From an uncultured Bacteriovoracaceae bacterium (GTDB lineage: Bacteria > Bdellovibrionota > Bacteriovoracia > Bacteriovoracales > Bacteriovoracaceae): a DNA stretch of 64,000 nucleotides. The stretch is from contig CALHLC010000030.1 of NCBI GenBank assembly GCA_938034385.1, positions 1 through 64,000 of the forward strand, given 5' to 3'. The notes below the pieces were generated by a model, which ran no database searches, was not told the origin of the DNA, and saw only the letters and a list, made by a program, of their open reading frames with translations. Both the position numbers and the translations under genes were made by a program. Below, piece by piece: positions 1-64,000 of the stretch (position 1 is its first letter; each line of letters begins with the position of its first letter).

Positions 1-270
1 CTTTACATAATCGGCGTGACCCGGACAATCTACGTGAGCGTAATGTCTGTTAGCTGTTTCATACTCTACGTGAGCTGTATTAATTGTGATCCCTCTGGCT
101 TTTTCTTCCGGAGCTGAATCGATATCTGCATATGACTTAGCCTCAAGCCCTGAAGCTTCTGCAAGTGTCATAGTGATTGCTGCTGTTAAAGTTGTTTTAC
201 CATGATCTACGTGACCAATAGTTCCGATGTTTACGTGTGGTTTTGACCGGTCGAATTTTTCCTTTGCCAT
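1..270 (-). CDS. tuf: Elongation factor Tu, N-terminal part (cut by window edge)
   Basis: EF-Tu delivers aminoacyl-tRNA to the ribosome as a GTP complex. The first 90 codons are visible and begin [20 protein letters not shown]. The G1 P-loop GHVDHGKT is at residues 19-26, the switch I region (RGITI) follows near residue 60, and the G3 motif DCPGH is near residue 82. The rest lies beyond base 1. The ATG at 270-268 has GGAG six bases upstream (277-280). A good promoter sits at 311-339. It is divergent from tRNA-Thr, whereas in many bacteria that tRNA lies upstream of tuf on the same strand. The identity is very secure. Confidence 0.97.
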
Positions 271-310
271 TGATATCTCCTTAATTGAGTTGTTACCTAA
301 ATATTGAGAA

Positions 311-339
311 ATTATCCCTAAAGATAAGATTGCTGACAA
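311..339 (-). promoter_or_regulatory. Sigma-70-like promoter of tuf
   Basis: On the minus strand, TTGTCA (339-334) and GATAAT (316-311) are separated by exactly 17 bases. Each box matches five of six consensus positions. The expected start site leaves a leader of about 35 bases before the tuf Shine-Dalgarno sequence. Read by eye, no mapping data. Confidence 0.6.
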
Positions 340-363
340 GATAATTTAGTAAAAGATAAAAGA

Positions 364-392
364 TTGGCAATGAAGTCAGAGTTAATTAATAT
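364..392 (+). promoter_or_regulatory. Candidate promoter of tRNA-Thr
   Basis: TTGGCA (364-369) lies 17 bases before TAATAT (387-392), placing a start about 18 bases upstream of the tRNA. The -35 box is good and the -10 box is moderate (four of six). It lies back to back with the tuf promoter. Confidence 0.4.
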
Positions 393-416
393 GAGATGCA
401 AATAAAAATCAACTAC

Positions 417-491
<75 letters not shown>

Positions 492-498
492 TTTTTAG

Positions 499-1656
499 TT
501 AGAATTTTTTACTCATTCCTCTGTAGGTTTTAAATTCTACATCTTGCTCTCTTACCCAAAATGAATTGAAATGCTCTAATAGTTCTCCAGCTTTAGCATG
601 TCGAAAGATTATTGGATCTCCTAAATTGTAACTTTTTGTTGATTGGAAAGGTGTTTGAACCTCTCCACACATCTCAGTTGAGATGAGTTTCACACTCGAA
701 TCAATTGGAACAGGAGATTTTTCTTTTCCTATCGAACCCGAAGCTACATAACCTCCTCCATAGAGAGTATATTTTTCCGGCTCTGGGTTTCGAGTAACTT
801 CAAGAGCAAAGAAGAGTGAAGGTTTTAGCTTTAAGTTTTTGTATCCATCAAATAAGCTTGGTGCATAAAACCCTGATCCAACAGTTATCTCAGTTACACA
901 TTCTTCTTCAATAGAACTATCAATACTTCCTGTTCCACCTGCATTGACGAAGTCTAATTGTATATTTTTCTCATTTAACCAAGATACTACCTCTGCTCTA
1001 AATCGTCTTAACCTTTGAATAGATTTTTTCTTTAAAACCGGTACAACTAAATTCTCGACCAAACTAGAACTTATATCTCTTACGCCTGCCACTTGAGCTT
1101 CATAACCCATCACAGCTTTTATAGAAATATTTTTCAAGCTTTTACTATAAAAAAAGATCTCCTGTAAATCATTTAAATTTTTTATGCTAGATCTATAGAC
1201 ACCAAAATTCAGGCCAGGCAATTTCATTGATAGGTCTATGTCTATACAAACATTTATGTTTTTATTTGTTACTGAAGATAAGATATCAAGATGTTCTTTT
1301 GAATCTATCATAAAGTAAATTTCTTCTAAAGATGGATGATTTGTTATTTCCTCTAAGATTTTTTTATTAACCACTGGGTAAGCAATCAAAATATTTTCAA
1401 AACCTTCTTCTAATAGCCAAAGAGCTTCTTCGGCACTATAGCACATCAAGCCATTATACTTTGCTCCTAGTTTCATCTTTAAAAGTTTTAATATTTCAAT
1501 TGATCGTATTGACTTTGTTGCTAGACGAATTAGCTTATCTCCTGATTCCCGAGTAAAGAACTCAACATTATGGTTGAAATTTTCTTCAACAAGAAACGCT
1601 AATGGAAATTTTTTTCCCTTTAATTCTTCTTTAAGTTTATTAAGTTCATTAATCAT
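499..1656 (-). CDS. PLP-dependent amino acid aldolase/deaminase (D-threonine aldolase-like, fold type III)
   Basis: A 385-residue protein with an alanine-racemase-type barrel. The likely PLP lysine is K48 in RLATKSIRS, matching the lysine near the start of the barrel in the D-threonine aldolase/D-serine dehydratase superfamily. A phosphate-binding-like NAGGTGSID segment and EITVGSGFYAPSLFD follow in the second half. The C-terminal HAKAGELLEHFN segment resembles proteins annotated as amino acid deaminase/aldolase, where a histidine there helps hold a divalent metal. Family members cleave beta-hydroxy amino acids or remove ammonia; the substrate here is unknown. It is divergent from the ceramidase gene across 43 bp. 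No Shine-Dalgarno sequence is obvious. Confidence 0.75.
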   Translation of the reverse strand: MINELNKLKEELKGKKFPLAFLVEENFNHNVEFFTRESGDKLIRLATKSIRSIEILKLLKMKLGAKYNGLMCYSAEEALWLLEEGFENILIAYPVVNKKILEEITNHPSLEEIYFMIDSKEHLDILSSVTNKNINVCIDIDLSMKLPGLNFGVYRSSIKNLNDLQEIFFYSKSLKNISIKAVMGYEAQVAGVRDISSSLVENLVVPVLKKKSIQRLRRFRAEVVSWLNEKNIQLDFVNAGGTGSIDSSIEEECVTEITVGSGFYAPSLFDGYKNLKLKPSLFFALEVTRNPEPEKYTLYGGGYVASGSIGKEKSPVPIDSSVKLISTEMCGEVQTPFQSTKSYNLGDPIIFRHAKAGELLEHFNSFWVREQDVEFKTYRGMSKKF

Positions 1657-1699
1657 TATAATATATATTAGCTTATGTTAGTAAAAAGGCACAATCAAC

Positions 1700-3403
1700 A
1701 TGTCTAAAAATTTTCAAATTGGATTAGGGAAAAGCATTATTACTCCTAATATAAAAGATTCTATCTTTTTAGGATATGCACGACCAGATCAAAAACTTAT
1801 CGAAGTAAAAGAAGAGTTACATTCAAGAACAATTATTTTTAAAAATGATGACACTTATTTCATTTATGTAAATATAGAGCTAGGTTTTGTAACCGACAGC
1901 ATATACCAAGGTGTCTTTAATAAATTATCTGAACTTTCTATGTTTCAAAATATTTCTCGAGACCAATTACATATTAATGCTCAACATACTCATTCTGCTC
2001 CAGGTGGTTTTGACCATTATCCTTTATACAATATGCCAAATAGTGGTCATATCCCCAAGGTCTTGAACTCAATTATTGATGGAATCCTTCGCTCTACAGA
2101 GCTCGCTTTTAAAGATATTTCTCCAGCAAGTTTACAATACCAAGAAGGTAATTTTCCGGAGGATTCAGAAGTCTCTTTTAATCGCTCTCTTAAAGCATAT
2201 TTCAAAAACCCGGAAGTCACCAATAAAAAACAAACTCAAAAAGAAGCTGCTCCAAAACATGTAGAAATGCTTGTTATTAAAAAAAATAATCTCATAAAAG
2301 GTTTTATAAATTGGTTCCCCGTTCATTGTACTTCTCTTGGGAGTACAAATAGGTACGTTCATTCTGATAATAAAGGAATTGCCTCAAAAATCAGTGAAGA
2401 AGGCAACGATAGAGTATGTATTTTCTCCCAAGGTAATGCAGGGGATATTTCTCCCAATTTTATAAAAGAAAAGCAGAAACATCGAGACTTTAGAGGAAAA
2501 TATAAAGATGATCTGGAATCCACTGAATACAATGGAAAACTACAAGCAGACCAGGCCTTAAAAATATTAAATAAAAATAAGTCCCTTGAATTAAACTCAA
2601 TTATCGACTCTGAACTTATATATTTAGATTTTTCAGATATGAAAGCAAAAGACTTTACTGAAGCTAATAATAAAAAGAGTACTCATGGAGCAATGGGTGT
2701 TTCCTTTCTTTCTGGTTCTCCAGTTGATGGAAGGGCCTTTAATGAGCTCATCTCGCACATCTTTAATGTCTTAGCTTTAGTTCTGAATAAATCTCATCAA
2801 GCCAAGAACTTTATCCTTTATAGGCCTAAGTATAAAAAACGAAAAATTCATGAAAAGCTTCACGGCAAGAAAAAAATTATTCTTGATACTGGCCTCAGAC
2901 AATTCCTAGCAAGTTCAAGAAGTAGATGGCTTCATATTTTCAGACATGTAGATCCTTTGATGAATACTTTTGCTGTTCAATTCTTTCAAGGAGCTTTAGC
3001 TGAACATTCTTGGCTTCCTGAAGTCTTGCCTGTACAAATTTCTCAACTGGGAGAAGTTGCTCTTATTTCAATTCCAGCGGAAACAACGACAATAGCAGGA
3101 CTAAGAATAAAAAAGTCTCTTGAACCTATTTTAGCTAAGAAAGGTATTACAAAAGTGATCCTTGCTCCTTATGCTAATAATTATTGTGGTTATATCACAA
3201 CTCCTGAAGAATACGATGTTCAATTTTATGAAGGTGGACATACTCTATATGGGAAATGGACGTTACCTGGCCTAATTAATCAATTAGAAAAGTTTGCCAA
3301 TGAATTTCTAAAACCAAAAACTCAAAGAGATCTTGATAAATTATCTATTCCTCCTCAATTTTCGGAAGCAGAGCTTTCCAAAAGAACCAACACTATATTA
3401 TGA
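1700..3403 (+). CDS. Neutral/alkaline ceramidase family amidase, no signal peptide
   Basis: Neutral ceramidases are zinc amidases that split ceramide into a sphingoid base and a fatty acid. This 567-residue protein has the hallmark NAQHTHSAPGG (zinc-ligand region, H96/H98), FPVHCTSLG (H209, second zinc-ligand region) and GNAGDISPNF, where S251 aligns with the nucleophile of the GDxSPN motif. Bacterial relatives are usually secreted, but the N-terminus MSKNFQIGLG is not a signal peptide, and an in-frame TAA a few codons upstream rules out an earlier start. It should act in the cytoplasm unless exported another way. AAAAAGG at 1683-1689 is the likely ribosome site. It is coupled to the aldehyde dehydrogenase gene downstream. 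Confidence 0.85.
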   Translation: MSKNFQIGLGKSIITPNIKDSIFLGYARPDQKLIEVKEELHSRTIIFKNDDTYFIYVNIELGFVTDSIYQGVFNKLSELSMFQNISRDQLHINAQHTHSAPGGFDHYPLYNMPNSGHIPKVLNSIIDGILRSTELAFKDISPASLQYQEGNFPEDSEVSFNRSLKAYFKNPEVTNKKQTQKEAAPKHVEMLVIKKNNLIKGFINWFPVHCTSLGSTNRYVHSDNKGIASKISEEGNDRVCIFSQGNAGDISPNFIKEKQKHRDFRGKYKDDLESTEYNGKLQADQALKILNKNKSLELNSIIDSELIYLDFSDMKAKDFTEANNKKSTHGAMGVSFLSGSPVDGRAFNELISHIFNVLALVLNKSHQAKNFILYRPKYKKRKIHEKLHGKKKIILDTGLRQFLASSRSRWLHIFRHVDPLMNTFAVQFFQGALAEHSWLPEVLPVQISQLGEVALISIPAETTTIAGLRIKKSLEPILAKKGITKVILAPYANNYCGYITTPEEYDVQFYEGGHTLYGKWTLPGLINQLEKFANEFLKPKTQRDLDKLSIPPQFSEAELSKRTNTIL

Positions 3404-3447
3404 ATTTAGAAAAACAATCTTCAAAGTTTCAAATCAAGGAACAAAAC

Positions 3448-4929
3448 ATGAATCCAATTAGCAAGGCACGAATTGCTCACAAAAAAATTAAATCATTATC
3501 TCTTGACCAGAGAATTGAACTCATTGATAACTTTAGAAAATACATCTTAGAAAATGACGATCTTATTGTTAAAAATATTCAAAATGATACTAAAAAATCC
3601 AGTGGGGATGCTTATATAAGTGAGATTTTTGGAGTTCTAGAACATCTCGATTTTCTATTGCATAAAGCTAAAAAACATTTGAAAGATAAAAAAGTTCATA
3701 CACCAATTGCAATGCTTGGAAAAAAGTCTCGTATTTATATGGACCCATTAGGTGTCATATTAATTATCTCTCCTTGGAATTATCCTTTCTATCAGGCCAT
3801 CGTTCCAATCACTACGGCTCTAGTTACTGGAAATGCTGTAGTTTATAAGCCATCAGAATTAACTCCTATGACTGGATTTTTAGAAGAAGTTCTAGAAAAA
3901 ACACTTGGTGAATTCCGAGATTGCGTCCAAATTATTTATGGTGACGGCCAAACAGGTAAAGAGTTAATTGATCATAGACCTGACAAAATATTTTTTACAG
4001 GAAGTGTAAGAACTGGAAAAAAAATTATGAAACAGGCCAGTGACTATTTAATTCCAGTTGAATTAGAACTTGGTGGAAAAGACCCTATGTTAGTTTTTGA
4101 AAACTGTGTTCTTGAAAGAGCAGTTCGTGGGGCTCTATGGGGAAGCATGACTAATTGTGGACAGTCTTGTACTTCAACTGAAAGAATATTTGTTCATGAA
4201 AATATTTATTCTGAGTTTAAAGAAAAACTTATTATAGAAAGTAAAAAAATCATTCAAAAAGTTGATAACGATGGAAGTTCAGATATAGGAGTAATGACTA
4301 GTCCGGCCCAAATTCAAATTATCAAGGAACAATTAGAAGATGCTCTCACTAAAGGAGCAGTTCAATTAAGCGGACATGAGTGGGACAAAAGCAATCCATC
4401 CATTCCACCAATCATTTTAGATAAAGTAGATTCTTCGATGATGATCTATAATGAAGAAACCTTTGGCCCTTTAGTTTGGATTAAAAGCTTTTCATCTACT
4501 CAAGAAGCTATTGAACTTGCAAATGATTCTAAATATGGATTAACTGCAAGTATTTGGAATACGAATATTTCCGAAGCCCAAGAAATTGCTCATCAACTAG
4601 AAGTGGGTGGTGTCTCAATTAATAATGTTATGTTAACTGAAGGGAATCATGAACTCCCTTTTGGAGGTGTTAAAAATTCTGGTATAGGTCGATACAAAGG
4701 AGAAATTGGTCTTTATTCTTTTTGTAATATTAAATCCATTATTATTGATGGAGGACATAAGAAAATTGATCCAAACTGGTACCCTTATACACCAGAGAAG
4801 TATAATTTATTCAAGACAATGACTCATGGATTATTTGGTGGAGGGGTAGCAAATTTTATTAAGTTTGGACTCAATGGCCTCAAGCTTGAATCATTAAGTA
4901 CTAAGCTTGGTATGAAAGGTAGAAAATAA
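3448..4929 (+). CDS. Aldehyde dehydrogenase, class 3 (fatty aldehyde) type
   Basis: NAD(P)-dependent oxidation of aldehydes to acids. From M3448 the protein has 493 residues. It shows the cofactor-binding ISPWNYPF and KPSE, the FTGSVRTG turn, the base E207 in ELGGK and the nucleophile C241 in NCGQSC, then EETFGP. The compact length and motif spellings resemble eukaryotic ALDH3 fatty aldehyde dehydrogenases. An upstream ATG at 3400 overlaps the ceramidase stop (ATGA). I prefer 3448 because AAGGA (3436-3440) lies seven bases before it and because the distance from this Met to the first conserved KS matches ALDH3 proteins. The neighbour suggests a fatty aldehyde substrate, which is inference. 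Confidence 0.88.
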   Translation: MNPISKARIAHKKIKSLSLDQRIELIDNFRKYILENDDLIVKNIQNDTKKSSGDAYISEIFGVLEHLDFLLHKAKKHLKDKKVHTPIAMLGKKSRIYMDPLGVILIISPWNYPFYQAIVPITTALVTGNAVVYKPSELTPMTGFLEEVLEKTLGEFRDCVQIIYGDGQTGKELIDHRPDKIFFTGSVRTGKKIMKQASDYLIPVELELGGKDPMLVFENCVLERAVRGALWGSMTNCGQSCTSTERIFVHENIYSEFKEKLIIESKKIIQKVDNDGSSDIGVMTSPAQIQIIKEQLEDALTKGAVQLSGHEWDKSNPSIPPIILDKVDSSMMIYNEETFGPLVWIKSFSSTQEAIELANDSKYGLTASIWNTNISEAQEIAHQLEVGGVSINNVMLTEGNHELPFGGVKNSGIGRYKGEIGLYSFCNIKSIIIDGGHKKIDPNWYPYTPEKYNLFKTMTHGLFGGGVANFIKFGLNGLKLESLSTKLGMKGRK

Positions 4930-4931
4930 AA

Positions 4932-5390
4932 CTATAAAGTTGCGTTAAAATCATTACTTTGTATCAAGTCACTTAACTCTTTATCATCTATTGACTCTAA
5001 TCTTTGAGGAGACCAATTCATTTTCTCCATCACTCGCGGGTGAGATGAATCAAGACTCTCCAATCCCGAGTAATAAAGTGAGCAACTGAGTCCTTTCAAT
5101 CCCATATTTATCAATCTTGCTGTAGGCCTTAAAGACTTTGCTAGTTTTTCATTCCGAGATGCAATTTTTAAAATAATTACTAATAGTTTTTGAGGAAAAA
5201 GAGAGAATACTCCAAGTAATATATTTAATCCAAAGATATCATCGCTCTCCATATTCTCTAATTGTCTATCTATATACTTAATAAAGCCTGACTTTGAAAA
5301 TGAACAAAGTTCATCATCACCAGGGATATAGACATCTCCACATTTTTGAAGACCTCTCATAGCAAAAGAATTTAAATATTTTGATTTCAT
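4932..5390 (-). CDS. Putative small subunit/partner of the GMC oxidoreductase
   Basis: A 152-residue protein whose start overlaps the GMC oxidoreductase stop by one base (TAATG), so the two are probably translated together. I do not recognise it firmly. The early segment CGDVYIPGDDELCSFSKSGF and the following helical stretch resemble in outline the small gluconate-2-dehydrogenase-subunit-3-type partners that accompany GMC flavoproteins. No signal peptide or twin-arginine motif is seen. The middle (LLGVFSLFPQKLLVIILKI) is hydrophobic and may contact the partner or the membrane. Its 3' end lies two bases from that of the convergent aldehyde dehydrogenase gene. The function is inferred from position only. 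Confidence 0.5.
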   Translation of the reverse strand: MKSKYLNSFAMRGLQKCGDVYIPGDDELCSFSKSGFIKYIDRQLENMESDDIFGLNILLGVFSLFPQKLLVIILKIASRNEKLAKSLRPTARLINMGLKGLSCSLYYSGLESLDSSHPRVMEKMNWSPQRLESIDDKELSDLIQSNDFNATL

Positions 5391-6766
5391 TAAATAAATT
5401 TCTCTACTGCCATTTTTGATAAGGCCATAATTGTAAGTGATGGATTAATACCTGGAGCATTAGGGAAAATACTAGAGTCTGCACAAAAGATATTTTTTTG
5501 ATCATGCAATTTAAACTCAGGATCAACTACTGATTGAGATCCATCAACTCCAATAGAGCAACCACCCATTAAATGGAGTCCTATCCCAAACTCTCCTTCA
5601 ATAACTCTTTTTGCTCCTTGAGAATAAAAAATATTTTTAATCGCATCATAGCCTAAGTCTCTTCTTTTTAAATCCACGCTATCTAATTCTTTATGAACGA
5701 TTGTTTTATTATGCTTACCAACCCTTATCTCACCAGGATTTGTGTCTCTAATTGCAACTTCGATACTGGCAAACCTTCTAAGATTTTTCATACAATAAAA
5801 ATGCTCATCCTGAATTCCTTTAAAAAGAACTGACATCGCCGCAGGTGGAGCAAAAACATTTTCCAGCTTAAAACCTTTTCTCCTAAAATTTAAATCATTA
5901 GATTTATAACTCTGCAATGGTCCTTTATAAGCATCAATATTATAATCAAACTCAGCCATTAACATATACTGAGGGTGAGTATAAAACCTTTTCCCAATAT
6001 TTGGATTTTTAAAGTTGGAATTCATTAATAATTTCGAATTCCCTATTGATCCAGAAGCAAGTACTAGTTTATCCGCACTAAAACTCCATTTTTTATCAAG
6101 CCTATCTAGTCCGTGAACTTTAACTTTCTCACCAGGTTCAATTCTTTTTACTTCAAACTCTGAAAATACTTTTAATCCTTGTTTTAGAGCTGATCTTACA
6201 TAAGTAATCATTGTGCTTTGCTTACTATTGATAGGGCAACCAGCCAGACATTCTATGCAATCCATTCCTTCACTATTACGACAATCAGTTTGACCTCTAT
6301 CTAAAAGATCACAACGAAACCCATTGGCCTTAAACCCTTCTCTAAATATGTCTGCATTTTTATTAGCAAACTTTTCAGGAACTTTAACGATAGATGTTGT
6401 ATTTTCTACTTTTTCAAACCATGGAGTCATTACCAAATTATTAAAAAAATCTACTCCTGATTCATCTTTGAAACCTTCAAAAGCAAGATCATCAAACCTA
6501 TCTAAAAGACCACCATTTATAATTGATCCACCACCAATCATCTTAGGCCTTACTAAACCAATCTCAGCATCACTTGTTAATTCAACACCACCATTCCAAT
6601 ACATTTGTGAATTTGAATCAATATCAAACCTTGGATAATTATTCGTATAAAAGAACTTTCCAGCTTCTAGCATTAAAACTGAATGACCTTTTGCAACTAG
6701 CCCTTCAGCAATAATAGATCCTGAAACTCCTCCTCCAACTATAATGTAATTAAAATGATCCTGCAT
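5390..6766 (-). CDS. GMC-family FAD-dependent alcohol oxidoreductase
   Basis: A flavoprotein of 458 residues. The dinucleotide fold is at the very start (YIIVGGGVSGS, residues 7-17), with EAG at the end of the second strand. GGGSIINGG (78-86) is the GMC signature region. The C-terminus carries HLMGGC and NPSLTIMAL, typical of GMC proteins that hold catalytic His/Asn residues there. Cysteines at 162, 170, 173 and 177 form a cluster seen in cholesterol-oxidase-like and long-chain alcohol relatives; whether it binds metal is unknown. The start codon lies inside a perfect 13-bp hairpin (6757-6787) and has no Shine-Dalgarno sequence. The Rossmann fold begins at residue 7, so no later start is possible. 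Confidence 0.85.
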   Translation of the reverse strand: MQDHFNYIIVGGGVSGSIIAEGLVAKGHSVLMLEAGKFFYTNNYPRFDIDSNSQMYWNGGVELTSDAEIGLVRPKMIGGGSIINGGLLDRFDDLAFEGFKDESGVDFFNNLVMTPWFEKVENTTSIVKVPEKFANKNADIFREGFKANGFRCDLLDRGQTDCRNSEGMDCIECLAGCPINSKQSTMITYVRSALKQGLKVFSEFEVKRIEPGEKVKVHGLDRLDKKWSFSADKLVLASGSIGNSKLLMNSNFKNPNIGKRFYTHPQYMLMAEFDYNIDAYKGPLQSYKSNDLNFRRKGFKLENVFAPPAAMSVLFKGIQDEHFYCMKNLRRFASIEVAIRDTNPGEIRVGKHNKTIVHKELDSVDLKRRDLGYDAIKNIFYSQGAKRVIEGEFGIGLHLMGGCSIGVDGSQSVVDPEFKLHDQKNIFCADSSIFPNAPGINPSLTIMALSKMAVEKFI

Positions 6767-6787
6767 AAGTTAATCTTATGCAGGATC
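6757..6787 (-). promoter_or_regulatory. Perfect 13-bp hairpin covering the GMC gene start codon; may also end the upstream transcript
   Basis: GATCCTGCATAAG (6757-6769) is perfectly complementary to CTTATGCAGGATC (6775-6787), leaving a five-base loop. On the minus strand the ATG of the GMC gene (6766-6764) lies in the 3' arm, and the arm is followed by ATTTTAATT. It could be a weak intrinsic terminator for the gene ending at 6812, a translational lock on the GMC gene, or both. TAAGAT six bases before the ATG could instead be a -10 box for a leaderless transcript. Confidence 0.55.
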
Positions 6788-6811
6788 TAATGATTTGAAA
6801 ATTGTATTGAT

Positions 6812-9550
6812 TTACTCTGATTTATTTATTTCATCAAGAAGAATAAGAGCTTCGTTATTTCTTATATAGTCTCTATATGAACAAACATTCTTTCTATGGT
6901 TTTTTGCACTAGTAGTTAGAAAGTAATTATAAGAGAGTTTTAACCTTCTATCTAATACATCATCTTTCTTATAGTTAGTATCAACATATGGATTCGAAAT
7001 CTCTGAGCCATTACATATAGAAGCAAGAAAAGATCTATTTTTGATAAAAGATAGTGATTGTATACAATACTTACTCTTTAACCATTCATAAGATCCGTCT
7101 CCACCAACATCTGTTAAAAGAACTGCGTCAGGATCCCACTGAAACTTGTATGGATATCTATCGCTATGGGCAACAATATTATAAACACTTGTAAAGATTC
7201 CTTTAACTGTTTCCCATGCTTTTGTTGGAGAAAACCATTGCTTCTTTAAATATTTACTTGTTGCGTCTTCTTTTAGTTTTGTAAATCTTTGCTTTTCTGC
7301 TTTTGTTAAGTTTTCATCATTTAGATCATACATTAACAATGCATCTGTAAATTGGTGTTTCGCTCTCACGTAAGAATTTTCATTCTTAAACCATTCTTTA
7401 GTCATTCTTTTAATATAATCCCATTTCCCATAGTCTCCTTTAACTACAGCGTCAAGAGAATAAATTGCTCCAACAAAATGATCTTTTACAAACGTTTCCA
7501 TTACACTTAAGTTCTTGTTTGAAATAGCTAAAGCATTCTTAATATCTTCATTTTTCAGAGCGTATGAAACATTAAAACCACTGTTGATCGTTGGGTCCAG
7601 AACTTCAGACATGACTGATGCTCCAGAAATAACCATCCAATTATTTAAGTAATCACTCATTTCATTTTCTCTAACTAATAGTCTCATGTCATACATAGCA
7701 AATGTTTCAATTCTTCTTTTAAAGAAGTTTGATTGTTGTAATAAAACATTAAATTCTTTGAATACAGTTTTAATTACTTTTGCATTGGCTTCCATTTTTG
7801 CATGCTCAAAATCTTCGGTATTGGACTTTCTAATCTTTGACTCTTTTTTCATTTCACTAAAGGCCCTATCTAGCTTAGGCAATAAGCTTTCAATGTTTCC
7901 TAACATTGTTTGAGCAGCAATAAGTTCATTCGAAACAATCAATTTTTTCTTTTCACTTGAATCTGAAGAGCTCATTATTGCTTTATGCTTACTCTCAATT
8001 AAAGTTAATCTCTTTTTAAACTTATATAAATAATTATAAATATTATGCATAGACTCATAAACAGAGATGCCTACACCTTTATAAAGACTTGAAACAAGAT
8101 CTACTTTATCAATAACGAGAAAGTCATTCATATAATCAAGTAATTGATTTTTAGCAGTCAACATGATTTTTCTAAAGTTATAAGTAATTACATTTAAAAC
8201 TTCATCTGGGTTATCTAGACTACAGTGGAACTGTCCAGAGTTTTCAAGAAATTTTCTCCACGTGTATGAAACTCTTGCATTATACGAAGTTCCACATTCA
8301 GGATCAATCCAGTTATCTTTACCTTCAAAGTCACGGTCATAAATTCCTGTTACTGGTGGTGGTGCCTTCTTTTTACCTATCAATAAAAATGGAAGCTGTG
8401 TCTGAGGATAGTTCGAAGTAATGAAGTTTACTCCTTCCCATTGACGAGTTAACTCATTAATAACAAAACCTAGGATCTCAAGGATTTTTGCTTTCTTGCC
8501 GTTCTCTCCACTTGCATTACTAAAAATACTTTCAATTTCAATTACTTTTTCATTAATAGTACCAACAACTTTATTTTCATCTTTAATAAGATTTATTGCT
8601 GTTTCCCAAACTTCGTTCTTTCTTTCTGCTTCTTTTGTAGTAACAGGTTCATTTCCAAAAAGAACATCTAATAACCATCTAGAAACATTTGGAACATCTC
8701 TTCTTAATACAAAATAAGCTTCCAAAGGATTATACTTTGAATCTTTTTTAATTTTTTTAGAAGCAAGACTGTTGTATTGTGTTATTTGATCTGAAAGGTC
8801 TTTAGCATCTCTAATTGAACAATATGAATCTGTAGTACTTTCTATTAAACAAGATAAATCATTCCAATATTCAAATGTTTTATCTTGATTGAGAGCTTGT
8901 CTAATATCATCATTTTGAATTAAATCCAAAAAGTTTCCAACCAAGTTGTTTGTATTCTTAGCATTTGCAAAAGTTGATTTATTCAAAGAATTTCCAAGCT
9001 TTACACTGGCCATTAATAGTTGTGCAATTGGAGCTCCTCCACTTGCAATACAACCTTTAAACTCTGGATCTTTAATGTTTGCATTAATTGACCCCATCAC
9101 CCTATTAGAAAAATTTACTCCAGCTTCTACTGAAGATTTTATTTTTTGAGCAGCTGCTGCGTAAATTGTCGTAGAACTTAGAGTTTTACTAGCTAGTGCC
9201 ATGGTAGCGGCTTTTGTAACTGCAGGATTCATATTTGCCCCACCTTTACTAGTAAAGTTTCTTAAATTAACGATATTATCTAAAGTTGTTATTGGAGAAC
9301 CTTTTTCTGGATCCTTCAAATTTCTATCTTTTAAATTATTAATTCTTTGTAATTCATCTAAGTTAAAACCATCGGCAAAGCTTTTACACTGGGCCTTAGT
9401 CCTAAGACTATCAATAGCAGAACGAATTGCTTCCGTTTGTTGAGTTGCAATATCACTCCAATGTCCAGATTGAGATGCACAACTACTTCGACTTTGTGAA
9501 AAACTGACTAAAGATAGTACAGTTGAAACAAAAAATAACACTTTTCCCAT
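6812..9550 (-). CDS. Large exported protein of unknown function
   Basis: A 912-residue protein starting MGKVLFFVSTVLSLVSFSQS, a clear type I signal peptide. The ATG at 9550 is chosen because GGAGG (9560-9556) lies five bases upstream; a longer frame from 9613 has no such site. The mature part is mostly helical and rich in Lys, Asn and Ser, with scattered cysteines (for example in SSCASQSGHW near the start and in CNGSE and KNVCSYRDY near the end) that could form periplasmic disulfides. No lipobox and no further membrane segment. I recognise no domain. It is divergent from the small exported protein at 9736. Confidence 0.75.
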   Translation of the reverse strand: MGKVLFFVSTVLSLVSFSQSRSSCASQSGHWSDIATQQTEAIRSAIDSLRTKAQCKSFADGFNLDELQRINNLKDRNLKDPEKGSPITTLDNIVNLRNFTSKGGANMNPAVTKAATMALASKTLSSTTIYAAAAQKIKSSVEAGVNFSNRVMGSINANIKDPEFKGCIASGGAPIAQLLMASVKLGNSLNKSTFANAKNTNNLVGNFLDLIQNDDIRQALNQDKTFEYWNDLSCLIESTTDSYCSIRDAKDLSDQITQYNSLASKKIKKDSKYNPLEAYFVLRRDVPNVSRWLLDVLFGNEPVTTKEAERKNEVWETAINLIKDENKVVGTINEKVIEIESIFSNASGENGKKAKILEILGFVINELTRQWEGVNFITSNYPQTQLPFLLIGKKKAPPPVTGIYDRDFEGKDNWIDPECGTSYNARVSYTWRKFLENSGQFHCSLDNPDEVLNVITYNFRKIMLTAKNQLLDYMNDFLVIDKVDLVSSLYKGVGISVYESMHNIYNYLYKFKKRLTLIESKHKAIMSSSDSSEKKKLIVSNELIAAQTMLGNIESLLPKLDRAFSEMKKESKIRKSNTEDFEHAKMEANAKVIKTVFKEFNVLLQQSNFFKRRIETFAMYDMRLLVRENEMSDYLNNWMVISGASVMSEVLDPTINSGFNVSYALKNEDIKNALAISNKNLSVMETFVKDHFVGAIYSLDAVVKGDYGKWDYIKRMTKEWFKNENSYVRAKHQFTDALLMYDLNDENLTKAEKQRFTKLKEDATSKYLKKQWFSPTKAWETVKGIFTSVYNIVAHSDRYPYKFQWDPDAVLLTDVGGDGSYEWLKSKYCIQSLSFIKNRSFLASICNGSEISNPYVDTNYKKDDVLDRRLKLSYNYFLTTSAKNHRKNVCSYRDYIRNNEALILLDEINKSE

Positions 9551-9735
9551 TAATTCCTCCGAATAAACTCGTTTTAATTGATTTGTGGATATTATTTGCA
9601 ATCTAGAGGCCAAGTATTTTCATTGCTTTAAAGTCATTAATCTAATCCTTAGAGTTTTTGTGATTTCAGGCACTTATACTCATATTCAAAATCAACTTCT
9701 AGATAGCTCATAGAAACTTTGATACTTTAAAGGTA

Positions 9736-10245
9736 ATGAAATTTATCTTTTCTTTGTTTTTATTTTCATGGCTTTCATATTCTCAAGGTTTAGATAATAC
9801 CTGTAATAGAATAGCGTACGTAAATTATCAAAAAATTCTCATTGATTCCAGCTCTACTATTAAAGGAGATGGTCTTCGCTATCTCTTAGATAAAGACCCA
9901 GTTTCAAAGTCTTACCTTGATACTTATCAAAAAAATGCACTTCCATCATGGAAGACCGCAATTATAAGCACTCTAGGAATTGCTATTGGCGCATTTGGTT
10001 TACTAAATGATAGTGATTCAGGTTTAACCAATAAATATCTTCTGATCGGAATAGGAGCAAGTATCGTTGGAGGAAATTTTTATGCTTCCAAGAGACGGTC
10101 ATTAAAAAACGAGCACAATCTCAATAGAGCTATACAAGAATACAATAAAAGAAACTTTCCTAAAATATACCTCTCTCCAGAAGGCCAAAAGTCTACTCGA
10201 TTTAAAGACTGGAAATTTGGGTTTAGATTTGCGAAGGTATTTTAA
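9736..10245 (+). CDS. Small exported or membrane protein of unknown function
   Basis: A 169-residue protein with an N-terminal signal sequence (MKFIFSLFLFSWLSYSQG), then a short polar region and two hydrophobic, glycine-rich stretches (about residues 75-94 and 101-118) that could form a membrane hairpin. The C-terminal 50 residues are basic. AAAGG lies close upstream of the ATG. Its stop overlaps the next start by one base (TAATG), linking it to the zinc-ribbon protein and greA. I recognise no family. Confidence 0.65.
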   Translation: MKFIFSLFLFSWLSYSQGLDNTCNRIAYVNYQKILIDSSSTIKGDGLRYLLDKDPVSKSYLDTYQKNALPSWKTAIISTLGIAIGAFGLLNDSDSGLTNKYLLIGIGASIVGGNFYASKRRSLKNEHNLNRAIQEYNKRNFPKIYLSPEGQKSTRFKDWKFGFRFAKVF

Positions 10246-10523
10246 TGGAAACCAAATGCTATAAATGTGAAACAGAAATGACTTTTGATGGTATCAAAGT
10301 AATGAGATCTGATGAATGTCCAAAGTGTTACGCCTATGTAAGAGTTTGCAAAATGTGCGACTTCTATGACCCTCATTCTTATAATGAATGTAGAGAGACA
10401 ATGGCTGAGAGAATTGTAGATAAAGAAAAAGTGAACTTCTGTAATCATTTTACCTTAGGCGTTCCGAACAAAAAGTCTCAAGATAATTTATTAAAAGCTG
10501 CTGAAGCTTTATTTAAAAAGTAA
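10245..10523 (+). CDS. Small cysteine-rich zinc-ribbon protein
   Basis: A 92-residue cytoplasmic protein with CxxC knuckles in the first half: CYKC (5-8), CPKC and CKMC, followed by single cysteines in YNEC and NFC. This layout should hold one or two zinc ions. The C-terminus is a short helix (LLKAAEALFKK). It is coupled to the gene before it and followed nine bases later by greA. A nucleic-acid or transcription-related role would fit the greA neighbour, but that is only inference. Confidence 0.65.
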   Translation: METKCYKCETEMTFDGIKVMRSDECPKCYAYVRVCKMCDFYDPHSYNECRETMAERIVDKEKVNFCNHFTLGVPNKKSQDNLLKAAEALFKK

Positions 10524-10532
10524 GGATCTATT

Positions 10533-11003
10533 ATGAATTTTCCAATGACCACTTATGGAAAAGAAAAAATTGAACAAGAGTTAGAACAATTAATCAAAGT
10601 TGATAGAGAAAATATTAAGGTAGCCATTGCTGAAGCCAGGGCCCTTGGAGATTTAAAAGAAAACGCTGAATATCATGCAGCAAAAGAGAAGCAAAGTCAT
10701 ATTGAAGGAAGAATTGGTGACCTTCAAAACAAATTGGCCAGGGCAAATGTAGTAGACGTAAAGAAGCTCTCTGGTAATAAAATTTTTTTTGGAGCCACAA
10801 TTACTTTATTTGATCACCAAAAAGAATCTTCAAATACAATACAAGTAGTTGGAGAAGAAGAGGCCATGGAATCAAGTCAAAAAGTCTCTTATAGCTCTCC
10901 TCTAGGAAAATCATTAATTGGCCGTGAACTTGGAGATGAAGTAACTGTAAAAGCTCCTAAAGGTGATCTCGTTTACGAGGTTGAAGATGTCAAATACATC
11001 TAA
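10533..11003 (+). CDS. greA: Transcription elongation factor GreA
   Basis: GreA enters the RNA polymerase secondary channel and stimulates cleavage of backtracked RNA. The 156-residue length is typical. The tip of the N-terminal coiled coil carries GDLKENAEYHAA (39-50), with the acidic D40 and E43 that correspond to the metal-holding pair. The C-terminal FKBP-like domain follows, with SPLGKSLIGRELGDEV. AAGGA lies upstream of the ATG. recG begins inside its last codons. Confidence 0.95.
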   Translation: MNFPMTTYGKEKIEQELEQLIKVDRENIKVAIAEARALGDLKENAEYHAAKEKQSHIEGRIGDLQNKLARANVVDVKKLSGNKIFFGATITLFDHQKESSNTIQVVGEEEAMESSQKVSYSSPLGKSLIGRELGDEVTVKAPKGDLVYEVEDVKYI

Positions 11004-13026
11004 ATTATCATGGTCTAGCTCTATAGAAGAGCTTTATAAAACAAAAAAAATACCTAAAAGTATTTCTCAACTTAAAGATGTTGGAATCATTACTCTCCAA
11101 GATTTATCTTGGATTTTTCCTACTAAGTTTTATCAAGTAAAAAAAAATCCTGCTCCAGAAGATTGCCAAGATCGAGACTATATTAGAATTAGTGGAAGAA
11201 TGGTCAACTTTACTGCTAGACCGATTTTTAAGGGACGAGTCAGACTATTTCAAATTAAATCAAGTCTAGAAACTCAAAATGGTATTTTTTCTCTTATATG
11301 GTTTAACTCTTATTCAAGTCTAAAAGAGAAGGTTCATTCTCATTACCAAGAAGAAGAAATAGTTACCCTTGAAGGAACTGTCTCTCATAATGGTCCTTGG
11401 ACACAAATGGTAAATCCCAGTCTAAAAACAAGTGAGTCAGAGACAGTTATTAGCTACCCTACTGTAAATAAAGTCCGTGGAACTTTCATTAAAAATTTAA
11501 TAGCAAAAATACCTACTGATCTTTGGGAAAATGTTCCTGAATTAAATTTCAAAAAAGTCAGCCTCTCTGAGTCTTTAAATGCAATTCACAACCTTGGGAG
11601 CCTACCTGCTAAAACTGAACATCTTGATAGAATTAAGTATGAAGAATTTCTGCAAGATCAACTTAAGGTTCAACTCAGAAAAAACAAAAAGAATGAAAAT
11701 CCTGTTAAGCCTTTTAAATTTTCGAAAAAAGCAATTACCTCTTTTATAAATTTATTTCCCTATGATCTAACAAATGATCAATCAACTTCCCTTAATGAAG
11801 TCATCGAAGATTTGCAATCAGGAAAGACCCTTTCAAGATTGATTCAAGGTGACGTAGGCTGTGGAAAAACAACTATTGCTATTCTTGCAATGAAGCTTGT
11901 TCGATCACAAGAAAAGCAAGTTGCCTTTATGGCACCAACAGAGAATTTAGCCTTCCAGCATTTTAAAAGTATCCAAGCGTTTTTTGATCCTTCTGAAATC
12001 GCTTACCTCTCTAGCTCTGTTTCTCAAAAAGAAAAAAATATTCTTTATCAAAAAATTTCTAGCGGAGATCTGAAAGTTATTATAGGAACCCATAGTTTAT
12101 TTCAAGATAAAGTGATTTATAAGAACCTTTGTTTATGTATTATCGATGAACAACATAAATTTGGAGTAGATCAACGAATAAAACTATTTAGAAAATGCGA
12201 AATCCCTCATTGCATTCTCATGAGTGCTACTCCTATCCCCAGAACTCTAAGATTATCACAATATGGAGATCTTGATGTTTCTATTATTAGACAAATGCCT
12301 GCTCATAAAAAAGGGTTTAAAACTAGAATTGTAAAAAAAGAAAACTTTGAGAAATTTTTAAGCTTCTTTAAAACACGCCTTGATCTTGGAGAGCAGGCCT
12401 ATGTCGTTCTACCAAATATAGAAAAAACTGAATTCAGAGACACCCATTCAATTGAAGAAATATACAATCAATTCAAAACCTATTTCCCTTCTGCAAATAT
12501 TGAAATATTGCATGGTAAAATTGATAGTAATGAGCAAAGAGCAATCATTCAAAACTTCCATGATGGATCAACACAAGTACTGATTAGTACAACTGTTGTT
12601 GAAGTCGGCATACATGTTCCCAATGCAACAGTAATGGTTATTTATCATCCGGAATACTTTGGTCTAAGCTCCTTACACCAATTAAGAGGAAGGGTCGGTC
12701 GAGATTCACTGCAAGGGTTTTGTTTTCTCGTCCCCACTGGTCAGTTAGGTCAAACTCAAAACGAAAGACTCTTATTTTTTGAAAAAGAAAGCGATGGGTT
12801 TAAAATATCAGAACAAGACTTAATATTCAGAGGAGAAGGAGACCTTTTTGGTAAAAGCCAATCTGGCAGTATAAATGGGAGAAAGGTTACAAGTATCATA
12901 GAAGATGTTGAGATTTTTAATGACCTAATTGATGATTTAAAAAAACATCATGACATTTCACTTTTCAGTGAACATATAAAATTTTATGATTTAAAAAACA
13001 ATCAATACATTGGAAACTTAATATGA
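10987..13026 (+). CDS. recG: ATP-dependent DNA helicase RecG
   Basis: RecG remodels stalled replication forks and branched DNA. From the ATG at 10987 the protein has 679 residues. The N-terminal wedge/OB region is followed by the helicase motor: Walker A GDVGCGKTT (about 288), Walker B box DEQH (about 387), MSATPIPRTL, and a C-terminal LRGRVGRD motif VI. DEQH in place of DEQHRF-type spelling is normal for the family. I chose 10987 over an earlier GTG at 10963 because GAGG (10977-10980) sits six bases upstream. It overlaps greA by 17 bases and the next gene by four. Confidence 0.93.
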   Translation: MSNTSKLSWSSSIEELYKTKKIPKSISQLKDVGIITLQDLSWIFPTKFYQVKKNPAPEDCQDRDYIRISGRMVNFTARPIFKGRVRLFQIKSSLETQNGIFSLIWFNSYSSLKEKVHSHYQEEEIVTLEGTVSHNGPWTQMVNPSLKTSESETVISYPTVNKVRGTFIKNLIAKIPTDLWENVPELNFKKVSLSESLNAIHNLGSLPAKTEHLDRIKYEEFLQDQLKVQLRKNKKNENPVKPFKFSKKAITSFINLFPYDLTNDQSTSLNEVIEDLQSGKTLSRLIQGDVGCGKTTIAILAMKLVRSQEKQVAFMAPTENLAFQHFKSIQAFFDPSEIAYLSSSVSQKEKNILYQKISSGDLKVIIGTHSLFQDKVIYKNLCLCIIDEQHKFGVDQRIKLFRKCEIPHCILMSATPIPRTLRLSQYGDLDVSIIRQMPAHKKGFKTRIVKKENFEKFLSFFKTRLDLGEQAYVVLPNIEKTEFRDTHSIEEIYNQFKTYFPSANIEILHGKIDSNEQRAIIQNFHDGSTQVLISTTVVEVGIHVPNATVMVIYHPEYFGLSSLHQLRGRVGRDSLQGFCFLVPTGQLGQTQNERLLFFEKESDGFKISEQDLIFRGEGDLFGKSQSGSINGRKVTSIIEDVEIFNDLIDDLKKHHDISLFSEHIKFYDLKNNQYIGNLI

Positions 13027-13430
13027 TTAAAATTCAATTCATTAAAGCTCCAAATATAAAATACCTTGGCCAAAGGGTTCTCTACTCAGATACGGCAATT
13101 TTAGGAAATGACGGACACTTCTTTATTAAAGCAGAGGATCTCTTCCTCCCTCCTATCTTTATTCACGTTCAACCAGACCACTTGAGCTTTAAATCCGAAT
13201 ATAATTATAAAATTGATTTTATAACCAGTGAAAAAAAACTACGCTTCCCATTCAATTTAAAAAAAGATGATATTATTCATTTTGGTAAGTTTTCTATTCA
13301 AATCTTAGACTTTTACTTGGAGCAAGATCCTGAACAATATTCAGTAGTCACAAAAAAAAACCTCCAATCTCTTGATGAAAACTCACAAAAAATGAAGTTA
13401 ATTAAGGGACTTAATGAACTTTCTAAGTAA
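13023..13430 (+). CDS. Conserved-looking protein of unknown function downstream of recG
   Basis: A 135-residue soluble protein, ATGA-coupled to recG with a four-base overlap. It is rich in beta-prone segments (IFIHVQPDHLSF, YKIDFITSEKKLRF, IIHFGKFSIQILDF) and ends in a basic helix (QKMKLIKGLNELSK). A small beta-sandwich is possible. I considered a forkhead-associated domain but saw no GR...SxxH core. No function assigned. Confidence 0.6.
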   Translation: MIKIQFIKAPNIKYLGQRVLYSDTAILGNDGHFFIKAEDLFLPPIFIHVQPDHLSFKSEYNYKIDFITSEKKLRFPFNLKKDDIIHFGKFSIQILDFYLEQDPEQYSVVTKKNLQSLDENSQKMKLIKGLNELSK

Positions 13431-13556
13431 ATTCAGTATCACTTTGACCCCGAATATATAATTATTCCTTACTCTTTTAGTAAAGCTTTGTGCTACTTAA
13501 ATTTTGTAGTAACGTTATTGCAAATGGGAATGAACCCTAAAACAAAGGACTTGTTT

Positions 13557-13847
13557 ATGAAAAAAATTATCGGCCTACTTCTTCTACTCTCTCTCCATGC
13601 AAACTCGGGAACTCAAACTGATCCAGTAGAAAACAAGAAAGACACTCTATTGTTTCAAGTACAATCTGCTCTAAGTATTTTACAAGCTGACTCTCTATCA
13701 AGCTTAGATCAAGACGAACTTAAACAATATACGCTCTCTGAAGTTATCGAGATAGCCAAAGAAAGCCAACAGAGATCTATTTCACTAACTACTCTTTTGG
13801 GATTCACGGATCCTCCAGGAATAAACGACGATGGAGATGATGATTAA
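13557..13847 (+). CDS. Small exported acidic protein
   Basis: A 96-residue protein starting MKKIIGLLLLLSLHANS, a signal peptide. The ATG at 13557 has AAAGGA (13544-13549) seven bases upstream, so the frame open from 13488 should not be used. The mature region is short and helical, and ends in an acidic tail (GINDDGDDD) that might bind divalent cations. It has its own 126-bp upstream gap and converges with the RelA/SpoT-like gene. No family recognised. Confidence 0.6.
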   Translation: MKKIIGLLLLLSLHANSGTQTDPVENKKDTLLFQVQSALSILQADSLSSLDQDELKQYTLSEVIEIAKESQQRSISLTTLLGFTDPPGINDDGDDD

Positions 13848-13848
13848 A

Positions 13849-15021
13849 TTAAATATTTATCAGGGGAGCAAAGAGTCTATTCATAGCTGAAGATAATTGA
13901 GATTTCTTATATTCATTATGACTAGATTCTCCCTCTGTATTCACTAGATGACTTGCCTCATCTGTTATTTGAATTTCATAAGGATAGAAAAACTTCGAAT
14001 CCTTTGAAATACTAGAAGTATCTAAGTTTTCTAATTTCTTCACTACCTCTTTTTGATCTTTAAATTCGTCTTTCAAAACATCAAATTTTCCATAAAAGGG
14101 ATTTGTATAATTTATTAATTGTCTGCAGGTAAAATGAATAGCCTTATATTCTTCCAAACTATGCTCGTTACTGATTTGAGACTCATCATCTTTCAAAGAA
14201 CCTTCAGTGATTTTATTAAGAATGTCTAAAGTCATCTCTCCACCACTTCCTAGCAATTCATTATAACCTTTTTTAAACGTTTTAATATCAATCAAACTAT
14301 TATGTGATCTACTTGGCTTTATATTATGAGGAACGATAATATGATTCTTATGCATAAATTCAATAACTCTTATGCAGTCATACTTATTCTTTGTAATTAG
14401 CCGGATCCCAATTCTATCAAATAACTCTTCTGCTACATTTTCTTTTTTATGTAATAATTTTATAACAACACTTTCTCGAGTTTTTTTAGACTTTGTTTGA
14501 AACTCAGCTAAAGGAATTTTCTCTTCTTTAGACTTTAAAAACAAAGAGTCTCCCTCTCTATCTAGATATTTATAATATCTATCAAAGATTTGAGTTTGTA
14601 TTAAATTAAAATAATTCTGCCTTAAATCTTTATCAATATGAATTAATGTATGAATTACTTTTAAAATAATCCCGGCCCAAATACCAAGCTCACCTTTATT
14701 AGTACTCGATAATTTAAAAATTTCAGCAACACTAGTAATTGAGACTATTTCTTTTGGAATTGTAAGATCAAGTCCTTCATCATTACCTTCTTTTAGAAAA
14801 TTTTTTCTAATAAAAAGCATTGCTTCTTGAAACTGACCATAGAGTTCAGAACTCTCTATTGGATCATCTAAGTTAATTCCATATCCTTTTAAAAAATCAA
14901 AAACATCTGATTTGTCATTAAACTCAGTTAGAAAGGTTTTAGAATCAATCGCTGATTTATTCTCTAGAATTACATCTAGAGCATCAAAGTTTAATGGCTG
15001 TAGTGTATCAGAGCTTTTCAT
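13849..15021 (-). CDS. RelA/SpoT-like nucleotidyltransferase-fold protein (divergent alarmone synthetase relative)
   Basis: A 390-residue protein. Its second half follows the motif order of (p)ppGpp synthetase domains: a basic R182...K188 segment, FDRIGIRLI (201-209, matching the DIxGIRVI metal-site strand), EYKAIHFTC (291-299, matching YQSLHT), PYEIQI with E349 (matching EIQIRT), then H358 and GESSHNEYK (matching the AxxGxAAHWxYK end). No clear HD hydrolase motif is seen in the first half. I recall an uncharacterised deltaproteobacterial family (TIGR04552) of this kind but cannot verify membership. GGAG lies six bases before the ATG. Product and substrate are unknown. Confidence 0.6.
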   Translation of the reverse strand: MKSSDTLQPLNFDALDVILENKSAIDSKTFLTEFNDKSDVFDFLKGYGINLDDPIESSELYGQFQEAMLFIRKNFLKEGNDEGLDLTIPKEIVSITSVAEIFKLSSTNKGELGIWAGIILKVIHTLIHIDKDLRQNYFNLIQTQIFDRYYKYLDREGDSLFLKSKEEKIPLAEFQTKSKKTRESVVIKLLHKKENVAEELFDRIGIRLITKNKYDCIRVIEFMHKNHIIVPHNIKPSRSHNSLIDIKTFKKGYNELLGSGGEMTLDILNKITEGSLKDDESQISNEHSLEEYKAIHFTCRQLINYTNPFYGKFDVLKDEFKDQKEVVKKLENLDTSSISKDSKFFYPYEIQITDEASHLVNTEGESSHNEYKKSQLSSAMNRLFAPLINI

Positions 15022-15026
15022 TGAAG

Positions 15027-15050
15027 CTCCATTATTAGATAATTATGGAG
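15027..15050. promoter_or_regulatory. Imperfect dyad between two divergent genes
   Basis: CTCCAT (15027-15032) and ATGGAG (15045-15050) form an inverted repeat with further symmetry inside, 10 of 12 pairs in all. It contains the GGAG ribosome site of the RelA/SpoT-like gene on the minus strand. It lies in the 48-bp gap before pgpA. It could be an operator or a hairpin hiding that ribosome site; chance cannot be excluded in such AT-rich DNA. Confidence 0.3.
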
Positions 15051-15069
15051 TTTTAACAAGGATACATTC

Positions 15070-15531
15070 GTGAAGAACTTTCAAGTTATGCTGCTTAGTT
15101 TTTTTGGTACAGGTTATGCACCTATTGCTCCTGGTACAATTGGTACTCTTGCTACTCTTCCCTTCGTTTACCTTGCTTGGACTTACTCTAATACAGCCCT
15201 AGACATCACACTCTTTATCAGTACTTTAATCTTATCTTTACTTTGCATAAAAAATACAAAACTTGATAGAAAGGACCCTTCTTGGGTTGTTATAGATGAG
15301 GTTTTGGGTATGTTTTTAACTTATATTTTTGTCTCCTTTTTTAAATACTCTTTATTTAAACTCCTTATAATTTTTCTAACTTTTCGTCTCTTTGATATCG
15401 TCAAACCTCCGCCAGTTTCTAACATTGATAAAATGGATTTTCCCGAAGCAATCATCTGGGATGATATAGTCGCAGGAATTTTTGCAGGCCTGGTATCAGG
15501 CATTATATTTTATTATTTTCCACAAATTTAA
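15070..15531 (+). CDS. pgpA: Phosphatidylglycerophosphatase A
   Basis: Membrane phosphatase making phosphatidylglycerol from phosphatidylglycerol phosphate. The 153-residue protein has the family signature GTGYAPIAPGTIGTL near the start, IDEVLGM, FRLFDIVKPPP and WDDIVAGIFAG near the end, with hydrophobic segments between them. The start is GTG at 15070, supported by AAGGA (15058-15062) seven bases upstream. It is divergent from the RelA/SpoT-like gene and followed by recA. Confidence 0.9.
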   Translation: MKNFQVMLLSFFGTGYAPIAPGTIGTLATLPFVYLAWTYSNTALDITLFISTLILSLLCIKNTKLDRKDPSWVVIDEVLGMFLTYIFVSFFKYSLFKLLIIFLTFRLFDIVKPPPVSNIDKMDFPEAIIWDDIVAGIFAGLVSGIIFYYFPQI

Positions 15532-15591
15532 ATACTATTTCCACACTGTCAGAAAAAGCGTCACCACTTATATTTCATTTCATTTTAGAAA

Positions 15592-15637
15592 GATAGTATT
15601 GCTAGCTCTGCCATAGCCTGTTAGCGTTGATACTATC
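15592..15637. promoter_or_regulatory. Inverted repeat in the recA upstream region
   Basis: GATAGTAT (15592-15599) and ATACTATC (15630-15637) are perfect complements 30 bases apart, with a smaller GCTA/TAGC pair nested inside. The element ends 34 bases before the recA start. It may be a leader hairpin or a pair of operator half-sites. I searched the 140-bp gap for the TTACN3GTAA box reported for Bdellovibrio LexA and did not see one. Confidence 0.35.
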
Positions 15638-15671
15638 ATTTTCAAATTTATATATTTAAGGAGAAAGAATT

Positions 15672-16775
15672 ATGAAAACTAGCACATTTGGAAACACACC
15701 TGACAAAACAAAGGCCCTTGATTTAGCTCTTGGCGCTATTGAAAAAGAATTCGGAAAAGGTGCCATCATGAAACTTGATGGGCAAGCACAAAAAAACATT
15801 CCAGCAATACCAACAGGTTCACTACAACTTGACCTTGCTTTAGGTATAGGTGGTATTCCTCAAGGAAGAATCGTAGAAATATACGGACCAGAGTCTTCAG
15901 GGAAAACAACTTTAACTCTTCATGTTGCGGCTGAGTGCCAAAAGATGGGTGGAACTGTTGCCTTCATTGATGCTGAACATGCTCTTGATCCTCAATACGC
16001 TTCTAAGCTTGGAGTAGATATTCCAAGTACACTTATTTCTCAACCTGATAGTGGAGAACAAGCGTTAGAGATTGCTGACATGCTAGTTAGATCTGGAGCA
16101 GTAAATCTTTTAATTGTAGACTCTGTTGCAGCATTAACTCCAAGAGCTGAGCTTGAAGGAGATATGGGTGCAGCTCATATGGGATTACAAGCAAGACTTA
16201 TGTCTCAAGCATTAAGAAAATTAACTGGATCTATTTCTAAATCAAATTGTACTGTAATTTTTATTAACCAATTAAGAATGAAAATTGGAGTAATGTTTGG
16301 TAACCCAGAAACAACTACTGGTGGAAACGCACTTAAGTTTTATGCTTCAGTAAGAATGGATATTAGAAGAATTGGTGCTATCAAAAACGGTGATCAAATT
16401 GTTGGAAATAGAACAAGAATTAAGGTTGTTAAAAATAAAGTTGCTCCTCCGTTTAAGAGCATTGAGTGTGATATCATGTACGGCCAGGGAATTTCTAAAA
16501 CAGGGTCTTTACTTGATATGGCAGTTGAAGAAAAAATCGTTGAAAAAGCCGGAGCTTGGTATTCTTTTGAGGATGCTAAGATTGGTCAGGGTAGAGAAAA
16601 TTCTAAGAAATTTTTAGATGAGAATCCTGAAATTTTTGAAAAGATTAAAAATCTTGTATTACAAAAGCACAACCTCATTCCAAATACGGATGTTGTGGCT
16701 ACAGTAAAAGATGAAAAACTTATGAAGGTAGCAAAAGAAAAAGCTACAAAAAAATCTTCTAAAAAACTTCAATAA
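15672..16775 (+). CDS. recA: Recombinase RecA
   Basis: RecA coats single-stranded DNA, drives homologous pairing and triggers LexA self-cleavage. The 367-residue protein is near full family length. It has Walker [10 protein letters not shown] (72-80), the FIDAEHALD segment, [14 protein letters not shown], loop 2 around [15 protein letters not shown], and a lysine-rich C-terminus ([13 protein letters not shown]) instead of the acidic tail seen in E. coli. AAGGAG (15658-15663) lies eight bases before the ATG. It is followed at once by a strong terminator, so it is transcribed alone; recX is 2.3 kb downstream. Confidence 0.98.
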
Positions 16776-16784
16776 AATAAAAAA

Positions 16785-16818
16785 GCCATTTTAGGATCTC
16801 CTAAGATGGCTTCTTTTT
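16785..16818 (+). terminator. Intrinsic terminator of recA
   Basis: GCCATTTTAGG (16785-16795) pairs with CCTAAGATGGC (16800-16810) in an 11-bp stem with one G-U pair and a four-base loop, followed by TTCTTTTT. An A-rich stretch before the stem would give T residues on the other strand, so it may work both ways. Confidence 0.88.
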
Positions 16819-16819
16819 A

Positions 16820-16842
16820 TAAAAACGAGAATAAAGTCTCGT
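16820..16842 (-). terminator. Intrinsic terminator of the exported-protein gene at 16859
   Basis: On the minus strand ACGAGA (16842-16837) pairs with TCTCGT (16830-16825) around a six-base loop, followed by TTTTTAT. It lies 17 bases past the stop codon of the minus-strand gene. The stem is short but well placed. Confidence 0.6.
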
Positions 16843-16858
16843 GAAGATTCAAAAACTA

Positions 16859-17260
16859 TTACTCGCAAGCATTCAAATTCAATTCTGCAGAATATTGTCT
16901 TCTATTAATTCCTTTAATTGAGATACTTGCAATTGCTTCTATTCTAGAGTCTTCATAAACCTCGACAATATCACTTTCCAGTCCAACCTTCCTTAAATAT
17001 TTATTAAGGTGTTCAATTGAGTCTTTTAAATCATTAAGGTTCAAGCTCAAAGTCTTATCTAAGCAAAAATCAGTCTCTAAGTTTGATTTCAAGTAATTAT
17101 ATTCTCCTCCAGCAAACTTTAATCTTTCAAGAGACTGAGAAAAATCAACTACAGTCATTACATCATCAAGACTATAACCTCTATACTTAAAAGCTAAGTC
17201 CTCATTTGGAAGGGAATTCATACTTGCTACAAAAAAAAGACTAATTAAAAACTTCATCAT
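16859..17260 (-). CDS. Small exported protein of unknown function
   Basis: A 133-residue protein with an N-terminal signal sequence (MMKFLISLFFVASMNS). The mature part has two cysteines, one near the middle (DFCLDK) and one at the end (NACE), which could form a disulfide. AAGGA (17267-17263) serves either of two tandem ATGs; the second (17257) has the better spacing. A hairpin (17279-17300) and a possible 16-codon hydrophobic frame (17312-17362) lie upstream on the same strand. No family recognised. Confidence 0.6.
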   Translation of the reverse strand: MMKFLISLFFVASMNSLPNEDLAFKYRGYSLDDVMTVVDFSQSLERLKFAGGEYNYLKSNLETDFCLDKTLSLNLNDLKDSIEHLNKYLRKVGLESDIVEVYEDSRIEAIASISIKGINRRQYSAELNLNACE

Positions 17261-17278
17261 TTTCCTTAGGTTAGAGAT

Positions 17279-17300
17279 GGCAGCTCTTTCACGAGCTGCC
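17279..17300. terminator. Orphan GC-rich hairpin
   Basis: GGCAGCTC (17279-17286) pairs perfectly with GAGCTGCC (17293-17300) around a six-base loop. On the plus strand it is followed by TAATTTATTTTTTA, as an intrinsic terminator would be, yet no plus-strand gene leads into it. On the minus strand it lies between the 16-codon frame and the gene at 17260 and has no T-run, so there it may act as a leader or spacer hairpin. Confidence 0.45.
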
Positions 17301-17311
17301 TAATTTATTTT

Positions 17312-17362
17312 TTATGCAGTCCAAATTAATAACACAAGAAGGACTATTATACTTTCTACCAT
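17312..17362 (-). CDS. Possible 16-residue hydrophobic peptide
   Basis: The frame encodes MVESIIVLLVLLIWTA and then TAA. GGAGG (17372-17368) sits five bases before the ATG, one of the strongest ribosome sites in this window. The peptide is almost entirely a membrane helix. Tiny hydrophobic peptides of this kind include type I toxin-antitoxin toxins and small membrane regulators; a leader peptide for the gene at 17260 is another option. It is short enough to have arisen by chance, so it is unproven. Confidence 0.35.
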   Translation of the reverse strand: MVESIIVLLVLLIWTA

Positions 17363-17390
17363 CTTTTCCTCCGTACTTTTAAACACGTTG

Positions 17391-17462
17391 GATAAAGAGC
17401 AAAAACTCTTCTTTTCTTTCTATCTTTTAGCACTATTAATGCTTTTTTTTTCGCTCTTTATC
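17391..17462. repeat. Inverted repeat, 10-bp arms
   Basis: GATAAAGAGC (17391-17400) and GCTCTTTATC (17453-17462) are perfect complements. The A5 run inside the left arm faces a T-run inside the right arm, which extends the stem to about 15 bp with a two-base bulge. A small AGCA/TGCT hairpin sits in the loop. If the minus strand is transcribed, this is the 5' leader of the 16-codon frame. Confidence 0.5.
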
Positions 17463-17802
17463 TTCACGCCTTTTTAATAGAGATAACTTTCATTACCTCA
17501 AGGCCATCAAGAAATCTGTATTTGAATTCTATAAGCTTTTTTATTAACCAATTTCTTACACAGCTTATTTGCCTGGTTTTTTAAGCTTAACTAATTCATT
17601 CAACAGTATAGATAAAATGACACTCGATTCTCTATAGACTCAAGTTAGTTTTTTTACACCATACTTATAAGTCTAAGGTTTTATGCCTTATCTTTTGCAG
17701 CCAAAGATATAACACAACTTCGATTTTATCCTTCAAGTTTTCTCTTAACTCTATAATATTTACACATAGCAGCATTCCTTTCTGTTAATGATCTCTTTTT
17801 AT

Positions 17803-17820
17803 GCTATAACGCGTTGTAGC
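17803..17820 (+). promoter_or_regulatory. Extended -10 promoter overlapped by an 18-bp dyad
   Basis: TGCTATAAC (17802-17810) is an extended -10 box for the lipoprotein gene; I found no good -35 box, which fits that type. The dyad GCTATAACGCGTTGTAGC (17803-17820) covers it with only one mismatched pair, centred on AACGCGTT. A regulator bound there would block transcription. Confidence 0.45.
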
Positions 17821-17853
17821 AAAATTTTATGACTTATCCTGGAGGATTTAACA

Positions 17854-18933
17854 ATGAATAAACTTTTAACTCTAATTACCTTACTGGCCTTTGTATCTTG
17901 TAAAAATGCAGGTAGAAATGCTCACCTTCTAGTAAAGAATGATTTAAATCAATCTACAAAAAGCAAGGCTAAAGCCAATAAGAATGCCGAAAAAACAAGT
18001 GAAGACAAACAAAAAAATGCAGCTTCTTCTGAAGATTCTGACGAGATGTACTCGTACCAAGGTGATGAAGTAACTATTACTGCAAAAAGAATAACTAAAA
18101 ATGATGACAGTTCAATGAGTTCAGCAGACTGTGGCGACATTGAATATTCTGGAACATTAGAAGTGATAGAAGAGATCAGTAAAAATAAAAACAATGCAAA
18201 TGCACCTCAACCAGGTGACGCTAACCATGATTGTTCAACTGCAACAGCTGAAGATAAAGAACTTTGTGAAGCATTGACTATAGAGAGAATTGCTCAAAAT
18301 ATTAAAGATAAAAATAGTAGTAAAGTAGCTCCTATTGAAAAGATTGCTCCTAAAGGTGTTACTAGCAATAAACAAAGAGCTTTACCGAGAATCGTTCAAA
18401 AAGATGAAGTTGCTTCTATAGGAAAAATTGCATCAAAAGGTGTTACTAGTAAAAACGAAAGAGCTCTTCCAGTTATAAGTAAAAAAGAAGAAGTAGCTTC
18501 TATAGGTAAGATTGCTCCACAAGGTGTTACAAGCGAGATACAAAGATCTCTTCCTTCTCCTGTTCAAAATGTTTCTCAAGAAGAACAAAGAGAAAACTTC
18601 CTTAATACTCTATCGAAAATCCATGCAGAAATCAGAAACTCTAAAGCTAAGCTAGACCCTGCTTGTGTAGATGAAATTGTTGAAGAGATCACTGAAGAAC
18701 TTAATGAAGATTGTGAAGAAAGCAATGATGATTGTGAATACACTGAAGAAGATGTTGAAGGAACATTATCTGTTGAAGAGATTATGAAGATTCTTGGAAG
18801 GGATTCTCTTAATAAGAAAACAGAACAAGGTGCAAATGCTGGTAGTAGTGATGACATCCTTCAAGGTCATGGTGCACCAAAAACTGGTTCAGGAACAGGT
18901 GTAGTAAATACTACAAATATTGAATTTAACTAA
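17854..18933 (+). CDS. Lipoprotein with three 28-residue repeats
   Basis: A 359-residue protein with a signal peptide ending in a lipobox (LAFVSC, lipidated C16). After a Lys/Ser/Asp-rich linker come three tandem repeats (residues 158-239) built on VASIGKIAPKGVTS...RALP. An acidic Cys-containing segment follows (NEDCEESNDDCEYTEED), and the end is Gly/Ser-rich. It is probably an envelope lipoprotein with a disordered, repeat-containing body. GGAGGA (17841-17846) lies seven bases before the ATG. It is a single-gene unit with its own promoter and a strong terminator. No homologous family recognised. Confidence 0.75.
   Translation: MNKLLTLITLLAFVSCKNAGRNAHLLVKNDLNQSTKSKAKANKNAEKTSEDKQKNAASSEDSDEMYSYQGDEVTITAKRITKNDDSSMSSADCGDIEYSGTLEVIEEISKNKNNANAPQPGDANHDCSTATAEDKELCEALTIERIAQNIKDKNSSKVAPIEKIAPKGVTSNKQRALPRIVQKDEVASIGKIASKGVTSKNERALPVISKKEEVASIGKIAPQGVTSEIQRSLPSPVQNVSQEEQRENFLNTLSKIHAEIRNSKAKLDPACVDEIVEEITEELNEDCEESNDDCEYTEEDVEGTLSVEEIMKILGRDSLNKKTEQGANAGSSDDILQGHGAPKTGSGTGVVNTTNIEFN
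18325..18570 (+). repeat. Three tandem in-frame repeats of about 84 bp
   Basis: The three units code for residues 158-185, 186-213 and 214-239 of the lipoprotein. Each has the core [AS]xIxKIAxxGVTSxxxR[AS]LP. Units two and three share VASIGKIA at their start. The DNA copies have diverged at many third positions, so the duplication is not recent. Confidence 0.85.
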
Positions 18934-18973
18934 AATAACTTAATTATTTAAAAACAATAATCTCTCAAAACGT

Positions 18974-19011
18974 AAGCTTCAATGATTTAACTCATTGAAG
19001 CTTTCTCTTTT
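18974..19011 (+). terminator. Intrinsic terminator of the repeat lipoprotein gene
   Basis: AAGCTTCAATGA (18974-18985) pairs perfectly with TCATTGAAGCTT (18992-19003), a 12-bp stem with a six-base loop, followed by TCTCTTTT. It separates the lipoprotein gene from recX. Confidence 0.88.
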
Positions 19012-19036
19012 AAGATACATTTCATATACTTCTTTT

Positions 19037-19510
19037 ATGGATTTTAAGTCCTCATATTTGATTTCTCTACGCCTGCTTCAAAGAAGAGATTATAGTGAAT
19101 ACGAATTAAGACAAAAGTTAATCAAAAGAAAGATTGAGCCTCAGGTAATTTTAGAAATAGTACAAAAATTAATTGATCAAAACTACCTGAATGATAAAAG
19201 ATATATTGATGGCAAAATTAGGTATTTTATCAAACAAAAAAAGTCTCCTTCTTATATTCAAAACAAATGTTATAAAATGGGCGTTCCTATTACTCTCGAA
19301 GATATAGAGTTTCACCTAGATGATCTAAAAGTAAACATTCATGATCATTTAAAAGACCATGTTCGAAAAAAACTTGATTTTAATAGAATTGATCTAAGTT
19401 CTTTAAGTGATCAAGAAAAATTTAAACTTTCATTCAAGCTTTCTAACCACCTAAACTCTAAAGGTTATAAAGATTTTAATATTCAATCAATTCTAAAAGA
19501 GGTCTCATGA
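19037..19510 (+). CDS. recX: RecA regulator RecX
   Basis: RecX binds RecA filaments and limits their activity. The 157-residue protein has the family pattern of helical repeats: SLRLLQRRDYSEYELRQKLIKR near the start, then VQKLIDQNYLNDKRYIDGKI, then a third repeat ending KMGVPITLEDIEFHL. I start at the ATG 19037. A longer frame reaches back into the terminator hairpin and is unlikely. No Shine-Dalgarno sequence is visible, but TATACT ends six bases before the ATG, so the mRNA may be leaderless. It lies downstream of recA with two other genes in between, and its ATGA overlaps the next gene. Confidence 0.8.
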   Translation: MDFKSSYLISLRLLQRRDYSEYELRQKLIKRKIEPQVILEIVQKLIDQNYLNDKRYIDGKIRYFIKQKKSPSYIQNKCYKMGVPITLEDIEFHLDDLKVNIHDHLKDHVRKKLDFNRIDLSSLSDQEKFKLSFKLSNHLNSKGYKDFNIQSILKEVS

Positions 19511-21159
19511 TTCAAGTTATATATAAATTATGTCTTTTAATTTCACTCTTTTCTTGCCTGAAAAATAAGAGTAGCAATTTCACGGACCAAATAAACTTTC
19601 CTTTAAGTAGCGATATTAGCTCACTTGACCCAGCTATTGCTTTTGATGAAGTCTCACTAACTATTCTTTACCAAGTTTATGAACCTTTATTTGAATATGA
19701 TTACAACACTCTTGATCCTAAACTCGTGCCTTTATTGGCCAAGAAAATGCCTACTGTCTCAGAAGATCTTCTCACTTACACTTTCCATATAAAAGAAAAC
19801 ATCACTTATCATTCACATCCTGACTTGGATAAAACTAGAAAAGTCAAAGCACAAGACTTTGTCACTCAAATTAAAAGACTTGCCTACACTCCTTTAAAAG
19901 GACAAGGGTTTTGGTTATTTGAAGGTAAAATTGAAGGAATAGATAAGTTCAAAAAGGAAACTAAGACTGTTGATCAACTCTTAAATAATTCCATCTCTGG
20001 GATTAAAGTTCTTGATGATCACACCTTTAGTATCAAACTATTAAAGCCTTACCCTCAAATGCTTTATGCTATGGCAATGGCCTTTACAGTCCCCATCCCT
20101 GCTGAATTGTTAAAAAAGAATAGTAATTTACTTGAAAACTTTGAAGTTGGTACAGGCCCGTTTACTCTTGATACTTTTAAAAGATCTCACAAAATTATTT
20201 TAAAAAAATACGACAAATATCATAACACTTCTCTCCCAAAAGTGAGCACCATTCATTTTCCATTTATGAAAGAATCTCAAACACGATGGTTAAACTTTTT
20301 AAACAATAAGATCGATTTTTTCGGTATAGGAAAGAGCCATTATAATCTAATTCTAAATAAAGACGGGAATTTGAAAGAAGATCTGGCAAAAAAAGACTTC
20401 AAACTCATTAGAGTTCCATCTTTAACATATTGGTGGTTTTCTTTTAACATGGGTGACTCAATCTTCTCAAAGAATAAAAATCTACGCCTTGCTTTTTCTC
20501 ATGCTATTAACAGAGAAAAATATGTTGAACTTTTTACTAACAATACGGCAAAGGTTGCAAATTCAATTTATCACCCTACTAATTTTGGATATAGTCCTGA
20601 AAATTTCAATAAGTTTAATTTCAACACTGAAAAGGCCAAGAATTTATTAGCTCAAGCTGGATACCCTAATGGCAAAGGTCTTCCAGAAATTACTCTAGAT
20701 ACTAGAAGTTCAGCTTCAGAGGCATTACATCAAGCAGAATTTATAAAATCACAATTACAAAAAATTGGTGTTAATTTAAAAATTGAAACAAATACATTTG
20801 AAGGCTTCTTAAGAAAGGCCAGAAAAGGAAAACTCGAATTTTGGTTAGATGGTTGGCACCTTGATTACCCAGATAGTGAAAACATTCTTCAACTCTTAAG
20901 TTCGAAAAACCATCCTCCTGGAGTTAACTCTACTTATTATAAAAATTCAAAGTTCGATCAACTTTTTGAAGAATTAAAAATTACTCCTAATAATGATAGG
21001 AAAATACAATTAATGCGAGAACTGGAAGAGATTGTTCAAAATGATTTACCTTGGTCTATGCTCTTTTACTCAAGAAGCTATTCTATTTATCATAAGAGAA
21101 TTAAGAACTATAAATCTCATCCCATGGCGACTAACAAGTTGAAGTATTTAAGCCTTTAA
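19507..21159 (+). CDS. Peptide/oligopeptide ABC transporter substrate-binding lipoprotein (OppA/DppA type)
   Basis: A 550-residue extracytoplasmic solute-binding protein of family 5. The N-terminus ends in lipobox LFSC (C17), so it should be anchored on the outer face of the inner membrane or in the outer membrane. Typical features follow: SSLDPAIAFDEVS near the start of the mature part, PLLAKKMP, an EVGTGPF-type segment (FEVGTGPFTLDTF), LRLAFSHAINREKYVE, and a late DGWHLDYPDSENILQ. No permease or ATPase genes lie beside it, so it may work with a transporter elsewhere. It is ATGA-coupled to recX and converges with the next gene with a four-base overlap. Confidence 0.88.
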   Translation: MIQVIYKLCLLISLFSCLKNKSSNFTDQINFPLSSDISSLDPAIAFDEVSLTILYQVYEPLFEYDYNTLDPKLVPLLAKKMPTVSEDLLTYTFHIKENITYHSHPDLDKTRKVKAQDFVTQIKRLAYTPLKGQGFWLFEGKIEGIDKFKKETKTVDQLLNNSISGIKVLDDHTFSIKLLKPYPQMLYAMAMAFTVPIPAELLKKNSNLLENFEVGTGPFTLDTFKRSHKIILKKYDKYHNTSLPKVSTIHFPFMKESQTRWLNFLNNKIDFFGIGKSHYNLILNKDGNLKEDLAKKDFKLIRVPSLTYWWFSFNMGDSIFSKNKNLRLAFSHAINREKYVELFTNNTAKVANSIYHPTNFGYSPENFNKFNFNTEKAKNLLAQAGYPNGKGLPEITLDTRSSASEALHQAEFIKSQLQKIGVNLKIETNTFEGFLRKARKGKLEFWLDGWHLDYPDSENILQLLSSKNHPPGVNSTYYKNSKFDQLFEELKITPNNDRKIQLMRELEEIVQNDLPWSMLFYSRSYSIYHKRIKNYKSHPMATNKLKYLSL

Positions 21160-21419
21160 AGATCGACATAAACATTATCGAGATTTTTATATTCTAGTAG
21201 CTCTCCATAGAGAATATTTCCTGAAATGGTAATAAATTTTATTTTCAATAAGTATTCATGATCAATACTCATTCCGGCACTTAACTTATCTAAAACCATT
21301 ATTTTCTTTATCTTTTCTCCTCTATATACGCCCTTAAAGTGAAACTCATAGTTCAAAGCTGCTGAGTTACCTTTCAGTCTTTTGACACACCTAGATAAAA
21401 TTATAATCTCTCTAATCAT
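21156..21419 (-). CDS. Small protein of unknown function
   Basis: An 87-residue basic protein without signal peptide or membrane segment. It begins MIREIIILSRCVKRLKG and is rich in beta-prone, charged stretches. It resembles a small beta-barrel in outline, but I see no diagnostic motif. Its 3' end overlaps the OppA-like gene by four bases, and it is divergent from rpoZ. Confidence 0.5.
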   Translation of the reverse strand: MIREIIILSRCVKRLKGNSAALNYEFHFKGVYRGEKIKKIMVLDKLSAGMSIDHEYLLKIKFITISGNILYGELLEYKNLDNVYVDL

Positions 21420-21476
21420 ATCTACTTAGCTGCAAAGCCAATAACTTCTTTAGTCGCTCTATCTACTTGAAATAAC

Positions 21477-21505
21477 TTGACATAGATCTTAAAAAATTTT
21501 ATTTA
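21477..21505 (+). promoter_or_regulatory. Candidate rpoZ promoter
   Basis: A perfect TTGACA (21477-21482) lies 17 bases before TATTTA (21500-21505). The -10 box is weak, so the exact start is uncertain. It lies about 35 bases before the rpoZ ATG. Confidence 0.4.
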
Positions 21506-21540
21506 ATAGTACTTATTATCTTTTGATTAGAGGTTTAATT

Positions 21541-21753
21541 ATGGCAAGAGTTACGATTGAAGACTGTTTAGAAAAAGTTGAAAACAGATATGAATTAGTT
21601 CATTTAACTGCAAAGAGAGTTAGACAATTACGAGATGGTGAATCAGCTGTATTACATACTAAAAATAAAGAAGTAGTTACAGCCCTCAGAGAAATTGCAG
21701 CTGGAAAAGTTAAACATGCTCTAATCAGTGAGTATGAAGACGACGAATTTTAG
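21541..21753 (+). CDS. rpoZ: RNA polymerase omega subunit
   Basis: Omega helps fold and hold the beta-prime subunit. The 70-residue protein starts MARVTIEDCLEKVENRYELV and continues LTAKRVRQLRDGE, the standard omega core. The C-terminus is acidic (EYEDDEF). The ATG at 21541 is chosen over an in-frame codon at 21523 because TAGAGG ends seven bases before it and because MARVT is the family start. Confidence 0.92.
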   Translation: MARVTIEDCLEKVENRYELVHLTAKRVRQLRDGESAVLHTKNKEVVTALREIAAGKVKHALISEYEDDEF

Positions 21754-21773
21754 AAAAACTTATCAAAATTATT

Positions 21774-22190
21774 TTAATTACTAGGTGTTTTAAAAACCCA
21801 TAATTTCATTAATGTAAATGAAATAAACGGCAATACACATACATTAAACGCAATGAAATAATATGGATGAAACTCCATTTTATCCACTAAAAGAAAACTC
21901 ACAATCGAGCTAATTCCTAAATTTATTAAAGCTGTTGTTACAAACTTAACAAAGGATTCTTTGGTTGAAACAACTTCTTTTTTCTTAAATGTAATTAGGC
22001 GATGCCCCCAATACGAAAACTGAACACTGATAATGAATGCAAGAAAATTACTTGCTGTAGAACTAATCTCTAAAAATCTAAAAAACGCAAGATAAAGGCC
22101 ATTGTGTATTATAGTTACAACAAAACCAACAATGAGAAAACGTAAAACACGTTGTTGAGATGGACTAAGAAGCTTTAGAATTTTTTCCAA
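21774..22190 (-). CDS. GtrA-family membrane protein
   Basis: A 138-residue protein with four predicted membrane segments, beginning about residues 14, 42, 83 and 108. The LRFLIVGFVVTIIHNGLYLAF start and the WGHRLITFKK loop after the second segment are typical of GtrA-like proteins, which are thought to flip or help flip polyprenyl-linked sugars for surface glycosylation. It overlaps the preceding gene by 26 bases, suggesting coupled translation. The sugar is unknown. Confidence 0.75.
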   Translation of the reverse strand: MEKILKLLSPSQQRVLRFLIVGFVVTIIHNGLYLAFFRFLEISSTASNFLAFIISVQFSYWGHRLITFKKKEVVSTKESFVKFVTTALINLGISSIVSFLLVDKMEFHPYYFIAFNVCVLPFISFTLMKLWVFKTPSN

Positions 22191-22983
22191 AAAACACTCC
22201 TGCTCCTAATACGGCTATTGCAACAAATAAAAACAAGAAAAAAGGATTCATAGCTTTTTCTCTTTCACCAGAGTCATCAATAGAAGCAAAGAAAAAATTC
22301 GAAGCTGAATAAATTCTTTCTTTATATTCACCTTCTGCTGTTATGAAGACTTGATAATTAGATTTATCTCTTCCTAAAAGGTTTTCAAGATCTATCGAAA
22401 ACTCTTTGCTTTCACCTGAGGCTATTACTAGATCTATATCCTTAGATTGATTTAATTTTACTCCAATTTCTTTAGTAGAAAACACATTTATCTTTTTCAC
22501 TTTAGCATCTGTTGAAATTGTATTTCTTATATTGAACTTCACCGTTTGTTTATCTGTTAAACTTATCTTTTTATTTTTTAAGTTCATCATTATTGAAACA
22601 GGAGAAATCCCGCTACTTAGATGTACATACTTCAACAATTGTGGAGAAGAGTAAGTGACATGGTTTAAATCATCATAAATAATTCTATATGGTGATAAAT
22701 ATTCGCCAGCTCTTTTAAGAGCTAACTCTTCTTTAGTAAATTTGATCACTTTTTCTACTGATTCATTCGGACCTAATTTTTCAGCCATTTTTATTTTTTT
22801 GTTAAAATTAAGAAATTCTAGATAAATATCTAAAGAAGTATCATCTCCCTCGTTTTTTATAAGAGTTTTTAAAGTCATTGCTTCGTTTTCAATTGAAGCA
22901 CTGTTTTGAACATTCATCTTAATAAATTTCGCATGAGCAATCGGTAATAAAAGAAATAAAACCAAAAACTTTTTAGCGTTCAT
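22165..22983 (-). CDS. Exported protein with C-terminal membrane anchor
   Basis: A 272-residue protein with a signal peptide (MNAKKFLVLFLLLPIAHA), a periplasmic body rich in beta strands, and one hydrophobic segment near the C-terminus (NPFFLFLFVAIAVLGAGVFF) followed by a short basic tail. This is a type I topology. The strand spacing suggests one or two immunoglobulin-like folds such as CARDB or NEW3 domains, but I see no clear signature. Its start overlaps the lon stop by one base (TAATG), so it is probably translated with lon. Confidence 0.6.
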   Translation of the reverse strand: MNAKKFLVLFLLLPIAHAKFIKMNVQNSASIENEAMTLKTLIKNEGDDTSLDIYLEFLNFNKKIKMAEKLGPNESVEKVIKFTKEELALKRAGEYLSPYRIIYDDLNHVTYSSPQLLKYVHLSSGISPVSIMMNLKNKKISLTDKQTVKFNIRNTISTDAKVKKINVFSTKEIGVKLNQSKDIDLVIASGESKEFSIDLENLLGRDKSNYQVFITAEGEYKERIYSASNFFFASIDDSGEREKAMNPFFLFLFVAIAVLGAGVFFGKNSKAS

Positions 22984-25508
22984 TATTTTCTTTTTCTTGG
23001 GAATGCAATTTTCAAGACTTCATCAAAGTGCTTTACTGGATAAAACTTTAAACCTTTCCTATGTCTTTCAGGAACTTCTTTTAAATCTTTTTCATTACTA
23101 AATGGAAGTATTATCTCTTTTAATCCGGCTCTTTTAGCTGCAAGAACTTTTTCCTTAATCCCTCCAACAGGTAACACTTTTCCAGTTAGACTCAACTCTC
23201 CGGTCATGCCTAAAGTACTTCTAATTTTTTTCTTATTTGCAAGACTATACAGAGCAAGCGCCATAGTAATCCCTGCACTAGGACCGTCTTTAGGAGTTGC
23301 TCCAGCCGGTAGATGTAAGTGGACTTCATGATTTGCTAAAAAGTCAGCTCCTTCTTCATCTTCTACTTGAACCTTTTTGGACTTCACTTTGCTCTCTTCA
23401 GTTCCTTGTAATAAGGACTTCACATAACTATAAGCTAGACTTGCAGATTCGTTCATAACATCACCAAGCTGGCCTGTTAGTTTAAACCCTTTTCCTAACA
23501 AAGGAATTGATTCTACATGCAATATATCTCCACCATAAGCAGTCCAAGCAAGTCCTGTGACTACACCAGGACTTAAAGCCTTTTCTAGCTTTTCACTTTG
23601 AAACCTTTTAGGGCCAAGATATCCTTCGAGGTCTTTAATTTCAGGGCTAAACTTTTTAATTTTCTTTGATTTTCTTTTTACTTTTTCTAAAACAGCTACT
23701 CTACATAACTTTGCAACCACTTGTTCTAAACTTCTAACGCCTGCTTCTCTGGCGTAATCGTGAATTAACTGTTTAATTATAGTGGTTTTTAATTGGAACT
23801 CTTCTTTTTTAAGACCATGCTTTTTTAATTGCTTCGGAATTACCCACTTATTAGCAATTATCACTTTTTCTTCTAAAGTGTAGCCACTTAAAGTAATCAA
23901 CTCCATCCTATCAAGCAAGGCCTCTGGAATTTCTCCTACATAATTTGCAGTTGCAATAAAGAGAACTTTTGATAAATCAAAAGGAAGATCTAAATAGTTA
24001 TCAATAAATGTTTTATTTTGTTCTGGGTCTAAGACTTCTAATAAAGCTGAAGCCGGGTCACCTTGGTAAGACTGCCCAAGCTTATCTATTTCATCTAACA
24101 TCAAGACAGGATTATTAACTTCTACTCTTTTAAGTGCTTGTAATAGCTTCCCAGGCATTGCTCCTACATATGTTTTTCTATGCCCCTTGATCTCGGCCTC
24201 ATCTCTCATACCACCAAGCGAGAAGCGGTAAAACTTTCGACCTAATGCTTTAGCAATACTCTGCCCCATAGAAGTCTTACCAACCCCTGGAGGACCAGCT
24301 AGACATAAAATAGTTCCATCATAATCTGATTTAACTTTTCTAACAGCTAAAAACTCTAAAATTCTCTGCTTTGCTTTTTCTAATCCATAATGATCAGAAT
24401 TTAATATCTTTTCAGCTTCTTCTATATCTATATCTTTTTCTTCAGTCTTATCCCATGGGAGATCTACTATCCAATTTAAATATGTTCTCGTCACCGTATA
24501 CTCAGGAGAAGTTTCCGGAATTGATTCAAGACGCTCAAGTTCTTCTTTCGCTATTTTAACAACCTCTTCTGGAATATCTCTAGTTTCTAATTCTTCTTGG
24601 ATCCTCTTTGCTTCTTTTGTTTTCTCATCATCATCTAATCCAAGCTCTCCCCTAATAATTTTTAATTGCTCTTTAAGATAATATTCTCTTTGGTATTTAT
24701 TCACTTTATCATTTACTTCATCAGTAATTTTTTTCTGAATATCAGCAACATCTTTTTCTCTTCGTAAATAAACTAAAAGTTTTGCAAATCTTTTCTTTAC
24801 TACTAAGGTCTCAAGGAAGTCTTGAGCCTCAAGTACATCTAACGATAAAGAAAATGCAACAAGGTCAGCCAGAGCTCCCGGTGATGGAGAATTTAGCATT
24901 GCCAATTTCATCTCTTCATTAAAATAAGGATTTATCTCACTAAGTTTTTTTACCTGATTAATGACAGATCTCGTATAAGCATCTAATTCTTCATCTTGAT
25001 TAAAAATATCATCATAAACTTCTGTCTTTGCTAAAATTAATGATGATGTATCCATAAACTTAGTAGCTCTATATCTTTTTAATCCATGAACTAATAAATT
25101 TACTGATCCATCTGGAAGCTTCACTTTTTTTACAACTTTACAGATTACTCCAACTTTATATAAATCTTTAGATTTTACTTCAGAATTATCATCATCAGAA
25201 AACACATCTGTATTAAAATCTAACTCTGGATTAAAGTCTCCATCGTCGAATTCTTCACCATCAATATCGTCGTCTTTAATTAATTCATCTTCTCTATATT
25301 TAACAAGATTCAAAGTTATATAGCCGACTTTAGAAACGTAATCATCTAGCTCTGAAGTATATTTATCTTCAGACATCACAACAGGAGCAATCATTCCTGG
25401 ATAGATGGGAGTGTTCATTATTGGGATGACGACGCATTCAGATGGAATCTTAGCCGTTAAATCTTTTGGATTGTCATAACGCATGCTTATTGAATTATCA
25501 TTACTCAT
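22983..25508 (-). CDS. lon: ATP-dependent protease Lon
   Basis: Lon degrades misfolded and regulatory proteins in the cytoplasm. The 841-residue protein has the N-terminal substrate-binding domain, the AAA+ module with GPPGVGKTS, LDEIDK and ATANY, and the C-terminal protease domain with the Ser-Lys dyad (S744 in KDGPSAG, K785 in GGIKEK). An acidic insert of about 40 residues near position 80 (rich in D and E) interrupts the N-terminal domain. The start is supported only by a modest TAGG nine bases upstream. It is preceded by the UvrA-like gene and followed by a membrane-anchored protein. Confidence 0.96.
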   Translation of the reverse strand: MSNDNSISMRYDNPKDLTAKIPSECVVIPIMNTPIYPGMIAPVVMSEDKYTSELDDYVSKVGYITLNLVKYREDELIKDDDIDGEEFDDGDFNPELDFNTDVFSDDDNSEVKSKDLYKVGVICKVVKKVKLPDGSVNLLVHGLKRYRATKFMDTSSLILAKTEVYDDIFNQDEELDAYTRSVINQVKKLSEINPYFNEEMKLAMLNSPSPGALADLVAFSLSLDVLEAQDFLETLVVKKRFAKLLVYLRREKDVADIQKKITDEVNDKVNKYQREYYLKEQLKIIRGELGLDDDEKTKEAKRIQEELETRDIPEEVVKIAKEELERLESIPETSPEYTVTRTYLNWIVDLPWDKTEEKDIDIEEAEKILNSDHYGLEKAKQRILEFLAVRKVKSDYDGTILCLAGPPGVGKTSMGQSIAKALGRKFYRFSLGGMRDEAEIKGHRKTYVGAMPGKLLQALKRVEVNNPVLMLDEIDKLGQSYQGDPASALLEVLDPEQNKTFIDNYLDLPFDLSKVLFIATANYVGEIPEALLDRMELITLSGYTLEEKVIIANKWVIPKQLKKHGLKKEEFQLKTTIIKQLIHDYAREAGVRSLEQVVAKLCRVAVLEKVKRKSKKIKKFSPEIKDLEGYLGPKRFQSEKLEKALSPGVVTGLAWTAYGGDILHVESIPLLGKGFKLTGQLGDVMNESASLAYSYVKSLLQGTEESKVKSKKVQVEDEEGADFLANHEVHLHLPAGATPKDGPSAGITMALALYSLANKKKIRSTLGMTGELSLTGKVLPVGGIKEKVLAAKRAGLKEIILPFSNEKDLKEVPERHRKGLKFYPVKHFDEVLKIAFPRKRK

Positions 25509-25553
25509 AAATATACCTAGTTTATATGTGCTTTTTCTTGTTACTAGAATAAT

Positions 25554-28136
25554 TCACCCAAGAAAACTTGTCTCTATCTTTCCCTGACTATTAAAAGAGA
25601 TTTCATAGTCAGCAAAAAACAAGAATTCTTTATTGTGATCTAACAAGATAATAGTTGATCCTAGTAAGGATAAATCTTTGATAAATTGCCCAACTTTGTG
25701 AATCTCTAAGCTTGAGAGCCCAAAAGATAAGTTTTCCAAGATAATTACCTGATTCTTTTTATTCCCAATCAATTTTGAGAGCAAATATATTCTCTGCTTT
25801 TCCCCACCCGATAAACTCCCAACCTTCCTATCAAGAGAGAGATAATCAAGGTTAAGTTTTTTGAAGTATTCATAAATACTTTTAAATTTCGGAGTCAAAG
25901 GAATTCTATCTAAAATTAATCCCATAGGGTTAGCAAGAGCTTCAAAAATCGTTTGTTCACCATCTGTAATTTCAGCAAACTCAAGCTTAAGTCCCTTACC
26001 TTCACAGTCGTCACACTTCATTTTGATATCATCTAAATAAGGCATTTCAATTAACTCAAAGCCACTCCCTCCACAAGTCTCACATTGTCCCAATTTTGAG
26101 TTGGAAGAAAAGTGTCCTGTCTGGAGCCCCATAATTTTAGATATTTCTAAATTTGAATAATACTTTCTAACCACGTTTGATAAATCAGTTAAACTCCCAA
26201 CTGATGACCTTCCTGTAAATCTAGTTAGGTTCGCATCAATTAATAAAATATCTGAAGGCAGGTTTTTAGGAAGACTTTTTATAATAGAAATATTAAATGG
26301 ATTATTTAAGAGATTTTCGGAATGTATTTCTTTATAAAGTTCATTAGCGAAAATATTTTTTATGATTAGAGATTTTCCTGAACCAGTCGGTCCTCTAACT
26401 AAGTTAAACGATGAGTTGGCTATTTTAAATCCGCTATATTTCTTCTTATATACTTCAGTGTTTTTACATTGATAAAAATCACTTGTTTTATTTTTTTCTA
26501 CTTTTTTTGCTTTAAATTTTCTAACAGGCTTGTACTTGCCTACATGAGTAATCTCTCCTCCAAGAGGTCCAGCTCCTGGTCCAAGTAGGATAAGATGATC
26601 AGCACTTTTTTTTATGATTTCAGAATGTTCAACTACAACAACTGTATTGCCTTGAGCCTTAATAGCTTTGAGTCCTTCAATTAATTTTTTCTGTTGAGTT
26701 TCATCTAGCCCTATACTAGGTTCATCAAAAACAAAAAGAGATCCAGTCCCATCAAATGATAAAAACTTCACTAATTGAATTCTTTGATACTCTCCAGCTG
26801 ATAAACTTTTACTTTTTCTAAGCAATAATAAGTGTCCTAAGCCGATATCAACTGCTGTCTTTAAAATCGTTTGTACTCTCTTTATAATTAGTTTTGAAGA
26901 GTTAGATTGCCCTTTAAGTGTTCCAATTTTCTTTAAACATTCATCTAGTGAATAATTATGAAAATCTTTAATCGTAGAACCTGCAACTTTGTAATGAAAG
27001 TAAGTGTTTTCTATCCTGACCATCTCACATTTTTCGCAATTCACTTCAACCTGAAGTTTTCTTAAAATTACTCTTACACCAGGTTTATATCTTTTTCGAT
27101 TTAAGTAAGCTTCAATCTTATCAAACCCTACCCAATCACCACTACCCTTGTATAAAAGCTCCCAAAAATCATCTCCAAGATCAGAAATATTTTTACTAAT
27201 ACTAATCTTTTTCTTCTTTGCGGCCTTAATAAATTTAACTTCCAAAGGTTCATATCGCTTCAATCTAAATAATGTAACACCGCCTTCATTTATACTTTTA
27301 TCAAAATCAGCAAGTTTTCTTTTTGTGATCTCTAATGTTGCTCCAAAGCCCTTGCATGCTGAACAAGCACCTAGAGCGTTAAATGGAGAAAAGAAGTTTT
27401 CGGATTTAAATAATTGCCCTTCAAAGTCACACTTTGGACATGTCTTATTGGAGATAACCTTAAATGACTTTAATTTCTTACCTTCCTTAGAATAATAAAG
27501 AGTTTCTATTTCATAACCTAGAGAATCTAGCTTTGATATTGATTTCCCTTTAATTCTTAAAATTTCAAAAAATGGATCCTGAACATCAAAAGAATGAATA
27601 TCCCCATCTACATCACAACTCCTTGGAGGAAGAATTGATCTCCCTACTTTTTCAATGAAGTCTTTTTTCGAAATAAAAAAATGAATCTTCTCATCATCTT
27701 TCAGTTTCGTTTTTTTAGAAAATTGTTCTGCTAAAGAACAACTCTTCAGTTCAACACTATGCTTCGGGCAATATTCATGTGCCATTTGATAAAAGAGTGA
27801 CTGGATTAAGTGTGTCATCCCAAGACTATCGCTAACAGTTGCCCTCGCCCCTTTTACTGGATTAATCTGCTGTAATCCAAATACAGGTAAAACGGGTGAT
27901 AACTTATCAACTTCAACACTTGATGGCTTAGAGCTAAAAAAACTTAAGTTATTTGGGTAGCAATTCATCAGCCGTCGCTTTGATTCAGCAAGCAAAGTAT
28001 GAAACGCTAAGGACGTTTTCCCGGAACCTGAAGGGCCTGCAAAACAAGTTATCTTCCCTATAGGAATCTTTAAATTTAGATTTTTTAAATTATTGACTCG
28101 CACACCTTTTAGATGAATATAACTCTCTTTAGCCAT
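25554..28136 (-). CDS. UvrA-like ABC ATPase (UvrA2 class) with degenerate second site
   Basis: An 860-residue UvrA paralogue, shorter than UvrA (about 940). NBD1 is intact: Walker A GPSGSGKTS (33-41), signature LSAGEYQR, Walker B FVFDEPSIGLD and a histidine switch (VVEHS). Zinc modules are present (CPKC...CSACKG and CETCGG...CDDCEG). NBD2 has Walker A GPTGSGKS and signature LSGGEKQR, but its Walker B reads IILENLSFGLS: the usual Asp-Glu pair is replaced by Glu-Asn. NBD2 should bind but hardly hydrolyse ATP. UvrA2-type proteins are linked to drug or DNA-damage tolerance, but the role here is unknown. It lies between rpsI and lon on the same strand. Confidence 0.8.
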   Translation of the reverse strand: MAKESYIHLKGVRVNNLKNLNLKIPIGKITCFAGPSGSGKTSLAFHTLLAESKRRLMNCYPNNLSFFSSKPSSVEVDKLSPVLPVFGLQQINPVKGARATVSDSLGMTHLIQSLFYQMAHEYCPKHSVELKSCSLAEQFSKKTKLKDDEKIHFFISKKDFIEKVGRSILPPRSCDVDGDIHSFDVQDPFFEILRIKGKSISKLDSLGYEIETLYYSKEGKKLKSFKVISNKTCPKCDFEGQLFKSENFFSPFNALGACSACKGFGATLEITKRKLADFDKSINEGGVTLFRLKRYEPLEVKFIKAAKKKKISISKNISDLGDDFWELLYKGSGDWVGFDKIEAYLNRKRYKPGVRVILRKLQVEVNCEKCEMVRIENTYFHYKVAGSTIKDFHNYSLDECLKKIGTLKGQSNSSKLIIKRVQTILKTAVDIGLGHLLLLRKSKSLSAGEYQRIQLVKFLSFDGTGSLFVFDEPSIGLDETQQKKLIEGLKAIKAQGNTVVVVEHSEIIKKSADHLILLGPGAGPLGGEITHVGKYKPVRKFKAKKVEKNKTSDFYQCKNTEVYKKKYSGFKIANSSFNLVRGPTGSGKSLIIKNIFANELYKEIHSENLLNNPFNISIIKSLPKNLPSDILLIDANLTRFTGRSSVGSLTDLSNVVRKYYSNLEISKIMGLQTGHFSSNSKLGQCETCGGSGFELIEMPYLDDIKMKCDDCEGKGLKLEFAEITDGEQTIFEALANPMGLILDRIPLTPKFKSIYEYFKKLNLDYLSLDRKVGSLSGGEKQRIYLLSKLIGNKKNQVIILENLSFGLSSLEIHKVGQFIKDLSLLGSTIILLDHNKEFLFFADYEISFNSQGKIETSFLG

Positions 28137-28169
28137 ATTAGTATATCCAGTGTGCGAAGATTGTAAGTT

Positions 28170-28574
28170 CTATCTCTTAGAGAATTGAAATGATTTACGA
28201 GCTCCAGCAAGTCCGTATTTCTTTCTCTCAACTTTTCTAGCATCTCTAGTTAAAAATCCTGCTTTTTTAAGCTCGCCTCTATTTTCAGGATTAATTTTTT
28301 CTAATGCTCTAGCAATACCAAGTCTAATTGCTCCGGCCTGACCAGTAGATCCGCCACCTTTAACATTTACATTGATATCGTATTTTCCAGATAGTTCTAA
28401 AAGATTAATTGGCTGATTCACAACATATCTACTTGTTGCTTTTGGAAAATAATTAACAAATTCTCTTTTATTAATAGTGATCTTTCCAGATCCTTCCTTA
28501 ACATAAACTCTAGCAATAGAAGATTTTCTTCTACCAACAGTATTTGTAAGATAAGTTTTTGTAACAGCGCTCAT
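28170..28574 (-). CDS. rpsI: 30S ribosomal protein S9
   Basis: The 134-residue protein ends in the diagnostic basic tail ([17 protein letters not shown]), which reaches into the ribosomal P site. [22 protein letters not shown] at the start and [19 protein letters not shown] in the middle are typical. It follows rplM by 10 bases in the usual order. Confidence 0.97.
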
Positions 28575-28584
28575 ATTTTAATTC

Positions 28585-29052
28585 CTATTTATTTTTATTA
28601 TATCTATCTTCTAATTCAAAAGCCTGAGGTTCTTGAGCAGCATGCGTGTGCTCTGATCCTGCAAACAATCTTAATTTTTTCATTTGCTTTCTACCTAATG
28701 AATTTTTTCCAACCATACCTTTAACAGCAAGTCTTAAAACTTCTTCAGGCTTTCTTTCCATCTGATCTTTAGCAGTTCTTTTTTTGATTCCACCAATATA
28801 ACCAGTGTGCCAAAAATAAGTCTTCTTATCTAACTTATTTCCAGTAAATCTAAGTTTTTCACAGTTAGTAACAACAACAAAATCACCACAATCTAAGTTA
28901 GGTGAATAGTTTGGACTATTTTTACCTCTTAGTATGTCAGCAATTTGAGTAGCAAGTCTTCCTACCACCTGATTTTGTGCATCTATATGAACCCATTTAG
29001 CGTTTTCGCTGGCTTCTTTAATAGTTGAATGTGTAGTGTTTTGAGTAAACAT
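28585..29052 (-). CDS. rplM: 50S ribosomal protein L13
   Basis: A 155-residue L13 with WVHIDAQNQVVGRLATQIADILRGK near the start and YIGGIKKRTA, AVKGMVGKNSLGRKQMKKLRLFAG further on. It is about 12 residues longer than E. coli L13 because of extensions at the ends. The ATG at 29052 is chosen because TGAGG lies six bases before it; an upstream in-frame codon at 29064 is unlikely. A strong promoter lies at 29088-29116. Confidence 0.96.
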   Translation of the reverse strand: MFTQNTTHSTIKEASENAKWVHIDAQNQVVGRLATQIADILRGKNSPNYSPNLDCGDFVVVTNCEKLRFTGNKLDKKTYFWHTGYIGGIKKRTAKDQMERKPEEVLRLAVKGMVGKNSLGRKQMKKLRLFAGSEHTHAAQEPQAFELEDRYNKNK

Positions 29053-29087
29053 AAATAACCTCAATAAATTTAAATCTAAGTTATGAA

Positions 29088-29116
29088 TATATAAACGTAT
29101 TGGCCATCTAAGTCAA
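29088..29116 (-). promoter_or_regulatory. Sigma-70-like promoter of rplM-rpsI
   Basis: On the minus strand TTGACT (29116-29111) is followed after 17 bases by TATATA (29093-29088). Both boxes are close to consensus and the spacing is ideal. It lies 36 bases before the rplM ATG, in the gap after tamA. Confidence 0.65.
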
Positions 29117-29141
29117 TTTATTAACACCAATGACGCAGGGC

Positions 29142-32024
29142 TTAAAAGAAGCCAATGCTTAAACGGAACTCTCCGGGTGATTCCTTTCCATAGGTCGTTG
29201 TTTTCCGCTTTAGCTTAATCCCATAATCCAGATCTATTGTCCCAACAGGAGTCAGATACTTCAAAGAAATACCAACAGCTGTCCTGAGATTTAGTGGTCT
29301 GAAACTATCTAGTTGAATACTACCAGCATCAAAGAACAAAGCTGCCGTAATGGCTTCAGTGAAAGCATAACGTGGTTCAATTTTTAAATTGGTCATATAG
29401 GCACTTCCTGAAATAGTTAACTCTTCAATATCTTGATTTAGATTTACCAAATTTATTTCACGCTCACTATAACCCCTAACAAGATCAACTCCACTTAATC
29501 GAAACCCCTTAATAGTAGGAATAAAACCTTCCATTTCAGTATTACCAAAACCATCAACCACCGTGTTTCCAGATGAATCTTTCTTAATATCATTTGCCCA
29601 GTTTTTTTCATACCCAAACGCGAGAGAACTAGCCAAATAAAACTTTTTCGTTATCGGATAATAAAATCTAGAACGTGTGACTAATTTACCAAAATTAATC
29701 TTGGGACGACATTGGATACTACTAGTAAAGCTACAGTTTTTATCTCCAACATCAGAGCCAAGAAAGGATTTTGAAACCTCGTAAGATAATTGAACGTGAA
29801 ACCCTTTTTTAGGAAAAATGGGATTATCTCTATAATCAAAAATCAAACTTGGAATAACACTTCCAATCCTAGACTTTCCATCCTTAGTAAAGCCCGAAAA
29901 GTATTGAGTAGAATTTTCTTGTTCAATCCATTCAAACTGATAAGTTCCAGTGAACGCTATATTAGGAGTAAAATTTCTTTTTATGGCATTGGAAACTCTA
30001 AAAATATTGGCATCAAAACTAAATAGCCTCGACTTAGTAAAACTTAAACTTGAGAAATTATCCCAATTTGTCCCCAGAAAGTATGGATAGGTATATGCAG
30101 CTTTTAATTCATACTCAAGAAACTTCTTAGGCTTTACCTTAACAGCAGGACTGACATTATTATTTATTTGAACTTGTTGCCTATATAGAGCTAAATTGCT
30201 TAAGTCCAATCGATAATTGGACCTGACTCCAACATCTAAAATTTGCCCCAACCCCATTATATTTTCTCTCAAAAACCTACTAGACAATTTTAAACCCAAG
30301 TCTGTTCTATAACCCGGTGACAATTCCAACAAACCATATTTCTTCTCTTCAAGGTTAATAACAATATCAACATTTTTCTTATCTTCAGCTAACAGGACAT
30401 TCACTTTATAATTTTTAAATAAGTTTAGATTCCCAACCCTTCTTCTTATCCTCTTTATCAAAGCAGGTGTTAGGGTCTGATTTTTCAAATCACTAAGAGT
30501 TTTCTCCAACATTACCTTTTTAGTTGCAACTAAACCTATATATGTAAATTTTCTTAGAACAATTTTTTCTCCAACATTAAAATTCATCTTAATATCAACT
30601 AAAGAATTATTAGGATTAAAGGTTACGACTTCTTTTTCACTACTTTCTAAAACTGAATAATAATAACCCTGATCAAGAAGATTCTTTTTAAAGTCTTTTA
30701 GGGCCTTACCAAAAACCAGTGGGTTAAAAATCTGATTCTTTTCATATTTATAAAACTTAAAAAAGTCTCCCAAAGTATTCTTGTTTTCATCTTTCACAAG
30801 AAAACTTCTCACCCTGGTTCGCACCCCTTCTTCGATACTGTAAGCAATCTCGGCTTTTTTCTTATTTGTAATTATTTTAACCCTAGGTGTTAAAAAACCT
30901 GATTTAATATAGTGATTTCTTAAAATTTTCAGATAACTTTTAAAATATGATTCATCCCACAGATTTTCTGAGATCAGCAAAGACTTTGATTCAAAAAATA
31001 AATTACGCAAGACTCTATCTGAGTGAAACCTATTCCCCTTAAAACTTAAATCCGCTATTTTAAGTTTTTCTCCCTTTTTTAAAAATATTTTAATATGTTC
31101 TAAATCTTTATCTTCAAAGTCGACTTCTCTCTCGAGTGTAAATTCCCTATTCGAATACCCTTCTTTTTCCAAGGCTTCAGAAATCACTTTCCTAATCAAA
31201 TTTTCTGAAAATCCTCTTCCACTATTTCTTAAATGCTTTCTAAGGTTTAGATACATCTTCTTCTTATCAAATTCGCCACCTTCATCAGAAACTTGCAATG
31301 CAACCCGCTTTAGACTTCCACACTCTAACATAAAGCTGGAACTGTTTTTTAGTTGCTTAAAGACAGGCCTAGCAAAGTAATATCCTTGAGATGTTAAACC
31401 TTCTTCAACTTCATCTCTATATTTAGAAAACAACTCTCTATTAAAGGCCTTATGTTCTATTGGTTTAATGATCGACATAACAAAGTCATTTACTTTTTCA
31501 TTACACCTAATAATCACTCCTGAAACTTTTCTTAACTGCCTTAAATCAACAACTACATCGATATCTACAGTTTGTTCTTGTTCTTTTAGATCATAATTTA
31601 CCTCAGCCTCTTCATAGCCTTTAGAGATCAATTCTTTTTTTATTTTAACAATTGATTTTTGAAGCAAGGAAAGATTGTAATAGTCCTTCTCTTTCAGTTC
31701 GACCTTTCTTAAGAGTTTTTTCTTAAGACTGCTATTAGTCCCACTTATCTTTAAACCTCTAACTCTCTTTTTTTCTTTCAAAGATATAGTTAATTCATTT
31801 TTAATAATTTTGTATTGGAAGTTCCTATAATTGTTTTTACTAAAGTATAATTTAAATACAGACATGAAATCTTCAAAAGACGAATATTTCTTTATCAACT
31901 CACCTTTATTCTTCTCATAATATGAACAAGATTTTTGTCCGTCACAATAAACACTTACTCTTTTTATTTCAAAAGCATGTGCTCCATTTATAAACATAAC
32001 AACGATTATTAATAACCACCTCAT
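29142..32024 (-). CDS. tamA: Omp85-family outer membrane protein, TamA/BamA type
   Basis: A 960-residue protein with a signal peptide (MRWLLIIVVMFINGAHA), several POTRA domains over about the first 550 residues, and a C-terminal beta-barrel ending in IGFF, with the aromatic end typical of outer membrane barrels. The barrel half has Omp85 features such as GFHVQLSYEVSKS and RLSGVDLVRGYSERE. The ATG at 32024 overlaps the tamB stop by four bases, so translation is coupled. It is longer than E. coli TamA (577), with more POTRA repeats. The pairing with tamB, rather than length, decides the name; a BamA role is possible if no other bamA exists. Confidence 0.82.
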   Translation of the reverse strand: MRWLLIIVVMFINGAHAFEIKRVSVYCDGQKSCSYYEKNKGELIKKYSSFEDFMSVFKLYFSKNNYRNFQYKIIKNELTISLKEKKRVRGLKISGTNSSLKKKLLRKVELKEKDYYNLSLLQKSIVKIKKELISKGYEEAEVNYDLKEQEQTVDIDVVVDLRQLRKVSGVIIRCNEKVNDFVMSIIKPIEHKAFNRELFSKYRDEVEEGLTSQGYYFARPVFKQLKNSSSFMLECGSLKRVALQVSDEGGEFDKKKMYLNLRKHLRNSGRGFSENLIRKVISEALEKEGYSNREFTLEREVDFEDKDLEHIKIFLKKGEKLKIADLSFKGNRFHSDRVLRNLFFESKSLLISENLWDESYFKSYLKILRNHYIKSGFLTPRVKIITNKKKAEIAYSIEEGVRTRVRSFLVKDENKNTLGDFFKFYKYEKNQIFNPLVFGKALKDFKKNLLDQGYYYSVLESSEKEVVTFNPNNSLVDIKMNFNVGEKIVLRKFTYIGLVATKKVMLEKTLSDLKNQTLTPALIKRIRRRVGNLNLFKNYKVNVLLAEDKKNVDIVINLEEKKYGLLELSPGYRTDLGLKLSSRFLRENIMGLGQILDVGVRSNYRLDLSNLALYRQQVQINNNVSPAVKVKPKKFLEYELKAAYTYPYFLGTNWDNFSSLSFTKSRLFSFDANIFRVSNAIKRNFTPNIAFTGTYQFEWIEQENSTQYFSGFTKDGKSRIGSVIPSLIFDYRDNPIFPKKGFHVQLSYEVSKSFLGSDVGDKNCSFTSSIQCRPKINFGKLVTRSRFYYPITKKFYLASSLAFGYEKNWANDIKKDSSGNTVVDGFGNTEMEGFIPTIKGFRLSGVDLVRGYSEREINLVNLNQDIEELTISGSAYMTNLKIEPRYAFTEAITAALFFDAGSIQLDSFRPLNLRTAVGISLKYLTPVGTIDLDYGIKLKRKTTTYGKESPGEFRLSIGFF

Positions 32025-35000
32025 TCGAAGGTCCACCTAAACTTTAAGTCAGCACCAAAAGAATTTGTCTTGTTTCCGGTTTGACCCTGAGATTCTTGAG
32101 ATTCATAAATAGCTTCCAGGGCTATATTCTCTCCTAATTGATAATCAATATCTACTTTATTTGCTTGGCCGGAATCTCCTAAAACAGTTTGTGAAAGATC
32201 TATCTTTATTCTATCGCTTAATTTTCTACTGATTTTGATATTCGTTGCTGTTTCTACATTAGAGCCCGAAGCGCCCCCCTGAGATCTTCCTTCCAAATAA
32301 GACTCTGTTGAATCGATAAATTGTGTGTCTAAGTTTAGACTTAGCCCTAATGTCTTCTTTAACGTTTCATTAATTTTTAAAGTATTAAAAATAAAACTCC
32401 CAACTCCAGCCGAAGCAATATTTTCTCTTTGATCATCACTTAAATCTTTTGTTGTACTATCGTCAGCATAGCCAAAGGCAATGAGTGATAAAATACTCGC
32501 TCTCTCTTGGAATGGTTCAGATTTAAAATCAAAATTTAAATCTTCGAATTGCCCATAAGAAGAAATGAATATTTTATAATCAGAAATTAATGTTTCCCCT
32601 TCGTATTCAATATTGGGATTTGTATAACTGTTCTCACTATCAAATTGCAATACAAGTTTATTTGTTAAAATTTCATTATTATTTAAAAAGACAACGTTTT
32701 TCTTGGATTTATCAGCCTCTACTCTACCTTCCAGGACTGGATCAACTTCAGTCCCAGTTATTCTAAAGTTTCCTAATAAATACTTCTCTGCTACCGAATT
32801 TTTTATATGAATTGGCTTTTCTATAGCGCTATCTATGCTCAACTGGAACCAGGAAGGCTCTAGTTCTTTAACATCTTGTGGTAAAAACTTTATTTTCTGA
32901 GCAATAATATCACTTTCTTCGTCAATGAATTTTTCGAACTCATCAAATATTGCTCCTCCTTCGACGTCAACCCTACCACTCATTATAAATGGTCGCTTTT
33001 TAGAAACAATTCCTGTCTTTCCATTTAAAATGACATAACTTTTCTCATTAATATTTACTCTAGAGTTGTTAAATCTTAATTCAAGATTCGGACTAATTTC
33101 ATATCCAATATTTACAATACCATTTAAACTAATATTTCCTTCCCCAAAGTCACTTTGAAACTTCTCAATAGTGAGTTTTTCATCCCTTAAATTTATCTTT
33201 AATTCTGCGTTTTTTATACTATCAGGCCATGAAATATTCCCACAGTTAAAACGCTCTGATTCAATATCTGTATTCATTGAATATTTCAGTTTCTTACCCT
33301 TTAACCAATTTGTAACATTCATTGTCCCAGAAAAATCTAAATCACTGTTTAAGATTTTGGAAACCTTATTGAGATTCACCTTTGCATTATTTGTAATCTT
33401 ATATCCATTCTTATATCCCCCCTCACCGGTGGATTCTAAAAATGGTAAAAAATCATCTTGTAAAATGAAGGACCATCGTTCAATTAGACCATCTTTTATT
33501 TTAATTTTCCCAGGTTCCTTTAATAAGTAATTAATATCTCTATGACTAAAAGTTAAAGTTTGAACGTCACTATCTAAGTCAAAGAAATTAGGATCAGTAT
33601 AATCAAACATCATCACATGGCTGGATTTAAAATTTCCTTCAAGAAAAGGGTAGCTAATATCGTATGTTGCAAATAAATTAAAAATAGGATGCCAATTTTT
33701 AACATTAGTAAAAACTTCTACCTTGGAGTTTTTCCCTCCACCATTTTCAAAGATCTCGCCAGATGATTTAATAAGTTCTTCTGCAAAGTTTAAATTATAA
33801 TTATAGACCCCATTCTTATACTTTAGAGCTAGAAGAGAGTCTGCAAAAGGCTTAGACAACATCTTTGAGTTTGCTAACTTCAGATCAAGCTCATAACCAT
33901 TATTAAAGTCATCAAAGCTACCATTAATTACAAAGTCTATTCTAGAGAAAAAACCACTGTTTAAGTTATTATAAAAAGTTAAGTCTTTTGTCGTGAAATT
34001 CTTAGCTTTAAAATCAAAAGAGAAGTTATTTGTTCTGTCTAAATACTTCATCCCTCCTATAATTTTAGCTTTTCCAGTAATTGCTTCTACCTTGTCTACA
34101 GTCAAATCTAAATTCTTAAACAAAAGCTGTGCTTTTACATCATCAAAATCTTGAAAGAAAAACTTCAAACTCTTTGATCTATACTTCCCTTCTACTATTA
34201 ATTTTTCTAGATCTAACTTTCCTGAAAAATTATACTTTCCACTTACCTTCCCTGTCGTATAGTCCCAATAATATTCCGGCACAGCTTCCAAAACAGGGGC
34301 ATGTGATTTTCTTAACTCCTTAACACTAAAATCATTGAGGTTGAATTGACCCAAAACAGAGTTATTTAAAAGGTTTATTTCTGCATTACCCTTATAAGCT
34401 CCTTTCCCTACAAAGCCTTTAATTTCCGGAAATTCTAACTTGTTTCTCTCAAGATCAATATTTATATTTCCAGTATTATTGCCAAGAAAAAAATCAGCAA
34501 ACTCCAGTTTCTTGGAAGCTGTCTCTAGTTCAATAATTGGGCCATCAGTTGTCCCTCTTACAAACACGTTTATTTGTGAAGTCCCTTTAATAGGAAAGTC
34601 TAGTATATGATAAAAGTCATTCAAGTTTAGTGCTAAGTCATTAACTTTTATATTAATTTTCTTAGGAGCCAAAGAGCCTCTAACTTTAGAAAGTCCCGCT
34701 CCTTGATCCACTGATCCATTTATAATTAATTTTTCCTTATCAAAGTTATAATCAAATAGAGTATTTAATAAATAAATCTTTTTAACTTTCAATATCTCAC
34801 CATCAACATTTAGGCTAAGATCATAAAAGTTTCCTTTTAAAATTTTTACTTTCACTCCCTCTGACTTTACACCTAGTTGTAAAACTCCATCGACCATACC
34901 ATCAAGTTTATCCCTAACATCAGGAATAGACTCCAAGGCACTCTTCAAAGGCATTCTCTTTAATTTCAACACAATATTATCTGGAAAAACTTCGTCTGTA

Positions 35001-36052
35001 TTTATATCATATATTTTTTGTCTTTCATTGGTTGAAACCTCTCCTTCAAGATTTTTCAAGAGGGCCTTTTGAACATAAACAACTTTATTTATCACTTCTA
35101 TATCTAGATATGCTTTTTTTGTATTAAGGTATTTTGAAATTGTTTCTTCTAAAATTAGTTCAACTTTAACTTTTGGATTATCTATTAACCCCTGTGCTTT
35201 AGCATTAAACTTCATTAATCCTGAAAGATTATGGTTTGCAATATCTTTTTTTCCTAAAATTTCATCAACTAATACGTTTCCTACTATATTAAAATCAACA
35301 GCCGATTTTTCGCTAAAAACATCTTTTACCTTCCCAGACATTTTCAATTTACTAAAGTCTTTTCTGACTGCAAGGTTGTTAACCTCTAGAGTGTTTAATG
35401 TAAGTTTCCCTGAAGTTTTAAGATAATTTATTTTTTCTTGGCCCTTAACTTTTATATCTTCTAGTTCAACATCATAGTAGATTCTCTGTCGTCTTGACTC
35501 CACTGAAAGGTCTCGAGCCAACAAATGTTGATCATCCATCAACTCTATCTTTGTATTTTCTAAATGAAGTCCATAAAGGTAAACATTATGGCTCAGTCTT
35601 ATTCCATTCACATGTTTTGCTAACTCTTTTTTCCAATTTAACTTTTTTTCTTTATTTTCTTTATTTTCTTTATTTTCTTTATTTTTCAAGTCTTCGATTT
35701 TTAAAATGGCGTTTTTTAAACTGATCTCGGAAATATTATAACTTTCCTTGTGATAATTTGAAAAAAAACCAAAACTTACACCCAACTCTTGTGAAAACAA
35801 ATCCACTTTCAAATCTTTATTTTGAAATTTTAATTCTACATCTTCGACACCAAGTATAAATGGGAACCCTATAACTTTAACTGACTTGAAGTCTATCTTT
35901 TTAACTTCATCCGAGTTAATAGAGTTGATAATTTTATGCCTCAAATAAGCGTTAAAATATGGGCTAGATATCACATTTGAAATAACATTATAAAGAACCC
36001 CTAAAATAACCAGGATTATCACTATAATAGAAATTGCTTTTCTTTCTTTCAC
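32021..36052 (-). CDS. tamB: TamB-like (DUF490/AsmA-type) envelope protein
   Basis: A 1343-residue protein with an N-terminal membrane anchor (ISIIVIILVILGVLYNVI) and a very long periplasmic beta-rich body, as in TamB and other bridge-type lipid-transfer proteins. The C-terminal region carries the TamB domain: FLPQDVKELEPSWFQLSID, a later SDYKIFISSYGQFEDLNF and ASILSLIAFG, then LDTQFIDSTESYLEGRS and a terminal strand ending WTFE. A charged linker near residue 130 is coded by a 9-bp repeat. It probably works with tamA in moving lipids or outer membrane proteins across the periplasm. It overlaps the preceding gene by four bases. Confidence 0.85.
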   Translation of the reverse strand: MKERKAISIIVIILVILGVLYNVISNVISSPYFNAYLRHKIINSINSDEVKKIDFKSVKVIGFPFILGVEDVELKFQNKDLKVDLFSQELGVSFGFFSNYHKESYNISEISLKNAILKIEDLKNKENKENKENKEKKLNWKKELAKHVNGIRLSHNVYLYGLHLENTKIELMDDQHLLARDLSVESRRQRIYYDVELEDIKVKGQEKINYLKTSGKLTLNTLEVNNLAVRKDFSKLKMSGKVKDVFSEKSAVDFNIVGNVLVDEILGKKDIANHNLSGLMKFNAKAQGLIDNPKVKVELILEETISKYLNTKKAYLDIEVINKVVYVQKALLKNLEGEVSTNERQKIYDINTDEVFPDNIVLKLKRMPLKSALESIPDVRDKLDGMVDGVLQLGVKSEGVKVKILKGNFYDLSLNVDGEILKVKKIYLLNTLFDYNFDKEKLIINGSVDQGAGLSKVRGSLAPKKINIKVNDLALNLNDFYHILDFPIKGTSQINVFVRGTTDGPIIELETASKKLEFADFFLGNNTGNINIDLERNKLEFPEIKGFVGKGAYKGNAEINLLNNSVLGQFNLNDFSVKELRKSHAPVLEAVPEYYWDYTTGKVSGKYNFSGKLDLEKLIVEGKYRSKSLKFFFQDFDDVKAQLLFKNLDLTVDKVEAITGKAKIIGGMKYLDRTNNFSFDFKAKNFTTKDLTFYNNLNSGFFSRIDFVINGSFDDFNNGYELDLKLANSKMLSKPFADSLLALKYKNGVYNYNLNFAEELIKSSGEIFENGGGKNSKVEVFTNVKNWHPIFNLFATYDISYPFLEGNFKSSHVMMFDYTDPNFFDLDSDVQTLTFSHRDINYLLKEPGKIKIKDGLIERWSFILQDDFLPFLESTGEGGYKNGYKITNNAKVNLNKVSKILNSDLDFSGTMNVTNWLKGKKLKYSMNTDIESERFNCGNISWPDSIKNAELKINLRDEKLTIEKFQSDFGEGNISLNGIVNIGYEISPNLELRFNNSRVNINEKSYVILNGKTGIVSKKRPFIMSGRVDVEGGAIFDEFEKFIDEESDIIAQKIKFLPQDVKELEPSWFQLSIDSAIEKPIHIKNSVAEKYLLGNFRITGTEVDPVLEGRVEADKSKKNVVFLNNNEILTNKLVLQFDSENSYTNPNIEYEGETLISDYKIFISSYGQFEDLNFDFKSEPFQERASILSLIAFGYADDSTTKDLSDDQRENIASAGVGSFIFNTLKINETLKKTLGLSLNLDTQFIDSTESYLEGRSQGGASGSNVETATNIKISRKLSDRIKIDLSQTVLGDSGQANKVDIDYQLGENIALEAIYESQESQGQTGNKTNSFGADLKFRWTFE
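35646..35685. repeat. Four-unit 9-bp microsatellite inside tamB
   Basis: The unit TTCTTTATT repeats about four times. On the coding strand it encodes a Lys-Glu-Asn run in the linker near residue 130. Because nine is a multiple of three, slippage would change linker length and not the frame. Confidence 0.75.
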
Positions 36053-36600
36053 TTTGTTCTATTTTCTCTCTTATATCCAGAAAGAATACTTTCTAAAGAT
36101 CGTTCGTTTTTTAATATATTAAAAATAGAGTCTGAATCTTTAAAGCCGTTAATAAGGATTTCAGCGAGGTCTTTGTAAAACTTCTTACCATATCCTCCAA
36201 ATTGATGCTTTTTTTCTAACTCAAGTCCAGTTAAAATTTTCAATAATTTTGTAGTTCTTTTTCTCTTATAATTAGTCAGTGATTCCAATTTTTTTACTTT
36301 CTTTTCTATAAATTCTAAGTCAGCACTACTTATATCTATCTCAAAAAAATCTGAACACTTTTCCCATATTTCCTCTAAGTTCTCTTCATTTAGGTTTTTT
36401 AGTAATTCATAGACCTTGTGAATAGATCTTATCTTTGGTGTTCCCACTAAATTAAAATCGATTTTAACTTCCGGATAATTTCTATATTCTTTTGAGTACT
36501 TTAAGATATTTTCAATTCCAATTTGAACTTTCTCTATATTTCTGGAATGGACAGCCTGTTCAATCTCTTGGATTAATGAGTCTAAGTATTCGTTTTTCAT
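36049..36600 (-). CDS. Unknown helical protein upstream of tamB
   Basis: A 183-residue soluble protein, highly charged and predicted to be mostly helical (LIQEIEQAVHSRNIEKVQIGIENILKY, EEIWEKCSDFF, FIEKKVKKLESLTNYKRKR). No signal peptide or membrane segment. Its stop overlaps the tamB start by four bases, so it is probably cotranslated with the tam pair. No family recognised. Confidence 0.6.
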   Translation of the reverse strand: MKNEYLDSLIQEIEQAVHSRNIEKVQIGIENILKYSKEYRNYPEVKIDFNLVGTPKIRSIHKVYELLKNLNEENLEEIWEKCSDFFEIDISSADLEFIEKKVKKLESLTNYKRKRTTKLLKILTGLELEKKHQFGGYGKKFYKDLAEILINGFKDSDSIFNILKNERSLESILSGYKRENRTK

Positions 36601-36639
36601 ACTACTTTTATTATATCAATCTTATGGAAAATTAGGGGT

Positions 36640-37977
36640 TTATAAATTCTTTAGAAAATTAGTAGAGTACTTATTTGATAGAAATTCTTTATTATTTAGA
36701 ATCATTGAATGCATTTCTAAATTTGTTGAAATTCCTCCAATAATCGTTTCATTAATTGCTCTTTTCATACGACCAACACATCTATCTCTTGTTTGATCAT
36801 GACAAATAATCTTAGAAACCATTGAGTCATAAAATGGACTTACTTTATATCCCGTATAAATATAGTCATCTACTCGAACACCTAAGCCACCTGGTCTATG
36901 ATAATGATCAATTTGTCCAGGAGAAGGTAAAAAGGTCTTTGAGTCCTCAGCATTAATTCTACATTCAATTGCATGCCCACTAAATTTTATATCTTCTTGC
37001 TTGAACTTAATTTTTTTATTTTGAGCAATCATTAATTGAAGTTCGATCAAATCTATTCCAGTAACCATTTCAGTAACCGGATGTTCAACTTGAATTCTTG
37101 TATTCATCTCTATGAAGTAAAACTTGTTACTATCAAGATCAAATAGAAACTCTACTGTACCAACAGAGTTATAATTTACAGCTCCTGCTATTTTAACCGC
37201 TGACTGACAAATCTCTTGCCTTAGTTTTTCACTTAAAACCATAGAAGGAGATTCTTCTAAAACTTTTTGATAATTTCTTTGAATAGTACAATCTCTTTCA
37301 CCTAGATGAATGATGCTCCCAAAGTTATCCCCTGCAATTTGAACTTCTATATGCCTAGGCCGTTCAATAAATTTTTCAATAAAAAGAGTTCCGTCTCCAA
37401 AAAACGATTGAGCTTCTGATTCTAATTTCTTAATTTTCTTATCAAGGTTTTCTAGGTCTCGAATAACCTCCATACCTCGTCCACCTCCGCCACTAGAGGC
37501 CTTAATTAAAACAGGTAGTCCTAAGGAATTAATTTTTTTAATTATGTCTTTATGGCTTAGTCCATCTAGAATAATTGATTCAAGTGTAGAAACTCCTGCT
37601 TTCCTTGCTATCTCTTTAGATTCAATTTTACTTCCCATTGATTTTATTATCTCAGGACTAGGGCCAATAAAATTTAAAGAGCAATCATTGCACATTTTTG
37701 CAAACTCAGAGTTTTCAGATAAAAATCCATAACCTGGATGGATAGAATCAGCTCCTGTAATTTCTACAGCAGACAAGACTGCTTGAGGATTTAAATAACT
37801 CTTCAATGCTTGGGCAGGACCGACACAAACGGACTCATCCGCCATTTTTACATGTAATGAATTTTCATCAATGGTTGAGTGAATACTCACAGTTTCAATG
37901 CCGAGCTCTTTACAGGTTCTTATAACTCTAATGGCTATTTCCCCTCTATTAGCAATAAGAACTTTTTTTATTTCCAT
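36640..37977 (-). CDS. accC: Acetyl-CoA carboxylase, biotin carboxylase subunit
   Basis: AccC carboxylates the biotin on AccB with ATP and bicarbonate, the first half-reaction of fatty acid synthesis. The 445-residue protein starts IKKVLIANRGEIAIRVIRTCKELG, carries the ATP-grasp glycine loop KASSGGGGRGM, then EKFIERPRHIEVQI and EMNTRIQVEHPVTE with the catalytic residues. It follows accB directly with one base between them. Confidence 0.97.
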   Translation of the reverse strand: MEIKKVLIANRGEIAIRVIRTCKELGIETVSIHSTIDENSLHVKMADESVCVGPAQALKSYLNPQAVLSAVEITGADSIHPGYGFLSENSEFAKMCNDCSLNFIGPSPEIIKSMGSKIESKEIARKAGVSTLESIILDGLSHKDIIKKINSLGLPVLIKASSGGGGRGMEVIRDLENLDKKIKKLESEAQSFFGDGTLFIEKFIERPRHIEVQIAGDNFGSIIHLGERDCTIQRNYQKVLEESPSMVLSEKLRQEICQSAVKIAGAVNYNSVGTVEFLFDLDSNKFYFIEMNTRIQVEHPVTEMVTGIDLIELQLMIAQNKKIKFKQEDIKFSGHAIECRINAEDSKTFLPSPGQIDHYHRPGGLGVRVDDYIYTGYKVSPFYDSMVSKIICHDQTRDRCVGRMKRAINETIIGGISTNLEMHSMILNNKEFLSNKYSTNFLKNL

Positions 37978-37978
37978 T

Positions 37979-38401
37979 TTATGATGGTGTTATTTCAAAT
38001 AAGTTTTGGCCAAATTCAACGAAGCTTTCATTTTCTACTAAAATCTTTTTTATGACCCCGCTAGCTTCCGCTTCAATTTCATTCATAATTTTCATTGCTT
38101 CTAAAATGCAAAGAGTATCTCCCTTAGATACAGAGTCTCCCACTTTAACATATGAAGTTGCTCCTGGACTTGGAGCATTATAAAAAGTCCCTACAAAAGG
38201 TGCTTTAATAAAGTCTCCTTCATTTAAATTCATTGCTTCCTGACTTTCAACTTTTTGAGCAGCTAAAGGGACCGCAGAAGATGTCGCCACTGTTGCATTA
38301 ATAGTGACCGAGATTTTCTCTCCATCTTTTTCGTAGCTTAGAGAATTTATTTCATTCTCTTTTGCTATATCAATTAATCCTTGTATCTTTTTTTTATCCA
38401 T
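37979..38401 (-). CDS. accB: Biotin carboxyl carrier protein of acetyl-CoA carboxylase
   Basis: A 140-residue BCCP with the biotinyl domain at the C-terminus. The biotinylated lysine is K104 in LEAMKIMNE. The N-terminal helical segment and the SSAVPLAAQK linker are normal. Its start overlaps the efp stop by one base. It forms a unit with accC. Confidence 0.96.
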   Translation of the reverse strand: MDKKKIQGLIDIAKENEINSLSYEKDGEKISVTINATVATSSAVPLAAQKVESQEAMNLNEGDFIKAPFVGTFYNAPSPGATSYVKVGDSVSKGDTLCILEAMKIMNEIEAEASGVIKKILVENESFVEFGQNLFEITPS

Positions 38402-38967
38402 TATCCCTTCACTCTCTCTACATACTCTCTAGATCTTGTATCAATTTTAAGTAATTCGTCAGTCTTAATAAATAATGGCACGTTTACCTGTAAACCTGTT
38501 TCTAAAATTGCTTTCTTCAATCCACCCGAAGCCGTATCACCTTTTAGTCCAGGGTCAGTCTCTGAAACTCTCAAGCTTACAAAGTTTGGTAACTCAATTG
38601 AGATGGGTCTCTCATTGTAAAACAAAACATCTACTTTTATGCTTTCTTGCATGAAATATTTAGCGTCTCCAACAATCTCAAAATTAATATTTATAGATTC
38701 AAAAGTTTTTTGATCCATAAAATTAAATCCATCCGCATCTGCGTATGTAAATTCCATCTCTCTTTCATCAAGATCAGGTCTTTCAAAAGTATCTACACCA
38801 GACTTATAAGTTTTTTCTAATAACTGTCCTGTTTCTAAATTCTTAAGTTTTGCTCTTACAAAAGCTGAACCTTTCCCAGGATTTGTATGTTGAAAATCTA
38901 TGATGACAAAAGGTTTCCCATCTATTTGAAGTTTTAAATTTTTTTTGAAATCTGAAGTCTTATACAT
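38401..38967 (-). CDS. efp: Translation elongation factor P
   Basis: EF-P relieves ribosome stalling at polyproline. The 188-residue protein has NPGKGSAFVR near the start, with K32 at the position modified in other species, and the OB domains carry VPLFIKTDELLKIDTRSREYVERV at the end. AAAGGA lies before the ATG. It follows aroQ with no gap. The modification enzymes are not in this window. Confidence 0.96.
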   Translation of the reverse strand: MYKTSDFKKNLKLQIDGKPFVIIDFQHTNPGKGSAFVRAKLKNLETGQLLEKTYKSGVDTFERPDLDEREMEFTYADADGFNFMDQKTFESININFEIVGDAKYFMQESIKVDVLFYNERPISIELPNFVSLRVSETDPGLKGDTASGGLKKAILETGLQVNVPLFIKTDELLKIDTRSREYVERVKG

Positions 38968-39402
38968 TTAACTATCCTTTTGCGTCTCAATAAGCATTTT
39001 ACATGCCCAATAATAGCTCTTAAATCCTAATCCACTCATTATGAAATTTGCTCCTCCAGCAGTCAACATTGAGCCTCTAAAGTCTTCTCGAGCATGAGTA
39101 TTTGTGAGATGGACTTCAAATACTGGAATTTTTGTTAATTCTAACGCATCTCGAATGCTGACACTGGTATGTGAATAACCTGCAGGATTTATAACAAGCC
39201 CTTCATATTCGGCTCCAATTAACGACTGAATCTCATTAATGATTTCTGATTCTGAATTGGATTGAAACCAATCAATTTCCACCTTTTTCCCCAGCGTCTC
39301 TACTGTATAATCTTGAATCTCTTTTAAAGATTTCTTTCCATAAATACTATCTCTAAATTCTAATAGATTAAGGTTTGGACCATTAATTATTTTGATTTTC
39401 AT
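38968..39402 (-). CDS. aroQ: 3-dehydroquinate dehydratase, type II
   Basis: Third step of the shikimate pathway. The 144-residue protein starts KIKIINGPNLNLLEFRDSIYG, with the catalytic tyrosine in the IYG segment, followed by NPAGYSHTSVSIRDAL and EVHLTNTHARED. The type II enzyme is a dodecamer. The order aroQ-efp-accB-accC occurs in many bacteria. Confidence 0.95.
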   Translation of the reverse strand: MKIKIINGPNLNLLEFRDSIYGKKSLKEIQDYTVETLGKKVEIDWFQSNSESEIINEIQSLIGAEYEGLVINPAGYSHTSVSIRDALELTKIPVFEVHLTNTHAREDFRGSMLTAGGANFIMSGLGFKSYYWACKMLIETQKDS

Positions 39403-39429
39403 AAGTCATGATTTAACAAACAATTTCAA

Positions 39430-40374
39430 CTAAGTTAAGGAAAACTTCTCTAATATTTCTGATGCTCTTTCTTTGATTCGAGTTCTAAACTGCATAAACT
39501 TTCTCTCTAAAGCTTTATCATCTGTAATATGTCCGTAAAGTTGTTTTTCAATTCGCTTTTTCTTCTTTATAGATTTCTCATCATTAGGATCAGACTCTAA
39601 GATTTTCTCTAATAAATCGAGGGCCTTATCATAATGCTTTTGTGACATATAAATATCAACCATCGTATGAGTCATAATAGGAGATTCATCATCGCTACTT
39701 TCAAGTGCCTCTGGTTCGTCAATTTCAAAGCCTTTCTTAACAGCCTCTATGTCTATATCTTCACTAATATCAATCTCTTCCTGGTTACTCATACCTAAAC
39801 TCGGAGTAGTATTATTAGATTTTTCCATACTCCACATATCAGCATCTTCTAAATTCACATCAAGGTTTTCTAGTTCAGAAATTATTTTTTTCTCACTCCA
39901 ATCTTCAGGCTGATTAATTTTTTCTTCTACATCATTGATAGAGTGGGAATATTTCTTTTCGGAATATAATTTACTCTCCAATTCAAAAGTTCTCTCTTGG
40001 GCCTTAATATCTGCTGGATTTATAAAAAGAATATACTTATAAGAAGTTAATGCTTCTGCATGCTTTTTTAATTTATAGCAAGTCTCTCCATACAAGCTCT
40101 GCATTTTTAAATTATCAGGAGATGAACTCACAAATGGCTTTAATAAATTATAAGCCTTAATATATTCTTCTTGGTCAAAATAACAATTGGCTAAAACAAT
40201 ATATCCAAGTTGATAATCTTTATGATTGGTAATTCCTTCTTTTAATACTTCTATCGCTTCTTTTAACATTCCTGCTTTTCTATAGCTCTCTGCTAGTGGA
40301 GCAAATACTCTACTTGTTGGATCTTTTTGATATTGATTCAAGTATTTTGAAAGTAGGACGTTGTTTGAACTCAT
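39430..40374 (-). CDS. TPR-repeat protein downstream of pilQ
   Basis: A 314-residue soluble protein built of tetratricopeptide repeats in the first half (AEAYRKAGMLKEAIEVLKEGI, LANCYFDQEEYIKAYNLL, GETCYKLKKHAEALTSY) and one near the end (YMSQKHYDKALDLLEKILESDPND). An acidic linker lies between them. It starts five bases after pilQ. TPR proteins often assist secretin assembly in type IV pilus systems, but no signal peptide is present, so a cytoplasmic scaffold is also possible. Confidence 0.65.
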   Translation of the reverse strand: MSSNNVLLSKYLNQYQKDPTSRVFAPLAESYRKAGMLKEAIEVLKEGITNHKDYQLGYIVLANCYFDQEEYIKAYNLLKPFVSSSPDNLKMQSLYGETCYKLKKHAEALTSYKYILFINPADIKAQERTFELESKLYSEKKYSHSINDVEEKINQPEDWSEKKIISELENLDVNLEDADMWSMEKSNNTTPSLGMSNQEEIDISEDIDIEAVKKGFEIDEPEALESSDDESPIMTHTMVDIYMSQKHYDKALDLLEKILESDPNDEKSIKKKKRIEKQLYGHITDDKALERKFMQFRTRIKERASEILEKFSLT

Positions 40375-40379
40375 ATCTA

Positions 40380-42176
40380 TTAGTCGATCACTTTTGCGTA
40401 ATTTGAATCTTTTTGATTAATTATTCTTGGTGTGAGAAAAATCATTAATTCTGTTCGAGATTTTATAGGTCTATGTCCATTTGAAAAAAGCCAACCTATA
40501 AGTGGAATCTTTCTCAAAAGTGGCACACCTCTTTTTACTTGCGATTCAGTTGTCTGATAAATCCCACCGATGACAATTGTAGAACCATTATCTACTACTA
40601 CAGAGGTCTTTAAGTTATTATTACTTTTGTTAGGCGGAGGACCATTTATTTGCCCAGTACCTTGTTCAATGAAGCTCTCTTTCTTTAAGTCAATATCTAG
40701 TTCAATTGATCCATCATTCGCTATTGTTGGAGTTACATTTAGACTCAAGTCTGCTGTTATTGGTTCATAACTTGTCTGGATATCATCTCCAGTACCTGTT
40801 GTTACAGTTTGTGACCTTTGATCTTGTGTTGAGATTGTAGCTGTTTTTTTATTGAGCGTAACAAGCTTTGGAGAAGAAATTATCTTAGCTTTACTTTCTT
40901 CCTCTAATAACTGCAATGTAGCATCTAGCCTAGTTAGTTTCCCAAACAAGCTTAACCCTATTGATAACAATCCTCCGGTGCCATCAGGGTTCACAAAAGA
41001 ACCTCCATTGAATCCAAAGAGTGCTCCTTGAGCGTCTTCTGTTAACCCGTTACGTCCATCAGCAGTATATGTACCTTCAATACCATTTTGAAAGCCAAAC
41101 TCTTTCTTAGCACCTTCAATCATTTCAACAATTCTTGCTTCTATTAAAACTTGTGGGTTACTAACATCTAAAATATCGATAACTTGTTTCATCTTTGCAA
41201 TATTTTCAGCAGTCTCTTTTACAATAATTTTATTAGTTCTTTTATCAACACTAATACTTCCCTTCTTCTTATCAACAAAAGCCTCAATGTTTTTTTGAAT
41301 ATCTGCTGGCTTAGAAAAACTAACTGAAAAAACCTTTGTCATCATTGGCTCTTCAGTCTTTAGAGCTTCTTGTTCATCTCGAACCTTTTTAGCATCGGAT
41401 AAGAACTTCTTTTTCGTTATAATTTGCAAGACATTTGAATGTTTTTTTGCCACTAAATCGTTTAAATTCAAAATTGTATCTAAAGCTTCATCCCATGGAA
41501 CATTTGTAAAACTTATAGTCACCGGAGGTCTCTTGAGCGCTTCCTCACTCATTGCAATATTAAACCCCGAAGTTTCTGAGATTAAATTCATGACCTCAGC
41601 AAGTGGAACACTTCTAACATTTATCGTTATAGGACTCCCAATATATCTCTTCTCTCCTGATTGAGTGAGGTTAGTAATAACATCGTAAGTCGGGGCACCT
41701 GCACCAGTACTTTCAAATCCTCTCTCTTCAAGTCCATCATCATAATTATTGATAACTGGTGCTTGAGCAACTGGTCCATCAATCACACCATCCTTAAAGG
41801 CACCAAATCGATTTTCTATTAATAGCTGTACCTGATTTCCATTTTTCTCTATTCTTGAACCAACATTATCTCTAAGCTGAACAACTACTCTTACTTTAGA
41901 GGCACTTTGCTTATAAGCTGAAACATAAACTGTTCCACCAGAAAACTCTGACGTATTAATCGGTCTAAGTACGTCTGATCTAGCGCTTGCTCCTTCAATA
42001 TCTAAGATAATTTGTTGTTCATTCGTCTTGTCGCTTTTGATAACTTCTACATTCCCAGTCGTATCCAAGATTAATCGACTGACATCTCCTGTTTGCACAA
42101 ATTGCATATTAGTAATTTGTTCAACAGAAAACACATTAAAAGAAATTAAGCTGATAAATAAAATAATAGATTTCAT
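40380..42176 (-). CDS. pilQ: Type IV pilus secretin PilQ
   Basis: PilQ forms the outer membrane pore for the pilus. From the ATG at 42176 the protein has 598 residues: signal peptide (MKSIILFISLISFNVFS), one AMIN domain that binds peptidoglycan, an STN/N0 domain (ITINVRSVPLAEVMNLISETSG), N1, and the secretin domain with VPLLRKIPLIGWLFSN near the end. The AMIN region is single and short compared with other PilQ proteins. AAGGA upstream supports the start. It ends the pilM-N-O-P-Q unit. Confidence 0.92.
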   Translation of the reverse strand: MKSIILFISLISFNVFSVEQITNMQFVQTGDVSRLILDTTGNVEVIKSDKTNEQQIILDIEGASARSDVLRPINTSEFSGGTVYVSAYKQSASKVRVVVQLRDNVGSRIEKNGNQVQLLIENRFGAFKDGVIDGPVAQAPVINNYDDGLEERGFESTGAGAPTYDVITNLTQSGEKRYIGSPITINVRSVPLAEVMNLISETSGFNIAMSEEALKRPPVTISFTNVPWDEALDTILNLNDLVAKKHSNVLQIITKKKFLSDAKKVRDEQEALKTEEPMMTKVFSVSFSKPADIQKNIEAFVDKKKGSISVDKRTNKIIVKETAENIAKMKQVIDILDVSNPQVLIEARIVEMIEGAKKEFGFQNGIEGTYTADGRNGLTEDAQGALFGFNGGSFVNPDGTGGLLSIGLSLFGKLTRLDATLQLLEEESKAKIISSPKLVTLNKKTATISTQDQRSQTVTTGTGDDIQTSYEPITADLSLNVTPTIANDGSIELDIDLKKESFIEQGTGQINGPPPNKSNNNLKTSVVVDNGSTIVIGGIYQTTESQVKRGVPLLRKIPLIGWLFSNGHRPIKSRTELMIFLTPRIINQKDSNYAKVID

Positions 42177-42221
42177 GATCTCTTCCTTAAGTATCAATGA
42201 GTATATTTTATTTTATAAAAG

Positions 42222-42668
42222 TTATTGTAAAATAGGAATAACCGATTCAACGTATTCAGGCTGGCCGTATACATTAGTGATTTCCTCAACAAATAAAAGT
42301 GCCTTAGGTAAGATCTGTTTTAAAACAATATCCTGTCTTTTTATCTTCATTCCTTCTCTTAGAACGAACATTCTCTTAGATCTTCCTCCCTTTTCTTTTA
42401 CTAGGGCCTTTTTGTTGGTCTTTGAATAGACAATGGCATGAACGACAAGTTTTTCAAGAGGTATATGATTTCCAGGTATTTCGTTAGTAAAAACCCCTCC
42501 TTCAAATCTAGATTTTTTCTTAACTTTAGATTCACCGTCGCCTAACTCTGGAGATTTAAATGGATCTCTCAAATCATATGGGTTTTCTAGATTTAGTATC
42601 TCTTCGAAAACTTCTGTTTGAGAAAAAGATGTTATAGAAACAAAAAGCAGTAGTATTAAAATTTTCAT
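42222..42668 (-). CDS. pilP: Type IV pilus inner membrane lipoprotein-like PilP
   Basis: A 148-residue protein with a signal peptide (MKILILLLFVSITSFSQ) but no visible lipobox, unlike the lipoprotein PilP of Pseudomonas. The segment YDLRDPFKSPE resembles the PilP motif (DPF), and the C-terminal half is a small beta domain (VLREGMKIKRQDIVLKQIL). Its place between pilO and pilQ fits a role linking the inner membrane complex to the secretin. Overlaps pilO by four bases. Confidence 0.78.
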   Translation of the reverse strand: MKILILLLFVSITSFSQTEVFEEILNLENPYDLRDPFKSPELGDGESKVKKKSRFEGGVFTNEIPGNHIPLEKLVVHAIVYSKTNKKALVKEKGGRSKRMFVLREGMKIKRQDIVLKQILPKALLFVEEITNVYGQPEYVESVIPILQ

Positions 42669-43264
42669 CCTTTACCACCTTTTTTCTTCTTCACTTCATG
42701 ATCTTTATTATAATGAAAAGTTTCAATAATTGTTTTAAAGTCTACAATCACGTGCTTACTCTTATTAATAATAGAACTTGAAGTTACCTCAACCGAGCTA
42801 ACGTTAAAAATTCTATCTGGTTTTTTCATCTTTTCAAAAAACACCAAAAACTGAAGATAAGTTCCTCTACCTTCAAATTCTATACCGTTAGTTATATATA
42901 AGCCTCCATGGTTTTCTTTTTCATATTTAGGCTTAAATGAAATGTTTTTTATATTTAAACTACGTGCAACTCTTGAAAGCTCATCTAAAATAGCCGTCCT
43001 ACTACTTATTGGTGGTATAAACTTTCCGACTTTTTCTAAATCTTCTTTAGACTTATCTACTTTACTTTTAAAATCTTTAACATTCGATCTTACTTCTTTT
43101 ATTTTTTGAATTGCTTTTTCTATTTCATTGTTTTCTTTTTCTAGTGCTGGAATTTTTGACAACTCAGACTTAATTGACTCTTCTTTTTTTTGCCAAGATT
43201 CATACAAGTCAGAAAGTCCCACTCCCATCAATGCAAGAGGTGCTAATATCATTAATAACTTCAA
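42665..43264 (-). CDS. pilO: Type IV pilus alignment protein PilO
   Basis: A 199-residue protein with one N-terminal membrane segment (MKLLMILAPLALMGVGL), a coiled coil (about 20-75) and a small ferredoxin-like domain at the end (KPKYEKENHGGLYITNGIEFEGRG). It is ATGA-coupled with pilN on one side and pilP on the other. Assignment relies on topology and order, since sequence conservation in this family is low. Confidence 0.8.
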   Translation of the reverse strand: MKLLMILAPLALMGVGLSDLYESWQKKEESIKSELSKIPALEKENNEIEKAIQKIKEVRSNVKDFKSKVDKSKEDLEKVGKFIPPISSRTAILDELSRVARSLNIKNISFKPKYEKENHGGLYITNGIEFEGRGTYLQFLVFFEKMKKPDRIFNVSSVEVTSSSIINKSKHVIVDFKTIIETFHYNKDHEVKKKKGGKG

Positions 43265-43863
43265 AAGCTCACCACCTCAGATTCAATAAAAAACTCTTCT
43301 ACTCTTTTCCCTGAAGGTTTTATTGTTTTTGTAACATGATTCACCAACTTTACTTTTTTATTTAAAAAAATTGAAGAGTCTAATTGTTTAATAAATTTAT
43401 TAAGCTTAGCAAACGTTAACGCATACCCATTAATTTTAACTTTTTTATTTCTCAAACTAATATTTTTAATCCAAACTTCTTTAGGAATATTTTCAGAGAC
43501 ATATTTCATTATTCTCATTGGATTATTCTTCTTCTCTAAAACCTCTTTCACTATCTGAGTTTTCTTAATAAATTCAGCCTCTGCTTCTTTAAACTCTTTT
43601 AGTTTTCTTTCTTCAGCTTTAATTCCCTTCGAGCTTCTCTTTAGAGTTTTATTTTTTATTAAGACCGAAGAAACCTCACTTACTTTATCTTCAACTTCTT
43701 TATCCCACTGATCTTGATAAAAAAGTTGAGGCCCAAATCCAATCAAAACACAGATCGCCCACAAAGGGATGTTTAGACTTCTCACATCTACATTTTCTGA
43801 AATCTTGCTTCCTAAAGATCCTTTTTTCGATTTCTCGTTATAATTTAGATTAATCTTAATCAT
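43261..43863 (-). CDS. pilN: Type IV pilus alignment protein PilN
   Basis: A 200-residue protein. The short cytoplasmic start MIKINLNYNE corresponds to the INLLP-type motif that binds PilM. One membrane segment (IPLWAICVLIGFGPQLFY) is followed by a coiled coil and a small C-terminal domain. It overlaps pilM by eight bases and pilO by four. Confidence 0.8.
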   Translation of the reverse strand: MIKINLNYNEKSKKGSLGSKISENVDVRSLNIPLWAICVLIGFGPQLFYQDQWDKEVEDKVSEVSSVLIKNKTLKRSSKGIKAEERKLKEFKEAEAEFIKKTQIVKEVLEKKNNPMRIMKYVSENIPKEVWIKNISLRNKKVKINGYALTFAKLNKFIKQLDSSIFLNKKVKLVNHVTKTIKPSGKRVEEFFIESEVVSF

Positions 43864-44923
43864 ATGCTCTTAAACCTAACCCCAAGCATACGGCTCCTGA
43901 ATATGTTAAATATTCTATGATTCCGTCACTAATATTACCTTTAGTGGAAACACTTATTTTTCTCAAAGGATCAAGTGTTTCAACTGAGATATCTAAACCT
44001 TCAATAAGGTCTTCTATAATTCCGGGCTGTCTTGAACAACCACCAGTAATAAAGCAATGCTTTATTCTATCTTCCGAATTTGATGATGTATAAAACGCAA
44101 CTGCATCCACAACTTTGCTAGTAATAGATTTTGAAATCTTCTTAATCGCAGCTAGAACTTCATCAGGATATTTTGTATCAGTTTGATTCATTTTTTTTAA
44201 GTCTTCAGCTTGATTAAAGTCAATACCAACTTCTTTTTGAATCTCTTCTGTAGTATTTACTCCACCCATAATAATAGTTTTAACAAGTAAAGGTAATCCG
44301 TTTCGATAGACAATAATCTTAGTACTTTGTGCACCAAAGTCTATAATTAAAGTTCCATCTCTATATTCATGTAAGTAATCACTGTAGTTGTGTTCAAAGA
44401 TATTTATTAAAGATAACACTTGTAAATCAACTGTTTTCATCTTCAACCCAGAAGCAAAAATTATTTCTTGATATCTTGCAATATCTTGAATCTTTGCAGC
44501 GGCCATTACAACATCTCGATTAACTTCATTGGTTTTTTCCATGATATGTAACGACACTTCAGCATTTTCCATTCCAAAAGGAATAAACTGCTCTGCTTCC
44601 CAGTGAATATGATCTTCAATATCATCTTTTGATCCCTCTGGAGATTTCATAGATTTAACTATTGATCCACTTCCAGCTAATCCAAAACATACATCTTTAT
44701 TTTTAAAACCACCTTCTTTAAAAGCCGATCTAATTTGTTCTACAATTTGAGTTCTATCGTTTATTTCTTCTTCTAAAATTGCAGATTCAGATAATGGAGC
44801 AAATGAAAAAGATTTCAAAGTATAAGTACCTTTTTTACCTTGAGCCAAAGTTGCTAATTTTATAGCACTCTGCCCAATGTCCAAACCAATTAAAGGCTGC
44901 TTTCCTAATAGACTATCAAACAC
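43856..44923 (-). CDS. pilM: Type IV pilus assembly ATPase-fold protein PilM
   Basis: A 355-residue cytoplasmic protein of the actin/FtsA fold that binds the PilN N-terminus. It starts LIGLDIGQSAIKLATLAQG (phosphate 1 loop), and contains LIIDFGAQSTKIIVY (phosphate 2) and FITGGCSRQPGI (adenosine region). Start is GTG at 44923 with AAGGA six bases before it. A TATAAT box at 44948-44953 in the 67-bp gap suggests a promoter for pilM-N-O-P-Q, but no good -35 box is visible. Confidence 0.9.
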   Translation of the reverse strand: MFDSLLGKQPLIGLDIGQSAIKLATLAQGKKGTYTLKSFSFAPLSESAILEEEINDRTQIVEQIRSAFKEGGFKNKDVCFGLAGSGSIVKSMKSPEGSKDDIEDHIHWEAEQFIPFGMENAEVSLHIMEKTNEVNRDVVMAAAKIQDIARYQEIIFASGLKMKTVDLQVLSLINIFEHNYSDYLHEYRDGTLIIDFGAQSTKIIVYRNGLPLLVKTIIMGGVNTTEEIQKEVGIDFNQAEDLKKMNQTDTKYPDEVLAAIKKISKSITSKVVDAVAFYTSSNSEDRIKHCFITGGCSRQPGIIEDLIEGLDISVETLDPLRKISVSTKGNISDGIIEYLTYSGAVCLGLGLRAYD

Positions 44924-44990
44924 TACTTATCCTTTTTACCTTCTATAATTATAAACTAGGTAGCCGTGAATACAAAAAAAATTTAGATCT

Positions 44991-45752
44991 TTATGTAAAT
45001 TTTAAGAATAGACTTTCCAAAAATCCCGGAAAAAAGAGCTGAATACTTGAGACAAACAGTATGGATGGACCAAAAGGGACTGGTACTTCTTTGTCTGATA
45101 CTTTTCCAATGGCCATCAAAGCAAGAATAACAAGAGTTCCAAGAAGTGAGCTAAAAATAATTGTATATAAAATGTTAAATGGCCCTAGATAAATCCCAAG
45201 CATTCCAAAAAGGACTATATCTCCTCCACCCAGACCAATTTGACCTTTATATTTTTCGTAGGCATAACCCAAAAGAAAAAGTGGAATAAAGCCAATAATA
45301 AATCCAAAAATATAATGCTGCCAAGAATAATCCCTAACAGCTAACACAAGCAAACATGCTCCTATAATTAAATTAAGCGAATGTGGCAAAATATAATGTT
45401 CTAAATCTATAAAAAACTGAACTATAAAAAGACAAATCACTATAGAGAACATAATCATTTTAAGCTGATCTACTTCAAAGTATCTCATGAAGACATAACT
45501 ACCTAGAAGCGCAGTTAAGAGTTCAACGAATGGATATTTTGGGGAAATTCTCTCTTTACAGTTTTTGCACTTCCCTGCCAAATATACGTAACTTAATATT
45601 GGAATATTTTCTTTCCATGTAATTAACTTTTTACACTTAGTACAATTTGATCTTTTAACAACAATATCTTCTTCTCGAGGAATCCTATAAATCAGAACAT
45701 TTAGAAAACTTCCTATTAATAAGAAAAAGATAAATACAGCTATTGATATCAA
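44991..45752 (-). CDS. pilD: Prepilin peptidase PilD
   Basis: A 253-residue membrane aspartic protease that removes the prepilin leader and usually methylates the new N-terminus. It has a cytoplasmic zinc loop with two CxxC pairs (CTKC, CKNC), a first aspartate in DLEHYILPHSLNL and a second in the GLGGGD (GxGD) motif, within about seven membrane segments. It overlaps the permease gene by four bases. Its substrate PilA lies in the same cluster. Confidence 0.93.
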   Translation of the reverse strand: MISIAVFIFFLLIGSFLNVLIYRIPREEDIVVKRSNCTKCKKLITWKENIPILSYVYLAGKCKNCKERISPKYPFVELLTALLGSYVFMRYFEVDQLKMIMFSIVICLFIVQFFIDLEHYILPHSLNLIIGACLLVLAVRDYSWQHYIFGFIIGFIPLFLLGYAYEKYKGQIGLGGGDIVLFGMLGIYLGPFNILYTIIFSSLLGTLVILALMAIGKVSDKEVPVPFGPSILFVSSIQLFFPGFLESLFLKFT

Positions 45753-46510
45753 TGAATATCCCTTGATTTAAACACATAGTATGACAAAGCAGAAATCACT
45801 AAGTAATACATTAATCCATAGAGTATAATTTTCAAATATACGATACTCTCCAACGGAGCCTCTCCGACATAATTAGATAAATTTAACTTATAAAAATTTG
45901 GCATTGCTAAATTTATATATCCAAGAACTTTTGCCATGAATCCCTTAATGAAAAACCTTGAAGTACTTATCCCTTCAAAGAGTGAAGTGAATATAAAGAT
46001 TGAAAAGCATAGAAAATAATTTAAATATTCGTTAATAAAAAATGAAAAAAGCATGCTCATAGCTGAGATTACGAGGGTTGATAAGAAAAGTGTACTTAAA
46101 GAATAAACGATGTTTACATCAAAAATCCCTCCAAAAAATGAGTAAAGAGCAATAACTAAAGCTGATAAAAAGATAAATATCATCCCAATAATTAGAACTT
46201 TTCCAATTATCTTACCAATAAAAAATTCTAAGCGGCTGACTCCTTGGCTAAGAACAAGAGGAAGGGTCCCATTTTCAATTTCTTTTTTTATACTACTTGC
46301 ACTTATAAACAATGATGTAAAAATCAAAAATAAGTATATAATTGTTTGCCCTATATCAATAGTTGTTTTAGCGACAGTCTTGTAAGTAAGCTGTGCACTT
46401 ACAAACGTTAACAAAAATACAATTACTCCTATAAAGAGAGTTGCATAAAAAGATTTTCCTTTTATGAATTCTTTAACAGATAAAAATGCAATACTTTTTA
46501 CTTTGTTCAT
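45749..46510 (-). CDS. ABC-2 type permease of the pilus cluster (pilI position)
   Basis: A 253-residue protein with six predicted membrane segments and the ABC-2 permease look: a polar N-terminus (SVKEFIKGKSFYATLFIGV), then KKEIENGTLPLVLSQGVSRLEFFIGKIIG between the second and third segments. It is ATGA-coupled with the ATPase before it. In Myxococcus xanthus the genes pilH and pilI between pilA and pilD encode such a transporter; the position here is the same. Substrate unknown. Confidence 0.82.
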   Translation of the reverse strand: MNKVKSIAFLSVKEFIKGKSFYATLFIGVIVFLLTFVSAQLTYKTVAKTTIDIGQTIIYLFLIFTSLFISASSIKKEIENGTLPLVLSQGVSRLEFFIGKIIGKVLIIGMIFIFLSALVIALYSFFGGIFDVNIVYSLSTLFLSTLVISAMSMLFSFFINEYLNYFLCFSIFIFTSLFEGISTSRFFIKGFMAKVLGYINLAMPNFYKLNLSNYVGEAPLESIVYLKIILYGLMYYLVISALSYYVFKSRDIH

Positions 46511-47310
46511 AAAATACTTCTCTCGATTTTTATGACATTCAATAGTTTATATTTTTTTTCTTTTAATCCTTGCAATGACTCACTTAAAGAACTTTCATCT
46601 GCAACAACTTCACTCACTACATTTTCTTTTAAGTATTTAATCCTATACGTCTGATTCAAGTCATAAAAGTATTCTTGGGCAAGACCATTAAATTCGATTC
46701 TCCCATTTACAATCTTTATAATTCTATTACTCAAATCTGCAATATCCTGCATATTATGACTGGTGATAAAAAACGACTTTCCGTCTTTTGAAAACTCTTT
46801 AATTATATCCTTGATGATCTCCCTTGCATTTATGTCAACACCAGATAAGGGTTCATCCAAAATAACGAGTTCTGGATCATTGATCAAAGCAGAAACAAAT
46901 CCAAGTTTTTGAATCATTCCTTTAGAATAATTTTTAATTCTCTTTTCTTGATCATTTTGAATTTGCAATCTCTCAAGCAAGTCTATGACTGATGATCTTT
47001 TCAATGAATTTGTATTAAGACTTGAAACAAAACTTAAAAACTCTCTACCAGTTAAGTCTTTATATAACTTTGTTTTCTCGGGAAGGTATCCAATAGATTT
47101 AGTGTTTTTTTCTATTTTTCCACTTTCAATTCTTATAAGATCTAGAATCGCTCGAATAGTCGTTGATTTACCACTACCATTTGCCCCTATAAAACCAATA
47201 ATTTCACCTTTTTGAATATTAAGACTAACTTTATCAAGAACTTTTTGATGCTCTTTATTTTTATTGATAAAATACTTTTTAGTGACATTATTTAAATCAA
47301 CAATATTCAT
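46507..47310 (-). CDS. ABC transporter ATPase of the pilus cluster (pilH position)
   Basis: A 267-residue ATPase with Walker A GANGSGKST, signature YSKGMIQKLG in a somewhat divergent form, Walker B LVILDEPLSGVD and a histidine switch (FFITSHN). I start at the ATG 47310 ([13 protein letters not shown]), where ABC proteins normally begin; a frame open from 47379 would add 23 residues. This ATG overlaps the opposite-strand ATG of the TPR-like gene. It should power the permease next to it. The Myxococcus counterpart is pilH. Confidence 0.85.
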   Translation of the reverse strand: MNIVDLNNVTKKYFINKNKEHQKVLDKVSLNIQKGEIIGFIGANGSGKSTTIRAILDLIRIESGKIEKNTKSIGYLPEKTKLYKDLTGREFLSFVSSLNTNSLKRSSVIDLLERLQIQNDQEKRIKNYSKGMIQKLGFVSALINDPELVILDEPLSGVDINAREIIKDIIKEFSKDGKSFFITSHNMQDIADLSNRIIKIVNGRIEFNGLAQEYFYDLNQTYRIKYLKENVVSEVVADESSLSESLQGLKEKKYKLLNVIKIERSIL

Positions 47311-47899
47311 GGTTTTGTTTTCATCTTTGTTTTTACTTAATTCTAGTATCAATTTACCAAAAATGAAAAACTCTACCAATACAAATTTAAGCTCTAATTT
47401 AGTTAATTTTTCTGGGAAATTTAATAAGTTCTTATCATCTTTAATTTGGATAGAAACACTTTTAGATTCTAATACTGATCATTACAAAGGTGAGCCTTTA
47501 CAGTCTTGGCACTACAATAGATTTAATGCGATAACGGATCTAGATCCAACCTTTTTAGAAGCATACAAATATGGAGGATTATTCCTGTCAGTCATAAAAG
47601 ATGATATTCCTGCAGCTACAGAGTTATATAAAAAAGGCATAGCTAAATTTCCACAAAATTATCACTTAAACCTATATGGTGCTCTTCACTTTATAACTGA
47701 AACAAATAATTATGAAATTGCTAATTTATATTTAGACACTATTAAAAAAAAACACCCAACAAATCCACTTATTAAATCTTTATATTACTCAACAAAATTA
47801 AAGTCCATAGGCGATAAAGCTCTTTTAAGAAATGAAATTCTCAAAGACCCAATTAACCCTCAATTTAAAAAATTTTTACTAAAGAAACTTAAGCTCTAA
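47309..47899 (+). CDS. TPR-like membrane-anchored protein in the pilG position
   Basis: A 196-residue protein from the first ATG (47309). A hydrophobic N-terminus ([10 protein letters not shown]) is followed by a polar linker and then TPR-like helices: [43 protein letters not shown] and [17 protein letters not shown]. It is the only plus-strand gene in the pilus block. A later ATG at 47363 would remove the hydrophobic start. Its stop overlaps the pilA stop region by four bases. Myxococcus has pilG between pilA and pilH; I cannot tell whether this is its homologue. Confidence 0.6.
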
Positions 47900-48417
47900 T
47901 AACCAGCTTGTACATGATCTAACTTTTTAACATTGTTAATACACCATTGATCAACTGTACCAGAGTTTGAAATTTTCGCTGCCGCTCCAGCTCCAAACCC
48001 ATTTTCTCCTGAAGCACCACAGGTATGTGTTAACCCTTGCCCTGCTGGTCCTCCTCCATAATTCTTAAGCCCAGAAAACACCCCATCCGTTGCAGTATTA
48101 CCACTAGTACAACCTGTTGGTAAATCAGTCCCACCAGTGGTTGCAACCGTCATTACTCCAACTGTATAGTACATATTTGCTTGTTCATCTGCAGAGGGAG
48201 AAAAACCCATAAAGCTTAAACAATACGCGTAAGTTCCATATTCAGCATTAAATCCAGCTTCAGCTGTATGAATAGAGCCCAAAGAAACTTTCGCTTCTGA
48301 AGTACGAGCCTTGGCTTGATATTTTTGATAATTCGGAACTGCAACTGCACTTAAAATTCCAATAATTGCAACAACGACTAATAACTCTATTAGTGTAAAA
48401 CCATTATTATTTTTCAT
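47896..48417 (-). CDS. pilA: Type IVa major pilin PilA
   Basis: A 173-residue prepilin with a six-residue leader and the cleavage site [10 protein letters not shown]; the glutamate at position 5 of the mature protein is present. The hydrophobic spine is followed by a helix ([15 protein letters not shown]) and a Gly/Thr-rich globular domain with several cysteines, the last pair able to close a C-terminal disulfide loop. AGGGG lies seven bases before the ATG. The gene has its own upstream gap of 80 bp with a TATAAT box. Confidence 0.95.
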
Positions 48418-48442
48418 AAACGTACCCCTTAATAATAGTATA

Positions 48443-48448
48443 ATTATA
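48443..48448 (-). promoter_or_regulatory. Candidate -10 box of the pilA promoter
   Basis: A perfect TATAAT on the minus strand lies 25 bases before the pilA ATG, between two GGGGTA copies (48423-48428 and 48447-48452 as read in reverse). No good -35 box or GG/GC sigma-54 pair is seen, although Myxococcus pilA is sigma-54 dependent. Confidence 0.35.
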
Positions 48449-48497
48449 CCCCAAGTATTGAATATTTAAAATAAATCTCTGAGAAGTTTTATCCTCT

Positions 48498-49724
48498 TTA
48501 TGCTCCACCGGCTTGGACAAACATAGGCATATACATAGCTAAGAGAACACCGCCAACCATAATAGCCAATCCTACAATGAGTAATGGCTCCAACATTTGA
48601 GTCATTGTTTGAATACTTCCTTCAACTTCGACTTCAAAAACCTTTGACACTTTTTTCAACATTTCATCCAAATTTCCTGTCGACTCTCCAACATTGATCA
48701 TTTGAGTAATTAAGTCGGGAAAGTAAGAGATTCTACTTAAAGGTTCTGCAATATTTCTACCACTTACAACTGAAGCTCTAACCCTTCTTATATCTTTTGC
48801 AATGACACTATTATCAATTGTATCTGCACAAACTTCCAAGGCATCAACAATAGAAATACCTGCTCCTAACATTGTTGCAAGTGTTTGAGAAAAAGAACTT
48901 AAGCTTCCTTTAATTACAACTGTTCCAAGAACAGGTACTTTTAAAATGAATTTATCAAAAAGCTTTTTTCCTGAGTCTGTTTTTTTTATGAAGTGATGAA
49001 TTCCTCCACCAGTAATAATGCAAACTCCAATTATTTTAAAAATATGATTTTGAAAAAACTCAGAAATATCTATAACAAATTGAGTGATCCAAGGGATTTC
49101 ATTCCCGCTCTCTTCAAGCATTTCAACAAATGTTGGAACAACAAAGGTCATTAAACCAATAATAACCACGACACCTATCGTAAGAACTATTGATGGATAC
49201 ATCATGGCTGATTTTATTTGAGATTTAAGAGCAATTCTTCTTTCAATAAAAGCATCTAGCTTCACTAAAATATCATCCAAAATCCCGGCCATCTCTCCTG
49301 CTTTTATTAACTGGCAGTAAAGTTTTGGAAAACCAGGCTCTTTGCTCATCGCCTCATTTAAAGTCATCCCTTCACTCACCCCTCTTGAAATACGTGTAAG
49401 TGCTTTTTTTAAAGGAGCTTTCTTTTCTTGTTTTCTTAAAATATCAAGTGATTGCAAAATTGGAACACCAGCATTTACAAGAGTTGCCAATTGCTTAGTA
49501 AACCTTCCAATGTCTTTTTCAGAATATCCTCCACCAACAGCTTTAAACTCTGCCCACATTTCAAAAAGATCAACCTCTGAAAGCTTATTTGGTTTGGTTA
49601 ATTTTCTTGCACGAATTCCTTTCCTTCTAAGAAGTCTCTTGGCATCTTGTTGATCTTTGGCTTCTATTTCACCAATGATCCTTCTACCTGTTTGATCTAA
49701 TCCTTCGTACTTAAAATCTGCCAT
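48498..49724 (-). CDS. pilC: Type IV pilus inner membrane platform protein PilC
   Basis: A 408-residue GspF-family protein. Two T2SSF domains are visible, the first around FTKQLATLVNAGVPILQSLDIL and the second around FSQTLATMLGAGISIVDALEVC, each followed by membrane segments; the last is MVGGVLLAMYMPMF. It converts ATPase motion into pilin insertion or removal. It follows pilT with a four-base gap. Confidence 0.95.
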   Translation of the reverse strand: MADFKYEGLDQTGRRIIGEIEAKDQQDAKRLLRRKGIRARKLTKPNKLSEVDLFEMWAEFKAVGGGYSEKDIGRFTKQLATLVNAGVPILQSLDILRKQEKKAPLKKALTRISRGVSEGMTLNEAMSKEPGFPKLYCQLIKAGEMAGILDDILVKLDAFIERRIALKSQIKSAMMYPSIVLTIGVVVIIGLMTFVVPTFVEMLEESGNEIPWITQFVIDISEFFQNHIFKIIGVCIITGGGIHHFIKKTDSGKKLFDKFILKVPVLGTVVIKGSLSSFSQTLATMLGAGISIVDALEVCADTIDNSVIAKDIRRVRASVVSGRNIAEPLSRISYFPDLITQMINVGESTGNLDEMLKKVSKVFEVEVEGSIQTMTQMLEPLLIVGLAIMVGGVLLAMYMPMFVQAGGA

Positions 49725-49728
49725 TTAC

Positions 49729-50958
49729 TTAGGCACTCCTTCTCATTTTTTCTAATCCAAGAGTTTTTAACATCTCCTCAGGTGCATTTGAATAATCAAT
49801 TGCAGATTGTTTTGTTATCAATCCTTTATCAACTGCTGAAATTAATGCCTGGTTCATTGTCGACATACCCGTTTCGTCTTGACCAATTTGCATCTGTGAA
49901 TATATTTGATGGATTTTATTTTCTCTAATTAAGTTTCTTATAGCCAGTGTTGGAACAAGAACTTCTTGTATTAATTGTCTTCCCCCGCTTACTTTCGGGA
50001 CCAGTTGTTGAGCAACAACTCCCTGCAAAACAAATGACAGCAAACTCCTTATCTGGTTTTGTTTATCTGAAGGAAAAACATTTACTAGTCTATTAATTGT
50101 TTGAACAGTTGAATTCGTATGAAGAGTTCCAAAAACAAGGTGACCAGTCTCTGCAATAGTTAAAGCTGCTTCTATTGTCTCCACATCTCTTAGCTCCCCT
50201 ACCATAATAATATCTGGATCTTGCCTTAATAAACTTTTCAACCCTCGTGCAAAGCTTGATGAATCAACACCAATCTCTCTTTGATTTACAATACAACCTT
50301 TATGTTGATGAACAAACTCAATAGGATCTTCAAGAGTTATAATATGACCTGAATGAGTTTGATTTAATCTATCTAAAATAGAAGCTAAAGTTGTCGACTT
50401 ACCTGAACCAGTTGGGCCTGTTACTAAAATCAATCCATTAATTGCCGAAGTCATATCTAACAAAATCTGAGGTAAACCAAGAGCGTCAAAATCTGGAACA
50501 ACTGAAGGGATGAGTCTAAACGCTGCTGATATTTTCCCTTGAGCATAAAATACATTTACTCTAAATCTTGCAAGGTTTCTAACACCAAAAGAAAAGTCTA
50601 ACTCTAAGTTTTGTTCTAACTCTTTTTTCTGCTTATCTGTTAAAATTTGATAAATCATTTTTCTAGTAAGCTTATCTGTTAACGGTGCTACTTTAATTCT
50701 AACTACTTCTCCATTCATTCTAAGAGCAGGAGGAGAACCAACTGATAGATGTAAATCAGAAGCTCCTTGTTGGACCATTAACTTAAATAATTGTTGTATT
50801 TTTACTTGACCGATATCAGTGTGAGTGGCTTTTTGTGTTCTTGTAGGATCCCCACTCATAATTTGAGTTGCATCCGATAAATCACTACTTTGTTCTTCAC
50901 TCATTACTTCAGTAACTTCTGTTTTGTCATGATCATCTAATTTATTTTCATCGCTCAT
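49729..50958 (-). CDS. pilT: Pilus retraction ATPase PilT with N-terminal extension
   Basis: A 409-residue PilT. The core runs from QQLFKLMVQQGASDLHL through Walker A GPTGSGKST, the Asp box, Walker B DPDIIMVGELRD and the His box HTNST, to a C-terminal APEEMLKTLG segment. Ahead of it is an acidic, Thr/Ser-rich extension of about 50 residues not found in standard PilT (about 345). The extension has two similar pieces, TEVMSE and TQIMSG, which resemble phosphothreonine sites read by FHA domains. PilT depolymerises the pilus and powers twitching. Confidence 0.93.
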   Translation of the reverse strand: MSDENKLDDHDKTEVTEVMSEEQSSDLSDATQIMSGDPTRTQKATHTDIGQVKIQQLFKLMVQQGASDLHLSVGSPPALRMNGEVVRIKVAPLTDKLTRKMIYQILTDKQKKELEQNLELDFSFGVRNLARFRVNVFYAQGKISAAFRLIPSVVPDFDALGLPQILLDMTSAINGLILVTGPTGSGKSTTLASILDRLNQTHSGHIITLEDPIEFVHQHKGCIVNQREIGVDSSSFARGLKSLLRQDPDIIMVGELRDVETIEAALTIAETGHLVFGTLHTNSTVQTINRLVNVFPSDKQNQIRSLLSFVLQGVVAQQLVPKVSGGRQLIQEVLVPTLAIRNLIRENKIHQIYSQMQIGQDETGMSTMNQALISAVDKGLITKQSAIDYSNAPEEMLKTLGLEKMRRSA

Positions 50959-50974
50959 TATATTTCCCTTATTC

Positions 50975-52642
50975 TTAATCTGCCGATGAGTTAAGTACGG
51001 CCTGTTCTAAAGTAGTTACTCCTTGAGCAACTTTTATTAATGCACTCATCCTAAGAGTTCTCATCCCTTCATATATTGCCATTTCTTTAATTTCATCTGT
51101 TGAAGCACCATCAATAATTAATTCCTTAATTCTTCGAGACATTTGTAAAACCTCATGAATCGCAACTCGGCCTTTATAACCTGTCTGATTACAATGATGA
51201 CAACCTTCTCCTATATATGCCTTTACTTTTTTTGCTGAACTTGGATGCATCCCTAAAGAAACAAATTCTTTGTCTGCGTCACCTACTTCTACTTTACATT
51301 TTTCACAGATTCTTTTGCATAACCTTTGAGCAGTAACGATACTTAGAGACGATGTAACCAAAAATGGCTCTATCCCTAAATTCAACAAACGCGTAATTGT
51401 TGAAGGAGCATCGTTTGTATGCAGAGTTGAAAATACAAAGTGACCAGTCAAAGCGGCTTCAACGGCCATCTCTCCAACTTCAGTATCTCTAATCTCTCCA
51501 ACCATTATAATATCTGGATCTTGTCTCAAGAATGATTTTAACGCCCTAGCAAAATCTAAACCAATATCTTTTCTAACATTTACCTGGTTAATCCCTTCAA
51601 GGTTAAACTCACATGGATCTTCTGCAGTTGAAATATTTGTTCCTTCAACATTTAACTCCATTAAAGATGAATACAAAGTTGTTGTTTTCCCACTACCAGT
51701 TGGTCCTGTTACTAATGCCATTCCAAAGGGTTTCTTTATCCCGTCTTTGAAAACTTTCAATTGTGGTTCTGTAAATCCTAACTTAGTCATATCTAGCTCA
51801 AGGTTTGTAGAGTCAAGAAGTCTTAGAACAACTTTCTCACCAAACAAGGTCGGGATAGATGAAACTCGATAATCAATGGGACTTCCACCCATAACTAATT
51901 TCATACGTCCATCTTGAGGTAATCTTTTTTCTGAAATATCTAATTTTGACATAATTTTAAATCTTGAAATAATTGCCAAGGCCAAAGATTTTGGAGGAGT
52001 ACTTATTTCAAACAAAGTCCCATCTATTCTAAATCGAACACGAAATTTTTTCTCATAAGGTTCAACATGAATATCTGAAGCTCCCCTATAATATGCATCT
52101 CCCAAAATATGATTCACCAAAGAAACAACGTCTCCAGTAATATTGTCTAGAATCTGTTTTTCACTTTCTTCAACTTCATCAGTATCAACTTCTTCAAGTG
52201 TATCAACTAATTCTTTTACAGAGATTTTTACTTTATTAAATAAACTCTCCCAAATAGAAATAGTACATAATACAATTTCACAAGGCTTATCTAATAACTC
52301 ACTTATATCCTTTAAGTGATTTTTAGCAAGTGGATCAAAAGAAGTTAATATAATTTTATTTTCTACTTCATTTACAGGTATCACTCTATACCGCTCAACA
52401 AGTCTTTTTTGAAACATTGATAGTCGCTCGATAGGTATCTCTGAAACTTTTAACTTCATAAGAGTATAATCATGCGCCTCTGCCATAAGATGCATAAACC
52501 GATTCTCATCAAAGTTCTCAAGAGCTGGTAAAAAGAATTCACCAAAAGGGTGTTTCTTATGAGTAACATCAATAATTTTTAACTCTTTTTGAGTTGCCAT
52601 TCCTGTGCCACTTACTAATGTAATAAAATCTTCATTAATCAT
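50975..52642 (-). CDS. pilB: Pilus extension ATPase PilB
   Basis: A 555-residue GspE-family ATPase. The N-terminal MshEN-type domain is followed by the core: GPTGSGKTTT, DPDIIMVGEIRD, a zinc site of four cysteines (CKRICEKC and CHHC), and a GYKGRVAIHEVL end. It drives pilus extension. I use the ATG 52642 because AGG lies seven bases before it; codons at 52669 (ATG) and 52675 (GTG) are open in the same frame and cannot be excluded. It is the first gene of the pilB-T-C-A run, 16 bases from pilT. Confidence 0.94.
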   Translation of the reverse strand: MINEDFITLVSGTGMATQKELKIIDVTHKKHPFGEFFLPALENFDENRFMHLMAEAHDYTLMKLKVSEIPIERLSMFQKRLVERYRVIPVNEVENKIILTSFDPLAKNHLKDISELLDKPCEIVLCTISIWESLFNKVKISVKELVDTLEEVDTDEVEESEKQILDNITGDVVSLVNHILGDAYYRGASDIHVEPYEKKFRVRFRIDGTLFEISTPPKSLALAIISRFKIMSKLDISEKRLPQDGRMKLVMGGSPIDYRVSSIPTLFGEKVVLRLLDSTNLELDMTKLGFTEPQLKVFKDGIKKPFGMALVTGPTGSGKTTTLYSSLMELNVEGTNISTAEDPCEFNLEGINQVNVRKDIGLDFARALKSFLRQDPDIIMVGEIRDTEVGEMAVEAALTGHFVFSTLHTNDAPSTITRLLNLGIEPFLVTSSLSIVTAQRLCKRICEKCKVEVGDADKEFVSLGMHPSSAKKVKAYIGEGCHHCNQTGYKGRVAIHEVLQMSRRIKELIIDGASTDEIKEMAIYEGMRTLRMSALIKVAQGVTTLEQAVLNSSAD

Positions 52643-52740
52643 AGTTTTACCTATGATATTATTCGGCATATTCACTGCAATACTTAAAATGCTGAAGCGA
52701 TCAGGAATGCTAGGAAAAGATTGCTCTTTATTGGATATAA

Positions 52741-53673
52741 TTACAAATTTTTGAAATAGTCTTTCACTTTTGAAACATCCTGAGTAATTTGATCAACAAG
52801 ACTGTTTACAGATTTGAACTTTTTTTCATCTCTGATTCTGTCGATAAAAGAAACTTCTAAGACTTCTCCATAAATATTTTCATCAAAATCTAGAATATGT
52901 GATTCAACAACGGATTCTTGGCTATCTTTGAAAGTAGGTTTTGTTCCAACATTTGTAATTGATTGATATGTTCTATCGGAGCAAGTAACACGAGAAATAT
53001 ATACTCCATTTTTAGGAATTAACTGATTACTTGGGAGTTCTATATTTGCTGTAGGGAAACCAATCTTTCTTCCTCTTCCATCTCCTCTCACTATAACTCC
53101 ACTTAAAGTGAAGTTGCGACCCAAGAGTCCATTTACTTTTTTTATTTCCCCATCAGAGATTAAAGTTCTTATTTGACTTGAACTAATAGCGATATCATCT
53201 AGTTTAAATGATTTTGATGATTGGACTTCTACTTCAAGATTTTTTTCTCGAATAAACTTTTCTAATTCTTCCTTCCCCCCAGATTTATTCGACCCAAAAG
53301 AAAAGTCATGACCTAAAAGAATAAAACTTAAATTTTTCTCAACAAAGATATGTTGATTTAAAAACTCAGATGGACTCAAAGTGGAAAAGTCTCTATTAAA
53401 CCCTAACTCAATATAATAATCCATCCCAAGAGTTCCTATAACTTTCTCTTTTTCTTCATAAGAAGACAGAAGTCTAAAATCAGCCGGGTTTAATATTTCT
53501 CTAGGGTGAGGGTTAAAAGTAAGAAGAATACTCTTCAAAATTCTTTGTTTAGTAATGTCGACAAGTTTATTTAATACGAATTGATGACCTAAGTGAACTC
53601 CGTCAAAATTACCAATCGCCAGAGCATAACTATGCTCTTGAGGTAGGTCCTTCAATGACTTCAATTTCATCAT
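52741..53673 (-). CDS. ribF: Bifunctional riboflavin kinase/FAD synthetase
   Basis: RibF makes FMN and FAD. The 310-residue protein has the N-terminal nucleotidylyltransferase fold with AIGNFDGVHLGHQ, LLTFNPHP and SSSQIRTLI, then the riboflavin kinase domain with GDGRGRKIGFPTANIE. Its first codons overlap the end of batD by 44 bases. It closes the bat gene run. Confidence 0.95.
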   Translation of the reverse strand: MMKLKSLKDLPQEHSYALAIGNFDGVHLGHQFVLNKLVDITKQRILKSILLTFNPHPREILNPADFRLLSSYEEKEKVIGTLGMDYYIELGFNRDFSTLSPSEFLNQHIFVEKNLSFILLGHDFSFGSNKSGGKEELEKFIREKNLEVEVQSSKSFKLDDIAISSSQIRTLISDGEIKKVNGLLGRNFTLSGVIVRGDGRGRKIGFPTANIELPSNQLIPKNGVYISRVTCSDRTYQSITNVGTKPTFKDSQESVVESHILDFDENIYGEVLEVSFIDRIRDEKKFKSVNSLVDQITQDVSKVKDYFKNL

Positions 53674-55291
53674 AATCTTTATTCTTATTAATTAGTCTCT
53701 CTACTTCATTAAAGTATTTTTTCTCAAAAGTCATCTTTGATTGTTCTTTTTTAACTGAATAATTCGCATGTGACTTAGAATCAAGTAGTTTCAAAAAATA
53801 TATTTTGCCACTTTCACTTAAATCTGAATTTTTAACCTTCTCTCTCGCTGTAGCAGCTTTAACATCAAGCTTATCCAAATATCTATATACTAAAGGATAA
53901 CTAAGCTTGGATTTTTTTATCTCTCCAATTTCACCCGTTGCAAATAATCCTGATAGTTTTCCAAAGCCTCCAATAATCCAAAGACTTGTTATTAATAATC
54001 CTAATCCAATAAAAATATTTATTGTCTTATGGAAACTACCTACCCACGAATTTCCCATTGATAAAAATGGCCCCACGATAGAGTTAGGATTAATGATTGG
54101 AGCTCCTATAGGCTTTAGATCATTGCTTCCTGCAGCAAATTCACTTCCACCTCTAACTATAATCTTAGGCATATCAATATACCTGGTAACATATTTTTTC
54201 TGAGCTGGATCAAAGAAACTTAAAGGGATTTTCCTTGCTTCAACTTCAGCATTATATTTAGGAAGAAAAGTTAAATTAAATGTCTTAGTCGCTTCATAAT
54301 TTCTATGAGGATCAATTTTTGAACTACTTTCAAAACTCTCAAACCTTTCTTCATCTAAGAAAATTGGAGCTTTATATGTTTCTAAGTTTCCTCTACCTCT
54401 AATAGTATACTTTATTTCTATAGGTTCATTGACTAAAACTTTTTCCTTGTTAACTGAGAATTCAATTTTATGATCACCTACCAAACCAGTGAATGATTCA
54501 TCACGACCTTCAAGCGGAAGCTCTTTTACGTCCATAATAATTTCTTTACTCGCATAAGTTTTTTTTCTTTTATCAGAAAAACCAAATCCAAAACCTCCAA
54601 ACCGTGAATTATTTGACCTTACAGGATAGGTTGCTTCAGCAATTAATGGATCAATTTTAGCATTTAAAACATTAGGATAAACTGCTCCAGAATAGAGAGA
54701 GAATCTTTCATAAGGCTTCCCTTTATAGTTTGTTCTCGATTTCCCTTGAGTTTCAGGAGAAAACCTATTGAAAAAATCGTTTAACTCTGGAAACTTTAAA
54801 ATATTATGATTAATCGTTTGTACCCTTCTATACAGGTAATACTTCAAGATAACTTGCTCTCCAAGAAAAACAGACTTCTTGCTTGGTATAGCAACAACAA
54901 AAATATTTTCATCTTGCACTTGATCTTTCACAACTTCGAATTGAACTTTCTTTTTATATAATTCAGTATCTGAGCCCGCTACGGCATGAAGGTTTTTAAT
55001 AGCTGCACTTCCTACTTTTAATGCTTTAAAAGTATACTTAAAGTTATGCCCTTGAGTCTTAGTCATCTTTCCATTGATAATAGTGATATTAGAGGAATAA
55101 CCCTCTTTTTTTTCAGCAACTAATTCCAAGTTTTCTAAATTAAAGTTCACCTCTGGCTTTGATGAACTTGAAACCTTAACTGACACATCAAAGACTTCTC
55201 CAACTCCTACTGGCGAGTCTGGCCCATTAACAGAAATTTCTATCCCGAAAATATTAAAACTCATTAGTAATATTATTAATAACTTCACCAA
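53630..55291 (-). CDS. batD: BatD-like exported protein
   Basis: A 553-residue protein with a signal peptide (MVKLLIILLMSFNIFG), a long periplasmic region of immunoglobulin-like strands beginning ISVNGPDSPVGVGEVFDVSVKV, and a membrane segment near residue 435 (INIFIGLGLLITSLWII), then a charged cytoplasmic tail. This layout and the bat neighbours fit the BatD oxygen-tolerance family. It overlaps batB/C by seven bases and ribF by 44. The molecular role of BatD is not established. Confidence 0.82.
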   Translation of the reverse strand: MVKLLIILLMSFNIFGIEISVNGPDSPVGVGEVFDVSVKVSSSSKPEVNFNLENLELVAEKKEGYSSNITIINGKMTKTQGHNFKYTFKALKVGSAAIKNLHAVAGSDTELYKKKVQFEVVKDQVQDENIFVVAIPSKKSVFLGEQVILKYYLYRRVQTINHNILKFPELNDFFNRFSPETQGKSRTNYKGKPYERFSLYSGAVYPNVLNAKIDPLIAEATYPVRSNNSRFGGFGFGFSDKRKKTYASKEIIMDVKELPLEGRDESFTGLVGDHKIEFSVNKEKVLVNEPIEIKYTIRGRGNLETYKAPIFLDEERFESFESSSKIDPHRNYEATKTFNLTFLPKYNAEVEARKIPLSFFDPAQKKYVTRYIDMPKIIVRGGSEFAAGSNDLKPIGAPIINPNSIVGPFLSMGNSWVGSFHKTINIFIGLGLLITSLWIIGGFGKLSGLFATGEIGEIKKSKLSYPLVYRYLDKLDVKAATAREKVKNSDLSESGKIYFLKLLDSKSHANYSVKKEQSKMTFEKKYFNEVERLINKNKDYDEIEVIEGPTSRA

Positions 55292-56940
55292 TCTCTCCTT
55301 GCACTTCCCTTACGCTCTCCGGTCTTTGTATCCATATATTTTTTTTGCATATTATTATCTTCATCAACAAGTTGCTTTAACACAGTAGGCAGATCTTTCA
55401 TTTTATCTTTTTTGGAACCTTGCTTTTTCTTTTTATCTTTAGGTTCTTGACCAGAGCTTGGCTGTTTTGATTCATCATCTCCTTCTCCTGACTCTTTTTT
55501 CTCTTGTCCTTGTTTTCCACCCTTTTTTTGTTGTTGCTTCTTTGCCTCTCTTAAAGCTAAAAGTGTATTTTCTCGTACCTTCTCTTTTAGATCTTTGTAC
55601 TTTTCACCACTTTTATTCTTTAAAAAATCATTCACCTTATCTAATTTTTTTAAAGCACCACCAAATTTCTTATCTTTTAAATCTGCAGTGGCCCAGTTGA
55701 AATAATCACTTTTATTACTCTCATTTATTCCTTTCAAATTTTCTTCATATAGATGTCTCGCTTTATCTGTATTATCAGATCTAAGATAAGTCTGAGCAAG
55801 ATCAAGCTTCTCATCTGTACTAAGTCCACTTTTTTTCCATTTTTCTAAATACTTTTCTTGTTTGGCTTCTAACTTCTTTTGCTCTTTTTGTTTTTGCTCA
55901 TCTATTAAATTTTTCTTTTCTCCAAATTGAGGTTGAGACTTTAAGTTGATAGATAAAAAACATATTATCGAAATCGCTAAATATGGATTTGTCATACTCA
56001 ATAAATATCCAAGTATTAAAAAAATAATCCCAGGCAACATTAAGTATTGAGTCAAAACAGGTCTTGTACTGACTGTATCGGTGACCGATTTAAATTTATC
56101 TGATTGATTAAAAAAGCTTAAGATTTCTTTAGTTGGTAAGGAATAACTAGTCGCCAACCAAGATTTTGAATACTTGCTAAGTTTTTGAATCTCTTCTAAG
56201 TTTTTCTTATCAAGCTTACTAACTACAGCTTTCCCATTTTGTTTTTTAAAACCAGACCCTTGACCAAATCTATTCTTAAGAGGGATTTTCGCACCTTTTT
56301 TTGTTCCTATCCCAACTATTGCTAAATTTATATCACTAGAGATCTCTCTTAAATCATCATCAGAATCTTCTACATCCGTATATAGAACAATATTTCCACT
56401 ACCATTGCCACTGACTTTTAAGTATTGAACTGCTTCATCTATGGCCTTCATCAAACTAGTTCCACCACCAATGGCCTTTCTTTGCTCTACTCCAGATATC
56501 CTTGCATCTAATAAATCTTGATCAGCAGTAAAGGGTACTATTCTTTTAGTATTATCAGAAAACAGGATTACCGAGATTCTGTGACCTATAGCATTTTTCA
56601 CAAAATGCCTTGCTAAGAATACGGCCTTTCCTATTCTATTAGGCCTAACATCCTCTGCTTGCATACTTAAAGAGTTATCAATAAGTAAAATAGTTTTTTG
56701 TTCTGAAACTTGATCTTCTCGACTAGACTCTGCTCCTCTTAAGTCTAACAAAGAAAATGCTAAGAAGCTTATTCCTATAATGACAAAAGTACTTGAAACT
56801 TTCGATTTTAAATTTCTATTATAAAACCAATGATCCCTTACCCAATTGAAAAATTTATTTTCTTGTCTCAAGGCAAAGAAAGCAAACAAGAAACTTAAGA
56901 TCATTACAAATATAAAATAGTTTTTATAAAGAAAACTCAA
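55285..56940 (-). CDS. BatB-BatC fusion: von Willebrand A domain with TPR tail
   Basis: A 551-residue inner membrane protein. Two N-terminal membrane segments precede a VWA domain (about 85-290) with the metal-binding DxSxS site (DNSLS), a Thr in GGGTS and an Asp in YTDVED. A third membrane segment follows (LPGIIFLILGYLLSM), then a periplasmic or cytoplasmic TPR section and a very basic, Gln/Lys-rich tail. In many Bat operons BatB and BatC are separate genes; here they are one reading frame. Overlaps batA by four bases. Confidence 0.82.
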   Translation of the reverse strand: MSFLYKNYFIFVMILSFLFAFFALRQENKFFNWVRDHWFYNRNLKSKVSSTFVIIGISFLAFSLLDLRGAESSREDQVSEQKTILLIDNSLSMQAEDVRPNRIGKAVFLARHFVKNAIGHRISVILFSDNTKRIVPFTADQDLLDARISGVEQRKAIGGGTSLMKAIDEAVQYLKVSGNGSGNIVLYTDVEDSDDDLREISSDINLAIVGIGTKKGAKIPLKNRFGQGSGFKKQNGKAVVSKLDKKNLEEIQKLSKYSKSWLATSYSLPTKEILSFFNQSDKFKSVTDTVSTRPVLTQYLMLPGIIFLILGYLLSMTNPYLAISIICFLSINLKSQPQFGEKKNLIDEQKQKEQKKLEAKQEKYLEKWKKSGLSTDEKLDLAQTYLRSDNTDKARHLYEENLKGINESNKSDYFNWATADLKDKKFGGALKKLDKVNDFLKNKSGEKYKDLKEKVRENTLLALREAKKQQQKKGGKQGQEKKESGEGDDESKQPSSGQEPKDKKKKQGSKKDKMKDLPTVLKQLVDEDNNMQKKYMDTKTGERKGSARRDW

Positions 56941-57899
56941 TACGCCTCCCTTAATACAAATCTTTTTAATAGCTCAGCAAGAAAAAACAGAATAAACCCT
57001 ATCAATAAGTATTCATGATATAATTCCTTATATAGTCTTTGATTTTTTATTTTTATCTTTGTTCTTTCTAATTTTTCAATTTCATTTAATATTTGCTTCA
57101 ATGCCGACTTATCTCTTGCTCGAAAACTCTTAGCTCCAGTAAGATCAGAAATTTTCTTTAAGGTTTTTAAGTCAATTGATCCTCCAGGAATTCTTTGAAA
57201 ACCTGGCAATCCTCCAAAGCCAGGAAGAGAGGCATCACGATCAGACCCAAGCCCTATAGTATATACCTTAATTCCATAATTTTTTGCCTGTTCCGCCGCT
57301 TCCATTGGAGTTAAGTTCCCAACATTACTAACCCCATCAGTTAGTAAAATAATAACTTTCTTTTTTGTCTCACTGGCCTGAGATCTAGCAACAGCAAGTG
57401 CAAGTGCATCACCAATATTCGTTCCAGAACCAAGACGACCAACTGAAATATCACCCATAAACTTTGTAATAATAGAAGAGTCGGTTGTTAAAGGAAGTAA
57501 AGTAAAAACCTTTTCCGAGAATAATATAATACCTATTCGATCATTTGGTCTCATTTTGGCAAACTCAGCAAGTTTTTCTTTCGCAACCTCTAATCTGTCT
57601 GGTTTTAAGTCTTGAGCTAGCATTGATCTAGAAACATCAACGACTAAAAAAATATCTTTCACATTCTTCGTGTTATTCGAATAACTAAGAGGCTCTCTAG
57701 GAAAACTTAATGAATAAGTAATATAAGAAAGACCTACTAGCCCTAATAAATAAATAAATCCTTTACCTATTAAAAGTACATCTGATTTTTTGCTTGCCTT
57801 AAAAATTAATCCTTTTTGAAAAAACTTCCAAAAACTCAAGCTCCAAATAAAGATAAGGATTAAACCTAGAATAGAATAATACCATGATTTATATTCCAT
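56937..57899 (-). CDS. batA: BatA von Willebrand A membrane protein
   Basis: A 320-residue protein with two membrane segments in the first 60 residues, a VWA domain with an intact metal site (DVSRS, GSGTNIG, LTDGVS), and a last membrane segment (YHEYLLIGFILFFLAELL). It is the usual partner of MoxR ATPases. It is coupled at both ends: a one-base overlap with the gene before it and four bases with the gene after. Confidence 0.88.
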   Translation of the reverse strand: MEYKSWYYSILGLILIFIWSLSFWKFFQKGLIFKASKKSDVLLIGKGFIYLLGLVGLSYITYSLSFPREPLSYSNNTKNVKDIFLVVDVSRSMLAQDLKPDRLEVAKEKLAEFAKMRPNDRIGIILFSEKVFTLLPLTTDSSIITKFMGDISVGRLGSGTNIGDALALAVARSQASETKKKVIILLTDGVSNVGNLTPMEAAEQAKNYGIKVYTIGLGSDRDASLPGFGGLPGFQRIPGGSIDLKTLKKISDLTGAKSFRARDKSALKQILNEIEKLERTKIKIKNQRLYKELYHEYLLIGFILFFLAELLKRFVLREAY

Positions 57900-58621
57900 T
57901 ACAGGTTACTCCTAAAAGAATTAAATGCCTTTTTTATTTTTTGTAGATCTAATTCATCCCAATCTTTTTTATACTGGACCTCATTTAATTCATCAAAGAA
58001 TGCATTACTTTTAATCGAAAATAATTTCTCTAAGCTTTTTTTCCCTTTATATATTTCTTCAAAATCTTGTCTTGTTTTTGCTCTATCTAAGCTCAATTTC
58101 CATTCTCTTTTTAACTTGTTTCTATTTGCTGTTTTTGTTCTATTTCTATTTTTCTTAAATACAAATGCTCCCAAGCTTAATAGTAATAACCCTAGAATTG
58201 AAAAAACTATCCATATACTTGCTTTAGACTTATTAACTTTTTTCACATCTTTCTTAAAAACATGAAATTCTTGAATGTTTTTAGCAAACTCTTTACTAAA
58301 AAGTTCTGGATTATTCACTCTGAAGCTATTTTTTGCAATTTGGAAAACTTGAGCATTCATCGGAGATTCATAAATCCCATAAAGCTTAAATCTTTTTTCA
58401 TCATGCTTTTTTGAATCAATTATATAGAAGCTACCCAGCTTAGATTTATTTTCTTTTATAAGTTCTTCTATTTCCGATATTTCTAAGTCAACACTTGTTT
58501 CCAAGTTTAGTTCAACTTTATCTCCTACTTTTATAACTTCATTCCCAACTTTGTAGATTTCACCCTCAAAGCTAAAAAGGTTAAAACTTAAAAACAATAT
58601 GAATAAGAACCTATTTTTCAA
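57899..58621 (-). CDS. Exported single-span protein of the bat run
   Basis: A 240-residue protein with a signal peptide (MKNRFLFILFLSFNLFS), a periplasmic domain of about 110 residues, one membrane span (ASIWIVFSILGLLLLSLGAFVF), and a basic cytoplasmic region of about 80 residues. Genes with this layout between DUF58 and BatA proteins are common in MoxR/Bat operons and often carry the DUF4381 label; I infer the same role and cannot confirm the family. Confidence 0.62.
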   Translation of the reverse strand: MKNRFLFILFLSFNLFSFEGEIYKVGNEVIKVGDKVELNLETSVDLEISEIEELIKENKSKLGSFYIIDSKKHDEKRFKLYGIYESPMNAQVFQIAKNSFRVNNPELFSKEFAKNIQEFHVFKKDVKKVNKSKASIWIVFSILGLLLLSLGAFVFKKNRNRTKTANRNKLKREWKLSLDRAKTRQDFEEIYKGKKSLEKLFSIKSNAFFDELNEVQYKKDWDELDLQKIKKAFNSFRSNL

Positions 58622-59451
58622 ACCATCTCTTTTATAAACTTTTCTAAGTATTTTTCTTTTATACCTAATATCTTTATTTTTTTGTCTATTTCTTTTTTGA
58701 CCTCAGAGTTTTTAAAAAATGTTAGAGCACTTCTTTTCAAACCTCTTGATTTAAAACTAAAAGGAAACGATTGCTCATTATCTAAAGGACTCTGCAATTT
58801 AAAACAATTAAAGTTTTTATGCCCACAAAAGCTCTCTATCGTTTCAGAAAATTCTTCTTCATAAAAGTCAGACAAAAATATAGTTTCTTTTTTCTTGGCC
58901 AAGTTTGATTTTAATATTTTAATTTTCTGATCACTGTCCATTGTCACAAAATTGGAATCACGTACTAAAATCTTTCCATCATTTGATAAGAATCCTTTTT
59001 TTTCCAAGTACGAAACAAGTTGAATAATTCCTTTTTTCCCTGAGCTTTTAGGTAATTGAATTATTTCATCTGTAAAAAGAACTACTTTTTGATAGTCCTT
59101 TGTTTCTTCAGCGATTAAATAAATCATACAAACTATTTCTAAGGCCATTTGAAGTTTTGATACTCCTGCATAACCAGTAAACATAGTTGGACTAAAATCA
59201 ACAATAGTAACTATTTCAACATTTCTCTCTTCTTCAAAAGTTTTTACATAAGTTTTACCAACTGACTTAGCTGATAATTTCCAGTCTATAAACCTAACAT
59301 CATCTCCCGGGTTATATATTTGGTGTTCTCTAAATTGAATTCCACTACCTCTAAATTTTGATTTAAACATACCTACGGTATAAGAGTTTGCTTTTTTAAA
59401 TAAATTTGCCTGGAGTCTAGAGACAACTCTTTCTATTTCAATTAAGTTCAT
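58618..59451 (-). CDS. DUF58-domain protein
   Basis: A 277-residue cytoplasmic protein with the DUF58 hallmark HQIYNPGDDVRFIDWKLSAKS (about 42-62) and a downstream VWA-like strand VTIVDFSPTMF. DUF58 proteins accompany MoxR ATPases and are thought to bridge them to Bat VWA proteins. It lies three bases after moxR and overlaps the next gene by four. Confidence 0.88.
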   Translation of the reverse strand: MNLIEIERVVSRLQANLFKKANSYTVGMFKSKFRGSGIQFREHQIYNPGDDVRFIDWKLSAKSVGKTYVKTFEEERNVEIVTIVDFSPTMFTGYAGVSKLQMALEIVCMIYLIAEETKDYQKVVLFTDEIIQLPKSSGKKGIIQLVSYLEKKGFLSNDGKILVRDSNFVTMDSDQKIKILKSNLAKKKETIFLSDFYEEEFSETIESFCGHKNFNCFKLQSPLDNEQSFPFSFKSRGLKRSALTFFKNSEVKKEIDKKIKILGIKEKYLEKFIKEMV

Positions 59452-59454
59452 TTC

Positions 59455-60402
59455 TTATAAGCACTTACTTGCAATTTTAGTCACTACTTCTTCTACATTC
59501 ATATTATCAATAATTGCTTCATAAGATAAAACAACCCTATGTCCTAATACCGCAGGTATAATTGATAATAAGTGATCAGGACTAACAAAGTCCCTTCCTT
59601 CTAAAAACGCTTTGAATCTCGAAATTTTATACAACCAAATGGATGCTCGAGGTGAAGCTCCTGCCGTAATGACTCCATCGAACTCTTTTATAAAATGATC
59701 TGAGCCAGGTCTTGTTGCATGAATGATCTTAACAATTAAATTTTTCATTTTATCATCTACATAGACAGATTCTACTGATTCTTTAATTGTACTTAAATCA
59801 GCTAAAGTTAAAACTGGATCAATTTTTCTATGAAATTCTTGCTTAAGATCTAAAACTTTTATTTCTGATTCAAAGTCAGGGTAATCAACATTAATCTTCA
59901 TCATAAATCTATCAAGTTGTGCTTCTGGAAGGTTATATGTTCCTTCTTGCTCGATTGGATTCTGTGTCGCCAGAACAACAAAAGGTTTTTTCAAAAGATG
60001 TGTATCATCTCCAATCGTAACTTGTTTTTCTGCCATTGATTCTAATAAAGCCGCTTGAACTTTTGCAGGAGATCTATTGATCTCATCTGCTAACAAGATT
60101 TGAGTAAATATCGGACCAAACTTTGTAGTAAACTCTTCTTTTGATTGGTTATAAACCATGGTTCCAATTAAATCAGAGGGAAGAAGATCTGGAGTAAATT
60201 GAACTCTTTTAAAATCAAGGTCACAAAGCTTACTCATAGTAGATACACTTAGTGTTTTACCTAGACCTGGCATCCCTTCAATAAGAAGGTGGCCTTCACT
60301 AACAAGGGCACATAATATTCCTTCAAGCATATTGTCTTGACCAAAAACTACTTTTTTACCTTCATTAATTGTTGTGTGTACTTTTTCTAAAATTGCTGAC
60401 AT
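59455..60402 (-). CDS. MoxR-family AAA+ ATPase
   Basis: A 315-residue ATPase with Walker A GMPGLGKT (43-50), Walker B LLADEINRSP, the sensor region ATQNPIEQEGTYNLPEAQLDRF and an arginine finger in the C-terminal lid. MoxR proteins act as chaperones that insert metals or assemble complexes with VWA partners. It is the first gene of the bat run. A TATAAT box at 60443-60448 lies 41 bases before the ATG. Confidence 0.93.
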   Translation of the reverse strand: MSAILEKVHTTINEGKKVVFGQDNMLEGILCALVSEGHLLIEGMPGLGKTLSVSTMSKLCDLDFKRVQFTPDLLPSDLIGTMVYNQSKEEFTTKFGPIFTQILLADEINRSPAKVQAALLESMAEKQVTIGDDTHLLKKPFVVLATQNPIEQEGTYNLPEAQLDRFMMKINVDYPDFESEIKVLDLKQEFHRKIDPVLTLADLSTIKESVESVYVDDKMKNLIVKIIHATRPGSDHFIKEFDGVITAGASPRASIWLYKISRFKAFLEGRDFVSPDHLLSIIPAVLGHRVVLSYEAIIDNMNVEEVVTKIASKCL

Positions 60403-60442
60403 CGTGATTACCTCTCCATAGACATGAGTAATTAGTTCATCA

Positions 60443-60474
60443 ATTATAATTTAAAATTCTCGAAAATTGGTCAA
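60443..60474 (-). promoter_or_regulatory. Candidate promoter of the moxR-bat run
   Basis: On the minus strand TTGACC (60474-60469) and a perfect TATAAT (60448-60443) are 20 bases apart, longer than optimal. A TAAATT 16 bases from the TTGACC is an alternative -10. A GAGCA/TGCTC hairpin just upstream may mark the end of the lepB transcript. Confidence 0.3.
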
Positions 60475-60528
60475 GTGATCGAGCAAAATGCTCACGTATT
60501 TCTGACATATATTTGATATGAGCGAAAT

Positions 60529-61275
60529 TTATTCTAACATTGTTCCTATTCGCCAAGGTCTAAATACAAACTTAGGATCTAAGTCTTCCCATGGCCAATT
60601 AAACGGCAGGTTTACAGAAAACCAAACCATTGAAGCACTACCCTTAATATTTTCAAAAGGTACATAACCCCAACTTCTTGAATCATATGAATATGATCTA
60701 TTATCACCAATAACTACATACTTTCCTTCGGGAACCACTACTTTATTTTCATTATCAACTAAAACTCTATCCTCAGGTGCTCCTTCAAAGTTTCTAAAGT
60801 CATGATCTCCTCTTGTATTATCAATTTGAATCACATGATTTATATCGCCCGTTTGAACTTTAAAAAAATTAAAGTCCATGTTTGCATATTTTTCATCCAT
60901 ATCACGCATAATAGTTGCACCATCATGAGGAGCTTTTTCTTGAAGTTCTCCGTTAATGAACAAAGAGCCATGCTTATATTCTAAAATGTCTCCGGGAATT
61001 CCTAAAACTCTTTTTACATAATTAGTTCCAGAATTATGAGGATATTTAAAAACTATAATATCACCTCTTTTAACCGGATGTGGCCCAGTCAAATAAGTAG
61101 GCATTCCATCGTTTAAATGACTAAAAGGTAATTTAAATCCATATTTAAATTTATTAACAACAATAAAGTCACCAATAAGCATAGTAGGAATCATCGAACC
61201 TGTAGGAATTTTATAGGGCTCAAAAACAGAAGCTCTAAAAGCTAGTATTAAAACTATTATAATGAACGTTTTCAT
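60529..61275 (-). CDS. lepB: Signal peptidase I
   Basis: A 248-residue membrane serine protease that removes signal peptides. The catalytic serine is S27 in PTGSMIPTM and the general-base lysine is K88 in YVKRVLGIPGD; the GDNRSYSYDSRSWGYVP box follows. Only one membrane segment precedes the active site. I start at the ATG 61275, with AAGGA eight bases before it, instead of a TTG two codons upstream. Confidence 0.95.
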   Translation of the reverse strand: MKTFIIIVLILAFRASVFEPYKIPTGSMIPTMLIGDFIVVNKFKYGFKLPFSHLNDGMPTYLTGPHPVKRGDIIVFKYPHNSGTNYVKRVLGIPGDILEYKHGSLFINGELQEKAPHDGATIMRDMDEKYANMDFNFFKVQTGDINHVIQIDNTRGDHDFRNFEGAPEDRVLVDNENKVVVPEGKYVVIGDNRSYSYDSRSWGYVPFENIKGSASMVWFSVNLPFNWPWEDLDPKFVFRPWRIGTMLE

Positions 61276-61351
61276 AACCAAATTCCTTTATAGCAGATAT
61301 CCTACACTATAAACGCGTTTCGTACACCTTGGACTCGGTAAATTTTCACTT

Positions 61352-61945
61352 TTAACCTTTAAAGCCTTTAAAAATAGCAAAATATTCTTTGCTCACTTTT
61401 CGGGTTGATTTAGGTCGAAAAAAGACCATCTTTTCAAATCTTTTTTGTTCAGTTTTAAAAAAGTTTTGTGCATCTTGGCTTTCAAATATTTTCACTACTA
61501 AGTTCCCGCCAGGCATTAAAAATAGGTCTATTTTAGAAAATACAAATTCTACCAAAGCTAGACTTCTAAGTTGATCAACAGTTTTAATCCCAATAGTTTT
61601 TGGGGCCATGTCAGATAGAATAACATTAAATTTTTTAGAGACCTCTATATCTGATAGCTCATGAATATCTTCAATACTTTTTTCAAATAAATTTATATTC
61701 GGATTTCTATTAAGACTTTCATTAACTGCTTGAATATCTACGCCTGTAATTTTTCCTTTAAAACCTTCAAGGCCAGAAACATATTGAATCCATGATCCTG
61801 GAAAATACCCAAGGTCTAAAACTTGATCAGCCTTTCCAATAACTTTGTATTTATTATTGATCTCTTCTAACTTGAAAGCACTACGTGCTAAATAGTTTTT
61901 CTTTTTTGCTAAATTAAAATAGTGATCTTTTACTTTAAAAGTCAT
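61352..61945 (-). CDS. rlmE: 23S rRNA 2'-O-methyltransferase RlmE (FtsJ/RrmJ)
   Basis: Methylates U2552 of 23S rRNA late in assembly. The 197-residue protein has RSAFKLEEI (K25), the SAM loop LDLGYFPGSW, LSDMAPKTIG, LVVKIFE and SKEYFAIFKGF, giving the K-D-K-E catalytic set. LDLGYFPGSW differs slightly from the usual LDLGAAPGGW. It is about 12 residues shorter at the N-terminus than E. coli RrmJ. Confidence 0.93.
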   Translation of the reverse strand: MTFKVKDHYFNLAKKKNYLARSAFKLEEINNKYKVIGKADQVLDLGYFPGSWIQYVSGLEGFKGKITGVDIQAVNESLNRNPNINLFEKSIEDIHELSDIEVSKKFNVILSDMAPKTIGIKTVDQLRSLALVEFVFSKIDLFLMPGGNLVVKIFESQDAQNFFKTEQKRFEKMVFFRPKSTRKVSKEYFAIFKGFKG

Positions 61946-62155
61946 TAAACGTACTTTATTCCTAATATTTTGTTAATTTGTACACACAAACACCGTAGTT
62001 TATCCACATTGCTTTATAAACCAAATATCTCTAAATCTTATTTAAGATCAATGATTCTAAATAGTTACTAGTATTATGATAGAAACGTCAATAAATTGGT
62101 ATGATGTCAGGTCTTTTTTCCACACCTTTTAGCTAAAAGTGCTCTAAATACCCTA

Positions 62156-63619
62156 TTAAAGCAGTCCTAACAGACTCTTAACTCTGTATTCAATACTAGA
62201 GTCCATCATGCACATCACCACATAGAATAAAATGATTAGATTTTGATGACTTTTATTTATGCTTACTTTGGAGAGAATTTTATCCAAAGTAAGCATGCAA
62301 ACAAACGAAATAAGGGCCACGATAAAAAATGATCTAACAGCACCTATTTCAAAAATAAGGCCCCAGATAATAGCTAAAACTAAGAAAATAAATATTTTAA
62401 ATAATTCAAAGTCCTTTTTGGAAATTAAATCAAAAAATAAAATAAGTATTCCTGGGATGGCCAAAATAAAAAATGATTTAGAAGTGAAGATTATTTTAAA
62501 TTGATCTATAAATTCATAAAAATTAAGAATATTTATTGAGACTTGAAATCCGTGATGCAATAAAAGAGTCAAAATTGTAAGAGTTGCTCCGACTAATGTG
62601 TATCTAATAAATTGTTTCAAAAACCAAAGAGAGCTTTCTTTAAATTTATAAATTAAAAACACTATTGTTAGTGCAGCATGGAGCAAGAGCATTTTAATAT
62701 TTACTAATAGGCAAAAATATCCAATGAGTCCCATCAGTAAACCTGATCGGTAAGTTGAAGACTTTAAAGACCATAAAAACACCCAACACAAAATCATCAT
62801 AATAGCCGTAGTTAATAGGTCTGAAACATGATTAAAGAGTAAATAGTATAAATACCTAGTACAAACAATTGATAAAGTTCCAATTAATGCAACCTTCCTA
62901 GTAAATTTAAACCGTAAAATACAATAAAAACTCAAGACAAAAAATCCAAAGAACAAGAGGTAGGTAAAGTAAAAATAGGAGAAATTATTTGAGCCTGTGA
63001 TTTCTTTTCCATGAAATAAAATTAAATCATAGAAGGCCCATAATTGATCATGGATCAACTCACCAGGGTCAAGGTAAACTTTTATAGCATCCGTCCCATG
63101 AAAAATAGGAAAGTTTGGAACTGAAACCAAAAAGACGATGATAATTATTCCAAAAATTACCTTTTCAAAACCGTCCATAAATTTAAGTTCAGAAAACTCA
63201 AAGGATATTTTTCTATCTATGATTCTTCGCTTGGTTGGATAAGAAAAAAAGAGCGCAGCTAAAGACCAAAAGCCCCAATACAGAACACTCTCATCAAACC
63301 TTGAGAACATTGAGATACACGATAAAATGAAAATACTTACAACACTTCCAAGAAGTATACGCTCTAAGATTCTATCTACAGAAGAATTGGCTCTAGCATA
63401 TACTTTAAAGCGATAATTAATCTCTTTACCCCAGACATACCAATTCATTGTAATAAAGATGAAATAACTAACAACTAATAAATACCCATAAATTTTGTGT
63501 AATGAATGAAGCTTTTCAAAGTATAAAGGCAAGACTAATGCGCAGCCAAAAAAGATTACCCTTGATATGAAGAAGATAACTTTTTTTAAAGCCCAATTGT
63601 TGATTTCAAACATGCTCAT
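62156..63619 (-). CDS. Polytopic membrane protein, possible GT-C-type glycosyltransferase
   Basis: A 487-residue protein with roughly 11-12 hydrophobic segments. An extracytoplasmic loop after about residue 165 holds FPIFHGTDAIKVYLDPGELIHDQLWAFYD, with acidic residues that recall the first loop of lipid-linked sugar transferases. No firm motif was found. I place the start at the ATG 63619, preceded by GATGAG; ATGs at 63613 and 63670 are alternatives, the last overlapping the opposite-strand gene. Its function is unknown. Confidence 0.55.
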   Translation of the reverse strand: MSMFEINNWALKKVIFFISRVIFFGCALVLPLYFEKLHSLHKIYGYLLVVSYFIFITMNWYVWGKEINYRFKVYARANSSVDRILERILLGSVVSIFILSCISMFSRFDESVLYWGFWSLAALFFSYPTKRRIIDRKISFEFSELKFMDGFEKVIFGIIIIVFLVSVPNFPIFHGTDAIKVYLDPGELIHDQLWAFYDLILFHGKEITGSNNFSYFYFTYLLFFGFFVLSFYCILRFKFTRKVALIGTLSIVCTRYLYYLLFNHVSDLLTTAIMMILCWVFLWSLKSSTYRSGLLMGLIGYFCLLVNIKMLLLHAALTIVFLIYKFKESSLWFLKQFIRYTLVGATLTILTLLLHHGFQVSINILNFYEFIDQFKIIFTSKSFFILAIPGILILFFDLISKKDFELFKIFIFLVLAIIWGLIFEIGAVRSFFIVALISFVCMLTLDKILSKVSINKSHQNLIILFYVVMCMMDSSIEYRVKSLLGLL

Positions 63620-63658
63620 AATTTGTAACTCATCTACACATCTCTTAAGATATTCCTG

Positions 63659-64000
63659 ATGAGCATACATCAATTAGCACATTCATCAAAGGCTCTTATT
63701 TATAACGATTCACCTTTGGATCTATTGAAATATTCTTATTTGAAACAATCTAAGACTTTAAAAAGCTCTGATTTATCTATTAGTCAGATTGATGCTGACA
63801 GATATCAACTTAATGATCGTACAAATATTGAGGAATTCTCAAAAGAGAATTTACTTAAATTTCTAGAGCAACTAGATTTGTTTTTTCAGACTCTCAATAG
63901 AAGAAAAGAAAATCTTAAAAAGTTAGGAAAGCATGACGTTTACAAGTTAAAGAAAAAAGAAATTACAAATTTTTCTAATACGTTTTCGACTACTTACCAA
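63659..64000 (+). CDS. Unidentified protein, N-terminal 114 residues (cut by window edge)
   Basis: A frame open from the ATG at 63659 to the end of the window. The visible part is polar and helical, rich in Lys, Leu and Ser (SIHQLAHSSKALIYNDSPLD at the start, ENLLKFLEQLDLFFQTL in the middle), with no signal peptide. AAGA lies nine bases upstream. It is divergent from the membrane protein gene. I cannot name it. Confidence 0.5.
   Translation, partial: MSIHQLAHSSKALIYNDSPLDLLKYSYLKQSKTLKSSDLSISQIDADRYQLNDRTNIEEFSKENLLKFLEQLDLFFQTLNRRKENLKKLGKHDVYKLKKKEITNFSNTFSTTYQ

Follow-up and report, generated by a model that had tools for sequence, protein, structure and literature searches.

A conserved gene cluster of Bacteriovoracaceae that probably degrades ceramide, a variant of the Pseudomonas cerN/sphBCD system

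In Pseudomonas aeruginosa, sphBCD and cerN are part of the sphingosine-induced SphR regulon (PMC5150637; PMC3900636), in which SphC resembles D-arabinono-1,4-lactone oxidase (ALO) and SphD has an alanine racemase N-terminal domain (PMC5150637). A study from 2025 showed that sphBC is needed for sphingosine depletion and that sphD is dispensable for growth with sphingosine, and it did not identify the SphBC product (PMC11893366). We rejected a reading of SphC as a GMC enzyme, since it is described as ALO-like (PMC5150637) and the sphBCD-type loci of Pseudomonadales (L187 and L188), made up of a cytochrome, a Tat-type ALO and a fold-III enzyme, agree with that description.

Here we describe a related locus from an uncultured Bacteriovoracaceae bacterium, whose genome assembly is 2.67 Mb long and 99% complete. 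The stretch analysed (the window) covers 64,000 nucleotides from the start of contig C30. An earlier note on this DNA had pointed to five adjacent genes as a possible ceramide-to-fatty-acid cluster. We found five ORFs at exactly the same positions, 499–6766 (table 1), and the Pfam and NCBIfam families agree for four of them, SMALL having none. Both here and in relatives, a neutral ceramidase, a flavin alcohol oxidase and a fold-III PLP enzyme occur together, as in the SphR regulon of P. aeruginosa (cerN, sphA, sphBCD). Unlike that system, however, the window has GMC and SMALL rather than a Tat-exported ALO-type SphC with the cytochrome SphB, ALDH is part of the unit, and the ceramidase, with no evident signal peptide, is encoded inside the cluster. 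No cytochrome was found among the cluster genes with Pfam, neither sphR nor sphA was seen in the window's cluster, and ALD is only about 18–20% identical to the SphD-like proteins of the sphBCD-type Pseudomonadales loci, which are not P. aeruginosa's own SphD. The open-access literature, to which our search was confined, yielded no description of the GMC/SMALL/ALDH version.

Table 1. Features of the cluster in the window
Feature	Position	Strand	Description
ALD	499..1656	-	PLP fold-type III aldolase, D-threonine-aldolase-like, 385 aa; PF01168 Ala_racemase_N
Start region common to divergent ALD and CER	1657..1699	.	43 bp, from sequence
CER	1700..3403	+	Neutral ceramidase, 567 aa; PF04734 Ceramidase_alk, 325 bits, E=1e-96
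ALDH	3400..4929	+	NAD(P)-type aldehyde dehydrogenase, 509 aa; PF00171 Aldedh, 364 bits, E=1.5e-108
SMALL	4932..5390	-	152-aa helical GMC partner; matches no Pfam family
GMC	5390..6766	-	GMC-family flavin oxidoreductase, 458 aa; PF00732/PF05199

The block consists of the divergent pair ALD and CER followed by GMC-SMALL, which converges on ALDH, and the start of ALDH overlaps the stop of CER. The next ORF upstream of GMC, in the same orientation, encodes 933 aa from a TTG start (6812–9613); it is 81% identical in the congener G003 and matches no Pfam family. Genes of type II secretion type (secretin, T2SSF, T2SSE) are found farther along the window, at 40380–52675.

In alignments with 2zws and 4wgk, CER keeps all catalytic residues of the P. 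aeruginosa ceramidase 2zws, that is, the zinc ligands H96, H209, E461 and Y498 and the nucleophile S251. H209, E461 and Y498 are invariant in the CER alignment (A4), and H96 and S251 were checked in the same columns. The protein is shorter than PaCD (567 against 646 aa) and scores below the curated NCBIfam equivalog cut-off (220 versus 1200 bits). Its N-terminus is not hydrophobic; the ceramidases of the same cluster type in Chitinimonas have a hydrophobic, signal-like one. Judged by their residues, CER and the other enzymes of the cluster look functional. The ceramidase of the congener G001 (L028 5950–7688) is broken by two TGA and two TAA codons, reflecting either decay or an assembly error. 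In the congener G002 (L029) CER is kept beside the same downstream genes (greA, recG-like), and no ALD or SMALL match was found in that genome. A 1255-aa open frame with a ceramidase in another genome (G233, L213 8216–11983) runs out of frame through ALO and is probably a spurious extension.

The predicted model of ALD (pLDDT 94) has D-threonine aldolase 4v15 as its best PDB fold (E=3e-23), followed by beta-hydroxyaspartate aldolase 6qkb. It shares fold III with both at a TM of about 0.8, and its PLP lysine K48 aligns with Lys59 of AxDTA. In AxDTA the catalytic base is His193 and the metal ligands are His347 and Asp349 (PMC4401734). By sequence and without superposition, ALD differs in all three, with G191 in place of the histidine and K355/E358 apparently replacing the metal pair, and it belongs to a separate subfamily; its full-length relatives are 34–79% identical to it. 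Threonine aldolases are described as strict at the alpha carbon and loose at the beta carbon (PMC4761611). In the congener G001, an APH/choline-kinase-like gene (L028 3814–4827) overlaps the end of ALD by 4 bp. ALD homologues with 33–38% identity sit with ALO in L044 6884–10645 (a Mycobacterium riyadhense plasmid), L046, L041 and L042 (Burkholderia); in M. riyadhense an M28 peptidase lies between the two genes. Such loci perhaps follow the same logic of amide hydrolase, alcohol oxidase and aldolase with other parts.

In ALDH, the catalytic residues C257 and E223 are kept in the alignment and there is a conserved C-terminal tail. The earlier note had called it a class-3 fatty aldehyde dehydrogenase; the Aldedh family holds, and class 3 is one candidate placement among several, as the ALDH3 structure 3sza (E=3e-63), 4h7n (1e-66) and BADH (3e-65) score alike. 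GMC retains His398/Asn441 and four invariant cysteines, C162, C170, C173 and C177 (alignment A1), two of which align in FAD glucose dehydrogenase with Cys218 and Cys222, which are Fe-S ligands there (PMC6719666). Because the spacing of the third ligand differs, these cysteines are only possibly an Fe-S site. With its GMC catalytic subunit, its Fe-S-like motif rich in Cys and its small partner, the set recalls the alpha and gamma subunits of the FAD glucose/fructose dehydrogenase BcGDH, but a fold search of the PDB did not match SMALL to the gamma subunit, SMALL has no Tat signal, no cytochrome subunit was seen, and the Cys spacing is another. We rejected SMALL as a homologue of gluconate 2-dehydrogenase subunit 3 or of the GDH gamma (hitchhiker) subunit, for which Pfam, PDB-sequence and fold searches gave no match. 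SMALL matches nothing in Pfam or NCBIfam; its AlphaFold model is confident (pLDDT 93.6) and all-helical, and the best structural match in the PDB reaches a TM of about 0.3, so that the model may represent a new fold. At 25 of 80 GMC loci the N-terminus of ALDH carries SMALL as a fusion, which argues, on Rosetta-stone grounds, that the two work together.

These 80 loci were found by scanning named genomes with the GMC profile; neighbours were called by HMM, and many recurrent neighbour clusters, being antisense shadow ORFs, were left out. SMALL is present at 75 loci, ALDH at 65, ALD at 40 and CER at 7. All five families meet at 7 of the 80, in Bdellovibrionota (the window's genus, Halobacteriovorax and others) and in three Chitinimonas species (Betaproteobacteria), whose clusters add FadL and a TetR-type regulator. 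An ALD, or a protein distantly like it, is encoded somewhere in 75 of the 80 genomes, including 35 of the 40 in which it is not near GMC. In 14 of these 35 (several Bacteroidota, one Sericytochromatia, some Bdellovibrionota; a few duplicate genomes already counted), ALD or its distant relative lies 21–360 bp from CER. The check proposed in the earlier note, conserved adjacency in related genomes, gave a strongly positive answer: CER and ALD adjoin, divergently or in tandem, and their direct adjacency extends over eight genera of Bdellovibrionota, Bacteroidota and one Sericytochromatia genome. Of the 40 genomes in which GMC and ALD share a locus, 16 have no ceramidase over the Pfam cut-off; therefore ceramide is not the only possible entry.

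In an even set of 291 Bdellovibrionota genomes, ALD and a strong CER co-occur in 17 (Fisher test, odds ratio 12, p=7e-9; by genus p=1e-10). The two genes lie within 1.5 kb of each other in 14 of these 17 and on different contigs in the other three. SMALL is found in 28 genomes of the set, 25 of them with ALD (p=8e-22), and also occurs without CER. Kinship is allowed for in these p values by the genus tally alone. The grouping of the cluster genes is not due to chance. A sphingomyelinase-like gene stands between CER and ALD in L035, L210, L211 and L212, and in L074, L066 and L108 it flanks the cluster; the window's genome has such a gene too, truncated at the start of a different contig. Its product has a signal-like N-terminus, sphingomyelinase C 7cne as best PDB match (E=5e-13) and sphingomyelin phosphodiesterase as best NCBIfam match, below the curated cut-off. 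Lipophilic Corynebacterium (C. falsenii, C. urealyticum and others; L070, L076–L078) have GMC/SMALL/ALDH, while their ALD is encoded at a separate genomic site; a strong ceramidase is present in C. falsenii only. A use of skin sphingoid bases is possible for these bacteria.

In many ALD genomes without SMALL, an ALO-family flavin oxidase adjoins ALD, as in operons of the order CER, sphingomyelinase-like gene, ALD, ALO. Among 73 ALD loci with a nearby oxidase, 52 have GMC/SMALL, 21 have ALO and none has both; in this count a few genomes enter twice, from two sources, and distant ALD-like proteins are part of the ALO set. A quick tree of ALD shows no fewer than six changes of oxidase type, well-supported branches forcing three of them, and twelve changes in the presence of CER. 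This pattern looks like a non-homologous replacement of one step.

Taken together, we consider it likely that the locus serves the intracellular breakdown of sphingolipids, from ceramide to fatty acids plus glycine, as a variant of cerN/sphBCD in which GMC, SMALL and ALDH replace SphC and SphB. CER, by its homology and intact active site, would split ceramide, releasing a fatty acid and the sphingoid base. In the order of steps that we infer, GMC with SMALL would then oxidise the C1 alcohol of the base to an aldehyde and ALDH would carry it on to the carboxylate, the amino-aldehyde perhaps being handed over within a complex, as the SMALL–ALDH fusion suggests. By our own reasoning, natural (2S,3R) D-erythro-sphingosine would yield a (2R,3R)-2-amino-3-hydroxy fatty acid of D-allo-threonine type with its geometry unchanged; since the change at C2 is one of CIP priority alone, this would be a D-beta-hydroxy amino acid. 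The D-specific rather than L-specific fold of the aldolase fits such a product, which ALD would cleave to glycine plus a fatty aldehyde. The aldehyde would be oxidised to a second fatty acid by the ALDH of the cluster or by a different one. Alditol oxidases can perform both oxidations, and ALO may do so in ALO systems without a nearby ALDH. Somewhat more tentatively, in what we regard as close to an even call, GMC, SMALL and ALDH may form a new membrane-associated complex that oxidises the C1 alcohol to the carboxylate without releasing the amino-aldehyde. Its product would be the natural substrate of the widespread D-threonine-aldolase-like family, and SMALL a previously undescribed family.

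The ceramide-to-fatty-acid cluster suggested by the earlier note is strongly supported by the neighbourhoods in several phyla, the sphingomyelinase-like and FadL neighbours and the cerN/sphBCD parallel, while the direct retro-aldol cleavage of sphingosine that it offered is not part of the route we favour. Its own objection, that the aldolase needs a carboxylate which sphingosine lacks, is best answered by the order of steps: GMC and then ALDH would supply the carboxylate before aldol cleavage, and the objection would therefore fall. Several points count against the pathway, namely the dispensability of SphD in P. aeruginosa, the missing His193 and metal ligands of ALD, the 16 of 40 genomes without CER, the CER of G002 without ALD or SMALL and the stop codons in that of G001.

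A different division of labour, in which GMC/SMALL/ALDH is a general complex for the oxidation of long-chain alcohols and ALD and CER act on some other N-acyl amino-alcohol or beta-hydroxy amino acid, seems to us unlikely. It would account for the 40 of 80 loci without a nearby ALD, for the 16 of 40 loci with ALD whose genomes have no CER over the cut-off and for the Bdellovibrionota with SMALL and no CER. However, ALD or a distant relative is encoded elsewhere in 35 of those 40 genomes, adjoining CER in 14, ALO stands in for GMC beside the same ALD, and sphingomyelinase-like genes are neighbours.

The window's genome gave no alpha-oxoamine synthase match, and so no serine palmitoyltransferase (SPT), which makes an outside source likely; the earlier note had thought of prey or environmental sphingolipids, and nothing in our analysis points to prey specifically. 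Turnover of the bacterium's own sphingolipids by the same chemistry is improbable in our judgement, although Bacteriovorax (Bdellovibrio) stolpii makes sphingophosphonolipids and has SPT (PMC6148460) and the congener G003 holds SPT-like alpha-oxoamine synthases (L225 1501–2805, L230 1354–2652; best PDB match SPT 3a2b, E=1e-81), so that such turnover is possible in the family. The window's CER, with no evident signal peptide, would also suit it. On the other hand, the whole cluster is kept in a genome without SPT, and in relatives the operons include sphingomyelinase-like genes whose products have a signal-like N-terminus. The reactions of threonine aldolases and neutral ceramidases can go either way. 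Together with the lack of SPT, this would allow the locus to run backwards as an SPT-independent synthesis of sphingoid bases, ALD joining glycine to a fatty aldehyde, followed by reduction and by acylation through CER. We judge this far less probable still, as the oxidations by the GMC/ALO flavin oxidase and by ALDH effectively go in one direction only, the sphingomyelinase-like neighbours point to breakdown, and the P. aeruginosa counterparts deplete sphingosine.

The cluster is a variant of a half-understood Pseudomonas system, with a protein family, SMALL, that lacks a Pfam or PDB match. The conserved clusters give a concrete and stereochemically consistent route, show two unrelated oxidases filling the same slot and name small sets of genes fit for expression and testing. 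Since lipid-loving corynebacteria of the skin and Bacteroidota have the same genes, the route may be of importance in places rich in sphingolipids.
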